From NCBI GenBank assembly GCA_016946835.1, contig JACVTC010000200.1, positions 62,001 through 126,000 on the forward strand: a DNA stretch of 64,000 bases, read 5' to 3'. Of this stretch, positions 1 through 64,000 are shown one piece after another. Source of the DNA: Neocallimastix lanati (nom. inval.) (lineage: Eukaryota > Neocallimastigomycota > Neocallimastigomycetes > Neocallimastigales > Neocallimastigaceae). Both the position numbers and the translations under genes were made by a program. A model generated the notes under the pieces. The model was not told the origin of the DNA, ran no database searches, and was given only the letters and a program-made list of their open reading frames with translations. Position 1 is the first letter of the stretch, and the number at the start of each line of letters is the position of its first letter.

Positions 1-1194
1 TTATTTACTATAACTAGAATATTAAAGAAATTACTAGTGTTTATCGGTTAAACAATTGAACCGATAAAACTAGAAAAATCTATTTTATTAATATTTTTTA
101 TCATTTTTTATCTAAGATTCATTTTCTAGAAAGAAAACTTGTTTTCTTTAATTTTCTTTAATTTTCTTTAATTTTCTTTTATTTCTAATAATTACTACTA
201 ACAACTGATAACTTAAAATAATTAATTTTCCTGAAAAACTATAAATAGGTGTAAAATTTCATAATAAAATATTTTTACTTGTGCTTTTATTAATTAATTT
301 TAAAGTAATTTAAAATATTACAATAATTAATTAATAAAATAATAATTTACATTTTTACTAATAAAAAAACTTATTTTAATAAAACATATTTTGAATTACT
401 TTAGTGTCGAGAACCTTTTGTGTGAAAAAACCTTAAGACAATCTTAAGTAACATTAAGATTTGTTACAGTAAGTATTTTATGGTATTCATTTTATTATTT
501 CTTATTTCTCCCTAAAATCCAAAATTTTATAAAATGAATTTATATATTTGAATATTTTATAATCACAAAATTTGTATAATAATTATTTTAAATTAGTTAT
601 TATCTAAACCCATTTAAAGCTTTATTTAGTTAAAGTATTATATTTTTTATGAGCCCATTTCATAGTAGGAATCACTATTCAATTATGTTTTTCTGAAATA
701 TTTAAATTTTATTATTTTTAAAATTATTTTATATTAGAGTTCCGATATATAGTCCTTTTTGTCATTTCTTTTTATATAAATATATTATATTGATATGTAT
801 AAATACACGCTAAAATAACTAAATTCTAAATACAGCTTTGTGCTAAAAAAAATGTTTAATATATGATTTCTTAAATCTTTGTATATTATTATATTTTATT
901 TCACATATTCATAGGATGGAAATAGTATATTACATAGTATAATCTTTTATATATAAATATAGTACATTTCTTATAGACCATAGTTTATTTATTAAAATAT
1001 CAAACTATAAATTTAGTTATTAATGTAGAAAGATATTGTTTTAATATGTGTTTATCATGTTATTATAATTTTATGTAAATGTAAATATATTAATAAAAAC
1101 AATTTAAGTGGATGTTTTTTAAAGTAACATAATGAGTAATTTTTTATATATATAATATTTGTTATATTTCAAATTTTATCATATCAATATTTTA
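1..1194. other. AT-rich non-coding stretch with a small hairpin and a short tandem repeat
   Basis: I see no credible gene here. A perfect 9-bp inverted repeat (TTATCGGTT at 41-49, AACCGATAA at 59-67) could form a hairpin. Positions 141-180 hold four copies of a 10-bp unit close to ATTTTCTTTA. The remainder is AT-rich sequence with stops in all frames. It lies downstream of the minus-strand glycosyltransferase relic and may be its 3' flank. Confidence 0.5.
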
Positions 1195-2132
1195 ACATAA
1201 ATCTTCTTTTATACAGATTTTGATAGTTTTAATATAATATTGATCATTATTTGATTCTTTGATAACATAATAATCACCATAGGAAGTATATTTGCATTTT
1301 CACATTGGTGTTTATCAATGTAGTCATTGAAACCAAGGACGTTAATGTTACATTTTTGATTTTCAGCTTTATTGAATATATTTATCTCCAAGAGCTGCTT
1401 TTTTTTTTAAAATTTTTTATATTTTCTTTTAATAAATCTTTCAGTTGATTTAGTATAAAAATGATTTTAATAAACAGAAATATTATAATAAATTTCAAAG
1501 TCAATAGTCCTATTGAATACTTTTTTTTATAAACGTTTACGATAACCCATGCTTTATTTGGAAAACTACGTCTACCTTTTAATGACTCGTAATTATAGTT
1601 TTTAAATTTAATTATAATTTTAACTCCTTTAGAATGTTTAAAATTATCTTTACTTAAAGATCTTTCAATAACTGGTTTATTTTCAAAAAATAATTTTCCG
1701 TTGTCTCCGAGCATTCTCTACTGAACTTTAATTTCATCACATTCAATTGTTTAAAATTTAAAAACATTATTATATTAATAATTAATAGTAAGAAATTAAT
1801 CAATATCAAAGAAAGCATCTCAATTATATTTTGTATAATTATTATAATAATAATAATGATACGCTTTTCCTTGATTTGATTATCTATACTTACTATTCTG
1901 TATAACCGTTCCTTCTTCTATTATATACATCAACAAAACCAATTTTTATATAATTACTAATTATACCTTCTAATTTTTCACCATTTATATCATTATTATA
2001 AGGCAAAATGATTTTATTTATTACTATATTTTGTAAATATCTATTCATTCTCGTATATAGAGATTCTCACTTTTTACAATTGCACAAAAAGCAACTTTAG
2101 GATATTTTTTATTATTAATAGTTATATTTTAT
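1195..2132 (-). pseudogene. decayed glycosyltransferase (GT2/GT92-like, 'FCAIVK' type)
   Basis: Read on the minus strand from about 2130 this gives KYPKVAFCAIVKSENLY, then NDINGEKLEGIISNYIKIG and FVDVYNRR. Further on come GDNGKLFFENKPVIER (from about 1710) and VLGFNDYIDKH followed by YGDYYVIKESNNDQYYIK. From memory of the family, this order matches bacterial-type glycosyltransferases that gut fungi also carry (Glyco_tranf_2_4 / GT92-like). The reading needs several frame changes. A TAG at 1718-1720 falls where the family pattern suggests Trp, and one frameshift lies near 1280. The two short ORFs at 1209-1391 and 1382-1714 are pieces of this relic and not separate genes. Sequence seen directly; family assignment recalled, not searched. 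Confidence 0.72.
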
Positions 2133-2249
2133 TTAGATTTATATTTTTTGAATCATAATTATTACTATTATTACAATTTTTGAAAAATTAGTATAATATA
2201 TAATATTCTAGATAATAATAAAATATAAAATATAAAATATAAAATATAA
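2133..2249. other. short AT-rich spacer between two decayed genes
   Basis: Contains a run of four AAATATAAAAT-like repeats around 2219-2250. It separates the glycosyltransferase relic from the pyruvyl-transferase relic. It could be the remains of a linker if the two were once one fused protein, but I see no preserved coding frame. Confidence 0.35.
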
Positions 2250-2503
2250 AATTTAATAAAAATTCGATGAATAAAACTATTCATGAAATTTTATATTTTG
2301 CCAATCAAGTTTTATTTTTATCCATAAAGAAAGAACGTTATATTATTAGAAACAATAAAACCATGGAGAGATTCTTAAACAATATATTTACAGGTTAATA
2401 TTTCATCAATAACGTCTAACCAATAATTATATCCTTTTAACTTTATTAAATGAATTTCTTTATATTTAGTAAGATATTTAATCATTTCACTATTTAGAGA
2501 ACC
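2250..2503 (-). pseudogene. 3' fragment of a polysaccharide pyruvyl transferase-like gene
   Basis: The minus strand from about 2500 reads YKEIHLIKLKGYNYWLDVID, then EILTCKYIV, a stop, and ESLHGFIVS. After a frame change it reads WIKIKLDWQNIKFHE and another stop. The 'S/E-S-L-H-G' motif after a 'C-x-Y-(I/V)-(I/V)' segment is the hallmark I recall for the C-terminal part of bacterial polysaccharide pyruvyl transferases, which cap exopolysaccharides. At least two stops and one frameshift make it dead. The N-terminal part is missing: a D-family LTR starts exactly at 2504 and retrotransposon sequence fills the space upstream. It lies in the same direction as the glycosyltransferase relic, suggesting a former polysaccharide gene pair or fusion. 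Confidence 0.62.
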
Positions 2504-2690
2504 TGTTAGAGACAAAATTGTTACATACATTTATTTATATTATTAATTTATATCAACCGATAATTAATTTCTAAGTAAATTAAATAATTTTAACTAAGAT
2601 ATAAAAATATGAAATAAATTTAATGTAAAATATCTCTTAGAAAAAATATATATATCCTTATAATAAATTCATATTTTTATTTTTAATTGG
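2504..2690 (+). repeat. truncated D-family LTR
   Basis: Starts with TGTTAGAGAC and follows the D-element LTR (54082-54349) through the 'ATCTCTTAGAAAA..TATATATCCT' segment with scattered differences. It then loses similarity before the LTR 3' end. It interrupts the pyruvyl-transferase relic, so it inserted into that gene and later lost its 3' part. No target duplication can be scored. Confidence 0.75.
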
Positions 2691-2821
2691 TAAATCCAAT
2701 ATTATTTATTAAAGCTTGATAATATAATGAAATAGAAATTATTATGAATTAAAGTTTGAAAATGTGATGAAATAATTGGGAGTCAAAACTATTTATTGTA
2801 TAAATTTAGATTATTTATATA

Positions 2822-3061
2822 TATTAAACACCAAAAACAAATATTGAGAAAATTAGATATATTTTTAGAATAACATTTTATATATAATACTTAATATTTA
2901 ATTTTATTTATTTTATTTTTTATAATTACAAAAGTGTATGTATTTTTAACAAGGTTACATTTTATTTCTTTTATAATTTTATTTAAATATAATAATATTC
3001 TGATTGGGTAAAATATATTAAAGTCATTATTAAGTATTTATTTTTTTTTTATATTCTAACA
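2822..3061 (-). repeat. solo LTR of family A with 5-bp target duplication
   Basis: A 240-bp minus-strand copy of the A-element LTR (compare 3869-4109), complete from TGTTAGAATA to GGTGTTTAATA. It is flanked by ATATA on both sides (2817-2821 and 3062-3066). A complete LTR with matching duplication and no internal region is the product expected from LTR-LTR recombination of a once complete element. Confidence 0.92.
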
Positions 3062-3868
3062 ATATAATTTTATTGTAATAATTTTGAATAATTTGATATA
3101 TGATTTAATTAAATTTTTTTTTATTATAATATATATATATTTTTTAAATAAATTTTGTTTATATTGTATATGTCCTTTAATTCGTGTATCAAATTAAACA
3201 ATATAGGATATTTAAATTTATTGGGTACTATTAATAGTAACAAATTTTGTTTTGTTCATATATATTACTGTTTATATTAAAATTACTTAGTTTATACCTG
3301 TGAATGTACTTGATCGCTTCTATTATATATTAACTTAATTTAGTTATGATTTATTTTCATAAATATAAAATTTATAGTGTTTTTACTTAATTTAATATAA
3401 TTAAAATATGAATATCGAGTTTTTATTGAATATTTTATTATTATTGGTGCTTTTAATTGCTTTGTAATTCATGGATATATTATTATAGCTAAGATATAAT
3501 GGTCGCTTTTGCTCATTTGTATTGTTTAGTAATATAAATTATTCATCTTTATTAAATATTTATATTAAATTTTAATATAGGTACAAAATTATTTTTAAAA
3601 AGATAAACGTGATATAAGTATATAATTTTTGTTTATATTAATTTAATTTAAATGTTGATTTTAGAAACAACATAATTCTACATAAATTTTTAGGATATTT
3701 TAATTTAATAATATATGTTTTTATAATATTTTCAGGTTAACATTTTATTAACTGATAATTATATTTTCAGTTTAATAATATTTATTAGTTATTTGCCTAT
3801 CAAATTTTTATTTAATTATTTCAATTGATTTATCTTATTATTTTAAGATCAATTAATTTCTTTATTAT
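3062..3868 (-). mobile_element. internal leader remnant of an older minus-strand copia element (F family, D-like)
   Basis: Positions about 3140-3360, read on the minus strand, resemble the D-element leader at 54945-55140, including the segments around GGGTACTATTAATAGTAAC and ATATGTCCTTT-ATTCG. Nearer the A insertion lies a bulged hairpin unit (3734-3755, minus strand, starting CAGTTAA and ending TTAACCTG) like those of the F leader on the other side of element A (10274-10388). So F was split when A inserted at 3868/10266. No gag-pol frame survives. Confidence 0.65.
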
Positions 3869-4109
3869 TGTTAGAATATAAAAAAAAAATAAATACTTAA
3901 TAATGACTTTAATATATTTTACCCAATCAGAATATTATTATATTTAAGTAAAATTATAAAAGAAATAAAATGTAACCTTGTTAAAAATATATACACTTTT
4001 GTAATTATAAAAAATAAAGATAAATAAAATTAAATATTAAGTATTATATATAAAATGTTATTCTAAAAATATATCTAATTTTCTCAATATTTGTTTTTGG
4101 TGTTTAATA
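3869..4109 (+). repeat. 5' LTR of copia A
   Basis: 241 bp, TGTTAGAATA...GGTGTTTAATA. Followed directly by the primer-binding site. It lies outside the inverted-repeat arm, so only the left copy of element A retains a 5' LTR. Confidence 0.95.
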
Positions 4110-4138
4110 GATTAAGAGTCTCAGTCTACAACTGAGCT
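4110..4138 (+). promoter_or_regulatory. primer-binding site of copia A (5' half of tRNA-Lys CUU)
   Basis: Begins at the base after the LTR with GATTAAGAGTCTC and continues as AGTCTACAACTGAGCT. The reverse complement reads as the D-arm (AGCTCAGTTG..TAGA) followed by the anticodon arm (GAGACTCTTAATC) of a tRNA-Lys with CUU anticodon. It stops about two bases past the anticodon loop. This fits priming by the 5' half-tRNA, as known for Drosophila copia with initiator Met tRNA. Confidence 0.85.
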
Positions 4139-4363
4139 TAACCATAAGTTAAGTTATAATTTACATAATTAAAATATAAATATATTCATCTTATAAATAA
4201 ATTGAATTAACGCTTTCTTATTTTTAATATTAAAAATCATTTTTATATTTATCAATAATAACATCTAATTTTGAATTATCAAAGAAATAATTTAATTAAT
4301 TATGAATCTACATAATTAACTTTGTTATTTTCATAATAATTAAATCAAAATATATTATCAAAA

Positions 4364-4370
<7 letters not shown>

Positions 4371-4408
<38 letters not shown>
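4371..4408 (+). repeat. poly(A) tract in the copia A leader
   Basis: An uninterrupted run of 38 A in the leader between the primer-binding site and the hairpin array. Shorter A runs occur at about 4590 and 4805. Confidence 0.9.
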
Positions 4409-4410
<2 letters not shown>

Positions 4411-4488
4411 AATTAATGAGGGATTAATACAATTTAATAATATCATTATTCATTCATTGTATATAAAAATATACATATATATTATAGT

Positions 4489-4770
4489 CAGTCAAATTAT
4501 AATTCGAACTGAAAAAATAATATAGTCAGTCAATTATAATTTGAACTGAAAATTAGTATTATCAATAAAGTTTTATATTGAAATAAAATAAAAAAAAAAA
4601 AAAAAATTAATAATAAAATAAAATAATAAAATAGTCAGTCAATTATAATTTGAACTGAAAATCATATGGTCAGTCAAATAATTAATTTGAACTGTAAAAA
4701 TAGTATAGTCAGTCAAATAATTAATTTGAACTGAAAATCATATGGTCAGTCAAATAATTAATTTGAACTG
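4489..4770 (+). repeat. array of six bulged hairpins in the copia A leader
   Basis: Six units at 4489-4511, 4527-4548, 4636-4657, 4671-4694, 4710-4733 and 4747-4770. The last three have the form CAGT-CAAAT-(5-nt loop)-ATTTG-A-ACTG: a 4-bp stem, one bulged A on the 3' side, 5 more base pairs and a 5-nt loop. The earlier units are shorter or carry one mismatch but keep the outer stem and bulge. They lie between the primer-binding site and gag, where retroelement packaging or dimerisation signals usually lie. Function unknown. Confidence 0.85.
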
Positions 4771-5303
4771 AAAATATTATTGTCAATTATTAACAATAAA
4801 ATTAAAAAAAAAAAAAAAAAAACATATATATTTTTAATTCCAATATTAATAAATGTAAATCAAGTATAAATACCTTTTTCAAACATAAAAAACCAATAAT
4901 ATAAATGTTTAATTAAATTAATTTCAAATAGCATAATGAAAAATATTACATTAAAAAATAAGATAAAAATAGAAACCAATCATAATTCTGAAATATATTA
5001 TTTTATAACTTTTTTTTTATTAAGTAATAAATATAACTTAACCAATTATCAAAAAATATATATTATTAAAGTTCATTATAAATTATCAAGGAAATATTAA
5101 ACAATATATATTTCAATTTACATTTATTTAATGAAAATAGAATAAGGTTTTAATCAATATATTAAATATGTATAAATAAACAATCCAGACATACAACATA
5201 TCCCTCATCAATTATTCTTTAAAATTTTGAATAAAAAAAATATTCGCATAATATAAAATATTAATAAATTATTAAAAAATAAATTAATTTAAAATTCTCC
5301 ACA

Positions 5304-8300
5304 ATGGCTAACACAAGAAGAAACAATAGAAATGAAGTAATTACCATTGAAGAACCCATTGACATCAGGCCAACAATTAAATTTAACTACTCTGAAAATT
5401 TTAACAGAGTAGTTGAATTAAATAGTGAAAACTATAATAGATGGAGAACCAAAATCCTTCATCTATTATCAATTAACAACCTAGTTGGCTATATCACCAA
5501 AGAAAAAGTTAAGAAATTAAGGAAGAGAGATATACAAGATGACCTATCTGAGTATATCGAAGATGAATTTGATGACACATTGGTGTATGACAAAAACACC
5601 AATGTAGTTGATATCAATAACGATATCACAACAAAATGGATCGTCCTAAACAGTATTGGAGAAAAAACACAAGACATTGTGCAAGGATCAAATAAAACCG
5701 CCTTTGAATTGTGGAAGATTCTAAAAAGATCTTTTACCAAAAACATCAACACGCGTAAATTAGAACTTAAAACCAAACTCGATAATTTGAAGTATAACCC
5801 AGAAGTGGACATTAATATATTTATTGCTGAACTACAGAACACACTTGATGAACTCGAGAAAATAGATAATGACATTGAATCAAGTGTTAAAGTAGGCATC
5901 TTTAACAGAAGCCTCCCAGAAGAACTCCGTTGGATTAATGTGTTTCAATTTAAAAATGATTGGAATAAATGCAGTGAATATGTTAAGGATGTATTGCCTG
6001 AAATAATCTCTTCAAACCTAAAAGAATCCTTAACAAATAATCAAAATAATAAAAATATATTTTCAATAGAAAATAATACTAACATTAATACAAATAAGAA
6101 AAAACTTACTAAAATAAAAACATCTACTAAAAAGACCAAAAATGGTAGATGTAATTACTGTGGTAAATGGAGCCATTTCTTTTATGACTGTAAAATTAGA
6201 AGAGATGATAAAAATAATAACAAAAGAAGAAAAATTTTCAAAAGAAGAAGAAATAATTTTAAAAGAAAATATAATAAACGTAGAAATTATGCAAATTTCA
6301 TGGAAAAAGAAAGGTACGATACAAGCTATGCCGATTCTTTTACCAAGGATTACAATTCTCAAGAAAACCTTGATATTAATTTTGCCGAAGTAAATAAACA
6401 AAACGAAGAAAATAAACAAAAAGAAATGATGTGTTGGATATTGGACTCCGGCGCATCAATAAATATTACTGGTCATTTAAATAAATTACATAATATTCAA
6501 AAGTGCAATGACAAAGTTTATTTAGCTAATAATCAGGTTATATCAACACAATTTAAAGGAGATCTCATAGGATACATTAGTAATCACAAAATAATCATTA
6601 AGAATGTTTATTACTCACCAAAAATAAATAGAAATTTATTATCAATTGGAAATCTTACACAACAAGGATACAAAATAATTTTCAATAATACTAATAATAA
6701 ATCATATGCACTAATTTATGACGAACACAATCAAAGAATATTATCAATTAAATCGAACCAATCTAATACATTTAAATTTTGGATTTCAACTCAACCATTA
6801 AATTTTCAAAACAACCAACATAATAATAATTTGGTTGAAATCAATTATACACATTTAAAATCAATTGATAAACTAAATTTATGGCATCGTCGTTTTGCCC
6901 ATTTTAATATCAATAGTATCAAAAATAAAATTTTAAAAATCAACATAAACTCAAAGTGCCCTATTTGTAGTTATTCAAAACTTAAAAATAAGCCCTTCAA
7001 ATCATCACATAATAGAGCCAAAAATATATTTCAACTCATACACATGGATCTTATAGGTCCAATACAAAACTCTATCTATGACAATAAATATATCTTAACC
7101 ATTTTGGATGACCATTCAAGATTTGGGTGGACTCTCTTTATGAAGAGTAAATCAGAAACTTTTTATCACTTCCTTAATTGGTTTAATAAAATAAAAAATC
7201 AATTTAACAAAAGAATTCAATATATCCGTACAGATAATGGTACCGAATTTAACAACAAAAATTTCAAACAATTTTGCATTGACTTTGGAATACAACATCA
7301 ATTTACTGTTCCCTACCACCCACAACAAAATGGTAGGATTGAACGATTCAACGGCACTATAATCAATTCTGCAAAGTCAATGTTAAATGACGCAAAACTT
7401 AGCTTACAATTTTGGGAAGATGCCGTCTCTACCTCCAACTACATTCATAATCGAATCCCTCATAAAGGGATAAATAATAAAATTCCATATGAACTTCTAA
7501 CCAATAACAAAGTTGATTATTCAAACATACGTGTCTTCGGATGTAAAGTTTTTTATTACGTTCCAAAACTATTCCGCACCAAATTTCAAAATAACTCATC
7601 TCCTGGCATATTCTTGGGGTATGTTGATAATCCCACAGCATACAAAATTCTTGATATTACAAATAATAAAATTATAATTTCACGAAATGTTGAATTCTTT
7701 GAATTTACATCAGGAAATTCACATTTATCTCATTGCGATAATGACATCTCAAATTTTATTCCCAATAATATAATAAGGAGGAATGATAATACCTACTTTT
7801 ATGATAACACGTATGATATAAACCACGGCAAAGACTTCAATAATACTAACAATAATAATCCGTATTATCAATATAATAACAATAAGTCAAATAATATTCA
7901 AATATTAGACAATAATACTCAAATAAATGAAAATAATATACAAAGTAAAAACATTCAAATAAAAAATAAAAGAACATATAACAAAAGAAGAAACAACAAT
8001 AATAACAACATCAAAAATATTAATAATAATCAAAACAAAGATTATAATAATAATATAGAATCTCAAGATAATAACATTGACAACAACGACAATAATAATA
8101 ACAATAACACAAGTAACAATAAAATTAATAACAACGATAACACAAACAGCAACAACAACACTACCAACAGCAATAATAACAAAATAAACAATAATATTAA
8201 TAAAAACGACAATATGATCACTGTCAGTAATAAAAACAATCATAATAATTCAAATATAGACAGATATAATTCAAACAATAATAAAGATAACAACAATGAA

Positions 8301-9971
8301 CAACGAATCATTAATAACTTAACGAATAACAAATTATTTAACATAGAATCTTCCATACATTTAGGAAAACGAAATAGAAATGAAAACTTCATATTAAATT
8401 CAAATAACAAAAAACAAAAATCATTAAAAGAATTACGAGAACCAAATAATTATGATGATATCTTTAATTTAAATGATAAAAATGAATGGTTAAAATCAGT
8501 CGATAATGAACTCGACAATATGAGAAATCTAAAAGTATATGAAACAATTGATAAAATACCTAAGAACGCAAACTTAATATCATCAAGATGGATTTTCAAA
8601 TTCAAACGAAACTCAAATGGAGAAATAATCAAAAGAAAATCAAGATTAGTAGCAAAGGGATTTACGCAAGAATACGGCATAGATTATAAAGAAACCTTTG
8701 CACCTACCTTAAAACAGGATTCAATAAGAATCTTTACAGCAATTGCCACTCAGAACAATTTTGAAATAAACCAAATAGATATAACTGCCGCCTATTTAAA
8801 TGCTGAATTAAATGAAGATTTGTATATGAAACCACCCAAAGGACATGAAGATTACAATAAGAAATTTTGGAAATTGAAGAAGGCAATATATGGACTGAAA
8901 CAAAGTGGTGCCAAGTGGAATGATAAATTAAATGGCTATCTAATAAAAATTGGATATAAAAGACTTATAAGTGAACCTTGTCTGTACGTTAAATTTAATA
9001 AAGGAAAACTTTTAAGTATGTTAGCTCTATATGTGGATGATATTTTAATATCAGGATCAAAGAAAACAATAGAAAGTGTAAAATTATTAATTGAGAAAAA
9101 GTTCAAAATGAAAGATATAGGTAATGTTGATTATATTATTGGAATAAAATTTATAAAACATAAAAATGGTTACTTTTTACATCAACACAGATATATAGAT
9201 GAATTACTTTCTAAGTTTAATATGAAAAATTGTACACCTCTTAGAATTATGACTCCAATTGAAAATGAAGATCTTAGGAAGGTAAAAGTAGATGAAACAA
9301 AATATAGAAGCATAATAGGAAATTTATTATATCTCAGTATATGTACAAGACCCGACATTATCTTCTCAGTATTAAAAGCAGCTAGAAGGGCAAAGGAACC
9401 AAATATGGAAGACTGGAATAACGTAATGAGAATATTAAGATATTTAAAAGGAACTAAAAAATATGGAATAAATTTCACAAATAATCCGAATGTTAAAGCG
9501 TATGTCGATTCGGATTACGGAGGTGACTTGGAAACTAGACGTTCAACAACAGGATTCTTAATAACATTTGGTGGTGCACCAACAAGCTGGTGTTCAAAGT
9601 TACAAAAATCAATATCGACTTCAACAGCCGAGTCCGAATATTACAGTCTTAGTGAATGCGGTAAACAATGTATATGGTACTTAAATTTATTCGAAGAATT
9701 GAACTTAAATATTAAAAATATTGAAGTAAATGTTGACAATAAAGCAGCTATTTATAACGCTACAAATCAAACTATCAACCCAAAAACTAAGCATGTAGAC
9801 ATTAGGGTTCATTACATAAGAGAAATAGTCAAAGAAAATAAAATCTATCTTAAATATATAAAATCTGAAAACAATCTTGCTGATGGGTTTACGAAGTATT
9901 TAAATGGGACATTAATGGATAAATTTAGAAATTCCTTATTAACAAAAATTGATGATTTATATTTTATTTGA
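5304..9971 (+). CDS. copia A Gag-Pol polyprotein
   Basis: A single 1555-codon frame with all Ty1/copia domains and no gag-pol frameshift. Gag has the N-terminal block FNYSENFNRVVELNSENY, conserved in all four copia families here. A CCHC zinc knuckle (CNYCGKWSHFFYDC) lies at about 283-296. The aspartic protease motif LDSGAS is at about 380. The integrase has its zinc finger from LWHRR and the D,D-35-E residues in HMDLIGP, RTDNGTEF and NGRIERFNG. An Asn-rich linker spans about 840-1010. The reverse transcriptase has YVDD at 1243-1246. RNase H has AYVDSDYGGD and the TAESEYYSLSE block. The ATG follows a leader with no other long frame. Proteolysis of the polyprotein is expected from the family. 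Nothing looks broken, so this copy may be functional. Confidence 0.96.
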   Translation: MANTRRNNRNEVITIEEPIDIRPTIKFNYSENFNRVVELNSENYNRWRTKILHLLSINNLVGYITKEKVKKLRKRDIQDDLSEYIEDEFDDTLVYDKNTNVVDINNDITTKWIVLNSIGEKTQDIVQGSNKTAFELWKILKRSFTKNINTRKLELKTKLDNLKYNPEVDINIFIAELQNTLDELEKIDNDIESSVKVGIFNRSLPEELRWINVFQFKNDWNKCSEYVKDVLPEIISSNLKESLTNNQNNKNIFSIENNTNINTNKKKLTKIKTSTKKTKNGRCNYCGKWSHFFYDCKIRRDDKNNNKRRKIFKRRRNNFKRKYNKRRNYANFMEKERYDTSYADSFTKDYNSQENLDINFAEVNKQNEENKQKEMMCWILDSGASINITGHLNKLHNIQKCNDKVYLANNQVISTQFKGDLIGYISNHKIIIKNVYYSPKINRNLLSIGNLTQQGYKIIFNNTNNKSYALIYDEHNQRILSIKSNQSNTFKFWISTQPLNFQNNQHNNNLVEINYTHLKSIDKLNLWHRRFAHFNINSIKNKILKININSKCPICSYSKLKNKPFKSSHNRAKNIFQLIHMDLIGPIQNSIYDNKYILTILDDHSRFGWTLFMKSKSETFYHFLNWFNKIKNQFNKRIQYIRTDNGTEFNNKNFKQFCIDFGIQHQFTVPYHPQQNGRIERFNGTIINSAKSMLNDAKLSLQFWEDAVSTSNYIHNRIPHKGINNKIPYELLTNNKVDYSNIRVFGCKVFYYVPKLFRTKFQNNSSPGIFLGYVDNPTAYKILDITNNKIIISRNVEFFEFTSGNSHLSHCDNDISNFIPNNIIRRNDNTYFYDNTYDINHGKDFNNTNNNNPYYQYNNNKSNNIQILDNNTQINENNIQSKNIQIKNKRTYNKRRNNNNNNIKNINNNQNKDYNNNIESQDNNIDNNDNNNNNNTSNNKINNNDNTNSNNNTTNSNNNKINNNINKNDNMITVSNKNNHNNSNIDRYNSNNNKDNNNEQRIINNLTNNKLFNIESSIHLGKRNRNENFILNSNNKKQKSLKELREPNNYDDIFNLNDKNEWLKSVDNELDNMRNLKVYETIDKIPKNANLISSRWIFKFKRNSNGEIIKRKSRLVAKGFTQEYGIDYKETFAPTLKQDSIRIFTAIATQNNFEINQIDITAAYLNAELNEDLYMKPPKGHEDYNKKFWKLKKAIYGLKQSGAKWNDKLNGYLIKIGYKRLISEPCLYVKFNKGKLLSMLALYVDDILISGSKKTIESVKLLIEKKFKMKDIGNVDYIIGIKFIKHKNGYFLHQHRYIDELLSKFNMKNCTPLRIMTPIENEDLRKVKVDETKYRSIIGNLLYLSICTRPDIIFSVLKAARRAKEPNMEDWNNVMRILRYLKGTKKYGINFTNNPNVKAYVDSDYGGDLETRRSTTGFLITFGGAPTSWCSKLQKSISTSTAESEYYSLSECGKQCIWYLNLFEELNLNIKNIEVNVDNKAAIYNATNQTINPKTKHVDIRVHYIREIVKENKIYLKYIKSENNLADGFTKYLNGTLMDKFRNSLLTKIDDLYFI

Positions 9972-10024
9972 AATAATATAAATTAAAAATATGACATTTT
10001 AGGAAAGTCATATTTTAGGAGGAA

Positions 10025-10265
10025 TGTTAGAATATAAAAAAAAAATAAATACTTAATAATGACTTTAATATATTTTACCCAATCAGAATATTATTATATT
10101 TAAGTAAAATTATAAAAGAAATAAAATGTAACCTTGTTAAAAATATATACATTTTTGTAATTATAAAAAATAAAGATAAATAAAATTAAATATTAAGTAT
10201 TATATACAAAATGTTATTCTAAAAATATATCTAATTTTCTCAATATTTGTTTTTGGTGTTTAATA
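10025..10265 (+). repeat. 3' LTR of copia A (left copy)
   Basis: 241 bp, preceded by the polypurine tract AGGAGGAA. Two substitutions from the 5' LTR. Mirrored at 48788-49028 in the right arm. Confidence 0.95.
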
Positions 10266-10956
10266 ATTATAAACAGATTAAAATTTATGTTATCTGACTA
10301 TTATTGTATTTATTTTCAGATTAAAATTTTAATTATTAGCATATTAACTGACAATTCTGTTATTTTCAGTTTAATTCAATATTAACTGATTATTTTATTA
10401 TATATTTTTTTTTTTAATAATAAATTAAATGACTATTGTATTATATATTTTTTTTTTTTTAGAATTATTATTTTTTTAGAATTATTATTTTTTTATTGGT
10501 CTTAATTATGAATTTTTTAAAATACATTTATGACTTTACTAATGATATCACAATTTATCTATATCTCACAATTTGTTCTGAGTGTATTTAATGCATATAT
10601 ATTTTTTTTTGATTAGAACTATTTATGATCTTAGTTTAAATATTAGTTAATTAGTTTATTATATTTAAACACTTTTATTATAAATATAAATATTATATAT
10701 GTTTGACTTCTCTTTGAATCGAACTCAGTTTGTAGAACAGAGACTCTTAATCTGTTAGAATAAGAATATTTTTATTATGTTAAAAAAATAAGAATAACAT
10801 CAATATATAAAATTATACATTTTTGTATTATTTATAATTGACATAATATACTGCTTATTATTATTATCTATCATATATCTTACACATATATTAAAATATA
10901 TAATATTACTCCTTAAATTAATCTAATTATAAGACTTTATATTTATATTTCTAACA
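10266..10956 (-). mobile_element. F-family copia remnant: 5' LTR, primer site and leader, split by element A
   Basis: On the minus strand an LTR runs from 10956 to 10753 (204 bp, TGTTAGAAAT..TTCTAACA). A primer-binding site starting GATTAAGAGTCTC is at 10752-10721. The leader then carries bulged hairpins at 10367-10388 and 10274-10296 and a looser unit at 10317-10350. The leader is cut at 10266 by element A (duplication ATTAT) and continues at 3868. A related LTR with primer site starts at 63787. No coding region remains. Confidence 0.82.
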
Positions 10957-11782
10957 TTTAAATATTTTAAAAATTTATAAAATAAAGAAATTCAATTAAG
11001 ATTATTGAATTGAATTTTTAATTTAAAATAATTTAACTATATTATAATTCAAAATATCATTTTAATTTCATTATTTTAATTTAGAGAGTAAATACTTTTT
11101 TTCGTCATTTCTATATATTTTATATAATTTATATGTTAAATATATAGAATATATAAATAAAAATAATAAATATAACAATTTTCTAATGATTCAAAATATA
11201 TAATTATTTTTGTTATTTTATAAAAAATTTAAATGTAGAGAAAAAATATTTATAAAAAGAATTTATTCCTTAAATTAATTTTTTTTCTTTCATTTTTAAA
11301 TTTTTTATTATTTATTGTTGATTATTTTTTAATTTTATCACTATTAAAAATAAACTAATATAAATTATAAAATAAATTATTATTAAAATATAATGGTAAA
11401 ATAATTTTAAATTAATAAATTAAAATTTTATAATAACATGAAAATATATAAATATTTCATATTCCTAAAATATAATTTCATATAATTAAAATTAATATTT
11501 TTATTACTCATGTATAAATTATTTTTTAAAGTAAATTATTAATAATATATAAATATAAATATATAAAACTAATTTTAAATAAACTGAATTTAAAAATTAT
11601 AGAAATAATATTTATAAAAGATTGAAATTAATATTATATTCATATAAATAGAACAAATATTTTTAATTCCAATTTAAAAAAAATTCTATAGTAAATAAAA
11701 ATAAAATCATATATATATTATTTTAGAATTAGTAATGTAGTAACAATTGTTTTATAATATTACAATATTTCCATTAAATAAA
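10957..11782. other. AT-rich intergenic region upstream of the beta-helix/glycosyltransferase gene
   Basis: No gene or repeat recognised. It should hold the promoter of the gene starting at 11783, but at this base composition I cannot point to a specific element. Confidence 0.4.
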
Positions 11783-14173
11783 ATGAAAATTTATTATATT
11801 CTTTTATTTCATTTGCTTTTTGATATAATAAAAGCAACAAATATTACTATAAGATTTTTAAATAACACAATATCAAATGATAATTATAAAATTTTTGGTA
11901 CTGAATTAGAAATTAATAAAACTGGTAAATATTTCATTAAAGGAAATTCAAATAAAGCAAGTATAGTTATTAACTCTAGTAATATTAATATAAATTTCAT
12001 AAATGCTTCATTATTAAATTTTGAAAAGCCAATAATATTAATTAATGAGAATTTAAATAATATTACCATATCATTGGAAAATACAATTATTAGTAGCTTA
12101 AAAAATGAAATATTAAGAGTTAAAAATGGTACTGAATTTGAATTGACTGGTGAAATATCACTAACCCCTAACCCTTTAAAACGGAAAGATATAATTTATT
12201 TTGAAGGGAATAATAAGTTAAAATTAGGATTAAAAAAAATGGAATATAATATTAAAAATAAAGCATATTTATATTATTTGAATGATTTAAATTTTAATAA
12301 TAATAAATTATCATTTGCAAATATTAATTACATGGAAAATATTTTCATTATTGATGAACTATCATACAAATCTTATAATAAATGTAAATTTAAATTAAGT
12401 GAATTAGTTAATATAATGAATGAAAATAATGATAATAATAATATTGATAAAAATTATACTAAGAAAAATAAGAAGAGAATCAGTAATATTAAAAAAAATA
12501 GAAATGAAGGTAAAAAAAGTAATGAGCAAGATAAAATTTTAATAGAAGATTATAAAAATAAATATAATATAAGAAAATATAAAAACTTAGTGAAAGAAAA
12601 AGTAATTATTTCAAATGAAATTAAAAATTATTTTCTATTGAAAAAAAACAATAATATATTAACAAATAATACTCTAATTATTTTAATAAAATCTTCTTCA
12701 AAAAATATAAATGTTATAGTTGAAGTAATATATTCATTATTGTTCCAATCTGCTAATATTTCATCCTATCAATGCTTTATTATATTGAATAAAAAGGACT
12801 TTTTGAATGGTAATGATGATTTACCAGTTGATTTAAAAACCCTTATTGAAAATAAATGGGTGACAATAATATGGGATAAAAATATATTTACATTCATAAA
12901 GTTTTATCAAGAAAATGATATTATGATAGTTGAAGATAATATTCTTAGAAACTTTGATTATATAGAAATGTTTCAACATGACCATAAAATATATCCAAAT
13001 GATGTTTTATGTGGTATATTTTCATATAACTTCGATAGTGAAATGAAATTAAATAAATTAAATGGATATAAATTAAGGAATGGTTTAGAAATTAATGTTG
13101 TTCCAAATATGATTTTTCAAACAAGTATGCCTTTATATGGTATAGGTGGTGTTTATTATCCAAAACATACATTTTCAGATGAAAGATTTTTCAATGAGAT
13201 GTTATATAAAAAAATATCCTCATCATCCTATGAAATGTGGTTGTATGCATTTAATATTATTGAAGATAAAATATTGAGACAGACTTCAAAAATATATGAT
13301 TTTTCATTAAATATTTTAGATAAAAACAAATGCTTGACCATAGAATCACTTAATATTGAAAATGAAATTCTTTCTAGTATAAACGAAAGAATAATTGAAT
13401 ATATTCCGGAATATAAATCTAAATCAATAGAAAGACAAAAGAAATTAATCGTATCAATTACATCATATAAGCAAAGATTCAAAAAATTACATTTAGTATT
13501 AGAATCAATATTTAATAATTCTTTGAAACCATATAAAGTTATTTTAACAATTTATAAAGGTGATTATGAATATTTAACAGAAGAAATAATGAATATGGTA
13601 AATGAGAAGAGGTTAGAATTAATTGAGACAGAAATTGACTTTAAACCACATAAAAAATATTTTGATGTAATGAAAAAATATAAGGATTACGCCATAATTA
13701 CAATTGATGATGACGTTATATATACTTCGGATTTGATAGAATCTATGTATAAAAGCTATATGAAATACCCTAATTGTGTTCATGGAAGAGTAGTTCATAA
13801 ATATCAGATGATAAGAGGTTCAAACGAAATAGCACCATACCGTAAATGGAAAAAACGTTATACAAATGAAATTAATCCTTCGTATGATTTATTAGCTGTA
13901 GGAATTGGCGGAATTTTATATCCTCCAGATATATTAAATATATCAGATTTTAATATAAACGAAATATTTAAATGTATAACAGCTGATGATATCTATCTGA
14001 AATATTTAGAAATTAAGAAAAATATTAAAACTGTCTGGGTTCCGTATAAAACATTCTATTGGGAAAAAGAATTAAGGGATGATGAAACTCAAAAATACGC
14101 ATTATATAAAAATAATATGAAAGGACTTAACTTAAATGATAAATATATAAAAATATTTAATATTGTGCCATAA
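11783..14173 (+). CDS. secreted beta-helix plus tandem glycosyltransferase-domain protein (left copy)
   Basis: 796 residues from the ATG at 11783; an upstream in-frame TTG at 11747 is not a likely start. Residues 1-19 form a signal peptide or signal anchor (MKIYYILLFHLLFDIIKAT). Residues about 20-150 resemble the right-handed beta-helix carbohydrate-binding repeats of the Cthe_2159 type (GTELEINKTGKYFIKGNSNK). A Lys/Asn-rich linker covers about 213-250. Two glycosyltransferase-like units follow. The first (about 297-508) has VEDN where a catalytic acidic motif is expected, and IGGVYYP. The second (about 555-770) has SITSYKQR, the acidic motif IDDD at 641-644 and IGGILYP. The first unit therefore looks like a degenerate duplicate. 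The catalytic unit resembles bacterial glycosyltransferases and suggests transfer. It converges with the GT2-GT4 gene, 979 bp apart. Substrate unknown. Confidence 0.82.
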   Translation: MKIYYILLFHLLFDIIKATNITIRFLNNTISNDNYKIFGTELEINKTGKYFIKGNSNKASIVINSSNININFINASLLNFEKPIILINENLNNITISLENTIISSLKNEILRVKNGTEFELTGEISLTPNPLKRKDIIYFEGNNKLKLGLKKMEYNIKNKAYLYYLNDLNFNNNKLSFANINYMENIFIIDELSYKSYNKCKFKLSELVNIMNENNDNNNIDKNYTKKNKKRISNIKKNRNEGKKSNEQDKILIEDYKNKYNIRKYKNLVKEKVIISNEIKNYFLLKKNNNILTNNTLIILIKSSSKNINVIVEVIYSLLFQSANISSYQCFIILNKKDFLNGNDDLPVDLKTLIENKWVTIIWDKNIFTFIKFYQENDIMIVEDNILRNFDYIEMFQHDHKIYPNDVLCGIFSYNFDSEMKLNKLNGYKLRNGLEINVVPNMIFQTSMPLYGIGGVYYPKHTFSDERFFNEMLYKKISSSSYEMWLYAFNIIEDKILRQTSKIYDFSLNILDKNKCLTIESLNIENEILSSINERIIEYIPEYKSKSIERQKKLIVSITSYKQRFKKLHLVLESIFNNSLKPYKVILTIYKGDYEYLTEEIMNMVNEKRLELIETEIDFKPHKKYFDVMKKYKDYAIITIDDDVIYTSDLIESMYKSYMKYPNCVHGRVVHKYQMIRGSNEIAPYRKWKKRYTNEINPSYDLLAVGIGGILYPPDILNISDFNINEIFKCITADDIYLKYLEIKKNIKTVWVPYKTFYWEKELRDDETQKYALYKNNMKGLNLNDKYIKIFNIVP

Positions 14174-15152
14174 AATTGAAATAGCTACATTTATAAGAAA
14201 TAAAAATTATTATATAATAATATTAATGAAATAATTTAATTTTAAAATACTTTTAAATTTTATTAATTAGTATTTAATAAAATATTTTCTAATTTTTTAA
14301 TTACATATTTATTGTTAATAAAATGCATTAATTTAATAATATGAAAATAAATAAAATAATTAATATATTATATAATATTATAAAATTATTGTAAAAGAAT
14401 AAAAATACTTTTTTGAGATTTTAAAAATAATAAAATATTTTTTCCTGAAAAAAATTTATATTAAATTATTTATAATAATAAACTAATTATATTTAATTCG
14501 ATATTTCCATATATAACGATTGCGAATTAGATATAGTTTGTAGTAAAGAAAAGAATTTCAAAAATCAAATAAAAAGCAATTAGCAAATATTATTTAATTT
14601 TTAAATATTTTTGAAGAATGTTTATAAAATGGACTAAGTAATTTCAAATCGAAAGATGAATTTTTTATATGTTTTTATGCTTTAATTTAATAATATAGAA
14701 ATTTAATGAACAATAAAAATATTATATTGAAACGAGTTATATTTAAAATTTTTATATAATTTAAAAAAATATATTCATATATTTTTCGCTTAATTTTATA
14801 ATAAAATAATTTTATATAACTGTTTTATATAAATTTTTAGTTTAATATATATAATATATTAAAATAATAATATTTTATTTAAATATACACAATTTTATTC
14901 AAAAGTTATATATATAATTTTTCTCTATATTAAATAATTAATTTTATAATAATTTTAATTTTATTTTAATATTTAAATCTTTATGTTATTGAAATAATAA
15001 TTTTATTTAAAGATACGTAGGAAAATATTTATTATTTATAAAATTAAGTTAAATTAAATCTTCATATTATAGTAATTAAAAACAATTTTTAATTTTTTAA
15101 ATTAAAAAAATACCTTAAAGTTATTATTCTGAAATATTTTTATATAAAACAT
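14174..15152. other. intergenic region between two convergent genes
   Basis: 979 bp of AT-rich DNA between the stops of two convergent genes. It should contain both polyadenylation regions. No further gene or repeat seen. Confidence 0.5.
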
Positions 15153-17921
15153 TTATGTTTGATTTGTTAATGTCTTATTAAGTTTTGGCAAATAATTATC
15201 AAATCCAAATTTACTAACTGACATTTTGCATGATACTCTCATAGATTCAGCATTAGAATCCATATAGTCAATTGCTTCAATAAAGCCTTTTAAATCTCCT
15301 ATATCAAAGAGATATCCATTTTTTTTATGTTGGATAATTTCTTCTACACCACTAAATCGAGAAGAAATTACAGGAGTACCACATGCCAAAGATTCCAAAT
15401 ATGACATTGAGAAACCTTCCCAACGACTGGGGGAGAGAAGACACTTAGCTTTTGACATCAGAGCATAGATATCAGATCTAAAACCAAGAAATATGATTTT
15501 ATTTTTCAGTGGATTTTTAGCCAATTTTTTCTTAAGTGGCCTATTTAATTTTCCTGCTCCAGCAATAACAAGATAATTAGTCTCAATAGCTTTTGAATTT
15601 AAGAAACCTTTTAGCAAAAGATCAATTCCTTTATGCTGAACTTCATTTAGATTTCCAGTAAAAAGATAATATCCTTCAAGTTCAATACCTTTATCAATAA
15701 AAACTGACTCTTCAATTTTTTTTATATCAACAAAGTTATGAAGAGTTATAATATTTTTGGAATTTCCGTAAAGATTTATAAATTTTTTCTTTACAGATTC
15801 AGAAACACATAGTATCTTATATAATTCATCCTTAGTTTTTTTACCAAGATAATTTCGAATGACATTAAAATACATATTAGATGTTCTTGTATTATGTATT
15901 GTTGGAATATATTTGTAGCTATAATTATCGATGCAATATTTCACAAACGGATACTCTTGATCAGTTTTTTTATAATGAAAGTCAAATATAAATTCAGATT
16001 TTTTTAGTTGTAAACGAACAAATTCAGATTTAATATTTCCTCTATATATAATACCACAATAGTCGTTGTTCACTTTTTTGATATTATCTAACATAAAAAT
16101 TACTTGATACCCAAGTTCATGCAAAGCAAAGCTTAGAAGAGAAGCGACCCTCTCTGGATCTCCTTCTCCCAAATGTGAAGCATAAATTATGATTAATTTT
16201 TTACTATTAGTCAAATTCAGTTCATGTTCAAAAGCAGCATCTATCCCGACAATGTAATGAAATAGCCACCTATAATTGACTGGTTCAACATTTTGAATTG
16301 GCTGCTTCATTATTAAGTTTATATATGACTTAATATAATTAGATTCAATTAAATTTAATAAAGTAGGAATTACATGAGGTATTTTACTGAAGAAAAGTCG
16401 TATAGATTCACTTTCTCTTTCTTTATTAATATAGTTAGTAATTCTTTTTCCATGTTCTGAATTCCATATCCTAATGAAATGATAAAGATTTATATTTCCT
16501 CTTAATTCATTTTTATACTTCCAATGAATAATTTCCAAAAGAAGCCTGAATGAAGATAGCATATGATCTGTTGTAATTTCCTTTGGGCGATAAGAAGAAA
16601 TATTATCATTAAAATATACATATCCATAATATTTAAGAGTTGCCACGTTACTAGCAACACTAAAAGCATTTACACAAAATATAACATCCTGGCTGAAGCC
16701 AAATTCAATAAATCTGGCATTATCAAGTACTTTTTTCCTATAGAATTTAGCCCAGGAAGCATGTGTACCAAAGCCTCTTGATAAATATATCTGAGTAGCC
16801 TCAAGACCTGAAAATTTTCCAATTCTTTCAATAGTATCATATTTTAATCTTCCTTTACGTTCTCGAATGCAAGGAGTAACTACAATATCGACATCATTTT
16901 CTTTTAATAAATAATCTAGGCAATCAAATATGTAGCTAGAATAATAAAAATAATCGTCACTGTCCATAAAAGTGATGAATTCACCTGAAGCCATGTCAAG
17001 AGCCTTATTTCGAGCAATACCAGATCCTTTATTTTCTTGTGTAATCACTTTTATAAATGGATACTGGGACGAATAGTGATTAAGTACCTCAAGGCTGTTA
17101 TCTGTAGATCCGTCATCTATACAAATGATTTCTAAATTTTTTATTGATTGGGCTAAAATAGAATTAAGGCATTTTTCAAGATATGATTCTCTATTATATA
17201 CAGGAATAATAATAGAGAGTATATTTCTACCAGAATATAAAGTATTATACAGATCAGCTCCCACATTTCTATATATATTAAACATATCATATTTTTCTAT
17301 ACTATTTTTTTCATATCTGTGTAGCAAGTTTAACAATTCATATGCTTGCTTTGAATTTACTTTTTCAATTATTTCTTTTATATAATCAACTACAAGATAA
17401 AACGTATTTCTTTTCACTTCTTCATTTCGGTTCTCATTTGCGAAATTCAATTCTTCAGTAATATCAGAAATAAATCTGTTTAATTTGAATTCCGTATTCT
17501 CTTCTACTTTATCTTCTATCTTTATTTCTATTTTATTTCTAATGTTTTTTTTATTTAAATCTTTAATTTATAGAATATATATATAATAAATATAAAAATT
17601 ATAATTTTTAGATATTTTATTTTAATTTTTATGAATAGAAAATTATTAGATTTAACAAACTTTCTTTCTTACCATTTACAAAATTAAGTTTTCTTATAAT
17701 AGTTTTTATAAAAAAAATATTATATATTAACATTTTATAAATTAATTTTTTTTTTTCATATATCTTTAAAATACTTACGAATATATAACGTCTTTGTATT
17801 CACAAGTATCTGAATATAATAAATTAATATAAGGACAATTTATATTATTTTCATTATAAATAATTGCGGAAACTAATATAGCGTTTAATAAAAATAAATT
17901 TATGCTAAATATCCAATTCAT
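15153..17921 (-). CDS. double-domain glycosyltransferase GT2-GT4 with probable signal exon (left copy)
   Basis: The main frame runs 17538-15153. Numbered from codon 17450, a GT-A (GT2) domain starts at about 77 (SIIIPVYNRESYL), with IDDGS at 111-115 and the metal-binding DSDD at 163-166. A GT-B (GT4) domain starts at about 417, with the E-x7-E nucleotide-sugar motif (E678..E686, EGFSMSYLE) and the GTPVISS block. Such GT2-GT4 fusions are typical of bacterial capsule and exopolysaccharide loci. The long frame has no ATG near its start (TTG at 17450). I therefore propose a first exon, 17921-17779, encoding a hydrophobic leader (MNWIFSINLFLLNAILVSA). It joins in phase across a GTAAGT..TTAG intron (17778-17539) to give about 842 residues. 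The domain calls are firm; the exon model is inference. Confidence 0.85.
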
Positions 17922-18832
17922 TTTTTATTTGTTATAAATGATAAATATAGTAATACGGATCTACACAATATTTAATAGATAAATAAAAAATATTAATATT
18001 AATGTTAGTAAATAATAAATAAAAATTTATTAATTTAGGAGATTTATATTTAAAATTCAAATTACATGTATCAAATGCAATTAACGGAAATTTAATTTTA
18101 TTATATTTTATTATAATTATTAAATTTAAAAAAAATAATAGAATTTTTAAATGTATATAAAATATTTAATTATAAAAATATTTTTAAAATTTATATTAAA
18201 TTTATTTTATATTTTTTTATAATTTTATCATATATTCGTTTTTATTATTAAATTGAGTATATTTTATTAAATGTTTTTAATTATATAATGAATATATTTG
18301 CAATAAAAGTTTAAATATTTCTCACTATATAATATTATAATTTTTTTTCAATTGTATTTTTTTCAATTATAAAATATATTATTAAATATATTTTATAAAA
18401 ATTAATTTTAAAATAAATTGCTAATATATTAAATAATTTAATTTATTTTAACTTATTAAATATAAAAAAAAATTAAAAAAATTTATTAAGATAAAAAGAT
18501 ATTATAAATAAAATTTGTAATAAACAATATGTGAATTATATCGATTGAATAATAAATTAATTCAAAATAATGTAATTATTTTAATAATCATTTTATTAAC
18601 ATAATTTGCGTAAAATTATTTATATTAAATTTATAAATATTTATTTAATTATAAAACAATTATTAAAAATTTTAAAATTAATTTATCACTTTCATTATTA
18701 CATATAGAAAGAATTTGTTACTTTAATTATGTTTTATTATATAGAAAAAATTATTAAATAATATATAAATTTCATATAATTTTAAATCCATTGATATTTT
18801 TGTTTTTTTAAATATTTAACCCTTTACAATTC
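17922..18832. other. AT-rich upstream region of the GT2-GT4 gene
   Basis: No gene, RNA gene or repeat recognised. It lies between the proposed first exon and the old A-type retrotransposon stump, and should include the promoter. Confidence 0.4.
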
Positions 18833-19332
18833 TAAAATCAAACTATTAACCCAAAAACTAAACACATAGATATTAGGGTTCATTGCATAAGAGAAATAGT
18901 CAAATAAAATAAAATCTAACTTAAATATACAAAATCAGAAAACATTTTCTCTGATGGGTTTACAAAGTATTTAAATGGAACATTAATGGATATATTCAGA
19001 AAATCTTTATTAACCAAAATTGATGAAATATATTTTAATTAAAATAATATAAATAAAAAATATGACGTTTAACGAAAGTCATATTTTATGAGGAATTTTA
19101 GAATATAAAAAATAAATATGTAATAATGACTTTAATATAGTTTACTCAATCAGAATATTATTATATTTAAATAAAATAATAAAAGAAATAAAATGTAATT
19201 TTGATAAATAATAAATAAACTTTTATAATTATTAAAAATAAAAAGATAAATAAAATTAAATATTAAATATTATATATAAAATGTTATAATAAAAATATAT
19301 TTAATTTTCTTAATATTTTTTGGTGTTTAATA
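18833..19332 (+). mobile_element. 3' stump of an old A-type copia element (left copy)
   Basis: Starts inside RNase H. The decayed reading TINPKTKHIDIRVHCIREIVK, with later stops and changes, corresponds to the C-terminus of the A polyprotein. It is followed by the conserved tail ..LNGTLMD.FRKSLLTKID. A weakened polypurine tract (GAGGAA) and a diverged A-type LTR at 19096-19332 come next. The 5' part is absent. From about 18833 to 19266 it is mirrored in the right arm, but the last 66 bp of the LTR (19267-19332) differ from the mirror copy. Confidence 0.88.
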
Positions 19333-20437
19333 ATTTAGAAAAAAAATTATTTTTTCAAAAATTTCTATTTTTTGCAGGGCATATTTTAAAAAATACATTA
19401 TAAAATCAAATTATAGCCCAATTATTATTAAACAATTATATATTTTATTTTAATTTAATAAAAAAGAATTAAAATAATTTAATAAAAAAAGGAATATATA
19501 TATATCTGTTAATAATTATATTAATATTATTGAAAATTGTTTTTTTTTTTAAAAATAATATACAAAAAATATCTAAATAGAAAAATGTATTTAAATTTAT
19601 TTATATTTATAACTATTCATGGAGTTATTTAAATTCAAACATTTTAAAATTTTAAAATTTGACATTTTAAATATAAAAATAAAAGAATTTATATTTCAAA
19701 TTCATAATGGTTAAATTTTTTGCAATAAAAATGCCTAATAATCAATCAATAATATTTTTTATATTATTTTAAAATTATGAAAATATAAATATAAAAATAA
19801 ATTTCATTATTTAAAATTTAAAAATATAATAATTTAATAGAAATTTTATATATTTAGATTTTCTAAATTCTGAAAACAAAAAAATAAAATTTTGAAATAT
19901 CAATAAATAAATATAACAATTTAAATTTAGAAACTAAATAAAGTGGTTAAAGATTATTATCTTAAGTCATTTTATTTTATATAAGGATAATAAATTAACA
20001 AATAGTTTCAAGCATATAATATAAATAATTTTCTTAATGAAATTATAACGCATATAAGCAAAAATGAGCATGATTAATAATTATTCAATTATCAACATAC
20101 TTATTTTTACTATATTATTTGTTAAATTAAACTATGCTTTTACAGAAATTATGTTATATTAAAAATAGATGTTTTAGAGATATTGAAAATTTAATCAATA
20201 AATTATTATTTTATCAATACATTAAATTTCAAATATGTTTTTTTCTTTCATTAAATACATGTTAAATATAAAAAACTAGATATTTTTTCAAATTTCAGAA
20301 ATAGTTATAAATCGGTATAATTTTAATCATAAAAATAGTAATAAAAATTTTAAAATCAAAATATAATTAAACTTAAAAATAAAAAAAAAATTGAATTTTT
20401 AAGTTTATTTAATTGTAATTGAAATTAAAATAAAATT
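19333..20437. other. AT-rich region, with one 32-codon frame resembling a signal peptide
   Basis: No clear gene. The frame 20064-20162 (+) encodes MSMINNYSIINILIFTILFV and continues to a stop after 32 residues. It looks like a hydrophobic leader and could be a stranded first exon of a lost gene, but nothing downstream supports it. Copia B begins at 20438. Confidence 0.3.
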
Positions 20438-20698
20438 TGTCAAAATAATGATTAATTTAATTAATCTATCTTTAATATAAATAATGACCAATTACTTGTA
20501 TTAATATTTAAAATAAAAAGTATAAAAATCGTGGAATTATTATTTTATAAAAAAATAATATCTTATACAAAAGAGAATAAAAATAATTTATACTGTTATA
20601 AAAAAAAAATATTTTTCTAAAAACTACTAATCCATATATATTTATTATTGTGTTTATTATAACTTATTTGAGTGTTTCTTAACATAATATTTTTGACA
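20438..20698 (+). repeat. 5' LTR of copia B
   Basis: 261 bp from TGTCAAAATAATG to ATTTTTGACA. Confidence 0.93.
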
Positions 20699-20728
20699 GA
20701 TTAAGAGTCTCAATCTCAACCGATTAAT
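20699..20728 (+). promoter_or_regulatory. primer-binding site of copia B
   Basis: GATTAAGAGTCTC directly after the LTR, continuing AATCTCAACCGATT. The reverse complement matches the D-arm plus anticodon arm of tRNA-Lys(CUU): AATCGGT..GAG, then GAGACTCTTAATC. Confidence 0.85.
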
Positions 20729-20950
20729 CCATATTAAAGCTAAGTATTTTTTTTTAAAATAAAAATTTAACATTAAATAAATTTGAAATTTATATATTTA
20801 TTATTAAATATTAATTTTTAATTATTTATATATATATATAAATATTTATAAATTATAAAACTAAAATAAAAGTGGAATCTTTAATATTTAAAATAATTGT
20901 ACAAAGAAGTCCAATATCAATATAATTGAATTTGAAAATAAACAAAAGGT

Positions 20951-21129
20951 CAGCTATTAGACATAATCTGAGGATGAAATAAAAGATCAGCTATTGAATA
21001 TAAGCTGAGAATGAAACAAAAAAATCAGCTATATTATATAACCTGAGAATAAAAGAACATAACATGTCAGCTATGCTATATAAGCTGAGAATAAAAGAAC
21101 ATGACATGTCAGCTATGCTATATAAGCTG
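20951..21129 (+). repeat. array of five bulged hairpins in the copia B leader
   Basis: Five units of exactly 20 nt at 20951-20970, 20988-21007, 21026-21045, 21068-21087 and 21110-21129. The pattern is CAGCT-AT-(5-nt loop)-AT-A-AGCTG: 5 bp, a single A bulge on the 3' side, 2 bp and a 5-nt loop. The first and third units each have one mismatch in the outer stem. The last two lie in a 42-bp direct repeat containing ACATGT. Confidence 0.87.
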
Positions 21130-21750
21130 GGAAAAATATAATAAAAAATTCAATTATATAATAAATAATTAAAATAAAGATTTTAATTAAAATGAAATTA
21201 CAATAATTTATTAAATATGAACAATTAATGATATAATCATTTTCACAACAATAACAAAGATTTTTAAATACACTTAATATAAATAAATTAATCTCTTTAT
21301 ACTATTGTTCGTAATATAAATATATACAATACTTTATAATAAACATTAATAAAAATAATTTATTCTTAATTAAAAAAGGAATAGTAACATAATCACATTC
21401 ACATTATTTAATAAAAGAATCAAAATGATAGGTTTCAGTAATAATAAAATTATACTAATTCCTCCATCAATATTAAAAAAAATGTATATTAATATCTTTA
21501 AATTAAATTTTTTAAATATTAATCATTAAAAAATCTATATAAATAGATTAATAATAAATTGTCACTAAAAATAGAACCAATCAAAATTAATTACAATTTA
21601 CATTATTTAATTTAATAAAATAAAATCTAACTAAAGAAATAAAAAAATATATAAAAGACAAATTAAAGAAAAGCAATAAAAAATAAATTAAGAAAATAAT
21701 AAAACATAAATACTTTTAATTAAAATTAAGGTAAAAATAAAAAATAGAAA

Positions 21751-24700
21751 ATGAGCAGAAACAATTCAAGAAGTAACTCCAGAAACCAAATCATCGAAAT
21801 TCCCGAATCAGAAAGTAATTTCTTCGCTAAAGGAATCTCTTTCAATTACTCCGAGAATTTCAATCATGTTACCGAATTAACGGTTGAAAACTTCCAAGAT
21901 TGGAAAACTAACGTATTGGACCTCTTAATCATCAATAATTTAGATGAATACGTTAGTTTACCAAAAGTAAAAAAATTGAGAAAGAAGGATATTAAAGAAG
22001 ATTTAGATAAGTACATTAAAGATAAATTTAATAATTCTCTTGTTTACGATATTGGGACAACATAAACAGATATCAAGAATGACATCATGGTCAAATGGAT
22101 AATTAATAATAGCCTGGGAAAGAAAACGAAAGAAATAATAAAAAGCCATAGTAAGACCGCCTTCGAAATGTGGAACTTCCTTCAAGATTCCTTTACTTTA
22201 GGAGAAGAGCATCAAAAAATGCTATTACGAAATAAATTAAACAGATTGAAATTTACCACAGATGATGACATACATATCTTCCTTGCAACACTTCAAAATA
22301 TGATCGATGAATTGGAAATCATTGATACAGACATGAGTGATAGTGTAAAGGTAGGGATTCTGAATAGAGCCTTACCTGAAAATCTAAGGTGGATAAATGT
22401 TTTCCAGTACAATAATGAATGGATAAAATGTTGCAATTACGTAAAAAGAATAATACCAGATATTCTTTTCTCGAACATCAAGGAAAGAAAACTTCAAGAA
22501 GAAAACGCAAAAAATATTTTTAATTTACAAACTGAAAACAAAAATAAACAAAATAATAAGCATTTAAAAATAAGAGGAAGAAAAAATGGAAAATGTTTCT
22601 TATGTGGAAAATACGGCCACTACAAAAAGGAATGTTATAAGTATAAAAGAAATAAGCTCTTGAATCAAAACAATGAAAATAAATCAATGAAAATTCGAAG
22701 AAAATTGAACAAAAAATATAATAAAAGTAAAATTAATAACAAGCATTTATATTCAATAAGCAATTACAACAACTATAAAGACGACTACTTAGAAGATTTT
22801 TCTAAAGATTATAACTCTGACAATGCAATCGAAATTAATTGTTTAGAAAGAATAAATAATAAAAATCACGAAAATAGTAATATACATAATAATAACTTCA
22901 TAGTTTGGATTTTAGATTCAGGTGCATCAATCAGTACTATTAATGACATAAAATTTCTTACTAACATTAAAAAATGTAAAACAAAAATTTTACTAGCGAA
23001 TGGTAAAGAAGTATTATCTGAATTTTGTGGCGATTTTGTAGGATTCATTAACAACAACAAATTCATTTTAAAAAATGTTTATTATTCACGATATATTAAG
23101 ATAAGCTTAATTTCAATCAATCAATTAATTTCTCAAAATTATAAAGTAATATTCAATAATTATGACGACTCCCCACAAGCATTAATTTATGATAATGATG
23201 GAAATAGAATTTATAAATCTTTATCTAATGATAAAAATACATATCAAATTTTCACTTCCAAACACCAAACAAATTTAAATTCAACAAAACATAACGAAAT
23301 CAATTATACAGTATCAAATAACCAACAAGTAATAGACCTTTGGCATAGACGCCTAGGTCATTATGATATTTCTAAAATAAAAAATAAATTAAGTAATATC
23401 AATCTAAAATTAAAATGCCCAGTATGTATTAATTCCAAATTAAAAAATAAGTCATTTAAACCATCTACCAATAAGACTAAACAAATTTTAGAATTAATAC
23501 ATCTAGATCTTGTAGGACCTGTTAATCCTTCAATAAATAACAATAAGTATTTCCTTACAATTTTAGATGACTACTCTAGATATGGATGGGTCATCTTCAC
23601 TGAAAATAAAAATGATGTATTTAACAAATTTATCATTTGGTATAATAAAATTTATAATTCATTAAATATAAATATCAAAGCAATTCGATCTGATAATGGG
23701 AAGGAATTTCAAAATAGTAAATTTCAAATTTTCTGTGAAGAAAATGGAATTCATCATCAGTTTTCAGTTCCTTATAACCCTTCTCAAAATGGAAGGGCTG
23801 AAAGATTTAATGGTATACTCATTGCTTCTTCAAAATCACTTCTTAACGACGCTAAACTCAGTCATGATTTTTGGGAGTTTGCTGTTGATACTGCAAACTA
23901 TATTCATAATCGACTTCCCCATCAAGGCATTCAAAACAAAATTCCATTTGAAGTATTTTATAATAAGCCTGTAGATTACAATACATTTAGAGTATTCGGA
24001 TGTAGAGTCTATTTCTTTGTGCCAAAGGAACTAAGATCAAAATTTGACAATAATTCACATCCTGGTATTTTTCTTGGATATTGCGATCATCCTTCCACTT
24101 ACAAAATTCTTGATGTTATCAATAATAAAATCATCCAATCTCGCACTGTAGAATTTATGGAAAATGAACCAGGAAATTCCTTTTTAAATCGTATTCATTC
24201 CAATAACAAATTCAGGGAGAGCAACTGTCTAAACCGACTTAGATACCGTAATGAAATTGATGATTATAATAATAAAATAACAGATATTATCAATGAAAGA
24301 AATGCTACAACAAATTTTAACCAGAATAGAAATATTAACCAGAATAAAAATATTAAAAATCAATCCAAAAATAAATCTTCTAAAACAAATAGAATTAGTC
24401 GTAAATATTATCCCAATTATCAAAATAATAATAAAAAAATTATCATTAATAACAGTAATCAAAATAATAATAATGAAAATAACAGCAATACTATTGACAA
24501 TAATTCAATCAATAATAGTAACAATACTTTCAATCAGGAATTGTTAAATTCAAATGATCACAATTTCAATAATAATTCAATCAATATTAATAATGAAATT
24601 AAAAATGTGACTGAAAATGATAACAACAAAATATCAACAGAAAATCAACAAGAAATTAACAACATTAATAATAAATATAACACAAATAAAGAGAAAAATC

Positions 24701-26349
24701 AAAACTATCAACATCCTAAAAATTCAAAAAGGAATTTAAACGATTTTATAATTAATTCAAATAAAAGAAAAAAAATAAACAACACAGATGAATCAGACAT
24801 GAAAATTAATGAAAATACATTAATTGAACCATATAACTTCAAGGATATATTCAAATTTAAATATAAAATAGAATGGCTAAACGCAATCAAGAAAGAATTA
24901 GAAATCATGAGAATTCTTGTTGTTTATAAAATTGTTAAAACAGTACCATCAGGATCCAACGTAAAATCATCACGATGGGTATTTAAGTATAAAAGAGATG
25001 CAAACGGAAATGTTATTAAAAGAAAGGCAAGATTAGTTGCAAAAGGATACACTCAACAGTACGGTATCGACTACAAAGAAACATTTGCACCAACACTAAA
25101 ACAGGATACAGTTCGAATCATTACAGTTATCGCGGTTCAGAAAAATTTCAATATTGTTCAAATAGACATCAATTCAGCTTATTTAAATGCACCATTAAAT
25201 GAGCATATATACATGAAAGCACCAGAGGATCATCCATCTTACGGAAAATCTTTTTGGGAACTTCACAAAGCTCTTTACGGCTTAAAACAAGCTGGTAAAG
25301 AATGGAATGATAAACTCAATGAAGAATTGATAAAAATAGGTTTCAATAGAATAAAAAGTGAGCCATGTGTTTATATTAAATTAAACAATGGGAAGGAAAT
25401 AGTCTGTATTCTCTCAGTATACGTTGATGACATTCTTATTGCAGGAACAAATCAAGAAATAAATAAAGTAAAACAATCTATTCAAAGGAAGTTCAATATA
25501 AAGGATATTGGGGATGTTGAATTTGTAATTGGAATAAAATTTACCAAAACTTTAAATGGTTACATTTTACATCAAAGTAGATACATAAATGACATTTTAA
25601 ATAAATTCGATATTAACAACTTAACACCAGTAAAAAATCTTATGCCATTAGTAAATCCAAATCTAAGAACCAAGAAATTCAATGAAACAAAATACCGAAG
25701 TGCAATAGGAAGTTTACTATATTTAGCTATCTGTACCCGTCCTGATATTCTTTTTGCTTTTAGTAGAGCTTCAAGAAAATCAACAGATCCCAACTTAGAA
25801 GATTGGATGAATGTTTTAAAAATTTTTAAATATCTCAAATATACAAAAAATTATGGAATCAAAATAGAAAAGGGAATGAAATTAAAAATATTTGTAGATG
25901 CCGATTTTGCTGGAGATCCAAATACAAGAAAATCAACTTCTGGATTTCTCATGTTAATGGGGGACACTCCAACAAGTTGGTATTCCAAATTACAGCACTG
26001 TGTCTCCACCTCAACTACAGAAGCTGAATATTATAGCTTAAGTGAATGCGCAAAGCATTCATTATGGTACAAAAATTTACTAAACGAATTAAACATAAAT
26101 ATCAAAGAAATAACAATTTTCGTAGACAATAAAGCAACAATATATAATAGTGAAAATCAATCAATAAATCCGAAATCAAAACACATTGACATTAGGTATC
26201 ATCATATTAGGGATTTAGTAAATAAGAAAATTATAAAATTAAAATACATAAAATCAAAGGACAACCTTGCTGATGGTTTTACAAAATACTTAAATAACTC
26301 TTTAATGGACAAATTTAGAAATACCTTATTAACGAAAATAATTAATTAA
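21751..26349 (+). pseudogene. copia B Gag-Pol, interrupted by one in-frame TAA
   Basis: The frame begins at the ATG 21751 and stays in register to 26349. A single TAA at 22063-22065, about codon 105 in Gag, splits it. Element C has a Glu codon at the aligned place, so one base change explains the stop. Downstream everything is intact: zinc knuckle CFLCGKYGHYKKEC, protease ILDSGAS, integrase with RSDNGKEF and NGRAERFNG, an Asn-rich linker, reverse transcriptase with YVDDILIAG, and RNase H with VDADFAGD and TEAEYYSLSECAKH. If the stop is real the element could move only by using proteins from a relative. A sequencing error cannot be ruled out from the sequence alone. Confidence 0.93.
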
Positions 26350-26421
26350 TTATATTAAAATCTATCTTCATTTTTTTTATCTTTTAAAAAGTTTTTTTTT
26401 GAAGCTAGATTTTTGGGGGAA

Positions 26422-26681
26422 TGTCAAAATAATGATTAATTTAATTAATCTATCTTTAATATAAATAATGACCAATTACTTGTATTAATATTTAAAATAA
26501 AAAGTATAAAAATCATGGAATTATTATTTTATAAAAAAATAATATCTTATACAAAAGAGAATAAAAATAATTTATACTGTTATAAAAAAAAATATTTTTC
26601 TAAAAACTACTAATCCATATATATTTATTATTGTGTTTATTATAACTTATTTGAGTGTTTCTTAACATAATATTTTTGACA
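26422..26681 (+). repeat. 3' LTR of copia B
   Basis: 260 bp, preceded by GGGGGAA. Target duplication AAATT follows. Confidence 0.93.
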
Positions 26682-26911
26682 AAATTTATTACTATTTATA
26701 GTTAACATTAAAATATATTTTATAATAATAGTAATTTTATTTCAAATTTATTTTTAAATTCAAATAAAATAGCAAGAAGTTATTAATTCAAATTATTTAA
26801 TTTTATTAAAATAAATAATTAAAATTTAATATAATGTAATTAACATTTGTACTTTTTTTATTTTTTTTTAAATTAGTATATATTAAATTTTTTTAAATTT
26901 AATACATAAAA

Positions 26912-28040
26912 ATGAAAAATATATTATTTATTTATATTATCTCTTTATTTAAATGTTCATTAGGGTAATTATTTTTTTCGAGTTCATCAGTTTTTAATTA
27001 TAATGTAATTACCAATTTAATCGTATTTGGGTTGTTATTTTAAAATTTTTTATTCACTTATATTATAATAAATATTAATAAATTAATTATTTACAATTTT
27101 TTTATTAAATATTAATTAAAGAGATTCACATTCATCAGTTCAAACAAATTTTACTGATATGACTTATACAAGAAATGTAATTAAAATAAAATATTATAAA
27201 TCATATTTATATTTTTATAATTCAATAATTTATCAATTTTCTAAAATTAAATGCTAGAATTGTTCTCGAGGAAAAAATTGGCCTATACATTTAATAGATC
27301 TACATAATATGATACTGTGGGATTACGCTTTAGGAGGTTTAATTATTGATGAAAAATTGTGAAAATATTTTTGAAAACAGATAAATAAAATATATAAATA
27401 TGTTCCTGTACTTAAAACAATTAAAATATGAATTAAAGCTTTTTATATATAAAAATAATATAAATATGATATTGAAAGAGTTCATAAAAATAAATGGTTC
27501 AAAATTGATTTTAAAGAACAATATTCATATTTTTATAGTAATATGTCCATATATAAGAAATTTTATAAACAATGGAATAGTAATAATACATTATTTGCCA
27601 TATATTTTGGTTATAATGGTCTTAGAAATATTTTTTAAAAAAAATACAACATTAGAGATTGACACGATTACCACTGAATTATTTAATACAATTGAAGAAT
27701 TTTATAAAATTGGCGCAAGAAATATACTAATATTAGAAATTCTATGTAATAAAAAAATTAAATAATAGTATAATATTTAATAATGATATAAAATGAAAGC
27801 CAAAAAGTTCTTTAACAAGCATATAGATAAAAATTTAGTTATTAATAAACAACTGATAAAATAGAAAATATTATTAAGAAAGGTAGAATGTATGGGTTGA
27901 AGGATTGTAAAAACAAATGGGTGAATAATAAAAAAGAAGTTATTAATAATTATTTATTGATTAATTCTCATTTTTCAGACAAAGGAAATAAAATTTTATT
28001 GATTGATATTAATAATATACTATTATCTTTAAATACATAA
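26912..28040 (+). pseudogene. decayed SGNH/GDSL-family esterase with two introns
   Basis: The start codon at 26912 opens a signal peptide (MKNILFIYIISLFKCSLG) followed by a stop. Exon 1 ends ..NLIVFG at 27030. A GT..AG intron (27031-27121) joins it in phase to DSHSSVQTNFTDMTYTRN, rebuilding the block I motif GDS. A second GT..AG intron (27177-27257) joins to NCSRGKNWPIHLIDLH..WDYALGG. Further on come KEQYSYFYSNMS, QWNSNNTLFAIYFGYNG (block III, normally G-x-N-D, here N-G), FYKIGARNILILE, and at the end YGLKDCKNKW and NSHFSDKGN (catalytic His region, Asn where Asp is usual). Several stops and at least one frameshift break it. The family includes CE16-like acetylesterases that deacetylate plant polysaccharides. 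It is dead but recently recognisable. Confidence 0.85.
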
Positions 28041-28229
28041 AATATATATGAATTTAATATTTCTAGTAATTAAAATATGTTTTATTTTATTTTTATTAAT
28101 TTAGATTGAAGATTTAAAAATAAATAATAATGTATATATATTAAAAAAATAAATTTATTTTTTTTTCATTCAAATATTAGTAATTTTATAAAAAATATTT
28201 AATAATTTTCATGTGATTATTAAAGTAAA

Positions 28230-28515
28230 TGTTAATAAACACACAATTAAGAGACACACAATATTAAGATAATATTATAATTATGTTTAAGTAAAGATGT
28301 TTTATATTCTTTATTATATATTAATATTTATTATTATAAATATATATAATTAAGTATGTATGATCTTATATATATATTAAGGTTTTTTATTGTTAAAGAG
28401 ATAAAAAAAATTAGGATTATTATTTAAGCACGTTTTATAGTATTTCGAGTATTTTGTATTTGTAAAATATTGGATAATCATAGATTAAATTTTATATTAA
28501 AATATATTTTTAACA
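28230..28515 (-). repeat. 3' LTR of copia C
   Basis: 286 bp. One G/A difference from the other LTR, in the AAG(G/A)TTTTTT segment. Confidence 0.95.
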
Positions 28516-28675
28516 TTCACCCTAAAATCTAGCTTCAAAAAAAAAACTTAATACAAAGAAAAAAAATGAAGGTAGATTTTGAAAAATTATACTACTTTTA
28601 ATTTGATTTGGAGAGCTTTCTTAAAAAAAAAACTTATTATATATAAGAAAAAAAGATAGCACATTTTACACTATA

Positions 28676-31600
28676 TTATTCAATTTTAGTAAGAAGGGAA
28701 ATTCTAAATTTATCCATTAAAGTATTGTTTAAGTATTTCGTGAATCCGTCGGCTAAATTTTCTTTAGTGTTTATGTAATTCAATTTGATTAATCCTTTAT
28801 TAACAAGATCTCTAATATGATGATACCGAATATCAATGTGTTTCGACTTGGGATTAATTGACTGATTCTTACTATTATATATTGTTGCTTTATTGTCGAC
28901 GAAAATTTTTACATTATTAATTTTTATTCCAAGTTCGTTTAATAAATTCTTATACCATAATGAATGCTTTGCGCATTCGCTCAAACTATAATATTCAGCT
29001 TCGGCCGTTGAGGTAGATATGCAATGTTGCAATTTCGAGAACCAACTGGTTGGCGTTCTTCCCATCATCATCAGGAATCCTGAAGTAGATTTTCTTGTGA
29101 TTGAGTCTCCAGCGAAATCTGCGTCTACATAAACCTTAAGGTTAATACCTTTTTCAATTTTTATACCATAGTTTTTTGTGTACATTAAGTATCTGAATAT
29201 TTTAAGAACATTATTCCAATCCTCTAAGTTAGGGTTATTGGATTTTCTTGCTGCTCTGCTCACAGCAAATAGGATATCAGGTCGGGTACAAATAGCAAGA
29301 TACAATAGGTTCCCAATGGCACTTCGGTATTTCGTTTCATTAAATTTTATGCATTTCAATTTATTATTTTCAACTGGTATTAAATTTTTCGATGGTGTAA
29401 GTTTATTAATTTCATATTTGAATAATATATCGTTAATATATCTTATTTGATGTAAAATATAGCCATTTCTGATCTTATTAAATTTAATTCCTATAACGAA
29501 TTCTACATTACCTATATCTTTAATATTAAATTTTCTTTTTATTGAATCTTTTACAATTTTGATTTCATGATCTGTTCCCGCAATTAATATATCATCTACG
29601 TATACCGACAAAATGCATATTATTTTATTATTCCTATCTGTCTTAATATAAACGCAAGGTTCACTCTTAGCTCTTCTAAAATTTAATTTAAGAAGCTCAT
29701 TATTCAATTTTTCGTTCCATTCTTTTCCAGCTTGCTTTAAGCCATAAAGGGCCTTTTTAAGCTTCCAAAAACATTTATTGAATGAATGATGACCTTCGGG
29801 AGATTTCATATATATATCTTCTTTTAAATCTGCATTAAGGTATGCAGAGTTAATGTCTATTTGTTCGATATTAAAATTATGCTGAACAGCTATTGCTGTG
29901 ATAATCCTTATTGTATCTTGTTTTAAAGTTGGAGCAAACGTTTCCTTGAAATCAATTCCATACTGCTGTGTATAACCTTTCGCAACTAATCTTGCTTTTC
30001 TTTTTATTATATTACCGTTGGAGTCTCTTTTATATTTAAATACCCAACGTGATGATATAACGTTAGATCCTTCTGGAACTGAATTTACAATCTGAAAAAC
30101 ATTTAGCTTTTCCATATTTTTTAATTCTTCATTTACGGCTTCCATCCATTGCTCTTTATCTTTAAGGTTAAATATATCTTTAAAGTTATATGGTTCTCTG
30201 AATATATTGTTTTTTTCATTTAATTTTGATATATTCTTTTCACTATATTTTATTCTTTTGTTTGATGCTTTCGCTTCATAATTAATGTTTCTTTTATTTG
30301 TATTATTGTTTGTTGTATTGTGTTGATAGTGGAATATTTCAATTTTATTGTTATTAGTATTGTTTAATTTATTTACGTAATTAATTGTACTTTCCATATT
30401 AGATTCTTCAGTTGTATTTTTATTAGGAATATTATCATTATTTTTATTAAGATTATTGGTAATATTATTGTCATTAATTTCATTATTTCTATAGTTTCTT
30501 GTATTAGTGTTGCAAATATTATTGTTGTTTAATTTTTTATTATTATTGATTGATGAATCATTGATATAGATATTACTTTGATTATTAGTGTTATTTTTAT
30601 TGTTATTATTGAAAGTATTATTACTAGTATTGTTAATGTTGTTTTCATTATTGATGTTGATATTATTTGAAGTAATGTTGTCATTTTCTGAATTATTATT
30701 ATCTTCTGGATTATCATTTTTATTTTGTTTTTGTTTTTTATAAGTTTTATGTTTATTTTTATTTCTTAAAATATTGCTATTATATTGTGAATCGTTAATA
30801 TTATTATAGTTGTTTTGATAGTTGTGATTGTTGTTGTTGTATTTTTGATAATTATAATTGTTATAATTATTGTTTGAAAAATTTTTGACAGAGTAATCAT
30901 TCACCCTGAATTCGTTATTGGAATTATAGTTTAGTAAGACTGAATTTCCAGGATCGTTTTCAAAAAATTGGACAGTTCGAGATAGCACGATTTTATTGTT
31001 GGTTAAATCAAGGATTTTATAAGATGATGGGTTATTGCAATATCCTAAGAAAATTCCAGGGTGTGAATTATTATCAAATTTGGATCGTAGTTCTTTTGGT
31101 ATAAAGAAAAATACTCTACATCCAAAAACTCTAAATATGCTGTAATCAACAGGTTTATTATATAGAATCTCAAATGGTACTTTATTGTTTATACCCTGAT
31201 GGGGTAAACGATTGTGAATAAAATTTACTGTATTAACAGCAAATTCCCAAAAATTATGAGAAAGTTTTGATTCATTTAGTAGAGCTTTTGCGGAAGATAT
31301 AAGTATGCCGTTGAATCGTTCAGCTTTCCCGTTTTGGGCTGGATTATATGGTATAGTGTATTGATGTATTATACCATTATTTTGACAGAATATTTTGAAA
31401 TTATTATTAAAAAATTCCCTTCCATTATCTGATCGAATATTTTTGATTTTAATGCTGAATGTGTTTAAAACTTCTTTGTACCAAATAATGAATTTATTAA
31501 ATGTTTCATTTTTATGTTGTAGGAATAAGACCCAGCCATATCTAGAAAAGTCATCCAGGATTGTGAGGAAGTATATATTCTTATTTAAGGATGGCAATAC

Positions 31601-33385
31601 GGGGCCCACTAAATCAAGATGTATAAGTTCGAAAATGTGTTTTGTTTTATTAATTGATCTTTTGAAAGGTTTGTTCCTTAATTTTGAATTGGAACATATT
31701 TGACATTTGTGATTTGTATTTGTATTAGTATTTTTTAAATTATCTTTTTTTTTAGTAATGTCGAAATGACCCAGGCGTCTATGCCAAAGATCAAAATCTT
31801 GTTTATTGTTGATATGTGTTGAATTAATTTCATTTAAATTTTCGAAATTATTGTTCTTATGAAAAATGGATGTTGCTTTTGATAAATATATTTTAAATAT
31901 ATTTTTATTGTCTGCTGCTGATTGATATATTCTATTACCTTTGTCGTCATAGATGATTGCGATTTGTGAGTTTTTATAGTTATTGAAAACAATTTTATAA
32001 TTTTGTGTTATTAATTGATTAATTGATATTAAATTTTTCTTGATAAATTTAGAATAATGAACGTTCTTTAAAATAAATTTATGATTGTTTATATATGCAT
32101 TGAAATCACCAATGTAGTTAGCATATGTTTCCTTTCCATTGGCAAGAGATATTTTTATTTTTTCTTTTCTGATGTTTGATAATATATTAATGTTATTTGT
32201 TACATTAATTGAGGCACCGGAATCCAGAATCCATTGTGTAATATTATTATTGTTGATTCTTATATCAATTTTTGTTGGCTTGTTAATCTCTAAACTGTTT
32301 AATTCAAAACAGTTGTCTGAGTTATAATCTCTTGAGAAGTCTTCTTGGTAGTTTTCATTATAATCCTTTTTATCGTTTAATAGATATGCATGACCTTCTC
32401 TTGGTTTTTCTTTGTTGAATTTTTTTGTATTACCTTTTCTTTTATGTTGTTTGTTGTTTCTTTTGTTTTTATTGAATTTGTTTTTTAAGCAGTCTTTTCG
32501 GTAGTGTCCGAACTTTCCACAAAGGTAGCATTTTCCATTTTTTCTTTTCTTGTATTTTATTTTCTTAGGTTTAGAGATTTTTCGTCCATTTTCTAAACTA
32601 AATATATTCTTCGGATTTTGTTCGATTAAAGCTGTTTCCCTGATATTGGAGAAAACAATATCTGGTATTATCCTTTTGACATAGTCGCAGCATTTTGTCC
32701 AATTATTATTGTATTGGAAAACATTAATGAATCTAATGTTTTCAGGGAGAGCTCGATTTAAAATACCGACCTTAACATTGTCATTAATATCGGAGTCTAT
32801 TCTTTCCAATTCATCCAGGAGATTTTGTAAGACAGCTAAGAAAATATGGACATCATCTTCTAAATTATATTTCAATTTATTGATTTTGTCTTTCAGGACC
32901 ATTTTTCTTTGTTCAGGTCCTATGGTAAAAGACTTGTTAAGTAGTTCCCATAATTGGAAGGCCGTTTTGCTTTGACTTTCCAATATTTTCTTGGTGTTCT
33001 CACCAAGATTATTTGTTATGATCCATTTTACTAATATGTCATTTTTAATATCTTTTTCGCTTGTTCCGATTTCGTACACAAGGGAATTATCGAATTTATC
33101 AATCGTATATTTTTCAATGCTTTCTGTTATATCTCTCCTTCTTATCTTTTTCACTTTTTCATGACTTATGTAGTTATCGAGGTTATTAATACAAAGGAGA
33201 TAAAGGATATTTGTTTTCCAGTTAACAAAGTTATCTGTTGTCAATTCCGTAATATGATTAAAGTTTTCACTGTAGTTAAAAGTGAACCCCTTTTGTGTGG
33301 GTTCATATTCACTGATGTTTATTATTTGGTCTTGGGTAGAATTGATACTATTTCTAGAATTACTTCTTAAGTTATTTCTGCTCAT
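28676..33385 (-). CDS. copia C Gag-Pol polyprotein
   Basis: 1569 residues, uninterrupted. Domains in order: Gag with the shared FNYSENFNHITELTTDNF block near the start; zinc knuckle CYLCGKFGHYRKDC; aspartic protease WILDSGAS; integrase with LWHRRLGH, CQICSNSK, RSDNGREF and NGKAERFNG; a very long Asn-rich linker; reverse transcriptase with YVDDILIAG; RNase H with VDADFAGD and AEAEYYSLSECAKH; and the common tail TKYLNNTLMDKFR. It is closest to B among the elements here. The start at 33385 is an ATG followed by a Ser/Arg/Asn-rich N-terminus like that of B. No frameshift separates gag and pol, so the Gag:Pol ratio must be set another way, such as splicing or proteolysis. Confidence 0.96.
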   Translation of the reverse strand: MSRNNLRSNSRNSINSTQDQIINISEYEPTQKGFTFNYSENFNHITELTTDNFVNWKTNILYLLCINNLDNYISHEKVKKIRRRDITESIEKYTIDKFDNSLVYEIGTSEKDIKNDILVKWIITNNLGENTKKILESQSKTAFQLWELLNKSFTIGPEQRKMVLKDKINKLKYNLEDDVHIFLAVLQNLLDELERIDSDINDNVKVGILNRALPENIRFINVFQYNNNWTKCCDYVKRIIPDIVFSNIRETALIEQNPKNIFSLENGRKISKPKKIKYKKRKNGKCYLCGKFGHYRKDCLKNKFNKNKRNNKQHKRKGNTKKFNKEKPREGHAYLLNDKKDYNENYQEDFSRDYNSDNCFELNSLEINKPTKIDIRINNNNITQWILDSGASINVTNNINILSNIRKEKIKISLANGKETYANYIGDFNAYINNHKFILKNVHYSKFIKKNLISINQLITQNYKIVFNNYKNSQIAIIYDDKGNRIYQSAADNKNIFKIYLSKATSIFHKNNNFENLNEINSTHINNKQDFDLWHRRLGHFDITKKKDNLKNTNTNTNHKCQICSNSKLRNKPFKRSINKTKHIFELIHLDLVGPVLPSLNKNIYFLTILDDFSRYGWVLFLQHKNETFNKFIIWYKEVLNTFSIKIKNIRSDNGREFFNNNFKIFCQNNGIIHQYTIPYNPAQNGKAERFNGILISSAKALLNESKLSHNFWEFAVNTVNFIHNRLPHQGINNKVPFEILYNKPVDYSIFRVFGCRVFFFIPKELRSKFDNNSHPGIFLGYCNNPSSYKILDLTNNKIVLSRTVQFFENDPGNSVLLNYNSNNEFRVNDYSVKNFSNNNYNNYNYQKYNNNNHNYQNNYNNINDSQYNSNILRNKNKHKTYKKQKQNKNDNPEDNNNSENDNITSNNININNENNINNTSNNTFNNNNKNNTNNQSNIYINDSSINNNKKLNNNNICNTNTRNYRNNEINDNNITNNLNKNNDNIPNKNTTEESNMESTINYVNKLNNTNNNKIEIFHYQHNTTNNNTNKRNINYEAKASNKRIKYSEKNISKLNEKNNIFREPYNFKDIFNLKDKEQWMEAVNEELKNMEKLNVFQIVNSVPEGSNVISSRWVFKYKRDSNGNIIKRKARLVAKGYTQQYGIDFKETFAPTLKQDTIRIITAIAVQHNFNIEQIDINSAYLNADLKEDIYMKSPEGHHSFNKCFWKLKKALYGLKQAGKEWNEKLNNELLKLNFRRAKSEPCVYIKTDRNNKIICILSVYVDDILIAGTDHEIKIVKDSIKRKFNIKDIGNVEFVIGIKFNKIRNGYILHQIRYINDILFKYEINKLTPSKNLIPVENNKLKCIKFNETKYRSAIGNLLYLAICTRPDILFAVSRAARKSNNPNLEDWNNVLKIFRYLMYTKNYGIKIEKGINLKVYVDADFAGDSITRKSTSGFLMMMGRTPTSWFSKLQHCISTSTAEAEYYSLSECAKHSLWYKNLLNELGIKINNVKIFVDNKATIYNSKNQSINPKSKHIDIRYHHIRDLVNKGLIKLNYINTKENLADGFTKYLNNTLMDKFRISLLTKIE

Positions 33386-34178
33386 GTTAGTTTAATTCCG
33401 AAAAAAATGTTATTATGAATTATAATTGCTTATTAATTATTTTATTACTTTCTTTAAATAATTTTGAAAAGTAAAAAAAAATATAATTTGAGTTTATTTA
33501 TATTTCTAAAAATACTATTTGAATTCATAAAAAATCAATTTTGCTTTAAAAAAAAATATTGGTTATTATTTTTAGAAATATGATTTATTTCAATATTTTG
33601 TTTGGTTGATGATTTATTAAATTAATATATATAATTGGAACGTTAAGAAAATTTTTATTTATATATGAAGTGATTAATCAGATGACATCTGTATATTTTG
33701 TTTATATTAAACATGATCAATATATTATCAATAAATTAATATTAATAAAATTGTATTGTCGTTATTATTTTATTAATATTTTCTTTGTTATAGTATTGAT
33801 CATTTGTTTATTTTAATTATGAAAAAATAGTTATTTGATTGTCATGTTTATATTTTATTATTATTGTTAGTTTATATTAAAAAATCTAACTATTGGTGAG
33901 TTGTTTATAAAAATATTTTAAATTTTTATTATGATATTTGTTTATATTAAAAGTGATTTATTTATTTTGTGATTTGACCAATTTTATATTATTATTTATT
34001 TACTGTATAACCTTTAATTTGAATTATGTTTATTTATATTTTAACTTATTGTATTTTGTAGAGTTAGTATTATTGACGTTTTATTTATTATTATTTTTAT
34101 ATGAATGTCTGACATTATAATTTTAAAATTAGTTTATAGAAAAGAAATTGACTTTATTATTATATTTTTTTTAGTATT

Positions 34179-34518
34179 CAGCTTATATACTTTATAGCTG
34201 ACTTAATTTTATTTAATTTATTATAAATTACATGGCTGACCTTTTAAATAATTTATTGATATTCAGCTCATGTCTTTGATAGCTGACTTTTTATTCAGCT
34301 TATGAATTAAATAGCTGACTTAATAATTGTGCTCAGCCTATGTATTTGATGGCTGACTTTTTATTTTTATTCAGCTTATAAATTAAATAGCTGACTTTAT
34401 TAAGTTATAGTACTCAGCTTATACTTTTGATAGCTGACATCTTATCTTCTTATTCAGCTTATAGCTTAAATAGCTGACTCTATTGATTATAGTATTCAAC
34501 TTATATTTTTGATAGCTG
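34179..34518 (-). repeat. array of eight bulged hairpins in the copia C leader, with covariation
   Basis: Complete units of 22 nt at 34179-34200, 34264-34285, 34296-34317, 34334-34355, 34372-34393, 34414-34435, 34455-34476 and 34497-34518, plus half units near 34236 and 34543. The minus-strand pattern is CAGCY-AT-(loop)-AT-A-RGYTG. In unit 34334 both sides change together (CAGCC with GGCTG). Unit 34497 keeps pairing through G-U (CAGCU with AGUUG). Unit 34264 has G instead of A as the bulge. This argues that the RNA fold is what is kept. Confidence 0.88.
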
Positions 34519-34860
34519 ACTCTTTTTTTTTTATCTTTTATTCAGCTTATAAGTTTTTGATTTTACTGTCAATTTCTATTTAAATTTTTAAAACTATAAT
34601 TTAATTTTATTTTTGATTAATCGGCTCCTTATATTATCTTATTATTTTAATAACTCGTATGAAATTATTTTTTAATGTTTTTGTTTAGAATTGGATATTT
34701 TGTTGAATTATTATTATTTTATATATTATTATTAATTTTATTTTATTGATTATTATTTAAAATAAATGAAAAAAAATAAATTAGTATGAATTTATATTTA
34801 TTTGTCTTAAATAAGTATATATATTACTGTAGCTATTAATACTTAACTTTCATTCTATCT

Positions 34861-34888
34861 CAATCGGTTGAGATTGAGACTCTTAATC
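34861..34888 (-). promoter_or_regulatory. primer-binding site of copia C
   Basis: On the minus strand GATTAAGAGTCTC follows the 5' LTR and continues AATCTCAACCGATTG. It is the same tRNA-Lys(CUU) 5'-half complement as in element B. Confidence 0.85.
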
Positions 34889-35174
34889 TGTTAATAAACA
34901 CACAATTAAGAGACACACAATATTAAGATAATATTATAATTATGTTTAAGTAAAGATGTTTTATATTCTTTATTATATATTAATATTTATTATTATAAAT
35001 ATATATAATTAAGTATGTATGATCTTATATATATATTAAGATTTTTTATTGTTAAAGAGATAAAAAAAATTAGGATTATTATTTAAGCACGTTTTATAGT
35101 ATTTCGAGTATTTTGTATTTGTAAAATATTGGATAATCATAGATTAAATTTTATATTAAAATATATTTTTAACA
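34889..35174 (-). repeat. 5' LTR of copia C
   Basis: 286 bp. Target duplication GTAAA follows at 35175-35179. Confidence 0.95.
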
Positions 35175-36335
35175 GTAAATATTTAAATTTTTATAAAAAA
35201 ATTCTTTTAAATATTTTGTGTTTTTTTTTTATTAATATTATCAATTAAATTGCTTTTATTATTCTAAAAAGTCTTCACTGTTTATTTAAATTATCACATT
35301 AAATTGATAAAATTTATAACATGTTTTATGGATTTATACTTTAATATTTATAATAGTCACAACATTTTATTTTGAAAACTTTTGAAATTTATATTTATTT
35401 TCTTCCTTTAATAATATTAATTTTTATAAAAAAAATGATAATTCTCTTTTTTATTAGTATTACCTATTAAAAATATTTTTTTATTCGTTAAACTAAATAA
35501 ATAAAATTAGTACTTGAATAAATACTTTTAAAAAATCTATATCTGATAACTCTTTAAAATCTTATTTATAAATAAATTTATATAAATTAATTTTTCTTAT
35601 CTTTAAATAAATAATATATTTTTCTTATCTTATATATATTTTGTACTTGGATAATTTATAAAATTTAAATACTATTTTTAAAATATTTATATATTTTTAT
35701 ATGTATATAAAATGTATATAGAAAATATAACTTTACTAAAAATATATTATAAAATATTAAAAATAAAAATTTCTTTAATGTTATAATAGAAACTTAAATA
35801 TAAATTTATATGTAAATTTATAATAAATTTTAAATATTTTATATTTAAAATAAAATTATGCCTTTCCCATATACTATAAAAATTGATATAATTTAAGTTT
35901 GTTTTCAAAATATTAATATAAATTATTTATCACAATAATAGTATTCATAATATTGAGATATAATTTTATAATTATTTAAATATGAAAAGTATTATATTAA
36001 ATATTTAAAATGCTAAATTAAAATTATTTTAAAAAATAATAACTTTTTCTCATGTAATATATATTTATTATTTTTTTACATATTAAAAATGATATTTATA
36101 AATTATTTAAAATTTTTATAAAAAAGTATTAAATAAATATGAGAAATCAGTAATAATAATTATAATTCAATAGTTTTCTAAATTTAAATAAAAATAAATT
36201 ATAAGTATATATGAGACATAACTATAAATAATTTGGATGATACTATTACATATACAAAAATTATTTAAATTTTATCAATTTTCAAAATTATTTTGTATTT
36301 GATTTTAATTTTATTACAAATATTTGTACTTTTAT
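35175..36335. other. AT-rich intergenic region upstream of the acyltransferase gene
   Basis: No gene, repeat or RNA recognised. It should hold the promoter of the gene at 36336. Confidence 0.4.
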
Positions 36336-37622
36336 ATGGATTTAATTAGTAATACTACAGTTCAAAAAATTAGAGTATATGATGATTTCTACTCAAATAA
36401 TGAAAATATATCTAGAACTCAGGAGGATCGAAATCAAATACAAATAAATATTTCAAATTTAACTCCTAATATTCTGACTTCTATTACTACTGGGAGTGAA
36501 GCTACCCTCAATGAAAGTCTTCCATCTCTTCAACCTAAAAAAAGAAAACGTTTATACTGGGCTGATTGTGCTCGTATCTTCTCTATGTTTGGAATTATTT
36601 TATTACATAGTGCGGGTTATGGATGTGAAAAAATCCTCCTCAAACGAAAGGACTCAAATGTAATGATCATTTGTTTCTATAATTGTATGACACGTTTCGG
36701 CGTTCCAATGTTCGTCTTACTTTCAGGAACATTTATTCTTGACCCATCCAAGACTTTTTCATTCAAAAAATTGTATAGACATAATATTTTGAGATTAGCA
36801 ACAGCATTTGCTTTTTGGTCATCAATCAATGCATTAATTAATATTTTTCTTTATAAAAAGAACAAAGCGTCTGAATTCTTAAAATTATTTGTAGTTGGTG
36901 AAGAGTATCTTTGGTTCATATTTATGATTATTGGTTGTTATCTTATTTCACCTTTTTTGCGCCTTTTTTCTAATGACGTTACCCTTGCCAGATATTTTTT
37001 AGGACTTTGTGTTTTTTGGGGATCGTTAATTCCAACGCTTAAAAATATTTTTAGTTCTTGTCAATGGAAGGAAGCTCAAGACGAGTTAAACATATGGACT
37101 AGTCGTTGGCATTATCATTTCACTTTGGAATTTGTAGGGTATTTTGTTGCTGGTTATCATATTGTCTATCATGTCAATATTAAATCATTAAAAATTCGAG
37201 TTCTACTCTATGTATTAGGATTGTCTGATGTTTTTCTTATTTTTTATATGACCTATAATTTGGAAATGAAAACTGGACGTTATTCTAAAGATTTTCGTGA
37301 TAGTTATACTTTAACAGTAGCATTCTATACAGTAATACTTTTTATTTTTTTTAAACATGAAATTGGACAAATTAATTTTTCAGAAAGGGCCATAAGAATA
37401 ATTTCAAAATTGTCGTCTTTAACTTTCGGCATGTATCTCTCTCATATGATTCTGAAAGGTTTATTATCGAGATATGCCCACATAAAACAAGAAGAATTTT
37501 TAGGTATAAAATTTAGTTCAACTATCGGCTGTCCCATTTTTTGGATTGTTATATCTGGAAGTAGTTTACTCGTAAGTTATCTCTTATCTATTATACCAAT
37601 TTTAAAAAATTATGTAGTGTAA
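36336..37622 (+). CDS. membrane acyltransferase (acyltransferase-3 family), probable polysaccharide O-acetyltransferase
   Basis: 428 residues from the ATG at 36336; an in-frame TTG at 36324 is a less likely start. About 70 hydrophilic residues precede YWADCARIFSMFGIILLHSAGYG, whose His lies in the first membrane segment as in the acyltransferase-3 family (WecH/OafA-like). FGVPMFVLLSGTFIL is a second family signature. The rest is a series of hydrophobic segments, about ten in all, ending in ISKLSSLTFGMYLSHMILKG. These enzymes move acyl groups, usually acetyl, across a membrane onto sugars. The gene stands between copia C and a small GT2 on the same strand, which fits a role in modifying a glycan. 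The bacterial-like character suggests transfer. The substrate cannot be told from the sequence. Confidence 0.9.
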   Translation: MDLISNTTVQKIRVYDDFYSNNENISRTQEDRNQIQINISNLTPNILTSITTGSEATLNESLPSLQPKKRKRLYWADCARIFSMFGIILLHSAGYGCEKILLKRKDSNVMIICFYNCMTRFGVPMFVLLSGTFILDPSKTFSFKKLYRHNILRLATAFAFWSSINALINIFLYKKNKASEFLKLFVVGEEYLWFIFMIIGCYLISPFLRLFSNDVTLARYFLGLCVFWGSLIPTLKNIFSSCQWKEAQDELNIWTSRWHYHFTLEFVGYFVAGYHIVYHVNIKSLKIRVLLYVLGLSDVFLIFYMTYNLEMKTGRYSKDFRDSYTLTVAFYTVILFIFFKHEIGQINFSERAIRIISKLSSLTFGMYLSHMILKGLLSRYAHIKQEEFLGIKFSSTIGCPIFWIVISGSSLLVSYLLSIIPILKNYVV

Positions 37623-38532
37623 AAAAATTGAATTTATTATATTAAATAATATAGAATTTATTTTAAGAATAGAAAAATTTTATGGATTTTTATATATAAT
37701 TTATTGATTATTAATCTTTATATTATAAATATTATAGAAAAATAATATTTATTATAATAGAAATTAAATTTTATTAAGTTTTTAAACTATTTTTTTATTT
37801 TTCTTCTATTTGAAATTTTATTTTACGTTATTTTTATTTTAATGTTTATATTTGTATTTTAAATGAATAAACAAATTTTAAAAATATATATTTTAACTAA
37901 AAGTTATTTTTTGTAGTTTAAAATTAAAATTTTATAATGAAAAATATTAAAACAAATTTTTAAAATTGAAATAATAAAATTTATATTTTTTTTGTAATTT
38001 TAAAAAATTTTATTGTAATAAAAGTTAATATATAAAGTTATCAATTTAAAATATTTTTTAAAACAAAAATTGAAAATAAATAATTATTATTTAATATAAA
38101 AATTTAAAATTATTTTTCATTATAAAAAATAAATTTGTATTAAACATGAAAAAATTATATTTAAAAATTATTTTTAAAAATTTAAAATATTAAACAAATA
38201 TGAAAATAATTAAAATTAAATTTAATAAATTTTATTTTGAAAAAATTTATATTTTAAAATTATTTAAATGTTCATTAGTTATATGAGGTATTTAAAATTA
38301 AATATATATATATATTTTTTTAAAAAATTAAATTTTAATAAAATATATTTTATTAATTAAAATTATTTAATTTTAAATATTTTATAATTATATTAAATAT
38401 TGTTAGTATTATTTATACAAAATATTTTAAAAAATTACTTTAATGCTAACTATACATGATGTAAAAAAATAAATAATAAAATTTTAATTTAATATAAATA
38501 TAAATAAATTATCTTTTTTTTTTAATTACAGT
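37623..38532. other. AT-rich intergenic region ending in a splice-acceptor-like sequence
   Basis: No gene recognised. The last bases before the GT2 start codon are a T-rich run followed by AATTACAG (to 38530), exactly like a 3' splice site. The gene at 38533 may therefore have a 5'-UTR intron or an upstream exon that I could not place. Confidence 0.4.
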
Positions 38533-39357
38533 ATGAAAAAAATGAAATTGATTATAAATGTTTTTTTTTATATTTATATTTACTTTGAAATATTTTTTAA
38601 AAATATAAATACATTACCATTATCTATTGTAGTTCCAGTATTTAATACAAGTCCTTATTTAAATCGCTCTATTAATTCTATTTTGGATCAAACTTTCAAA
38701 GATTTTGAATTAATCCTTGTTGATGATGCATCAACAGATAATTCTTTGGAAATATTAGTAAATTATAGTAAAATAGATAATAGAATTAAAACCATTCATT
38801 TTGAAATAAATAAAGGGGTCAGTGCTGCGAGAAATTCAGGTATAGATATAGCTAAAGGTGAATTTATAGGATTTGTTGATAGTGATGACTTTATTGATAA
38901 AAGATTTTATGAAAATTTACTTAAAAATTCAAAAGATTATGATGTTATAGAAGGAAATTTTATCGCTGGTACCAATATCTCGGAAAGTTATAAAAAATTA
39001 AATTTACGTTTTCATTGTTCAATTTTTGATTCAATATGGAGAAGAGATTTTCTAAATAAATATAATCTTAGATATGATGAATCAATGAGAAATGGAAGTG
39101 ATAAAAAATTTAGAATGGAGGTCTATCAATATAAACCAAGAATTTTGGTGTCTCCGGATGAAGGAATTTATTATTATTATAAGAGAAGAGTAGGCTCTCT
39201 TTCAAATTTTAGTGAAATACAATTGAAATATTTAAATAAGGAAGCTTTTAAGGAAATCAGAAATAAGAAAAGAAATAAAAATAAACATAAAAAATTAATT
39301 AAAAGAGAGAAAATTAAAAAAAAAAAAAATTTAAAAAATGAAGAAAATAATAATTAA
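38533..39357 (+). CDS. small GT2-family glycosyltransferase with hydrophobic N-terminus and Lys-rich tail
   Basis: 274 residues. Residues about 5-28 are hydrophobic (INVFFYIYIYFEIFF), a signal anchor or signal peptide. The GT-A domain follows: SIVVPVFNTSPYL from about 31, VDDASTDNS, GVSAARNSGI and the metal-binding DSDD in FVDSDD. A downstream segment with DSIWRRDFL and KKFRMEVYQ is typical of bacterial-like GT2 enzymes. The last ~45 residues are a Lys/Arg/Asn-rich tail that may be an extension or drift at the 3' end. The gene is shorter than most two-part GT2 proteins. It is on the same strand as the acyltransferase, 910 bp away. Substrate unknown. Confidence 0.88.
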   Translation: MKKMKLIINVFFYIYIYFEIFFKNINTLPLSIVVPVFNTSPYLNRSINSILDQTFKDFELILVDDASTDNSLEILVNYSKIDNRIKTIHFEINKGVSAARNSGIDIAKGEFIGFVDSDDFIDKRFYENLLKNSKDYDVIEGNFIAGTNISESYKKLNLRFHCSIFDSIWRRDFLNKYNLRYDESMRNGSDKKFRMEVYQYKPRILVSPDEGIYYYYKRRVGSLSNFSEIQLKYLNKEAFKEIRNKKRNKNKHKKLIKREKIKKKKNLKNEENNN

Positions 39358-39717
39358 TTTATTTAAAAAATTTAGAAAATTAATTAAATAATTTATTATA
39401 ATTATAAAGTTAAAAATTAAATAGTAATGATATATGAATATTTCAGTTTTTAAATTTTATATGATTATTAATTTTAATTAAATTATTTTACTTAAGGTTA
39501 AAATTAAATAAAATAATAAATAAGAAATATTTGAAATTAAGAATTAAGAATTAATATTTTATTTCTTTATAATTTTACTTTGTATATGTATGATTTAAAT
39601 ATATATTATTGATAGAATTATTATTTTAATTAATACTTATTTTATTTTTATGATTTTATAAATATATTTAATATAAATATATTCGGAATATTAATATAAA
39701 TTTTATTATATATATTC
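39358..39717. other. AT-rich intergenic region up to the inverted-repeat junction
   Basis: No gene recognised. It is unique sequence with no counterpart at the mirror position inside 19333, so it marks the inner limit of the right arm. Confidence 0.5.
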
Positions 39718-40220
39718 TATTAAACACCAAAAACAAATATTGAGAAAATTAGATATATTTTTAGAATAACATTTTATATATAATACTTAATATTTAATTT
39801 TATTTATCTTTTTATTTTTAATAATTATAAAAGTTTATTTATTATTTATCAAAATTACATTTTATTTCTTTTATTATTTTATTTAAATATAATAATATTC
39901 TGATTGAGTAAACTATATTAAAGTCATTATTACATATTTATTTTTTATATTCTAAAATTCCTCATAAAATATGACTTTCGTTAAACGTCATATTTTTTAT
40001 TTATATTATTTTAATTAAAATATATTTCATCAATTTTGGTTAATAAAGATTTTCTGAATATATCCATTAATGTTCCATTTAAATACTTTGTAAACCCATC
40101 AGAGAAAATGTTTTCTGATTTTGTATATTTAAGTTAGATTTTATTTTATTTGACTATTTCTCTTATGCAATGAACCCTAATATCTATGTGTTTAGTTTTT
40201 GGGTTAATAGTTTGATTTTA
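39718..40220 (-). mobile_element. 3' stump of an A-type copia element with chimeric LTR (right copy)
   Basis: Mirror of 18833-19332. From 40220 to 39787 it is the same old-type stump as on the left (RNase H tail, weak polypurine tract, diverged LTR). From 39786 to 39718 the LTR switches to the canonical young A-type sequence, identical to 4037-4109 as far as I can compare, instead of the diverged version at 19267-19332. It is thus a hybrid LTR and forms the inner junction of the right arm. Confidence 0.88.
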
Positions 40221-41131
40221 GAATTGTAAAGGGTTAAATATTTAAAAAAACAAAAATATCAATGGATTTAAAATTATATGAAATTTATATATTATTTAAT
40301 AATTTTTTCTATATAATAAAACATAATTAAAGTAACAAATTCTTTCTATATGTAATAATGAAAGTGATAAATTAATTTTAAAATTTTTAATAATTGTTTT
40401 ATAATTAAATAAATATTTATAAATTTAATATAAATAATTTTACGCAAATTATGTTAATAAAATGATTATTAAAATAATTACATTATTTTGAATTAATTTA
40501 TTATTCAATCGATATAATTCACATATTGTTTATTACAAATTTTATTTATAATATCTTTTTATCTTAATAAATTTTTTTAATTTTTTTTTATATTTAATAA
40601 GTTAAAATAAATTAAATTATTTAATATATTAGCAATTTATTTTAAAATTAATTTTTATAAAATATATTTAATAATATATTTTATAATTGAAAAAAATACA
40701 ATTGAAAAAAAATTATAATATTATATAGTGAGAAATATTTAAACTTTTATTGCAAATATATTCATTATATAATTAAAAACATTTAATAAAATATACTCAA
40801 TTTAATAATAAAAACGAATATATGATAAAATTATAAAAAAATATAAAATAAATTTAATATAAATTTTAAAAATATTTTTATAATTAAATATTTTATATAC
40901 ATTTAAAAATTCTATTATTTTTTTTAAATTTAATAATTATAATAAAATATAATAAAATTAAATTTCCGTTAATTGCATTTGATACATGTAATTTGAATTT
41001 TAAATATAAATCTCCTAAATTAATAAATTTTTATTTATTATTTACTAACATTAATATTAATATTTTTTATTTATCTATTAAATATTGTGTAGATCCGTAT
41101 TACTATATTTATCATTTATAACAAATAAAAA
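40221..41131. other. AT-rich upstream region of the right GT2-GT4 copy
   Basis: Mirror of 17922-18832. No gene recognised. Likely holds the promoter. Confidence 0.4.
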
Positions 41132-43900
41132 ATGAATTGGATATTTAGCATAAATTTATTTTTATTAAACGCTATATTAGTTTCCGCAATTATTTATAAT
41201 GAAAATAATATAAATTGTCCTTATATTAATTTATTATATTCAGATACTTGTGAATACAAAGACGTTATATATTCGTAAGTATTTTAAAGATATATGAAAA
41301 AAAAAAATTAATTTATAAAATGTTAATATATAATATTTTTTTTATAAAAACTATTATAAGAAAACTTAATTTTGTAAATGGTAAGAAAGAAAGTTTGTTA
41401 AATCTAATAATTTTCTATTCATAAAAATTAAAATAAAATATCTAAAAATTATAATTTTTATATTTATTATATATATATTCTATAAATTAAAGATTTAAAT
41501 AAAAAAAACATTAGAAATAAAATAGAAATAAAGATAGAAGATAAAGTAGAAGAGAATACGGAATTCAAATTAAACAGATTTATTTCTGATATTACTGAAG
41601 AATTGAATTTCGCAAATGAGAACCGAAATGAAGAAGTGAAAAGAAATACGTTTTATCTTGTAGTTGATTATATAAAAGAAATAATTGAAAAAGTAAATTC
41701 AAAGCAAGCATATGAATTGTTAAACTTGCTACACAGATATGAAAAAAATAGTATAGAAAAATATGATATGTTTAATATATATAGAAATGTGGGAGCTGAT
41801 CTGTATAATACTTTATATTCTGGTAGAAATATACTCTCTATTATTATTCCTGTATATAATAGAGAATCATATCTTGAAAAATGCCTTAATTCTATTTTAG
41901 CCCAATCAATAAAAAATTTAGAAATCATTTGTATAGATGACGGATCTACAGATAACAGCCTTGAGGTACTTAATCACTATTCGTCCCAGTATCCATTTAT
42001 AAAAGTGATTACACAAGAAAATAAAGGATCTGGTATTGCTCGAAATAAGGCTCTTGACATGGCTTCAGGTGAATTCATCACTTTTATGGACAGTGACGAT
42101 TATTTTTATTATTCTAGCTACATATTTGATTGCCTAGATTATTTATTAAAAGAAAATGATGTCGATATTGTAGTTACTCCTTGCATTCGAGAACGTAAAG
42201 GAAGATTAAAATATGATACTATTGAAAGAATTGGAAAATTTTCAGGTCTTGAGGCTACTCAGATATATTTATCAAGAGGCTTTGGTACACATGCTTCCTG
42301 GGCTAAATTCTATAGGAAAAAAGTACTTGATAATGCCAGATTTATTGAATTTGGCTTCAGCCAGGATGTTATATTTTGTGTAAATGCTTTTAGTGTTGCT
42401 AGTAACGTGGCAACTCTTAAATATTATGGATATGTATATTTTAATGATAATATTTCTTCTTATCGCCCAAAGGAAATTACAACAGATCATATGCTATCTT
42501 CATTCAGGCTTCTTTTGGAAATTATTCATTGGAAGTATAAAAATGAATTAAGAGGAAATATAAATCTTTATCATTTCATTAGGATATGGAATTCAGAACA
42601 TGGAAAAAGAATTACTAACTATATTAATAAAGAAAGAGAAAGTGAATCTATACGACTTTTCTTCAGTAAAATACCTCATGTAATTCCTACTTTATTAAAT
42701 TTAATTGAATCTAATTATATTAAGTCATATATAAACTTAATAATGAAGCAGCCAATTCAAAATGTTGAACCAGTCAATTATAGGTGGCTATTTCATTACA
42801 TTGTCGGGATAGATGCTGCTTTTGAACATGAACTGAATTTGACTAATAGTAAAAAATTAATCATAATTTATGCTTCACATTTGGGAGAAGGAGATCCAGA
42901 GAGGGTCGCTTCTCTTCTAAGCTTTGCTTTGCATGAACTTGGGTATCAAGTAATTTTTATGTTAGATAATATCAAAAAAGTGAACAACGACTATTGTGGT
43001 ATTATATATAGAGGAAATATTAAATCTGAATTTGTTCGTTTACAACTAAAAAAATCTGAATTTATATTTGACTTTCATTATAAAAAAACTGATCAAGAGT
43101 ATCCGTTTGTGAAATATTGCATCGATAATTATAGCTACAAATATATTCCAACAATACATAATACAAGAACATCTAATATGTATTTTAATGTCATTCGAAA
43201 TTATCTTGGTAAAAAAACTAAGGATGAATTATATAAGATACTATGTGTTTCTGAATCTGTAAAGAAAAAATTTATAAATCTTTACGGAAATTCCAAAAAT
43301 ATTATAACTCTTCATAACTTTGTTGATATAAAAAAAATTGAAGAGTCAGTTTTTATTGATAAAGGTATTGAACTTGAAGGATATTATCTTTTTACTGGAA
43401 ATCTAAATGAAGTTCAGCATAAAGGAATTGATCTTTTGCTAAAAGGTTTCTTAAATTCAAAAGCTATTGAGACTAATTATCTTGTTATTGCTGGAGCAGG
43501 AAAATTAAATAGGCCACTTAAGAAAAAATTGGCTAAAAATCCACTGAAAAATAAAATCATATTTCTTGGTTTTAGATCTGATATCTATGCTCTGATGTCA
43601 AAAGCTAAGTGTCTTCTCTCCCCCAGTCGTTGGGAAGGTTTCTCAATGTCATATTTGGAATCTTTGGCATGTGGTACTCCTGTAATTTCTTCTCGATTTA
43701 GTGGTGTAGAAGAAATTATCCAACATAAAAAAAATGGATATCTCTTTGATATAGGAGATTTAAAAGGCTTTATTGAAGCAATTGACTATATGGATTCTAA
43801 TGCTGAATCTATGAGAGTATCATGCAAAATGTCAGTTAGTAAATTTGGATTTGATAATTATTTGCCAAAACTTAATAAGACATTAACAAATCAAACATAA
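41132..43900 (+). CDS. double-domain glycosyltransferase GT2-GT4 with probable signal exon (right copy)
   Basis: Protein identical to the 15153-17921 copy over the whole long frame (765 codons from 41603). The proposed gene has exon 1 at 41132-41274 (hydrophobic leader, then CPYINLLYSDTCEY), an intron 41275-41514 (GTAAGT..TTAG) and exon 2 at 41515-43900. This joins in phase and gives about 842 residues. The GT2 domain lies toward the N-terminus and the GT4 domain C-terminal. As both copies have complete upstream flanks of more than 900 bp inside the arm, both may be expressed. Divalent-metal GT2 chemistry and retaining GT4 chemistry would let one protein add two different sugars. Acceptor and location are unknown; the leader, if real, points to the secretory pathway. 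Confidence 0.85.
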
Positions 43901-44879
43901 ATGTTTTATATAAAAATATTTCAGAATAATAACTTTAAGGTATTTTTTTAATTTAAAAAATTAAAAATTGTTTTTAATTACTATAATATGAAGATTTAAT
44001 TTAACTTAATTTTATAAATAATAAATATTTTCCTACGTATCTTTAAATAAAATTATTATTTCAATAACATAAAGATTTAAATATTAAAATAAAATTAAAA
44101 TTATTATAAAATTAATTATTTAATATAGAGAAAAATTATATATATAACTTTTGAATAAAATTGTGTATATTTAAATAAAATATTATTATTTTAATATATT
44201 ATATATATTAAACTAAAAATTTATATAAAACAGTTATATAAAATTATTTTATTATAAAATTAAGCGAAAAATATATGAATATATTTTTTTAAATTATATA
44301 AAAATTTTAAATATAACTCGTTTCAATATAATATTTTTATTGTTCATTAAATTTCTATATTATTAAATTAAAGCATAAAAACATATAAAAAATTCATCTT
44401 TCGATTTGAAATTACTTAGTCCATTTTATAAACATTCTTCAAAAATATTTAAAAATTAAATAATATTTGCTAATTGCTTTTTATTTGATTTTTGAAATTC
44501 TTTTCTTTACTACAAACTATATCTAATTCGCAATCGTTATATATGGAAATATCGAATTAAATATAATTAGTTTATTATTATAAATAATTTAATATAAATT
44601 TTTTTCAGGAAAAAATATTTTATTATTTTTAAAATCTCAAAAAAGTATTTTTATTCTTTTACAATAATTTTATAATATTATATAATATATTAATTATTTT
44701 ATTTATTTTCATATTATTAAATTAATGCATTTTATTAACAATAAATATGTAATTAAAAAATTAGAAAATATTTTATTAAATACTAATTAATAAAATTTAA
44801 AAGTATTTTAAAATTAAATTATTTCATTAATATTATTATATAATAATTTTTATTTCTTATAAATGTAGCTATTTCAATT
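43901..44879. other. intergenic region between two convergent genes (right arm)
   Basis: Mirror of 14174-15152. Nothing recognised beyond the expected 3' ends of both genes. Confidence 0.5.
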
Positions 44880-47270
44880 TTATGGCACAATATTAAATAT
44901 TTTTATATATTTATCATTTAAGTTAAGTCCTTTCATATTATTTTTATATAATGCGTATTTTTGAGTTTCATCATCCCTTAATTCTTTTTCCCAATAGAAT
45001 GTTTTATACGGAACCCAGACAGTTTTAATATTTTTCTTAATTTCTAAATATTTCAGATAGATATCATCAGCTGTTATACATTTAAATATTTCGTTTATAT
45101 TAAAATCTGATATATTTAATATATCTGGAGGATATAAAATTCCGCCAATTCCTACAGCTAATAAATCATACGAAGGATTAATTTCATTTGTATAACGTTT
45201 TTTCCATTTACGGTATGGTGCTATTTCGTTTGAACCTCTTATCATCTGATATTTATGAACTACTCTTCCATGAACACAATTAGGGTATTTCATATAGCTT
45301 TTATACATAGATTCTATCAAATCCGAAGTATATATAACGTCATCATCAATTGTAATTATGGCGTAATCCTTATATTTTTTCATTACATCAAAATATTTTT
45401 TATGTGGTTTAAAGTCAATTTCTGTCTCAATTAATTCTAACCTCTTCTCATTTACCATATTCATTATTTCTTCTGTTAAATATTCATAATCACCTTTATA
45501 AATTGTTAAAATAACTTTATATGGTTTCAAAGAATTATTAAATATTGATTCTAATACTAAATGTAATTTTTTGAATCTTTGCTTATATGATGTAATTGAT
45601 ACGATTAATTTCTTTTGTCTTTCTATTGATTTAGATTTATATTCCGGAATATATTCAATTATTCTTTCGTTTATACTAGAAAGAATTTCATTTTCAATAT
45701 TAAGTGATTCTATGGTCAAGCATTTGTTTTTATCTAAAATATTTAATGAAAAATCATATATTTTTGAAGTCTGTCTCAATATTTTATCTTCAATAATATT
45801 AAATGCATACAACCACATTTCATAGGATGATGAGGATATTTTTTTATATAACATCTCATTGAAAAATCTTTCATCTGAAAATGTATGTTTTGGATAATAA
45901 ACACCACCTATACCATATAAAGGCATACTTGTTTGAAAAATCATATTTGGAACAACATTAATTTCTAAACCATTCCTTAATTTATATCCATTTAATTTAT
46001 TTAATTTCATTTCACTATCGAAGTTATATGAAAATATACCACATAAAACATCATTTGGATATATTTTATGGTCATGTTGAAACATTTCTATATAATCAAA
46101 GTTTCTAAGAATATTATCTTCAACTATCATAATATCATTTTCTTGATAAAACTTTATGAATGTAAATATATTTTTATCCCATATTATTGTCACCCATTTA
46201 TTTTCAATAAGGGTTTTTAAATCAACTGGTAAATCATCATTACCATTCAAAAAGTCCTTTTTATTCAATATAATAAAGCATTGATAGGATGAAATATTAG
46301 CAGATTGGAACAATAATGAATATATTACTTCAACTATAACATTTATATTTTTTGAAGAAGATTTTATTAAAATAATTAGAGTATTATTTGTTAATATATT
46401 ATTGTTTTTTTTCAATAGAAAATAATTTTTAATTTCATTTGAAATAATTACTTTTTCTTTCACTAAGTTTTTATATTTTCTTATATTATATTTATTTTTA
46501 TAATCTTCTATTAAAATTTTATCTTGCTCATTACTTTTTTTACCTTCATTTCTATTTTTTTTAATATTACTGATTCTCTTCTTATTTTTCTTAGTATAAT
46601 TTTTATCAATATTATTATTATCATTATTTTCATTCATTATATTAACTAATTCACTTAATTTAAATTTACATTTATTATAAGATTTGTATGATAGTTCATC
46701 AATAATGAAAATATTTTCCATGTAATTAATATTTGCAAATGATAATTTATTATTATTAAAATTTAAATCATTCAAATAATATAAATATGCTTTATTTTTA
46801 ATATTATATTCCATTTTTTTTAATCCTAATTTTAACTTATTATTCCCTTCAAAATAAATTATATCTTTCCGTTTTAAAGGGTTAGGGGTTAGTGATATTT
46901 CACCAGTCAATTCAAATTCAGTACCATTTTTAACTCTTAATATTTCATTTTTTAAGCTACTAATAATTGTATTTTCCAATGATATGGTAATATTATTTAA
47001 ATTCTCATTAATTAATATTATTGGCTTTTCAAAATTTAATAATGAAGCATTTATGAAATTTATATTAATATTACTAGAGTTAATAACTATACTTGCTTTA
47101 TTTGAATTTCCTTTAATGAAATATTTACCAGTTTTATTAATTTCTAATTCAGTACCAAAAATTTTATAATTATCATTTGATATTGTGTTATTTAAAAATC
47201 TTATAGTAATATTTGTTGCTTTTATTATATCAAAAAGCAAATGAAATAAAAGAATATAATAAATTTTCAT
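44880..47270 (-). CDS. secreted beta-helix plus tandem glycosyltransferase-domain protein (right copy)
   Basis: Protein identical to the 11783-14173 copy. The start is the ATG at 47270; the upstream in-frame TTG at 47306 is unlikely. It has the same four-part build: signal peptide or anchor, Cthe_2159-like beta-helix, Lys/Asn linker, a glycosyltransferase unit with a degenerate acidic motif (VEDN) and a second one with IDDD. Its full upstream region (47271-48096) is in the arm as well, so this copy should be regulated like the left one unless the nearby retroelement debris matters. The duplication doubles the dosage of this gene together with the neighbouring GT2-GT4 gene. Confidence 0.82.
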   Translation of the reverse strand: MKIYYILLFHLLFDIIKATNITIRFLNNTISNDNYKIFGTELEINKTGKYFIKGNSNKASIVINSSNININFINASLLNFEKPIILINENLNNITISLENTIISSLKNEILRVKNGTEFELTGEISLTPNPLKRKDIIYFEGNNKLKLGLKKMEYNIKNKAYLYYLNDLNFNNNKLSFANINYMENIFIIDELSYKSYNKCKFKLSELVNIMNENNDNNNIDKNYTKKNKKRISNIKKNRNEGKKSNEQDKILIEDYKNKYNIRKYKNLVKEKVIISNEIKNYFLLKKNNNILTNNTLIILIKSSSKNINVIVEVIYSLLFQSANISSYQCFIILNKKDFLNGNDDLPVDLKTLIENKWVTIIWDKNIFTFIKFYQENDIMIVEDNILRNFDYIEMFQHDHKIYPNDVLCGIFSYNFDSEMKLNKLNGYKLRNGLEINVVPNMIFQTSMPLYGIGGVYYPKHTFSDERFFNEMLYKKISSSSYEMWLYAFNIIEDKILRQTSKIYDFSLNILDKNKCLTIESLNIENEILSSINERIIEYIPEYKSKSIERQKKLIVSITSYKQRFKKLHLVLESIFNNSLKPYKVILTIYKGDYEYLTEEIMNMVNEKRLELIETEIDFKPHKKYFDVMKKYKDYAIITIDDDVIYTSDLIESMYKSYMKYPNCVHGRVVHKYQMIRGSNEIAPYRKWKKRYTNEINPSYDLLAVGIGGILYPPDILNISDFNINEIFKCITADDIYLKYLEIKKNIKTVWVPYKTFYWEKELRDDETQKYALYKNNMKGLNLNDKYIKIFNIVP

Positions 47271-48096
47271 TTTATTTAATGGAAATATTGTAATATTATA
47301 AAACAATTGTTACTACATTACTAATTCTAAAATAATATATATATGATTTTATTTTTATTTACTATAGAATTTTTTTTAAATTGGAATTAAAAATATTTGT
47401 TCTATTTATATGAATATAATATTAATTTCAATCTTTTATAAATATTATTTCTATAATTTTTAAATTCAGTTTATTTAAAATTAGTTTTATATATTTATAT
47501 TTATATATTATTAATAATTTACTTTAAAAAATAATTTATACATGAGTAATAAAAATATTAATTTTAATTATATGAAATTATATTTTAGGAATATGAAATA
47601 TTTATATATTTTCATGTTATTATAAAATTTTAATTTATTAATTTAAAATTATTTTACCATTATATTTTAATAATAATTTATTTTATAATTTATATTAGTT
47701 TATTTTTAATAGTGATAAAATTAAAAAATAATCAACAATAAATAATAAAAAATTTAAAAATGAAAGAAAAAAAATTAATTTAAGGAATAAATTCTTTTTA
47801 TAAATATTTTTTCTCTACATTTAAATTTTTTATAAAATAACAAAAATAATTATATATTTTGAATCATTAGAAAATTGTTATATTTATTATTTTTATTTAT
47901 ATATTCTATATATTTAACATATAAATTATATAAAATATATAGAAATGACGAAAAAAAGTATTTACTCTCTAAATTAAAATAATGAAATTAAAATGATATT
48001 TTGAATTATAATATAGTTAAATTATTTTAAATTAAAAATTCAATTCAATAATCTTAATTGAATTTCTTTATTTTATAAATTTTTAAAATATTTAAA
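47271..48096. other. AT-rich upstream region of the right beta-helix/glycosyltransferase copy
   Basis: Mirror of 10957-11782. Nothing recognised. Confidence 0.4.
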
Positions 48097-48787
48097 TGTT
48101 AGAAATATAAATATAAAGTCTTATAATTAGATTAATTTAAGGAGTAATATTATATATTTTAATATATGTGTAAGATATATGATAGATAATAATAATAAGC
48201 AGTATATTATGTCAATTATAAATAATACAAAAATGTATAATTTTATATATTGATGTTATTCTTATTTTTTTAACATAATAAAAATATTCTTATTCTAACA
48301 GATTAAGAGTCTCTGTTCTACAAACTGAGTTCGATTCAAAGAGAAGTCAAACATATATAATATTTATATTTATAATAAAAGTGTTTAAATATAATAAACT
48401 AATTAACTAATATTTAAACTAAGATCATAAATAGTTCTAATCAAAAAAAAATATATATGCATTAAATACACTCAGAACAAATTGTGAGATATAGATAAAT
48501 TGTGATATCATTAGTAAAGTCATAAATGTATTTTAAAAAATTCATAATTAAGACCAATAAAAAAATAATAATTCTAAAAAAATAATAATTCTAAAAAAAA
48601 AAAAATATATAATACAATAGTCATTTAATTTATTATTAAAAAAAAAAATATATAATAAAATAATCAGTTAATATTGAATTAAACTGAAAATAACAGAATT
48701 GTCAGTTAATATGCTAATAATTAAAATTTTAATCTGAAAATAAATACAATAATAGTCAGATAACATAAATTTTAATCTGTTTATAAT
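48097..48787 (+). mobile_element. F-family copia remnant: 5' LTR, primer site and hairpin leader (right copy)
   Basis: Plus-strand mirror of 10266-10956. LTR 48097-48300 (TGTTAGAAAT..TTCTAACA), then a primer-binding site from 48301 (GATTAAGAGTCTC, continuing TGTTCTACAAACTGAGTT). Its reverse complement reads as the D and anticodon arms of tRNA-Lys. Bulged hairpins lie at 48665-48686 (CAGTT-AAT-loop-ATT-A-AACTG) and 48757-48779 (CAGAT-AA-loop-TT-A-ATCTG). The leader is cut at 48787 by the A copy. The LTR is related to the one at 63787. Confidence 0.84.
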
Positions 48788-51700
48788 TATTAAACACCAA
48801 AAACAAATATTGAGAAAATTAGATATATTTTTAGAATAACATTTTGTATATAATACTTAATATTTAATTTTATTTATCTTTATTTTTTATAATTACAAAA
48901 ATGTATATATTTTTAACAAGGTTACATTTTATTTCTTTTATAATTTTACTTAAATATAATAATATTCTGATTGGGTAAAATATATTAAAGTCATTATTAA
49001 GTATTTATTTTTTTTTTATATTCTAACATTCCTCCTAAAATATGACTTTCCTAAAATGTCATATTTTTAATTTATATTATTTCAAATAAAATATAAATCA
49101 TCAATTTTTGTTAATAAGGAATTTCTAAATTTATCCATTAATGTCCCATTTAAATACTTCGTAAACCCATCAGCAAGATTGTTTTCAGATTTTATATATT
49201 TAAGATAGATTTTATTTTCTTTGACTATTTCTCTTATGTAATGAACCCTAATGTCTACATGCTTAGTTTTTGGGTTGATAGTTTGATTTGTAGCGTTATA
49301 AATAGCTGCTTTATTGTCAACATTTACTTCAATATTTTTAATATTTAAGTTCAATTCTTCGAATAAATTTAAGTACCATATACATTGTTTACCGCATTCA
49401 CTAAGACTGTAATATTCGGACTCGGCTGTTGAAGTCGATATTGATTTTTGTAACTTTGAACACCAGCTTGTTGGTGCACCACCAAATGTTATTAAGAATC
49501 CTGTTGTTGAACGTCTAGTTTCCAAGTCACCTCCGTAATCCGAATCGACATACGCTTTAACATTCGGATTATTTGTGAAATTTATTCCATATTTTTTAGT
49601 TCCTTTTAAATATCTTAATATTCTCATTACGTTATTCCAGTCTTCCATATTTGGTTCCTTTGCCCTTCTAGCTGCTTTTAATACTGAGAAGATAATGTCG
49701 GGTCTTGTACATATACTGAGATATAATAAATTTCCTATTATGCTTCTATATTTTGTTTCATCTACTTTTACCTTCCTAAGATCTTCATTTTCAATTGGAG
49801 TCATAATTCTAAGAGGTGTACAATTTTTCATATTAAACTTAGAAAGTAATTCATCTATATATCTGTGTTGATGTAAAAAGTAACCATTTTTATGTTTTAT
49901 AAATTTTATTCCAATAATATAATCAACATTACCTATATCTTTCATTTTGAACTTTTTCTCAATTAATAATTTTACACTTTCTATTGTTTTCTTTGATCCT
50001 GATATTAAAATATCATCCACATATAGAGCTAACATACTTAAAAGTTTTCCTTTATTAAATTTAACGTACAGACAAGGTTCACTTATAAGTCTTTTATATC
50101 CAATTTTTATTAGATAGCCATTTAATTTATCATTCCACTTGGCACCACTTTGTTTCAGTCCATATATTGCCTTCTTCAATTTCCAAAATTTCTTATTGTA
50201 ATCTTCATGTCCTTTGGGTGGTTTCATATACAAATCTTCATTTAATTCAGCATTTAAATAGGCGGCAGTTATATCTATTTGGTTTATTTCAAAATTGTTC
50301 TGAGTGGCAATTGCTGTAAAGATTCTTATTGAATCCTGTTTTAAGGTAGGTGCAAAGGTTTCTTTATAATCTATGCCGTATTCTTGCGTAAATCCCTTTG
50401 CTACTAATCTTGATTTTCTTTTGATTATTTCTCCATTTGAGTTTCGTTTGAATTTGAAAATCCATCTTGATGATATTAAGTTTGCGTTCTTAGGTATTTT
50501 ATCAATTGTTTCATATACTTTTAGATTTCTCATATTGTCGAGTTCATTATCGACTGATTTTAACCATTCATTTTTATCATTTAAATTAAAGATATCATCA
50601 TAATTATTTGGTTCTCGTAATTCTTTTAATGATTTTTGTTTTTTGTTATTTGAATTTAATATGAAGTTTTCATTTCTATTTCGTTTTCCTAAATGTATGG
50701 AAGATTCTATGTTAAATAATTTGTTATTCGTTAAGTTATTAATGATTCGTTGTTCATTGTTGTTATCTTTATTATTGTTTGAATTATATCTGTCTATATT
50801 TGAATTATTATGATTGTTTTTATTACTGACAGTGATCATATTGTCGTTTTTATTAATATTATTGTTTATTTTGTTATTATTGCTGTTGGTAGTGTTGTTG
50901 TTGCTGTTTGTGTTATCGTTGTTATTAATTTTATTGTTACTTGTGTTATTGTTATTATTATTGTCGTTGTTGTCAATGTTATTATCTTGAGATTCTATAT
51001 TATTATTATAATCTTTGTTTTGATTATTATTAATATTTTTGATGTTGTTATTATTGTTGTTTCTTCTTTTGTTATATGTTCTTTTATTTTTTATTTGAAT
51101 GTTTTTACTTGGTATATTATTTTCATTTATTTGAGTATTATTGTCTAATATTTGAATATTATTTGACTTATTGTTATTATATTGATAATACGGATTATTA
51201 TTGTTAGTATTATTGAAGTCTTTGCCGTGGTTTATATCATACGTGTTATCATAAAAGTAGGTATTATCATTCCTCCTTATTATATTATTGGGAATAAAAT
51301 TTGAGATGTCATTATCGCAATGAGATAAATGTGAATTTCCTGATGTAAATTCAAAGAATTCAACATTTCGTGAAATTATAATTTTATTATTTGTAATATC
51401 AAGAATTTTGTATGCTGTGGGATTATCAACATACCCCAAGAATATGCCAGGAGATGAGTTATTTTGAAATTTGGTGCGGAATAGTTTTGGAACGTAATAA
51501 AAAACTTTACATCCGAAGACACGTATGTTTGAATAATCAACTTTGTTATTGGTTAGAAGTTCATATGGAATTTTATTATTTATCCCTTTATGAGGGATTC
51601 GATTATGAATGTAGTTGGAGGTAGAGACGGCATCTTCCCAAAATTGTAAGCTAAGTTTTGCGTCATTTAACATTGACTTTGCAGAATTGATTATAGTGCC

Positions 51701-54081
51701 GTTGAATCGTTCAATCCTACCATTTTGTTGTGGGTGGTAGGGAACAGTAAATTGATGTTGTATTCCAAAGTCAATGCAAAATTGTTTGAAATTTTTGTTG
51801 TTAAATTCGGTACCATTATCTGTACGGATATATTGAATTCTTTTGTTAAATTGATTTTTTATTTTATTAAACCAATTAAGGAAGTGATAAAAAGTTTCTG
51901 ATTTACTCTTCATAAAGAGAGTCCACCCAAATCTTGAATGGTCATCCAAAATGGTTAAGATATATTTATTGTCATAGATAGAGTTTTGTATTGGACCTAT
52001 AAGATCCATGTGTATGAGTTGAAATATATTTTTGGCTCTATTATGTGATGATTTGAAGGGCTTATTTTTAAGTTTTGAATAACTACAAATAGGGCACTTT
52101 GAGTTTATGTTGATTTTTAAAATTTTATTTTTGATACTATTGATATTAAAATGGGCAAAACGACGATGCCATAAATTTAGTTTATCAATTGATTTTAAAT
52201 GTGTATAATTGATTTCAACCAAATTATTATTATGTTGGTTGTTTTGAAAATTTAATGGTTGAGTTGAAATCCAAAATTTAAATGTATTAGATTGGTTCGA
52301 TTTAATTGATAATATTCTTTGATTGTGTTCGTCATAAATTAGTGCATATGATTTATTATTAGTATTATTGAAAATTATTTTGTATCCTTGTTGTGTAAGA
52401 TTTCCAATTGATAATAAATTTCTATTTATTTTTGGTGAGTAATAAACATTCTTAATGATTATTTTGTGATTACTAATGTATCCTATGAGATCTCCTTTAA
52501 ATTGTGTTGATATAACCTGATTATTAGCTAAATAAACTTTGTCATTGCACTTTTGAATATTATGTAATTTATTTAAATGACCAGTAATATTTATTGATGC
52601 GCCGGAGTCCAATATCCAACACATCATTTCTTTTTGTTTATTTTCTTCGTTTTGTTTATTTACTTCGGCAAAATTAATATCAAGGTTTTCTTGAGAATTG
52701 TAATCCTTGGTAAAAGAATCGGCATAGCTTGTATCGTACCTTTCTTTTTCCATGAAATTTGCATAATTTCTACGTTTATTATATTTTCTTTTAAAATTAT
52801 TTCTTCTTCTTTTGAAAATTTTTCTTCTTTTGTTATTATTTTTATCATCTCTTCTAATTTTACAGTCATAAAAGAAATGGCTCCATTTACCACAGTAATT
52901 ACATCTACCATTTTTGGTCTTTTTAGTAGATGTTTTTATTTTAGTAAGTTTTTTCTTATTTGTATTAATGTTAGTATTATTTTCTATTGAAAATATATTT
53001 TTATTATTTTGATTATTTGTTAAGGATTCTTTTAGGTTTGAAGAGATTATTTCAGGCAATACATCCTTAACATATTCACTGCATTTATTCCAATCATTTT
53101 TAAATTGAAACACATTAATCCAACGGAGTTCTTCTGGGAGGCTTCTGTTAAAGATGCCTACTTTAACACTTGATTCAATGTCATTATCTATTTTCTCGAG
53201 TTCATCAAGTGTGTTCTGTAGTTCAGCAATAAATATATTAATGTCCACTTCTGGGTTATACTTCAAATTATCGAGTTTGGTTTTAAGTTCTAATTTACGC
53301 GTGTTGATGTTTTTGGTAAAAGATCTTTTTAGAATCTTCCACAATTCAAAGGCGGTTTTATTTGATCCTTGCACAATGTCTTGTGTTTTTTCTCCAATAC
53401 TGTTTAGGACGATCCATTTTGTTGTGATATCGTTATTGATATCAACTACATTGGTGTTTTTGTCATACACCAATGTGTCATCAAATTCATCTTCGATATA
53501 CTCAGATAGGTCATCTTGTATATCTCTCTTCCTTAATTTCTTAACTTTTTCTTTGGTGATATAGCCAACTAGGTTGTTAATTGATAATAGATGAAGGATT
53601 TTGGTTCTCCATCTATTATAGTTTTCACTATTTAATTCAACTACTCTGTTAAAATTTTCAGAGTAGTTAAATTTAATTGTTGGCCTGATGTCAATGGGTT
53701 CTTCAATGGTAATTACTTCATTTCTATTGTTTCTTCTTGTGTTAGCCATTGTGGAGAATTTTAAATTAATTTATTTTTTAATAATTTATTAATATTTTAT
53801 ATTATGCGAATATTTTTTTTATTCAAAATTTTAAAGAATAATTGATGAGGGATATGTTGTATGTCTGGATTGTTTATTTATACATATTTAATATATTGAT
53901 TAAAACCTTATTCTATTTTCATTAAATAAATGTAAATTGAAATGTATATTGTTTAATATTTCCTTGATAATTTATAATGAACTTTAATAATATATATTTT
54001 TTGATAATTGGTTAAGTTATATTTATTACTTAATAAAAAAAAAGTTATAAAATAATATATTTCAGAATTATGATTGGTTTC
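48788..54081 (-). mobile_element. copia A, right-arm copy, lacking its 5' LTR, primer site and hairpins
   Basis: Runs from the 3' LTR (49028-48788 on the minus strand) through an intact gag-pol to position 54081 in the leader. There the D element replaces everything that should follow. Without a 5' LTR this copy has lost its normal promoter and primer site and cannot complete its own cycle, although its protein could still be made if transcribed from elsewhere. Confidence 0.94.
49082..53749 (-). CDS. copia A Gag-Pol polyprotein (right copy)
   Basis: 1555 residues, identical to the left copy except residue 880, Pro instead of Gln, in the Asn-rich linker between integrase and reverse transcriptase (base 51111). 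All catalytic motifs are present: zinc knuckle at about 283-296, LDSGAS protease, D,D-35-E integrase, YVDD at 1243-1246, and RNase H. The frame is open but the element around it has lost its 5' LTR. Confidence 0.95.
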   Translation of the reverse strand: MANTRRNNRNEVITIEEPIDIRPTIKFNYSENFNRVVELNSENYNRWRTKILHLLSINNLVGYITKEKVKKLRKRDIQDDLSEYIEDEFDDTLVYDKNTNVVDINNDITTKWIVLNSIGEKTQDIVQGSNKTAFELWKILKRSFTKNINTRKLELKTKLDNLKYNPEVDINIFIAELQNTLDELEKIDNDIESSVKVGIFNRSLPEELRWINVFQFKNDWNKCSEYVKDVLPEIISSNLKESLTNNQNNKNIFSIENNTNINTNKKKLTKIKTSTKKTKNGRCNYCGKWSHFFYDCKIRRDDKNNNKRRKIFKRRRNNFKRKYNKRRNYANFMEKERYDTSYADSFTKDYNSQENLDINFAEVNKQNEENKQKEMMCWILDSGASINITGHLNKLHNIQKCNDKVYLANNQVISTQFKGDLIGYISNHKIIIKNVYYSPKINRNLLSIGNLTQQGYKIIFNNTNNKSYALIYDEHNQRILSIKSNQSNTFKFWISTQPLNFQNNQHNNNLVEINYTHLKSIDKLNLWHRRFAHFNINSIKNKILKININSKCPICSYSKLKNKPFKSSHNRAKNIFQLIHMDLIGPIQNSIYDNKYILTILDDHSRFGWTLFMKSKSETFYHFLNWFNKIKNQFNKRIQYIRTDNGTEFNNKNFKQFCIDFGIQHQFTVPYHPQQNGRIERFNGTIINSAKSMLNDAKLSLQFWEDAVSTSNYIHNRIPHKGINNKIPYELLTNNKVDYSNIRVFGCKVFYYVPKLFRTKFQNNSSPGIFLGYVDNPTAYKILDITNNKIIISRNVEFFEFTSGNSHLSHCDNDISNFIPNNIIRRNDNTYFYDNTYDINHGKDFNNTNNNNPYYQYNNNKSNNIQILDNNTQINENNIPSKNIQIKNKRTYNKRRNNNNNNIKNINNNQNKDYNNNIESQDNNIDNNDNNNNNNTSNNKINNNDNTNSNNNTTNSNNNKINNNINKNDNMITVSNKNNHNNSNIDRYNSNNNKDNNNEQRIINNLTNNKLFNIESSIHLGKRNRNENFILNSNNKKQKSLKELREPNNYDDIFNLNDKNEWLKSVDNELDNMRNLKVYETIDKIPKNANLISSRWIFKFKRNSNGEIIKRKSRLVAKGFTQEYGIDYKETFAPTLKQDSIRIFTAIATQNNFEINQIDITAAYLNAELNEDLYMKPPKGHEDYNKKFWKLKKAIYGLKQSGAKWNDKLNGYLIKIGYKRLISEPCLYVKFNKGKLLSMLALYVDDILISGSKKTIESVKLLIEKKFKMKDIGNVDYIIGIKFIKHKNGYFLHQHRYIDELLSKFNMKNCTPLRIMTPIENEDLRKVKVDETKYRSIIGNLLYLSICTRPDIIFSVLKAARRAKEPNMEDWNNVMRILRYLKGTKKYGINFTNNPNVKAYVDSDYGGDLETRRSTTGFLITFGGAPTSWCSKLQKSISTSTAESEYYSLSECGKQCIWYLNLFEELNLNIKNIEVNVDNKAAIYNATNQTINPKTKHVDIRVHYIREIVKENKIYLKYIKSENNLADGFTKYLNGTLMDKFRNSLLTKIDDLYFI

Positions 54082-54349
54082 TGTTAGAGACGAAATCGTT
54101 ACATACATTTATTTATATTATTAATTTAAATCAACCAATAATTAATCTTTAATTAAATTAAATAATGTTAACTAAGATATAAAATATGAAATAAATTTAA
54201 TGTAAAAATATCTCTTAGAAAATATATATATCCTCATAATAAAAATTATTAATAAACATTTTATAATATTACTCATAACATAAAATACTTTGTTATATTG
54301 TTTTTATTAATACAGTGTTTGTCTTAGATTTATAAATTTGTTTTTCACA
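54082..54349 (+). repeat. 5' LTR of copia D
   Basis: TGTTAGAGAC to TTTTTCACA. The right inverted-repeat arm ends at its first base. A truncated relative lies at 2504. Confidence 0.93.
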
Positions 54350-54380
54350 GATTAAGAGTCTCAACTCTTCAGTTGAGCTA
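54350..54380 (+). promoter_or_regulatory. primer-binding site of copia D
   Basis: GATTAAGAGTCTC followed by AACTCTTCAGTTGAGCTA. The reverse complement reads TAGCTCAACTG..AGAG, then TTGAGACTCTTAATC: D-arm and anticodon arm of tRNA-Lys(CUU). Confidence 0.86.
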
Positions 54381-54672
54381 TCAATAAAGCTAAGTTGGAA
54401 TAAATAAAACATAAAATCAATTTATCATTAATATCCTAACTAATAAAATTATATTTTTATTATTTTCATAATATTCATTATAGAAACAAAAAGTAATAAT
54501 CAATATTTATAGACAAATATTACAAAACAAAGGTGAGAATATATTGTAATAGGCCATAGTTATTTTTGATTTTTTTAAAAAAAAAAAAAAAAAATAATAT
54601 AAATATATATACATAATTATATAAATAAAAATAATAAAATAAATAAAATAAAAAATAAAATAAAATAATAGT

Positions 54673-54870
54673 CAACTAGTTCATCTAAGTTGAGAATTAT
54701 TGAAAATAAAAAATAAATGCAAACTAGCTAAGTTGTAAATAATTGATATTAAAATATAAATAATTGTCAACTAGCTAGGTTGAATAAAAATAAAAATAAA
54801 ATAAATATCAACTAGTTAAGTTGTAAATAATTGACTATTAAATAAAAATAATTGACAACTAACTATGTTG
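54673..54870 (+). repeat. array of five hairpins in the copia D leader
   Basis: Units at 54673-54692, 54720-54735, 54768-54782, 54809-54823 and 54856-54870. The first is CAACT-AG-(5-nt loop)-CT-A-AGTTG, the same fold as in B (5 bp, 3' A bulge, 2 bp, 5-nt loop; 20 nt) with a different stem sequence. The others are shorter, CAACT-(5-7 nt)-RGTTG, one using a U-G pair. Confidence 0.8.
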
Positions 54871-55310
54871 AAAATAATTGAAATAAATAATAGTAATTTA
54901 TGTCATTAAAACTAGGGGTTAAGAATAAATAAAACTTAAATTAAATTAATATAGAATAAAAGCAATCAAATACATTTATAGTTATAGACAAAGTAATTTC
55001 AATATTCACAACAATATATATATATACAAAACAAAATTTGTTACTATTAATAGTACCCAATGAATTTAAATGGTTTATATTTTTTATTTTTATATACGAA
55101 TCAAAGGACATATATAATATAAACAAAATTTATTTTTAATATAAATATATATAATTTTAATATATAATTAATAAAATAATAAAAATAATATATATAAAAT
55201 AGAATATCCTAAAACACAAAATTCTCTTCTGATATTAAATAATTTAAAACAATATTAAAAATTAAATATAAGATATATTAATATTACTTCAATTATTAAT
55301 AAAGAATAAA

Positions 55311-58300
55311 ATGACACCAAGAAGAATTAATCAAGTAATCAACGTGGAAGCTACTGACAATCCAAGGAAGATAGTGAATTTCAATTACTCTGAGAATTTC
55401 AATAGAGTAATTGAATTAACAACTGAAAATTATCCGAGATGGAAAGGAAACATCCTTTATTTATTGACCATAAATGATCTAGTACTTTACGCCACTAAAG
55501 AAAAAATTAAGAAATTAAGAAAGAAAGACATCAAAGAGGACATATTAAACTACACGGAAGACCAATTTGACAACTCATTAGTATATGCTAAAAATATTAA
55601 TGAAAATGACATTAACAACGATATTACAGCAAAGTGGATGATACTTAACACCTTAGGAGAAAAGACTCAAGAAATAGTAAAGGGAAATGGAAAAACAGCT
55701 CATCAAGTTTGGAAACTCTTAGAGAAATCATTTACTAAATCAAAGGAATCTAGAAAGTTAGAACTAAAGAAAAAACTAAACGAGTTAAAGTTCGAAGAAG
55801 AACAAGATATAAATATATTTATGGCAGATCTTCAAAACACTATTGAAGAATTAGAAAAAATAGATGAAGATCTAAGCACCAGCACAAAAGTCGGTATTTT
55901 GAATAGGGCGCTACCGGAAAACCTTCGATTCATCAATGTATTTCAATACAACAGTGATTGGGAAAAATGTACCGATTATGTAAAAAATGTAATACCACAA
56001 ATCTTGTTATCCAATCTAACAGAATCAAATTACATTAAAGAAAACAATAATAAAAACATTTTTTCAGCTGAGAGTACATACAAAAAGAATCAAGAAAAAT
56101 CAAAACGATACATCAAGAATATCAATAAAAATACAAAACGACCAAATATAAAATGCAACTACTGTGGTAAAAGAGGGCATTTCTTTTACAATTGCTTTAA
56201 AAGAAAAAGAAACCAATTAAGAAGACGAAGCAATACAAATTTTAAAAGAAAAAACAATTATAATAAATCAAATATAAAAAACAAAAAGGTTATAGATAAC
56301 ATTCAAAGAAACAACTATAACGATATATATGCAGAGTGTTTTTCTCAAGATTACAACACAAATGAATCAAATACTATAGACTTAATAGATAATAAAAATA
56401 AATCAACAAAGTCTATTAATAAAGAATTAATCTGTTGGACCTTAGATTCAGGAGCTTCAATCAACATCACCAACAGACTAGATAAACTCACAAATATTAA
56501 ATATTGCAATGAAAAAATATTTTTTGCAAATAATCAATCGATTATCATTAATAAAGTAGGCACCTTCATAGGATACATTAATGAATACGAATTTACAATC
56601 GAAGATGTTTATTACTCACCATTAATCAATAAAAATTTAATATCAATTGGAAACTTAATTAAACAAAATTATAAAATTTTATTTAACACCAATCACAACA
56701 AATCATATGTCACGATCTATGACAAATACCAAAACAAAATCGCCAATATTATTTCAAATGCAAATAACACATTCAACATTTGGTTATCAACCCAACGTAT
56801 ATTTCTACAAGACAATAATACCAGAAACACAAATGATGAAATCAACTATATTAACATGAAGATTCCTGATAAATTAAATTTATGGCACAGAAGGTTTAGT
56901 CACTTCGATATAAAATCAATTAAAAACAAATTACTTAAGACAGATATCAAATTAAAATGTCCTCTATGTGCTCAATCCAAGATTAAAAACAAACCTTATT
57001 CAAAAAATATCAATACAACTAAGCATATCTTTGAACTACTACACTTGGACTTGGTAGGTCCATTACCTGAATCCATTCACGGAAACAAATATTTTTTTTA
57101 CTATTTTAGACGATTACTCTAGATACGGATGGGTTCTTTTTCTAAAAGATAAAGATTACACATTTCCCGCTTTTTATAAATGGTTCAATAACGTAAAAAA
57201 TTTGTACAATACTAGAATAAAATATTTACGGTCTGATAATGGTACGGAATTCCGCAATAATAACTTCAAGGACTTCTGTCAATCTTACGAAATCATTCAA
57301 CAATTTACTGTTCCACACAATCCTCAGCAAAATGGAAGAGCTGAGCGATTCAATGGAACTCTAATCTCATCTGCCAAAGTAATGCTTAACGATGCTAAGC
57401 TGAGTAAACACTTTTGGGAAGACGCCGTTCACACCTCTAATTATATACATAATCGACTACCACATCGTGGAATCAACAACATCATCCCATATGAACGGCT
57501 AAACAAATCAAAAGTAGATTATTCAAATATAAGAGTATTTGGATGTAAAGTCTATTACTACATCCCAAAATCCTTTAGAACAAAATTTCAAAATAATGCT
57601 TCTCCTGGTATTTTTCTTGGTTATTCAGATAACCCCAGAGCTTATAAAATTTTAGACACATCTAACAATAAAATAATACTCTCACGTAGTGTTGAATTTT
57701 TTGAATCCAATCCTGGAGATTTTTATACGACTAATTGCTGTACTGACCATCAAAATTTTATTCCCAATTATGAAATTTGGGGGAATAGTAGTTCTTATTA
57801 CTACAATAACTCTTACACAAAAAATCCTATTAACGCAAAACCAGCATCAATATTTATTCCAAAAAACAGCATAAACAAAAACACAGTTCATTTCAATAAA
57901 CAAGGAAAAGACCAAAATACTAATAACACTTCTACTCTAAATACAACTAATAGCACAAATCAACCCAAAGTTACAAGCACTATCAAAAATAACAACATCA
58001 ATAATAATCAAAATAACACTATTAATACTACTCAAAGCAATGATAATAACATCAACACTAATCAAACAAAAAACAACAACAATCATTTAAATACGAACAT
58101 TCATTCTGAAACAAACGATATGAATATCAACAGTATTATAAGCAACCAAAACAATAAAGTTAAAGGAAACCAAACACCTAACAATAATAATACTTTTATA
58201 TGTAACAATCAAGTATTAAATAAAAATTTAAGAGAACCTTTAGTCTATGACGATATATACAACCTCGAAGATCAAGAAGAATGGTTTAACTCTGCTGAAA

Positions 58301-59775
58301 ATGAATTTGGCAACTTGAGAGACCTAAAAGTTTATGAACAAGTAAATAAAGATGAAATCCCAGAAGAAGCTAATATTATCAAATCCAGACTAATATTCAA
58401 ATACAAAAGAAATTCTAAAGGGGACATAGTCAAAAGAAAAACAAGACTTGTAGCAAAAGGGTTCACACAGCAACATGGAATAGACTATAAAGATACATTT
58501 GCACCCACCTTAAAACTAGATTCGATAAGAATATTTACACATATAGCTGCAAGAAATAATTTCCAAATAGAACAAATAGATGTTAATGCTGCTTATTTAA
58601 ACGCTCATCTAAAGGAAGAAATATACATGGAGCCTCCAAAAGGACATCCCGATCACAAGAAATACATCTGGAAACTCAAGAAAGCCATATATGGTTTAAA
58701 GCAAAGCGGAATGGAATGGAACAATGAATTAAATGGGCATCTACTAAACATTGGCTTCAAAAGATTGACTTGTGAACCATGTATATACTTTACAACAGAT
58801 AAACATAACAAGATTACATGCCTCATAGCTGTTTATGTGGACGATATACTACTTGCAGGTAACAAAGCAAAAGTAGATCAAATCAAAAATATGATAAAAA
58901 ATAAATTCAAAATAAAAGAAATCGGTGAAGTCAATTTCATAATAGGAATAAAATTTGTAAAGCATAAAAACGGTTATTTCTTAAATCAAGAAAGATATAT
59001 AAACGATATAATTATCAAATATGGATTGTCAAGTGCTACTCCTATTCGTAATATAACACCAATTGAAAATGAAGAATTAAGAAAAACGAAAATGAATGAA
59101 ACTACTTATAGAAGCGCTGTTGGAAGCTCATTATACTTAGGTATCTGTACTAGACCCGATATATTACATGCAGTATCCAAAGCGGCACAAAAATCAAAAG
59201 AACCTAACTTGGAAGATTGGGAAAATTTAAAACGAATATTAAAATATTTAAAGGGAACAATAAAATATGGTATTAACATATCAAGAAACTCAAATGTCAA
59301 AGCTTTCGTAGATGCAGACTACGCTGGGGACACAAAAACAAGAAGATCGACTACAGGATTTGTAATTACAATAGGAGATTCACCTACTAGTTGGTGTTCA
59401 AAACTACAGCATTGTGTATCGACTTCCACAGCTGAGGCCGAATATTATAGTCTTAGCGAATGTAGCAAACATTGCATGTGGTACATAAATTTATTGAAGG
59501 AATTAAAATACAACATCAGTGGTATTGAAGTCAACATAGACAATAAAGCTGCAATCTATAATGCAAAAAACCAATCGATTAATCCAAGAACAAAGCATAT
59601 GGACATAAGATTGCACTATGTAAGAGAATTAGTAAAGAGCAATAAAATAATATTGAAATATGTAAAATCTCAAAACAATTTAGCAGATGGCTTTACGAAA
59701 TATCTAAACGGATCTTCCATGGATAAATTTAGAAATTCATTATTAACACAGCCAATGGACTTGAAAATTTATTAA
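55311..59775 (+). pseudogene. copia D Gag-Pol, frameshifted in integrase
   Basis: Frame 1 runs 55311-57122. It covers Gag with the FNYSENFNRVIELTTENY block, the zinc knuckle CNYCGKRGHFFYNC, protease LDSGAS, and the integrase zinc finger with LWHRRFSH and CPLCAQSK. In the T8 run at 57092-57099 the frame shifts by one base, consistent with one extra T. The rest continues to 59775 in the other frame: integrase RSDNGTEF and NGRAERFNG, an Asn/Thr-rich linker shorter than in A-C, reverse transcriptase YVDDILLAG, RNase H VDADYAGD and AEAEYYSLSECSKH. The break is inside the integrase and the other families are open there, so it is a mutation or a homopolymer sequencing error and not a programmed shift. 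Confidence 0.93.
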
Positions 59776-59843
59776 CTTAAGTTTTTTAAAATAAAAAAAT
59801 AATCAATTATAACCTTAAAAAATAGGTTATAATTGTGGGGGAA

Positions 59844-60113
59844 TGTTAGAGACGAAATCGTTACATACATTTATTTATATTATTAATTTATATCAACCAA
59901 TAATTAATCTCTAAGTAAATTAAATAATGTTAACTAAGATATAAAATATGAAATAAATTTAATGTAAAAAATATCTCTTAGAAAAATATATATATCCTCG
60001 TAATAAAAATTATTAATAAAAATTTTATAATATTACTCATAACATAAAATACTTTGTTATATTGTTTTTATTAATACAGTGTTTGTCTTAGATTTATAAA
60101 TTTGTTTTTCACA
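59844..60113 (+). repeat. 3' LTR of copia D
   Basis: 270 bp, preceded by GTGGGGGAA. Several differences from the 5' LTR. Confidence 0.93.
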
Positions 60114-60565
60114 CAAAGGAAGAAGGTCACTTGAGTCCTTTTAAATTTTTATAAAAAACCCCATTTCAAGTGACCATTTCATTGAAATTTTGAAATTTCT
60201 AAAATTTAGTAAAATTAAAATTTAATTAATAAAATTGATGGTTGTGAATATAATGGTACCATTTTTGAATGAATTTGATATAGAATTTTTGAAATTGAAA
60301 TTTTGAAATTTAATTTCAATTAACTTCTTAATTTGTTGCATTAAATTTTAAAAAAATGAAAATTATAATAATTTATAAAATTTTGATTATGTTGAATTAT
60401 AAATTGATTGTTAAGAATGTAATATAGCTATATTTTTTGAATTTTTGAATTTTGAAATTTTGAAATTGAAATTTCATTTTAGAAATATTGAAAAATTAAA
60501 ATTAACTAAAAAAATAGATAATAATAAAGTAAAAGTTAAAAATTAATAATAATAAATAAAATTTC

Positions 60566-60594
<29 letters not shown>
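60114..60594. other. 3' flank of the gypsy element: inverted repeat, GAAATTTTGAAATTT-rich tract and poly(T)
   Basis: Downstream side of the minus-strand gypsy ORF. It holds a perfect 10-bp inverted repeat (GGTCACTTGA at 60125-60134, TCAAGTGACC at 60166-60175). Repeated GAAATTTTGAAAT-type blocks follow near 60185, 60295 and 60445. A run of about 27 T at 60570-60596 lies right at the gypsy stop codon. It may be 3' untranslated or LTR sequence of the gypsy element, but I found no LTR boundary. Confidence 0.5.
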
Positions 60595-60600
<6 letters not shown>

Positions 60601-63600
60601 ATATGCAATCGAAGTAAACTTCCTTCCATTCTTTAAATATAATAAATAAATGTCTTGATTTCTTGGGTTATTTTCAACTTCTTCTGAAGGAACCCAATCA
60701 TAGGAATTTTTATATTTATACCTTACACGATATTCATAACATTTTTTCTTATAATTGGTCCTAAATCCTGCGATTTCTATAATATCTTTAATAGATTCAT
60801 TATGAGATCTTCTTTTTCTATATTCTGGAGGAGTAGGAATGAAAGGCTCGAGCTCGGATATATGGAATATTGGATGGTGTTTAGGGAAAGGAGATCTTTT
60901 TAAATCTATTTTATAATTATTATTATCTAAAGCTTCAAGTACTTTATAGGGTCCGTACTTACAAGGTGATAATTTAGAATAATCTTCGATATTAAGAGAA
61001 GGAGGAGTTTGAACCCATACTAAGTCACCTTCTTTAAAAACAGGAGGTTCTAATCTTTTCTTATCAGCATGCCTTTTATATAATTCTTTGGAACGTAGTA
61101 AGACGTCTTTAATGTGATTAAAACTAGTATTTACATTTTTTATATATTTAAAATTAGTATCCATTTGAGGTAATAAAAAGAATTCGTCCATGGAAGGATG
61201 GAACCCATAATTTATAAAGAAAGGAGTTTCCTTAGTAGATTCGTTAACCGAATTATTATATGCAAATTCTGCAAGGTAGATCCAATCTATCCAGTCATCA
61301 TGATAATAAGCTCTTGAATAAGCCCTAAGATATTGTTCAATAAAAGAGTTACACCTTTCAACTTGTCCGACGGTTTCATGATGATCTGTGGTAGCTATAT
61401 TATTTTTAATTTTTAATAAGTGCATAAATTCATTCCAAAGAGCACTTGTAAATTGTGATCCTCTGTCTGTATAAAGATCTTGAGGTAAACCATGTAGTTT
61501 AAAGATATTATTCATAAAGGCCTTAGCAGTTTGTTTTGCATCAGGTATTTGTTTAAAGGGAATTAAGTGGATCATTTTAGAAAAACGATCGACAACTACC
61601 ATTATTACTGTATATCCTTTAGAATCAGGAAGACCGCATAAAAAGTCTATTTCAATAGATTTCCAAGGTCTTTCGGGAGTATCCAAAGGTTGTAGAAGAC
61701 CATATTTTCTGTGCCTATTTATTTTGTTTCTTGCACAGGATTGACAAGAGTTTACATATTTGGTCACATCTTCTTTTATTTTAGGCCACCAAAAGTTTCT
61801 TGTTATTAACTCTAAAGTTCTTCTAATTCCTAAATGACCGGCTGCGGGCTTTTCATGATATTTTGTCAATATTTCTAATCGGAGAACTTCAGGAATATAG
61901 ACTAGATTATTATAAAATATTAAATTGTCCTTTAATTTAAACTTTTCCATTTTTCTAAAGGGCTTATAAGACATATCATTTTTTACATTTTGAGGACTAA
62001 AGTAAAGTCGAATATCCTCAGCTGTAGCGTCAGACTTGGTAGCATCAATAATTCTTTCTAAAAGGTCACTTACAATACTAACAAAACATGGAATTTCTTT
62101 AACATTTTTAATGTCTAAAATATTTTCAGGTTTTTCTTCAGTGTTGTTTTTAATATAGTCAGGTCTTCTAGATAGACTGTCAGGTTTTCCGTTTTTGTTT
62201 CCCTGTCTATACTTTATTATGAAATTATATTCTTGGAAGAAAAGGTACCATCTGTGTTGTCTTTGATTTGCAACCTTTCCTCCTAATGTGTATATTAAGT
62301 TCCTATGATCCGTATAAACAGTGATTTGGTATTTAGCACCAAGGAGTAGATGTCTCCAAGCAATAAAAGCATCCCTTATAGCGAGTAGTTCTTTGTCAGT
62401 AATTGTATAATTTATTTCGGCGTTTAGTAAACTTCTAGAATAATATACTACTGGATGTAAATTATTATCTTTATCCCTTTGAGATAGAACAGCACCAATA
62501 GCATAATTACTTACATCACATTCTACTATAAAAGGTTTTGTAATATCAGGATGAAGTAGAATTGGAGAAGTAATTAATCTTTTCTTTAATTCCTTAAAAG
62601 CATTTTCACATTCATTCGTCCATAAAAATTTAATATTTTTCCTTGTTAAATTATGTAAAGGTTTTGCAATTTTTGCAAAATCTTTAACAAATCTTCTATA
62701 GTAATTACATAGGCCAATAAATCTTTGAACATCTTTTAAATTTTCTGGTCTTGGCCACTCTTCTATAGATTTAATTTTCTTTGGGTCAGTAGATACACCA
62801 TCACCAGATAAAATGTAACCTAAAAATTCAACTTGGTTCTGGTCAAATTCACATTTTTCTAATTTTACATATAAATTATTATTAATTAAAGTTTGAAGGA
62901 CGTTTCTGACTTGATTATGATGCTCCTCCAAATCTTTGGAATAAATTAAAATATCATCTAAATATAAGATCACACACTTTTCTAAGTATGGTCTAAGAAT
63001 AGAGTTAATAAATGATTGAAAAGTGGCAGGCGCATTTTTTAATCCAAACGGCATAACTAAATATTCATAATGGCCATATTTAGTTCTAAACGCAGTTTTA
63101 TATTCGTCACCCTCTTTTATTCTTATTAAATTATAAGCTGAACGTAAATCCAATTTCGTAAAATATTTTGCTCCCTTTACTTTTTCTATTATATCTGTTA
63201 TTAGAGGGAGAGGATATGAATTTCTTATAGTTACTGCATTTAATTTTTTATAGTCTACACATAACCGAAGGGAACCATCTTTTTTCTTTTGAAAAAGGAC
63301 AGGATATCCAGCAGGAGATTCTGATGGTCTAATAAATCCTTTTTCTAAATTTTCTTTTATATAGTCCTTAAGAACTTGTGATTCTTCTTCAGTTAATGGA
63401 TAAATTGGGCCGTAATGGAGTGTAGCGTCTTTTTCTAAAACAATCTTACAGTCGGTTAAACGGTGAGGAGGTAATTTATCTGCCTCTTTTTTGCTAAATA
63501 CGATTGCTAAATCTTGATATTGATGAGGAATTTCTTCTATTTTTGGTTCCTCATTTTCAATTTCAACTTTATCTTTAGTTGAAAAAAAACAATATACTAA

Positions 63601-63786
63601 AAAATTATAACTAAATTCTTTTTTATTATTATATAAATCTAGATGATTTTTGTTAAATTTTTTGGAAGAAAATTTACTTTTAGATTTATTTAAATATTTT
63701 ACATATACATAAATTTTAGAATTTTTATTAATAGAATTTTTATATTTATTAAACTTTGTATTTTTTGAAAAAATTTTTAAATTTTT
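60595..63786 (-). CDS. Ty3/gypsy chromovirus Pol, 5'-truncated (no gag or protease)
   Basis: About 1060 codons remain. The reverse transcriptase comes first (from about residue 130: GPIYPLTEEE, KKDGSLRLCVDYKKLN, MPFGLKNAPATFQ, YLDD near 279-282). RNase H follows (FIVECDVSNYAIGAVLSQ, YTDHRNL). The integrase has its HHCC finger (HLGIRRTLELI..CQSC) and catalytic residues in IEIDFLCGLP, TDRGSQF and GQVERCNSFIE. At the C-terminus, YEYRVRYKYKNSYDWVPSEEV is a chromodomain, which in this family steers integration to particular chromatin. RT before integrase and the chromodomain define Ty3/gypsy. Gag, zinc knuckle and protease are missing because an F-family LTR starts at 63787. The few codons beyond it, to 63798, belong to that LTR. 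No in-frame stop was found, but the element cannot be autonomous. Confidence 0.93.
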
Positions 63787-63993
63787 TGTTAGAAACAAAA
63801 ATATTAAGATTTATAGTTATATTATTTAAAGGAGTAATGTTATATAAATTAATATATTAGTGTAAGATATGTGACCAATAGTAACAAAAAACCACATATT
63901 ATGTTTACTATAAATACCAGAAGAAGTATAAAATTATTTATATATACTATTCTTTATTCTTATATAATAAAAAAGAGATTTATACTTTTCACA
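63787..63993 (+). repeat. F-family LTR at the window edge
   Basis: 207 bp, TGTTAGAAACAAAA..TTTTCACA, similar to the LTR at 48097-48300 including the internal GGAGTAATNTTATATA segment. It is directly followed by a primer-binding site, so it is the 5' LTR of another copia element that inserted into, and truncated, the gypsy element. Confidence 0.82.
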
Positions 63994-64000
63994 GATTAAG
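63994..64000 (+). promoter_or_regulatory. start of a tRNA-Lys half primer-binding site
   Basis: The last seven bases, GATTAAG, follow the LTR exactly as in elements A, B, C, D and F. The element continues beyond the window. Confidence 0.7.

Follow-up and report, generated by a model that had tools for sequence, protein, structure and literature searches.

Tandem bulged-hairpin arrays in the leaders of copia elements from the gut fungus Neocallimastix lanati

The window, a stretch of 64,000 nucleotides of the Neocallimastix lanati genome (contig JACVTC010000200.1, positions 62,001 to 126,000 of the forward strand), holds four copia elements, A to D, and the remnant of another, F. Direct LTR repeats are present. 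In A, B and C, the Pfam domains of a copia gag, an integrase and an RVT_2 reverse transcriptase lie in one frame, and in D they lie in two frames; F has no gag-pol. The motif AGATTAAGAGTCTC, which follows the LTR and is common to the window elements, is complementary to tRNA-Lys(CUU). We predict this motif to be the primer-binding site (PBS). Its complementarity to an internal stretch of the tRNA is as expected of copia elements. The motif occurs at 1889 places in the genome, and its reversed pattern at none. Between the predicted PBS and gag in A to D, and after the PBS in F, lies an array of short hairpins, just where a preliminary description, made from the letters alone, had placed it. The features are as follows (window positions unless a locus is named).

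3728–3758, minus strand: single unit in a further leader remnant, no PBS seen
4109–4122, plus strand: predicted PBS of A, complementary to the anticodon region of tRNA-Lys(CUU)
4109–4136 and 54349–54375, and 302–330 of locus L119: hairpins adjoining the PBS, with a UCA...UGA frame
4488–4771, plus strand: array of A, six units, TCAGT/ACTGA, bulged A, inner stem CAA..TTG
5304–9971, plus strand: gag-pol reading frame of A, copia type
10269–10392, minus strand: F array again, on the mirrored arm of an inverted repeat
20698–20711, plus strand: predicted PBS of B
20950–21129, plus strand: array of B, five units, TCAGCT/AGCTGA, bulged A
21751–26349, plus strand: gag-pol of B, with an in-frame stop early in gag
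28676–33385, minus strand: gag-pol reading frame of C
34178–34519, minus strand: array of C, eight recognisable units
34876–34889, minus strand: predicted PBS of C
48300–48313, plus strand: predicted PBS of F
48664–48779, plus strand: remnant of the F array, three units, TCAGTT/AACTGA and TCAGAT/ATCTG, no gag after it
54349–54362, plus strand: predicted PBS of D
54672–54870, plus strand: array of D, one full unit (54672–54693) and about four degenerate ones, TCAACT/AGTTGA
55311–59775, plus strand: gag-pol of D, split into two frames

The arrays begin approximately 250 to 380 bases past the PBS in A to D and in F; in A to D, 440 to 790 bases separate their end from gag. From array to gag start, the leaders of A to D contain three to six ATG triplets, which simple scanning would meet. 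A perfect inverted repeat of 14.4 kb (4968–19334 and 39719–54085) begins within the leader of A and is either a duplication or an assembly effect; glycosyltransferase-like reading frames lie within its arm (11747–14173 and 15153–17450). A tRNA-Lys(CUU) gene is found elsewhere in the genome (L165, 1485–1558). The 3' part of this tRNA has 73 pattern places, many of them around 5 kb apart in runs on the same contig.

The hairpin unit reads (A)GU-CA-R-Y-U, then an inner stem and loop, an unpaired A, and A-R-Y-UG-A-AA. The bulge is on the 3' side, and in A it sits one pair lower than in the other families. Among 29 chosen units the bulged base is A in 27, G in one and U in one. Least variation is seen at the UCA/UGA end and, for most families, at the bulged A; the loops and the middle of the stem vary. 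Departures from UCA...UGA are seen in the fourth unit of A, which ends in UGU, and in the last unit of B, which ends in UGG; in this copy of B, two units also carry a stem mismatch. One unit of C contains a compensated C-G pair (TCAGCC..AGGCTGA at 34333–34356). The inner stem is weak in some families, and in the further types H and I (see below) it is a single pair followed by a mismatch. The outer stem had been put at 4–5 bp, but it is one pair longer, closed by U-A. Stems had been said to differ by family, but B and C both have the CAGCT stem. Five to eight units had been counted in each of A to D; in D just one is complete, and its degenerate units were called by eye with other D copies for comparison. 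Eight copies of A carry 5 to 9 units, and the arrays vary by whole units.

Strict units were counted with a scan for hairpins of 18–28 nt with an outer stem of at least 4 Watson–Crick pairs (at least 2 of them G/C), one 3' bulge, an inner stem of at least 2 pairs, at least 7 pairs in total and a loop of 3–9 nt. The leaders of A, B, C, D and F contain 5, 3, 7, 1 and 2 such units, respectively. The means over 200 dinucleotide shuffles are 0.13, 0.12, 0.21, 0.07 and 0.04, and the maxima are 2, 2, 2, 1 and 2. A, B and C thus exceed the shuffles, and D and F lie within the maxima, so that neither of these stands out alone. When the bulge is moved to the 5' side, the same scan finds 0, 2, 3, 0 and 0 units. 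A scan that is blind to stem sequence also finds pairs resembling arrays in L009 and L069, two loci that have none. Whole arrays were folded with RNAfold and compared with 100 shuffles. The z values for A, B, C, D and F are −8.5, −1.8, −4.0, −6.1 and −1.5 in sense and −7.7, −2.6, −3.3, −4.0 and −1.0 in antisense. The antisense strand is almost as low as the sense strand, and folding energy therefore gives no evidence of strand. The predicted folds of whole arrays often pair different units together. Rfam has no match in the window at the gathering score.

The pairing itself was assessed across 29 units of our choice. Six of the nine pairs show two-sided changes, in both stems, and 93.4% of the cells are paired, compared with 20–41% in slid controls. 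With a bulge-free inner stem, pairing falls from 93.4% to 74.0%. The number of pair types, one of the five measures used, lies within the shuffles (256/500). The outer pairs of rows J, K, M, N, O, P, R and the second M type are not independent, because these rows were found by complementary-arm patterns. The bulge, the inner stems, the window rows and the rows sampled by PBS or gag are free of this selection, except that the TCAGCTAT-N-ATAAGCTGA pattern fixed AT and ATA.

Covariance models extend this result to units outside the window. The genome searched by pattern is one assembly of 199 Mb in 762 contigs that includes the window. Model R1 was built from window units and units of several PBS-sampled families. 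It gives 38 matches in the window at E≤5, of which the 24 with E<0.02 all lie on the sense strand of copia leaders or leader remnants. Three of these had not been described before: two in the mirror copy of F (10312–10392, minus strand) and one at 3728–3758 (minus strand). A pair of matches at 10989 and 48036 (E 0.053) falls in no recognised leader. Model R2 was built from 11 window units and applied to 70 loci, 30 sampled by gag and 40 by PBS. It gives 70 matches at E≤1 in 24 of the loci. Of these, 22 belong to further copies of B and D and 47 to families that are not in the model, and a doubtful one lies in L076. Fifteen of the 47 have E<0.05, and many are near-identical copies of type E. 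By hand check, 69 of the 70 are on the sense strand, upstream of gag or after the PBS. Model R3, which contains no pairs, gives 36 matches in the same loci. In twelve further array loci, R2 recovers 16 units of types J and K at E≤0.1 and R3 recovers none of these at that threshold. The E-values are rough, and between models they compare only loosely. Units of held-out families are thus recovered within this genome.

At least ten further array types in the genome show the fold (E, G, H, I, J, K, M, N, O, Q and S in our naming), with inner stems that include AT/AT, AAC/GTT, AAT/ATT and GAT/ATC. The TCAGCTAT-N-ATAAGCTGA pattern is found at 322 places, and its reversed controls at none. TCAGCT-N-AGCTGA is found at 537 palindromic places (control 5). 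The excess is modest for the CAACT stem (285 against 178 in the reversed control) and the CAGTT stem (132 against 90); arrays of new families are among the matches listed for both. Forty stretches were picked from the pattern lists for inspection. A PBS is seen for types E, G, H, I, K, M and S; J is represented by just the stretch after the PBS. Eight of ten TCAGCT arrays of at least two units on contigs C1–C11 have an exact PBS at most 1 kb upstream on the same strand. A PBS was sought in five upstream stretches and was absent from four (one CAACT, one Q, one N and one O array). The stretch of the PBS-less CAACT array (L083) matches arrays of types J, K, M and E. Of the places that the O stretch matches, two sit upstream of gags (C746 and C153). 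We read the four PBS-less arrays as element remnants. Upstream of the O array in L121, we noticed by eye a tRNA-like gene with an apparent intron.

Outside this assembly, Gag relatives are named from Orpinomyces and Piromyces. A collection of viral contigs contains no relative of the reverse transcriptase. Forty stretches of that collection have one match apiece to the CAGCT hairpin pattern; on these, R1 finds no clusters but 26 single matches at E≤1, each on its own contig, with 0.014 as the best E. In a genome contig collection, one contig (L164) places a D-type gag in a bin of the methanogen Methanosphaera. Its first 920 bases contain one unrelated hairpin and no array. A fungal copia Gag in such a bin probably reflects contamination of the metagenome-assembled genome.

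Among the sampled loci, the arrays are restricted to one Gag clade and the stem type follows the clade. All 12 loci with a recognised gag outside this clade lack a model match. The Gag tree contains 26 rows, thinned from 50, with array labels assigned by eye. Four of the five CAGCT rows form one group (98/97), CAACT and CAGT group with the weak L012 (100/99), and CAGCA groups with CAGCG (96/97). The last two are new stems, from L070 (CAGCA/TGCTG) and L042 (CAGCG), whose arrays lie upstream of gag in a separate Gag clade and have no clear bulged A. The nine array-less rows require one change (support 63/97). L053, L057, L074 and L047 are long branches of unsure placement; three of them lack arrays, and the tree leaves two of these unresolved on the array side. 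Within the clade, arrays can be slight or missing, as in L012 (one weak unit) and L024 (no match). R1 matches occur in six of the 40 PBS-sampled loci, and R2 matches in five and the doubtful L076. No gag was recognised in 31 of these 40 loci (L075 included), and these carry no clade assignment.

At the fourth stem pair, one-sided variants that are array-like by our reading, among the matches listed, number 10/39 for G-U and 9/55 for A-C. The expected G-U bias is absent, and selection on recent copies is thus not supported. Stem columns are less variable than spacers with p values of 0.04 in C, 0.33 in B and 0.90 in A, on stem and spacer labels that are biased toward intact stems. The sign of stem constraint within families is weak.

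Together, covariation, held-out matches and the restriction to one clade support a repeated, structure-conserved RNA element in copia leaders. The arrays are sense-oriented tandem hairpins with a 3' bulged A, and their pairing is kept while the stem sequence changes between families. The hairpin structure is almost certainly real, and the pairing has very probably been selected in the RNA. Of the properties of a packaging signal, a position between PBS and gag is found in A to D and several other loci, and conserved RNA pairing is also found.

That the arrays act as a multivalent protein site is somewhat probable in our view. A protein that binds RNA would dock on each unit by reading the bulged A together with the UCA/UGA helix end, and a row of such sites would provide avidity. 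The near-constant helix end and bulge, with variable loops and mid-stems, fit such reading. Gag is the first candidate, since a CCHC knuckle with basic flanks is present in the Gags of all four window elements (net charge +7 to +10 before the knuckle and +11 to +15 after it). The element's own Gag might bind through its knuckle and the adjoining basic stretches, and full-length RNA could in this way be picked for assembly. Knuckles with basic flanks are also present in Gags of array-less elements. A CCHC knuckle would be expected to like G in loops, and the loops here have no conserved G. We rate Gag as the reader somewhat below an even chance. The combined proposal, in which the arrays act in cis on the RNA of one copia clade as multivalent docking sites, with the element's own Gag as the likeliest reader, has in our estimate not quite an even chance. 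We favour multivalent reading by Gag, with host factors close behind. The suggestion that the arrays define each family's RNA is not supported, as the near-constant features are common to families, B and C share a stem, and the stem follows the clade.

A host RNA-binding protein might read the hairpins instead and serve to export the element RNA from the nucleus, or act in its translation, localisation or silencing. The near-constant hairpin features, common to families with differing Gags, fit one common reader, but the restriction to one Gag clade among sampled loci, with 12 of 12 outside it unmatched, argues against this. We consider a host reader rather unlikely. The host protein Spen, which binds retroviral RNA, is a precedent (PMC7282817).

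The units might also be palindromic DNA sites of a dimeric DNA-binding protein, with an enhancer or insulator function. The gypsy leader likewise carries repeated protein sites, those of Su(Hw), with AT-rich spacers. The leader position, the repeated sites and the spacers agree with this reading, as do the absent G-U over A-C bias and the small difference between strands in folding. The gypsy sites, however, are of one sequence, whereas here no single recognition sequence is kept: the arms differ between families and change together. The inner stems also covary, the spacing of the arms varies, and the extra A lies on the 3' side of the sense strand. We consider DNA sites improbable. Pairing between self-complementary units of two genomic RNAs, giving family-specific dimers, is equally improbable. 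The units share arms, and predicted folds do pair different units of one array, but dimers alone need neither a conserved bulged A nor near-constant UCA/UGA ends.

Still less probable is that the arrays derive from, and help in, loading of the primer tRNA. The UCA...UGA frame is also that of the hairpin beside the PBS, whose stem matches that of the array in several families (CTCAGT/ACTGAG in A; CTCAACT/AGTTGAG in D, E and M). Against this, C and G, which have CAGCT arrays, carry a different PBS hairpin, CAATC/GATTG, and that of J and K is just partial. Chance or neutral tandem repeats of AT-rich sequence, with which variation by whole units and the counts in D and F agree, are hardly credible given the two-sided pair changes, and chance hairpins are ruled out for A, B and C by the shuffles and overall by the held-out matches.

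We know of no packaging region of an LTR element or retrovirus that is built of several copies of one small hairpin. The XIST A-repeat consists of short hairpin units in a row with AT-rich spacers. It belongs to a long host RNA and differs in sequence; the likeness lies in the tandem units and their spacers. The packaging and dimerisation regions of Ty1, Ty3, HIV and MMTV are likewise structured RNA near the PBS and gag, with a nucleocapsid-like Gag. Ty1 is described as still transposing when reduced to a minimal element that keeps 380 nt from its 5' end and 357 nt from its 3' end (PMC4974528), and a model of the Ty1 5' region has been reported (PMC5454406). In the fungal totivirus L-A, the packaging hairpin is described as needing a bulged A (PMC8951182). 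In that hairpin the A lies on the 5' side, and residues of the loop are important, whereas in the copia arrays the A is on the 3' side, the loops vary and there are several copies. An assignment as a totivirus-type hairpin was rejected on the side of the A (PMC8951182), and the likeness is one of form, apart from descent. Searches of open-access full text showed no description of such arrays in copia elements.

In our judgement, the choice of RNA by copia and Ty1 elements is less well known than that by retroviruses. A short, repeated, covarying hairpin provides a small and testable RNA target, and its natural variants separate sequence from shape. The clade also provides natural controls, in families with strong, weak and no arrays. 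In the leaders of a copia clade of gut fungi, an RNA platform for multivalent protein landing may have evolved, perhaps by amplification of the PBS-adjacent hairpin. Its stems would have been replaced pair by pair while the features read by protein stayed fixed, and one reader, Gag or host, would serve all families of the clade. We regard this account as evenly balanced between true and false.
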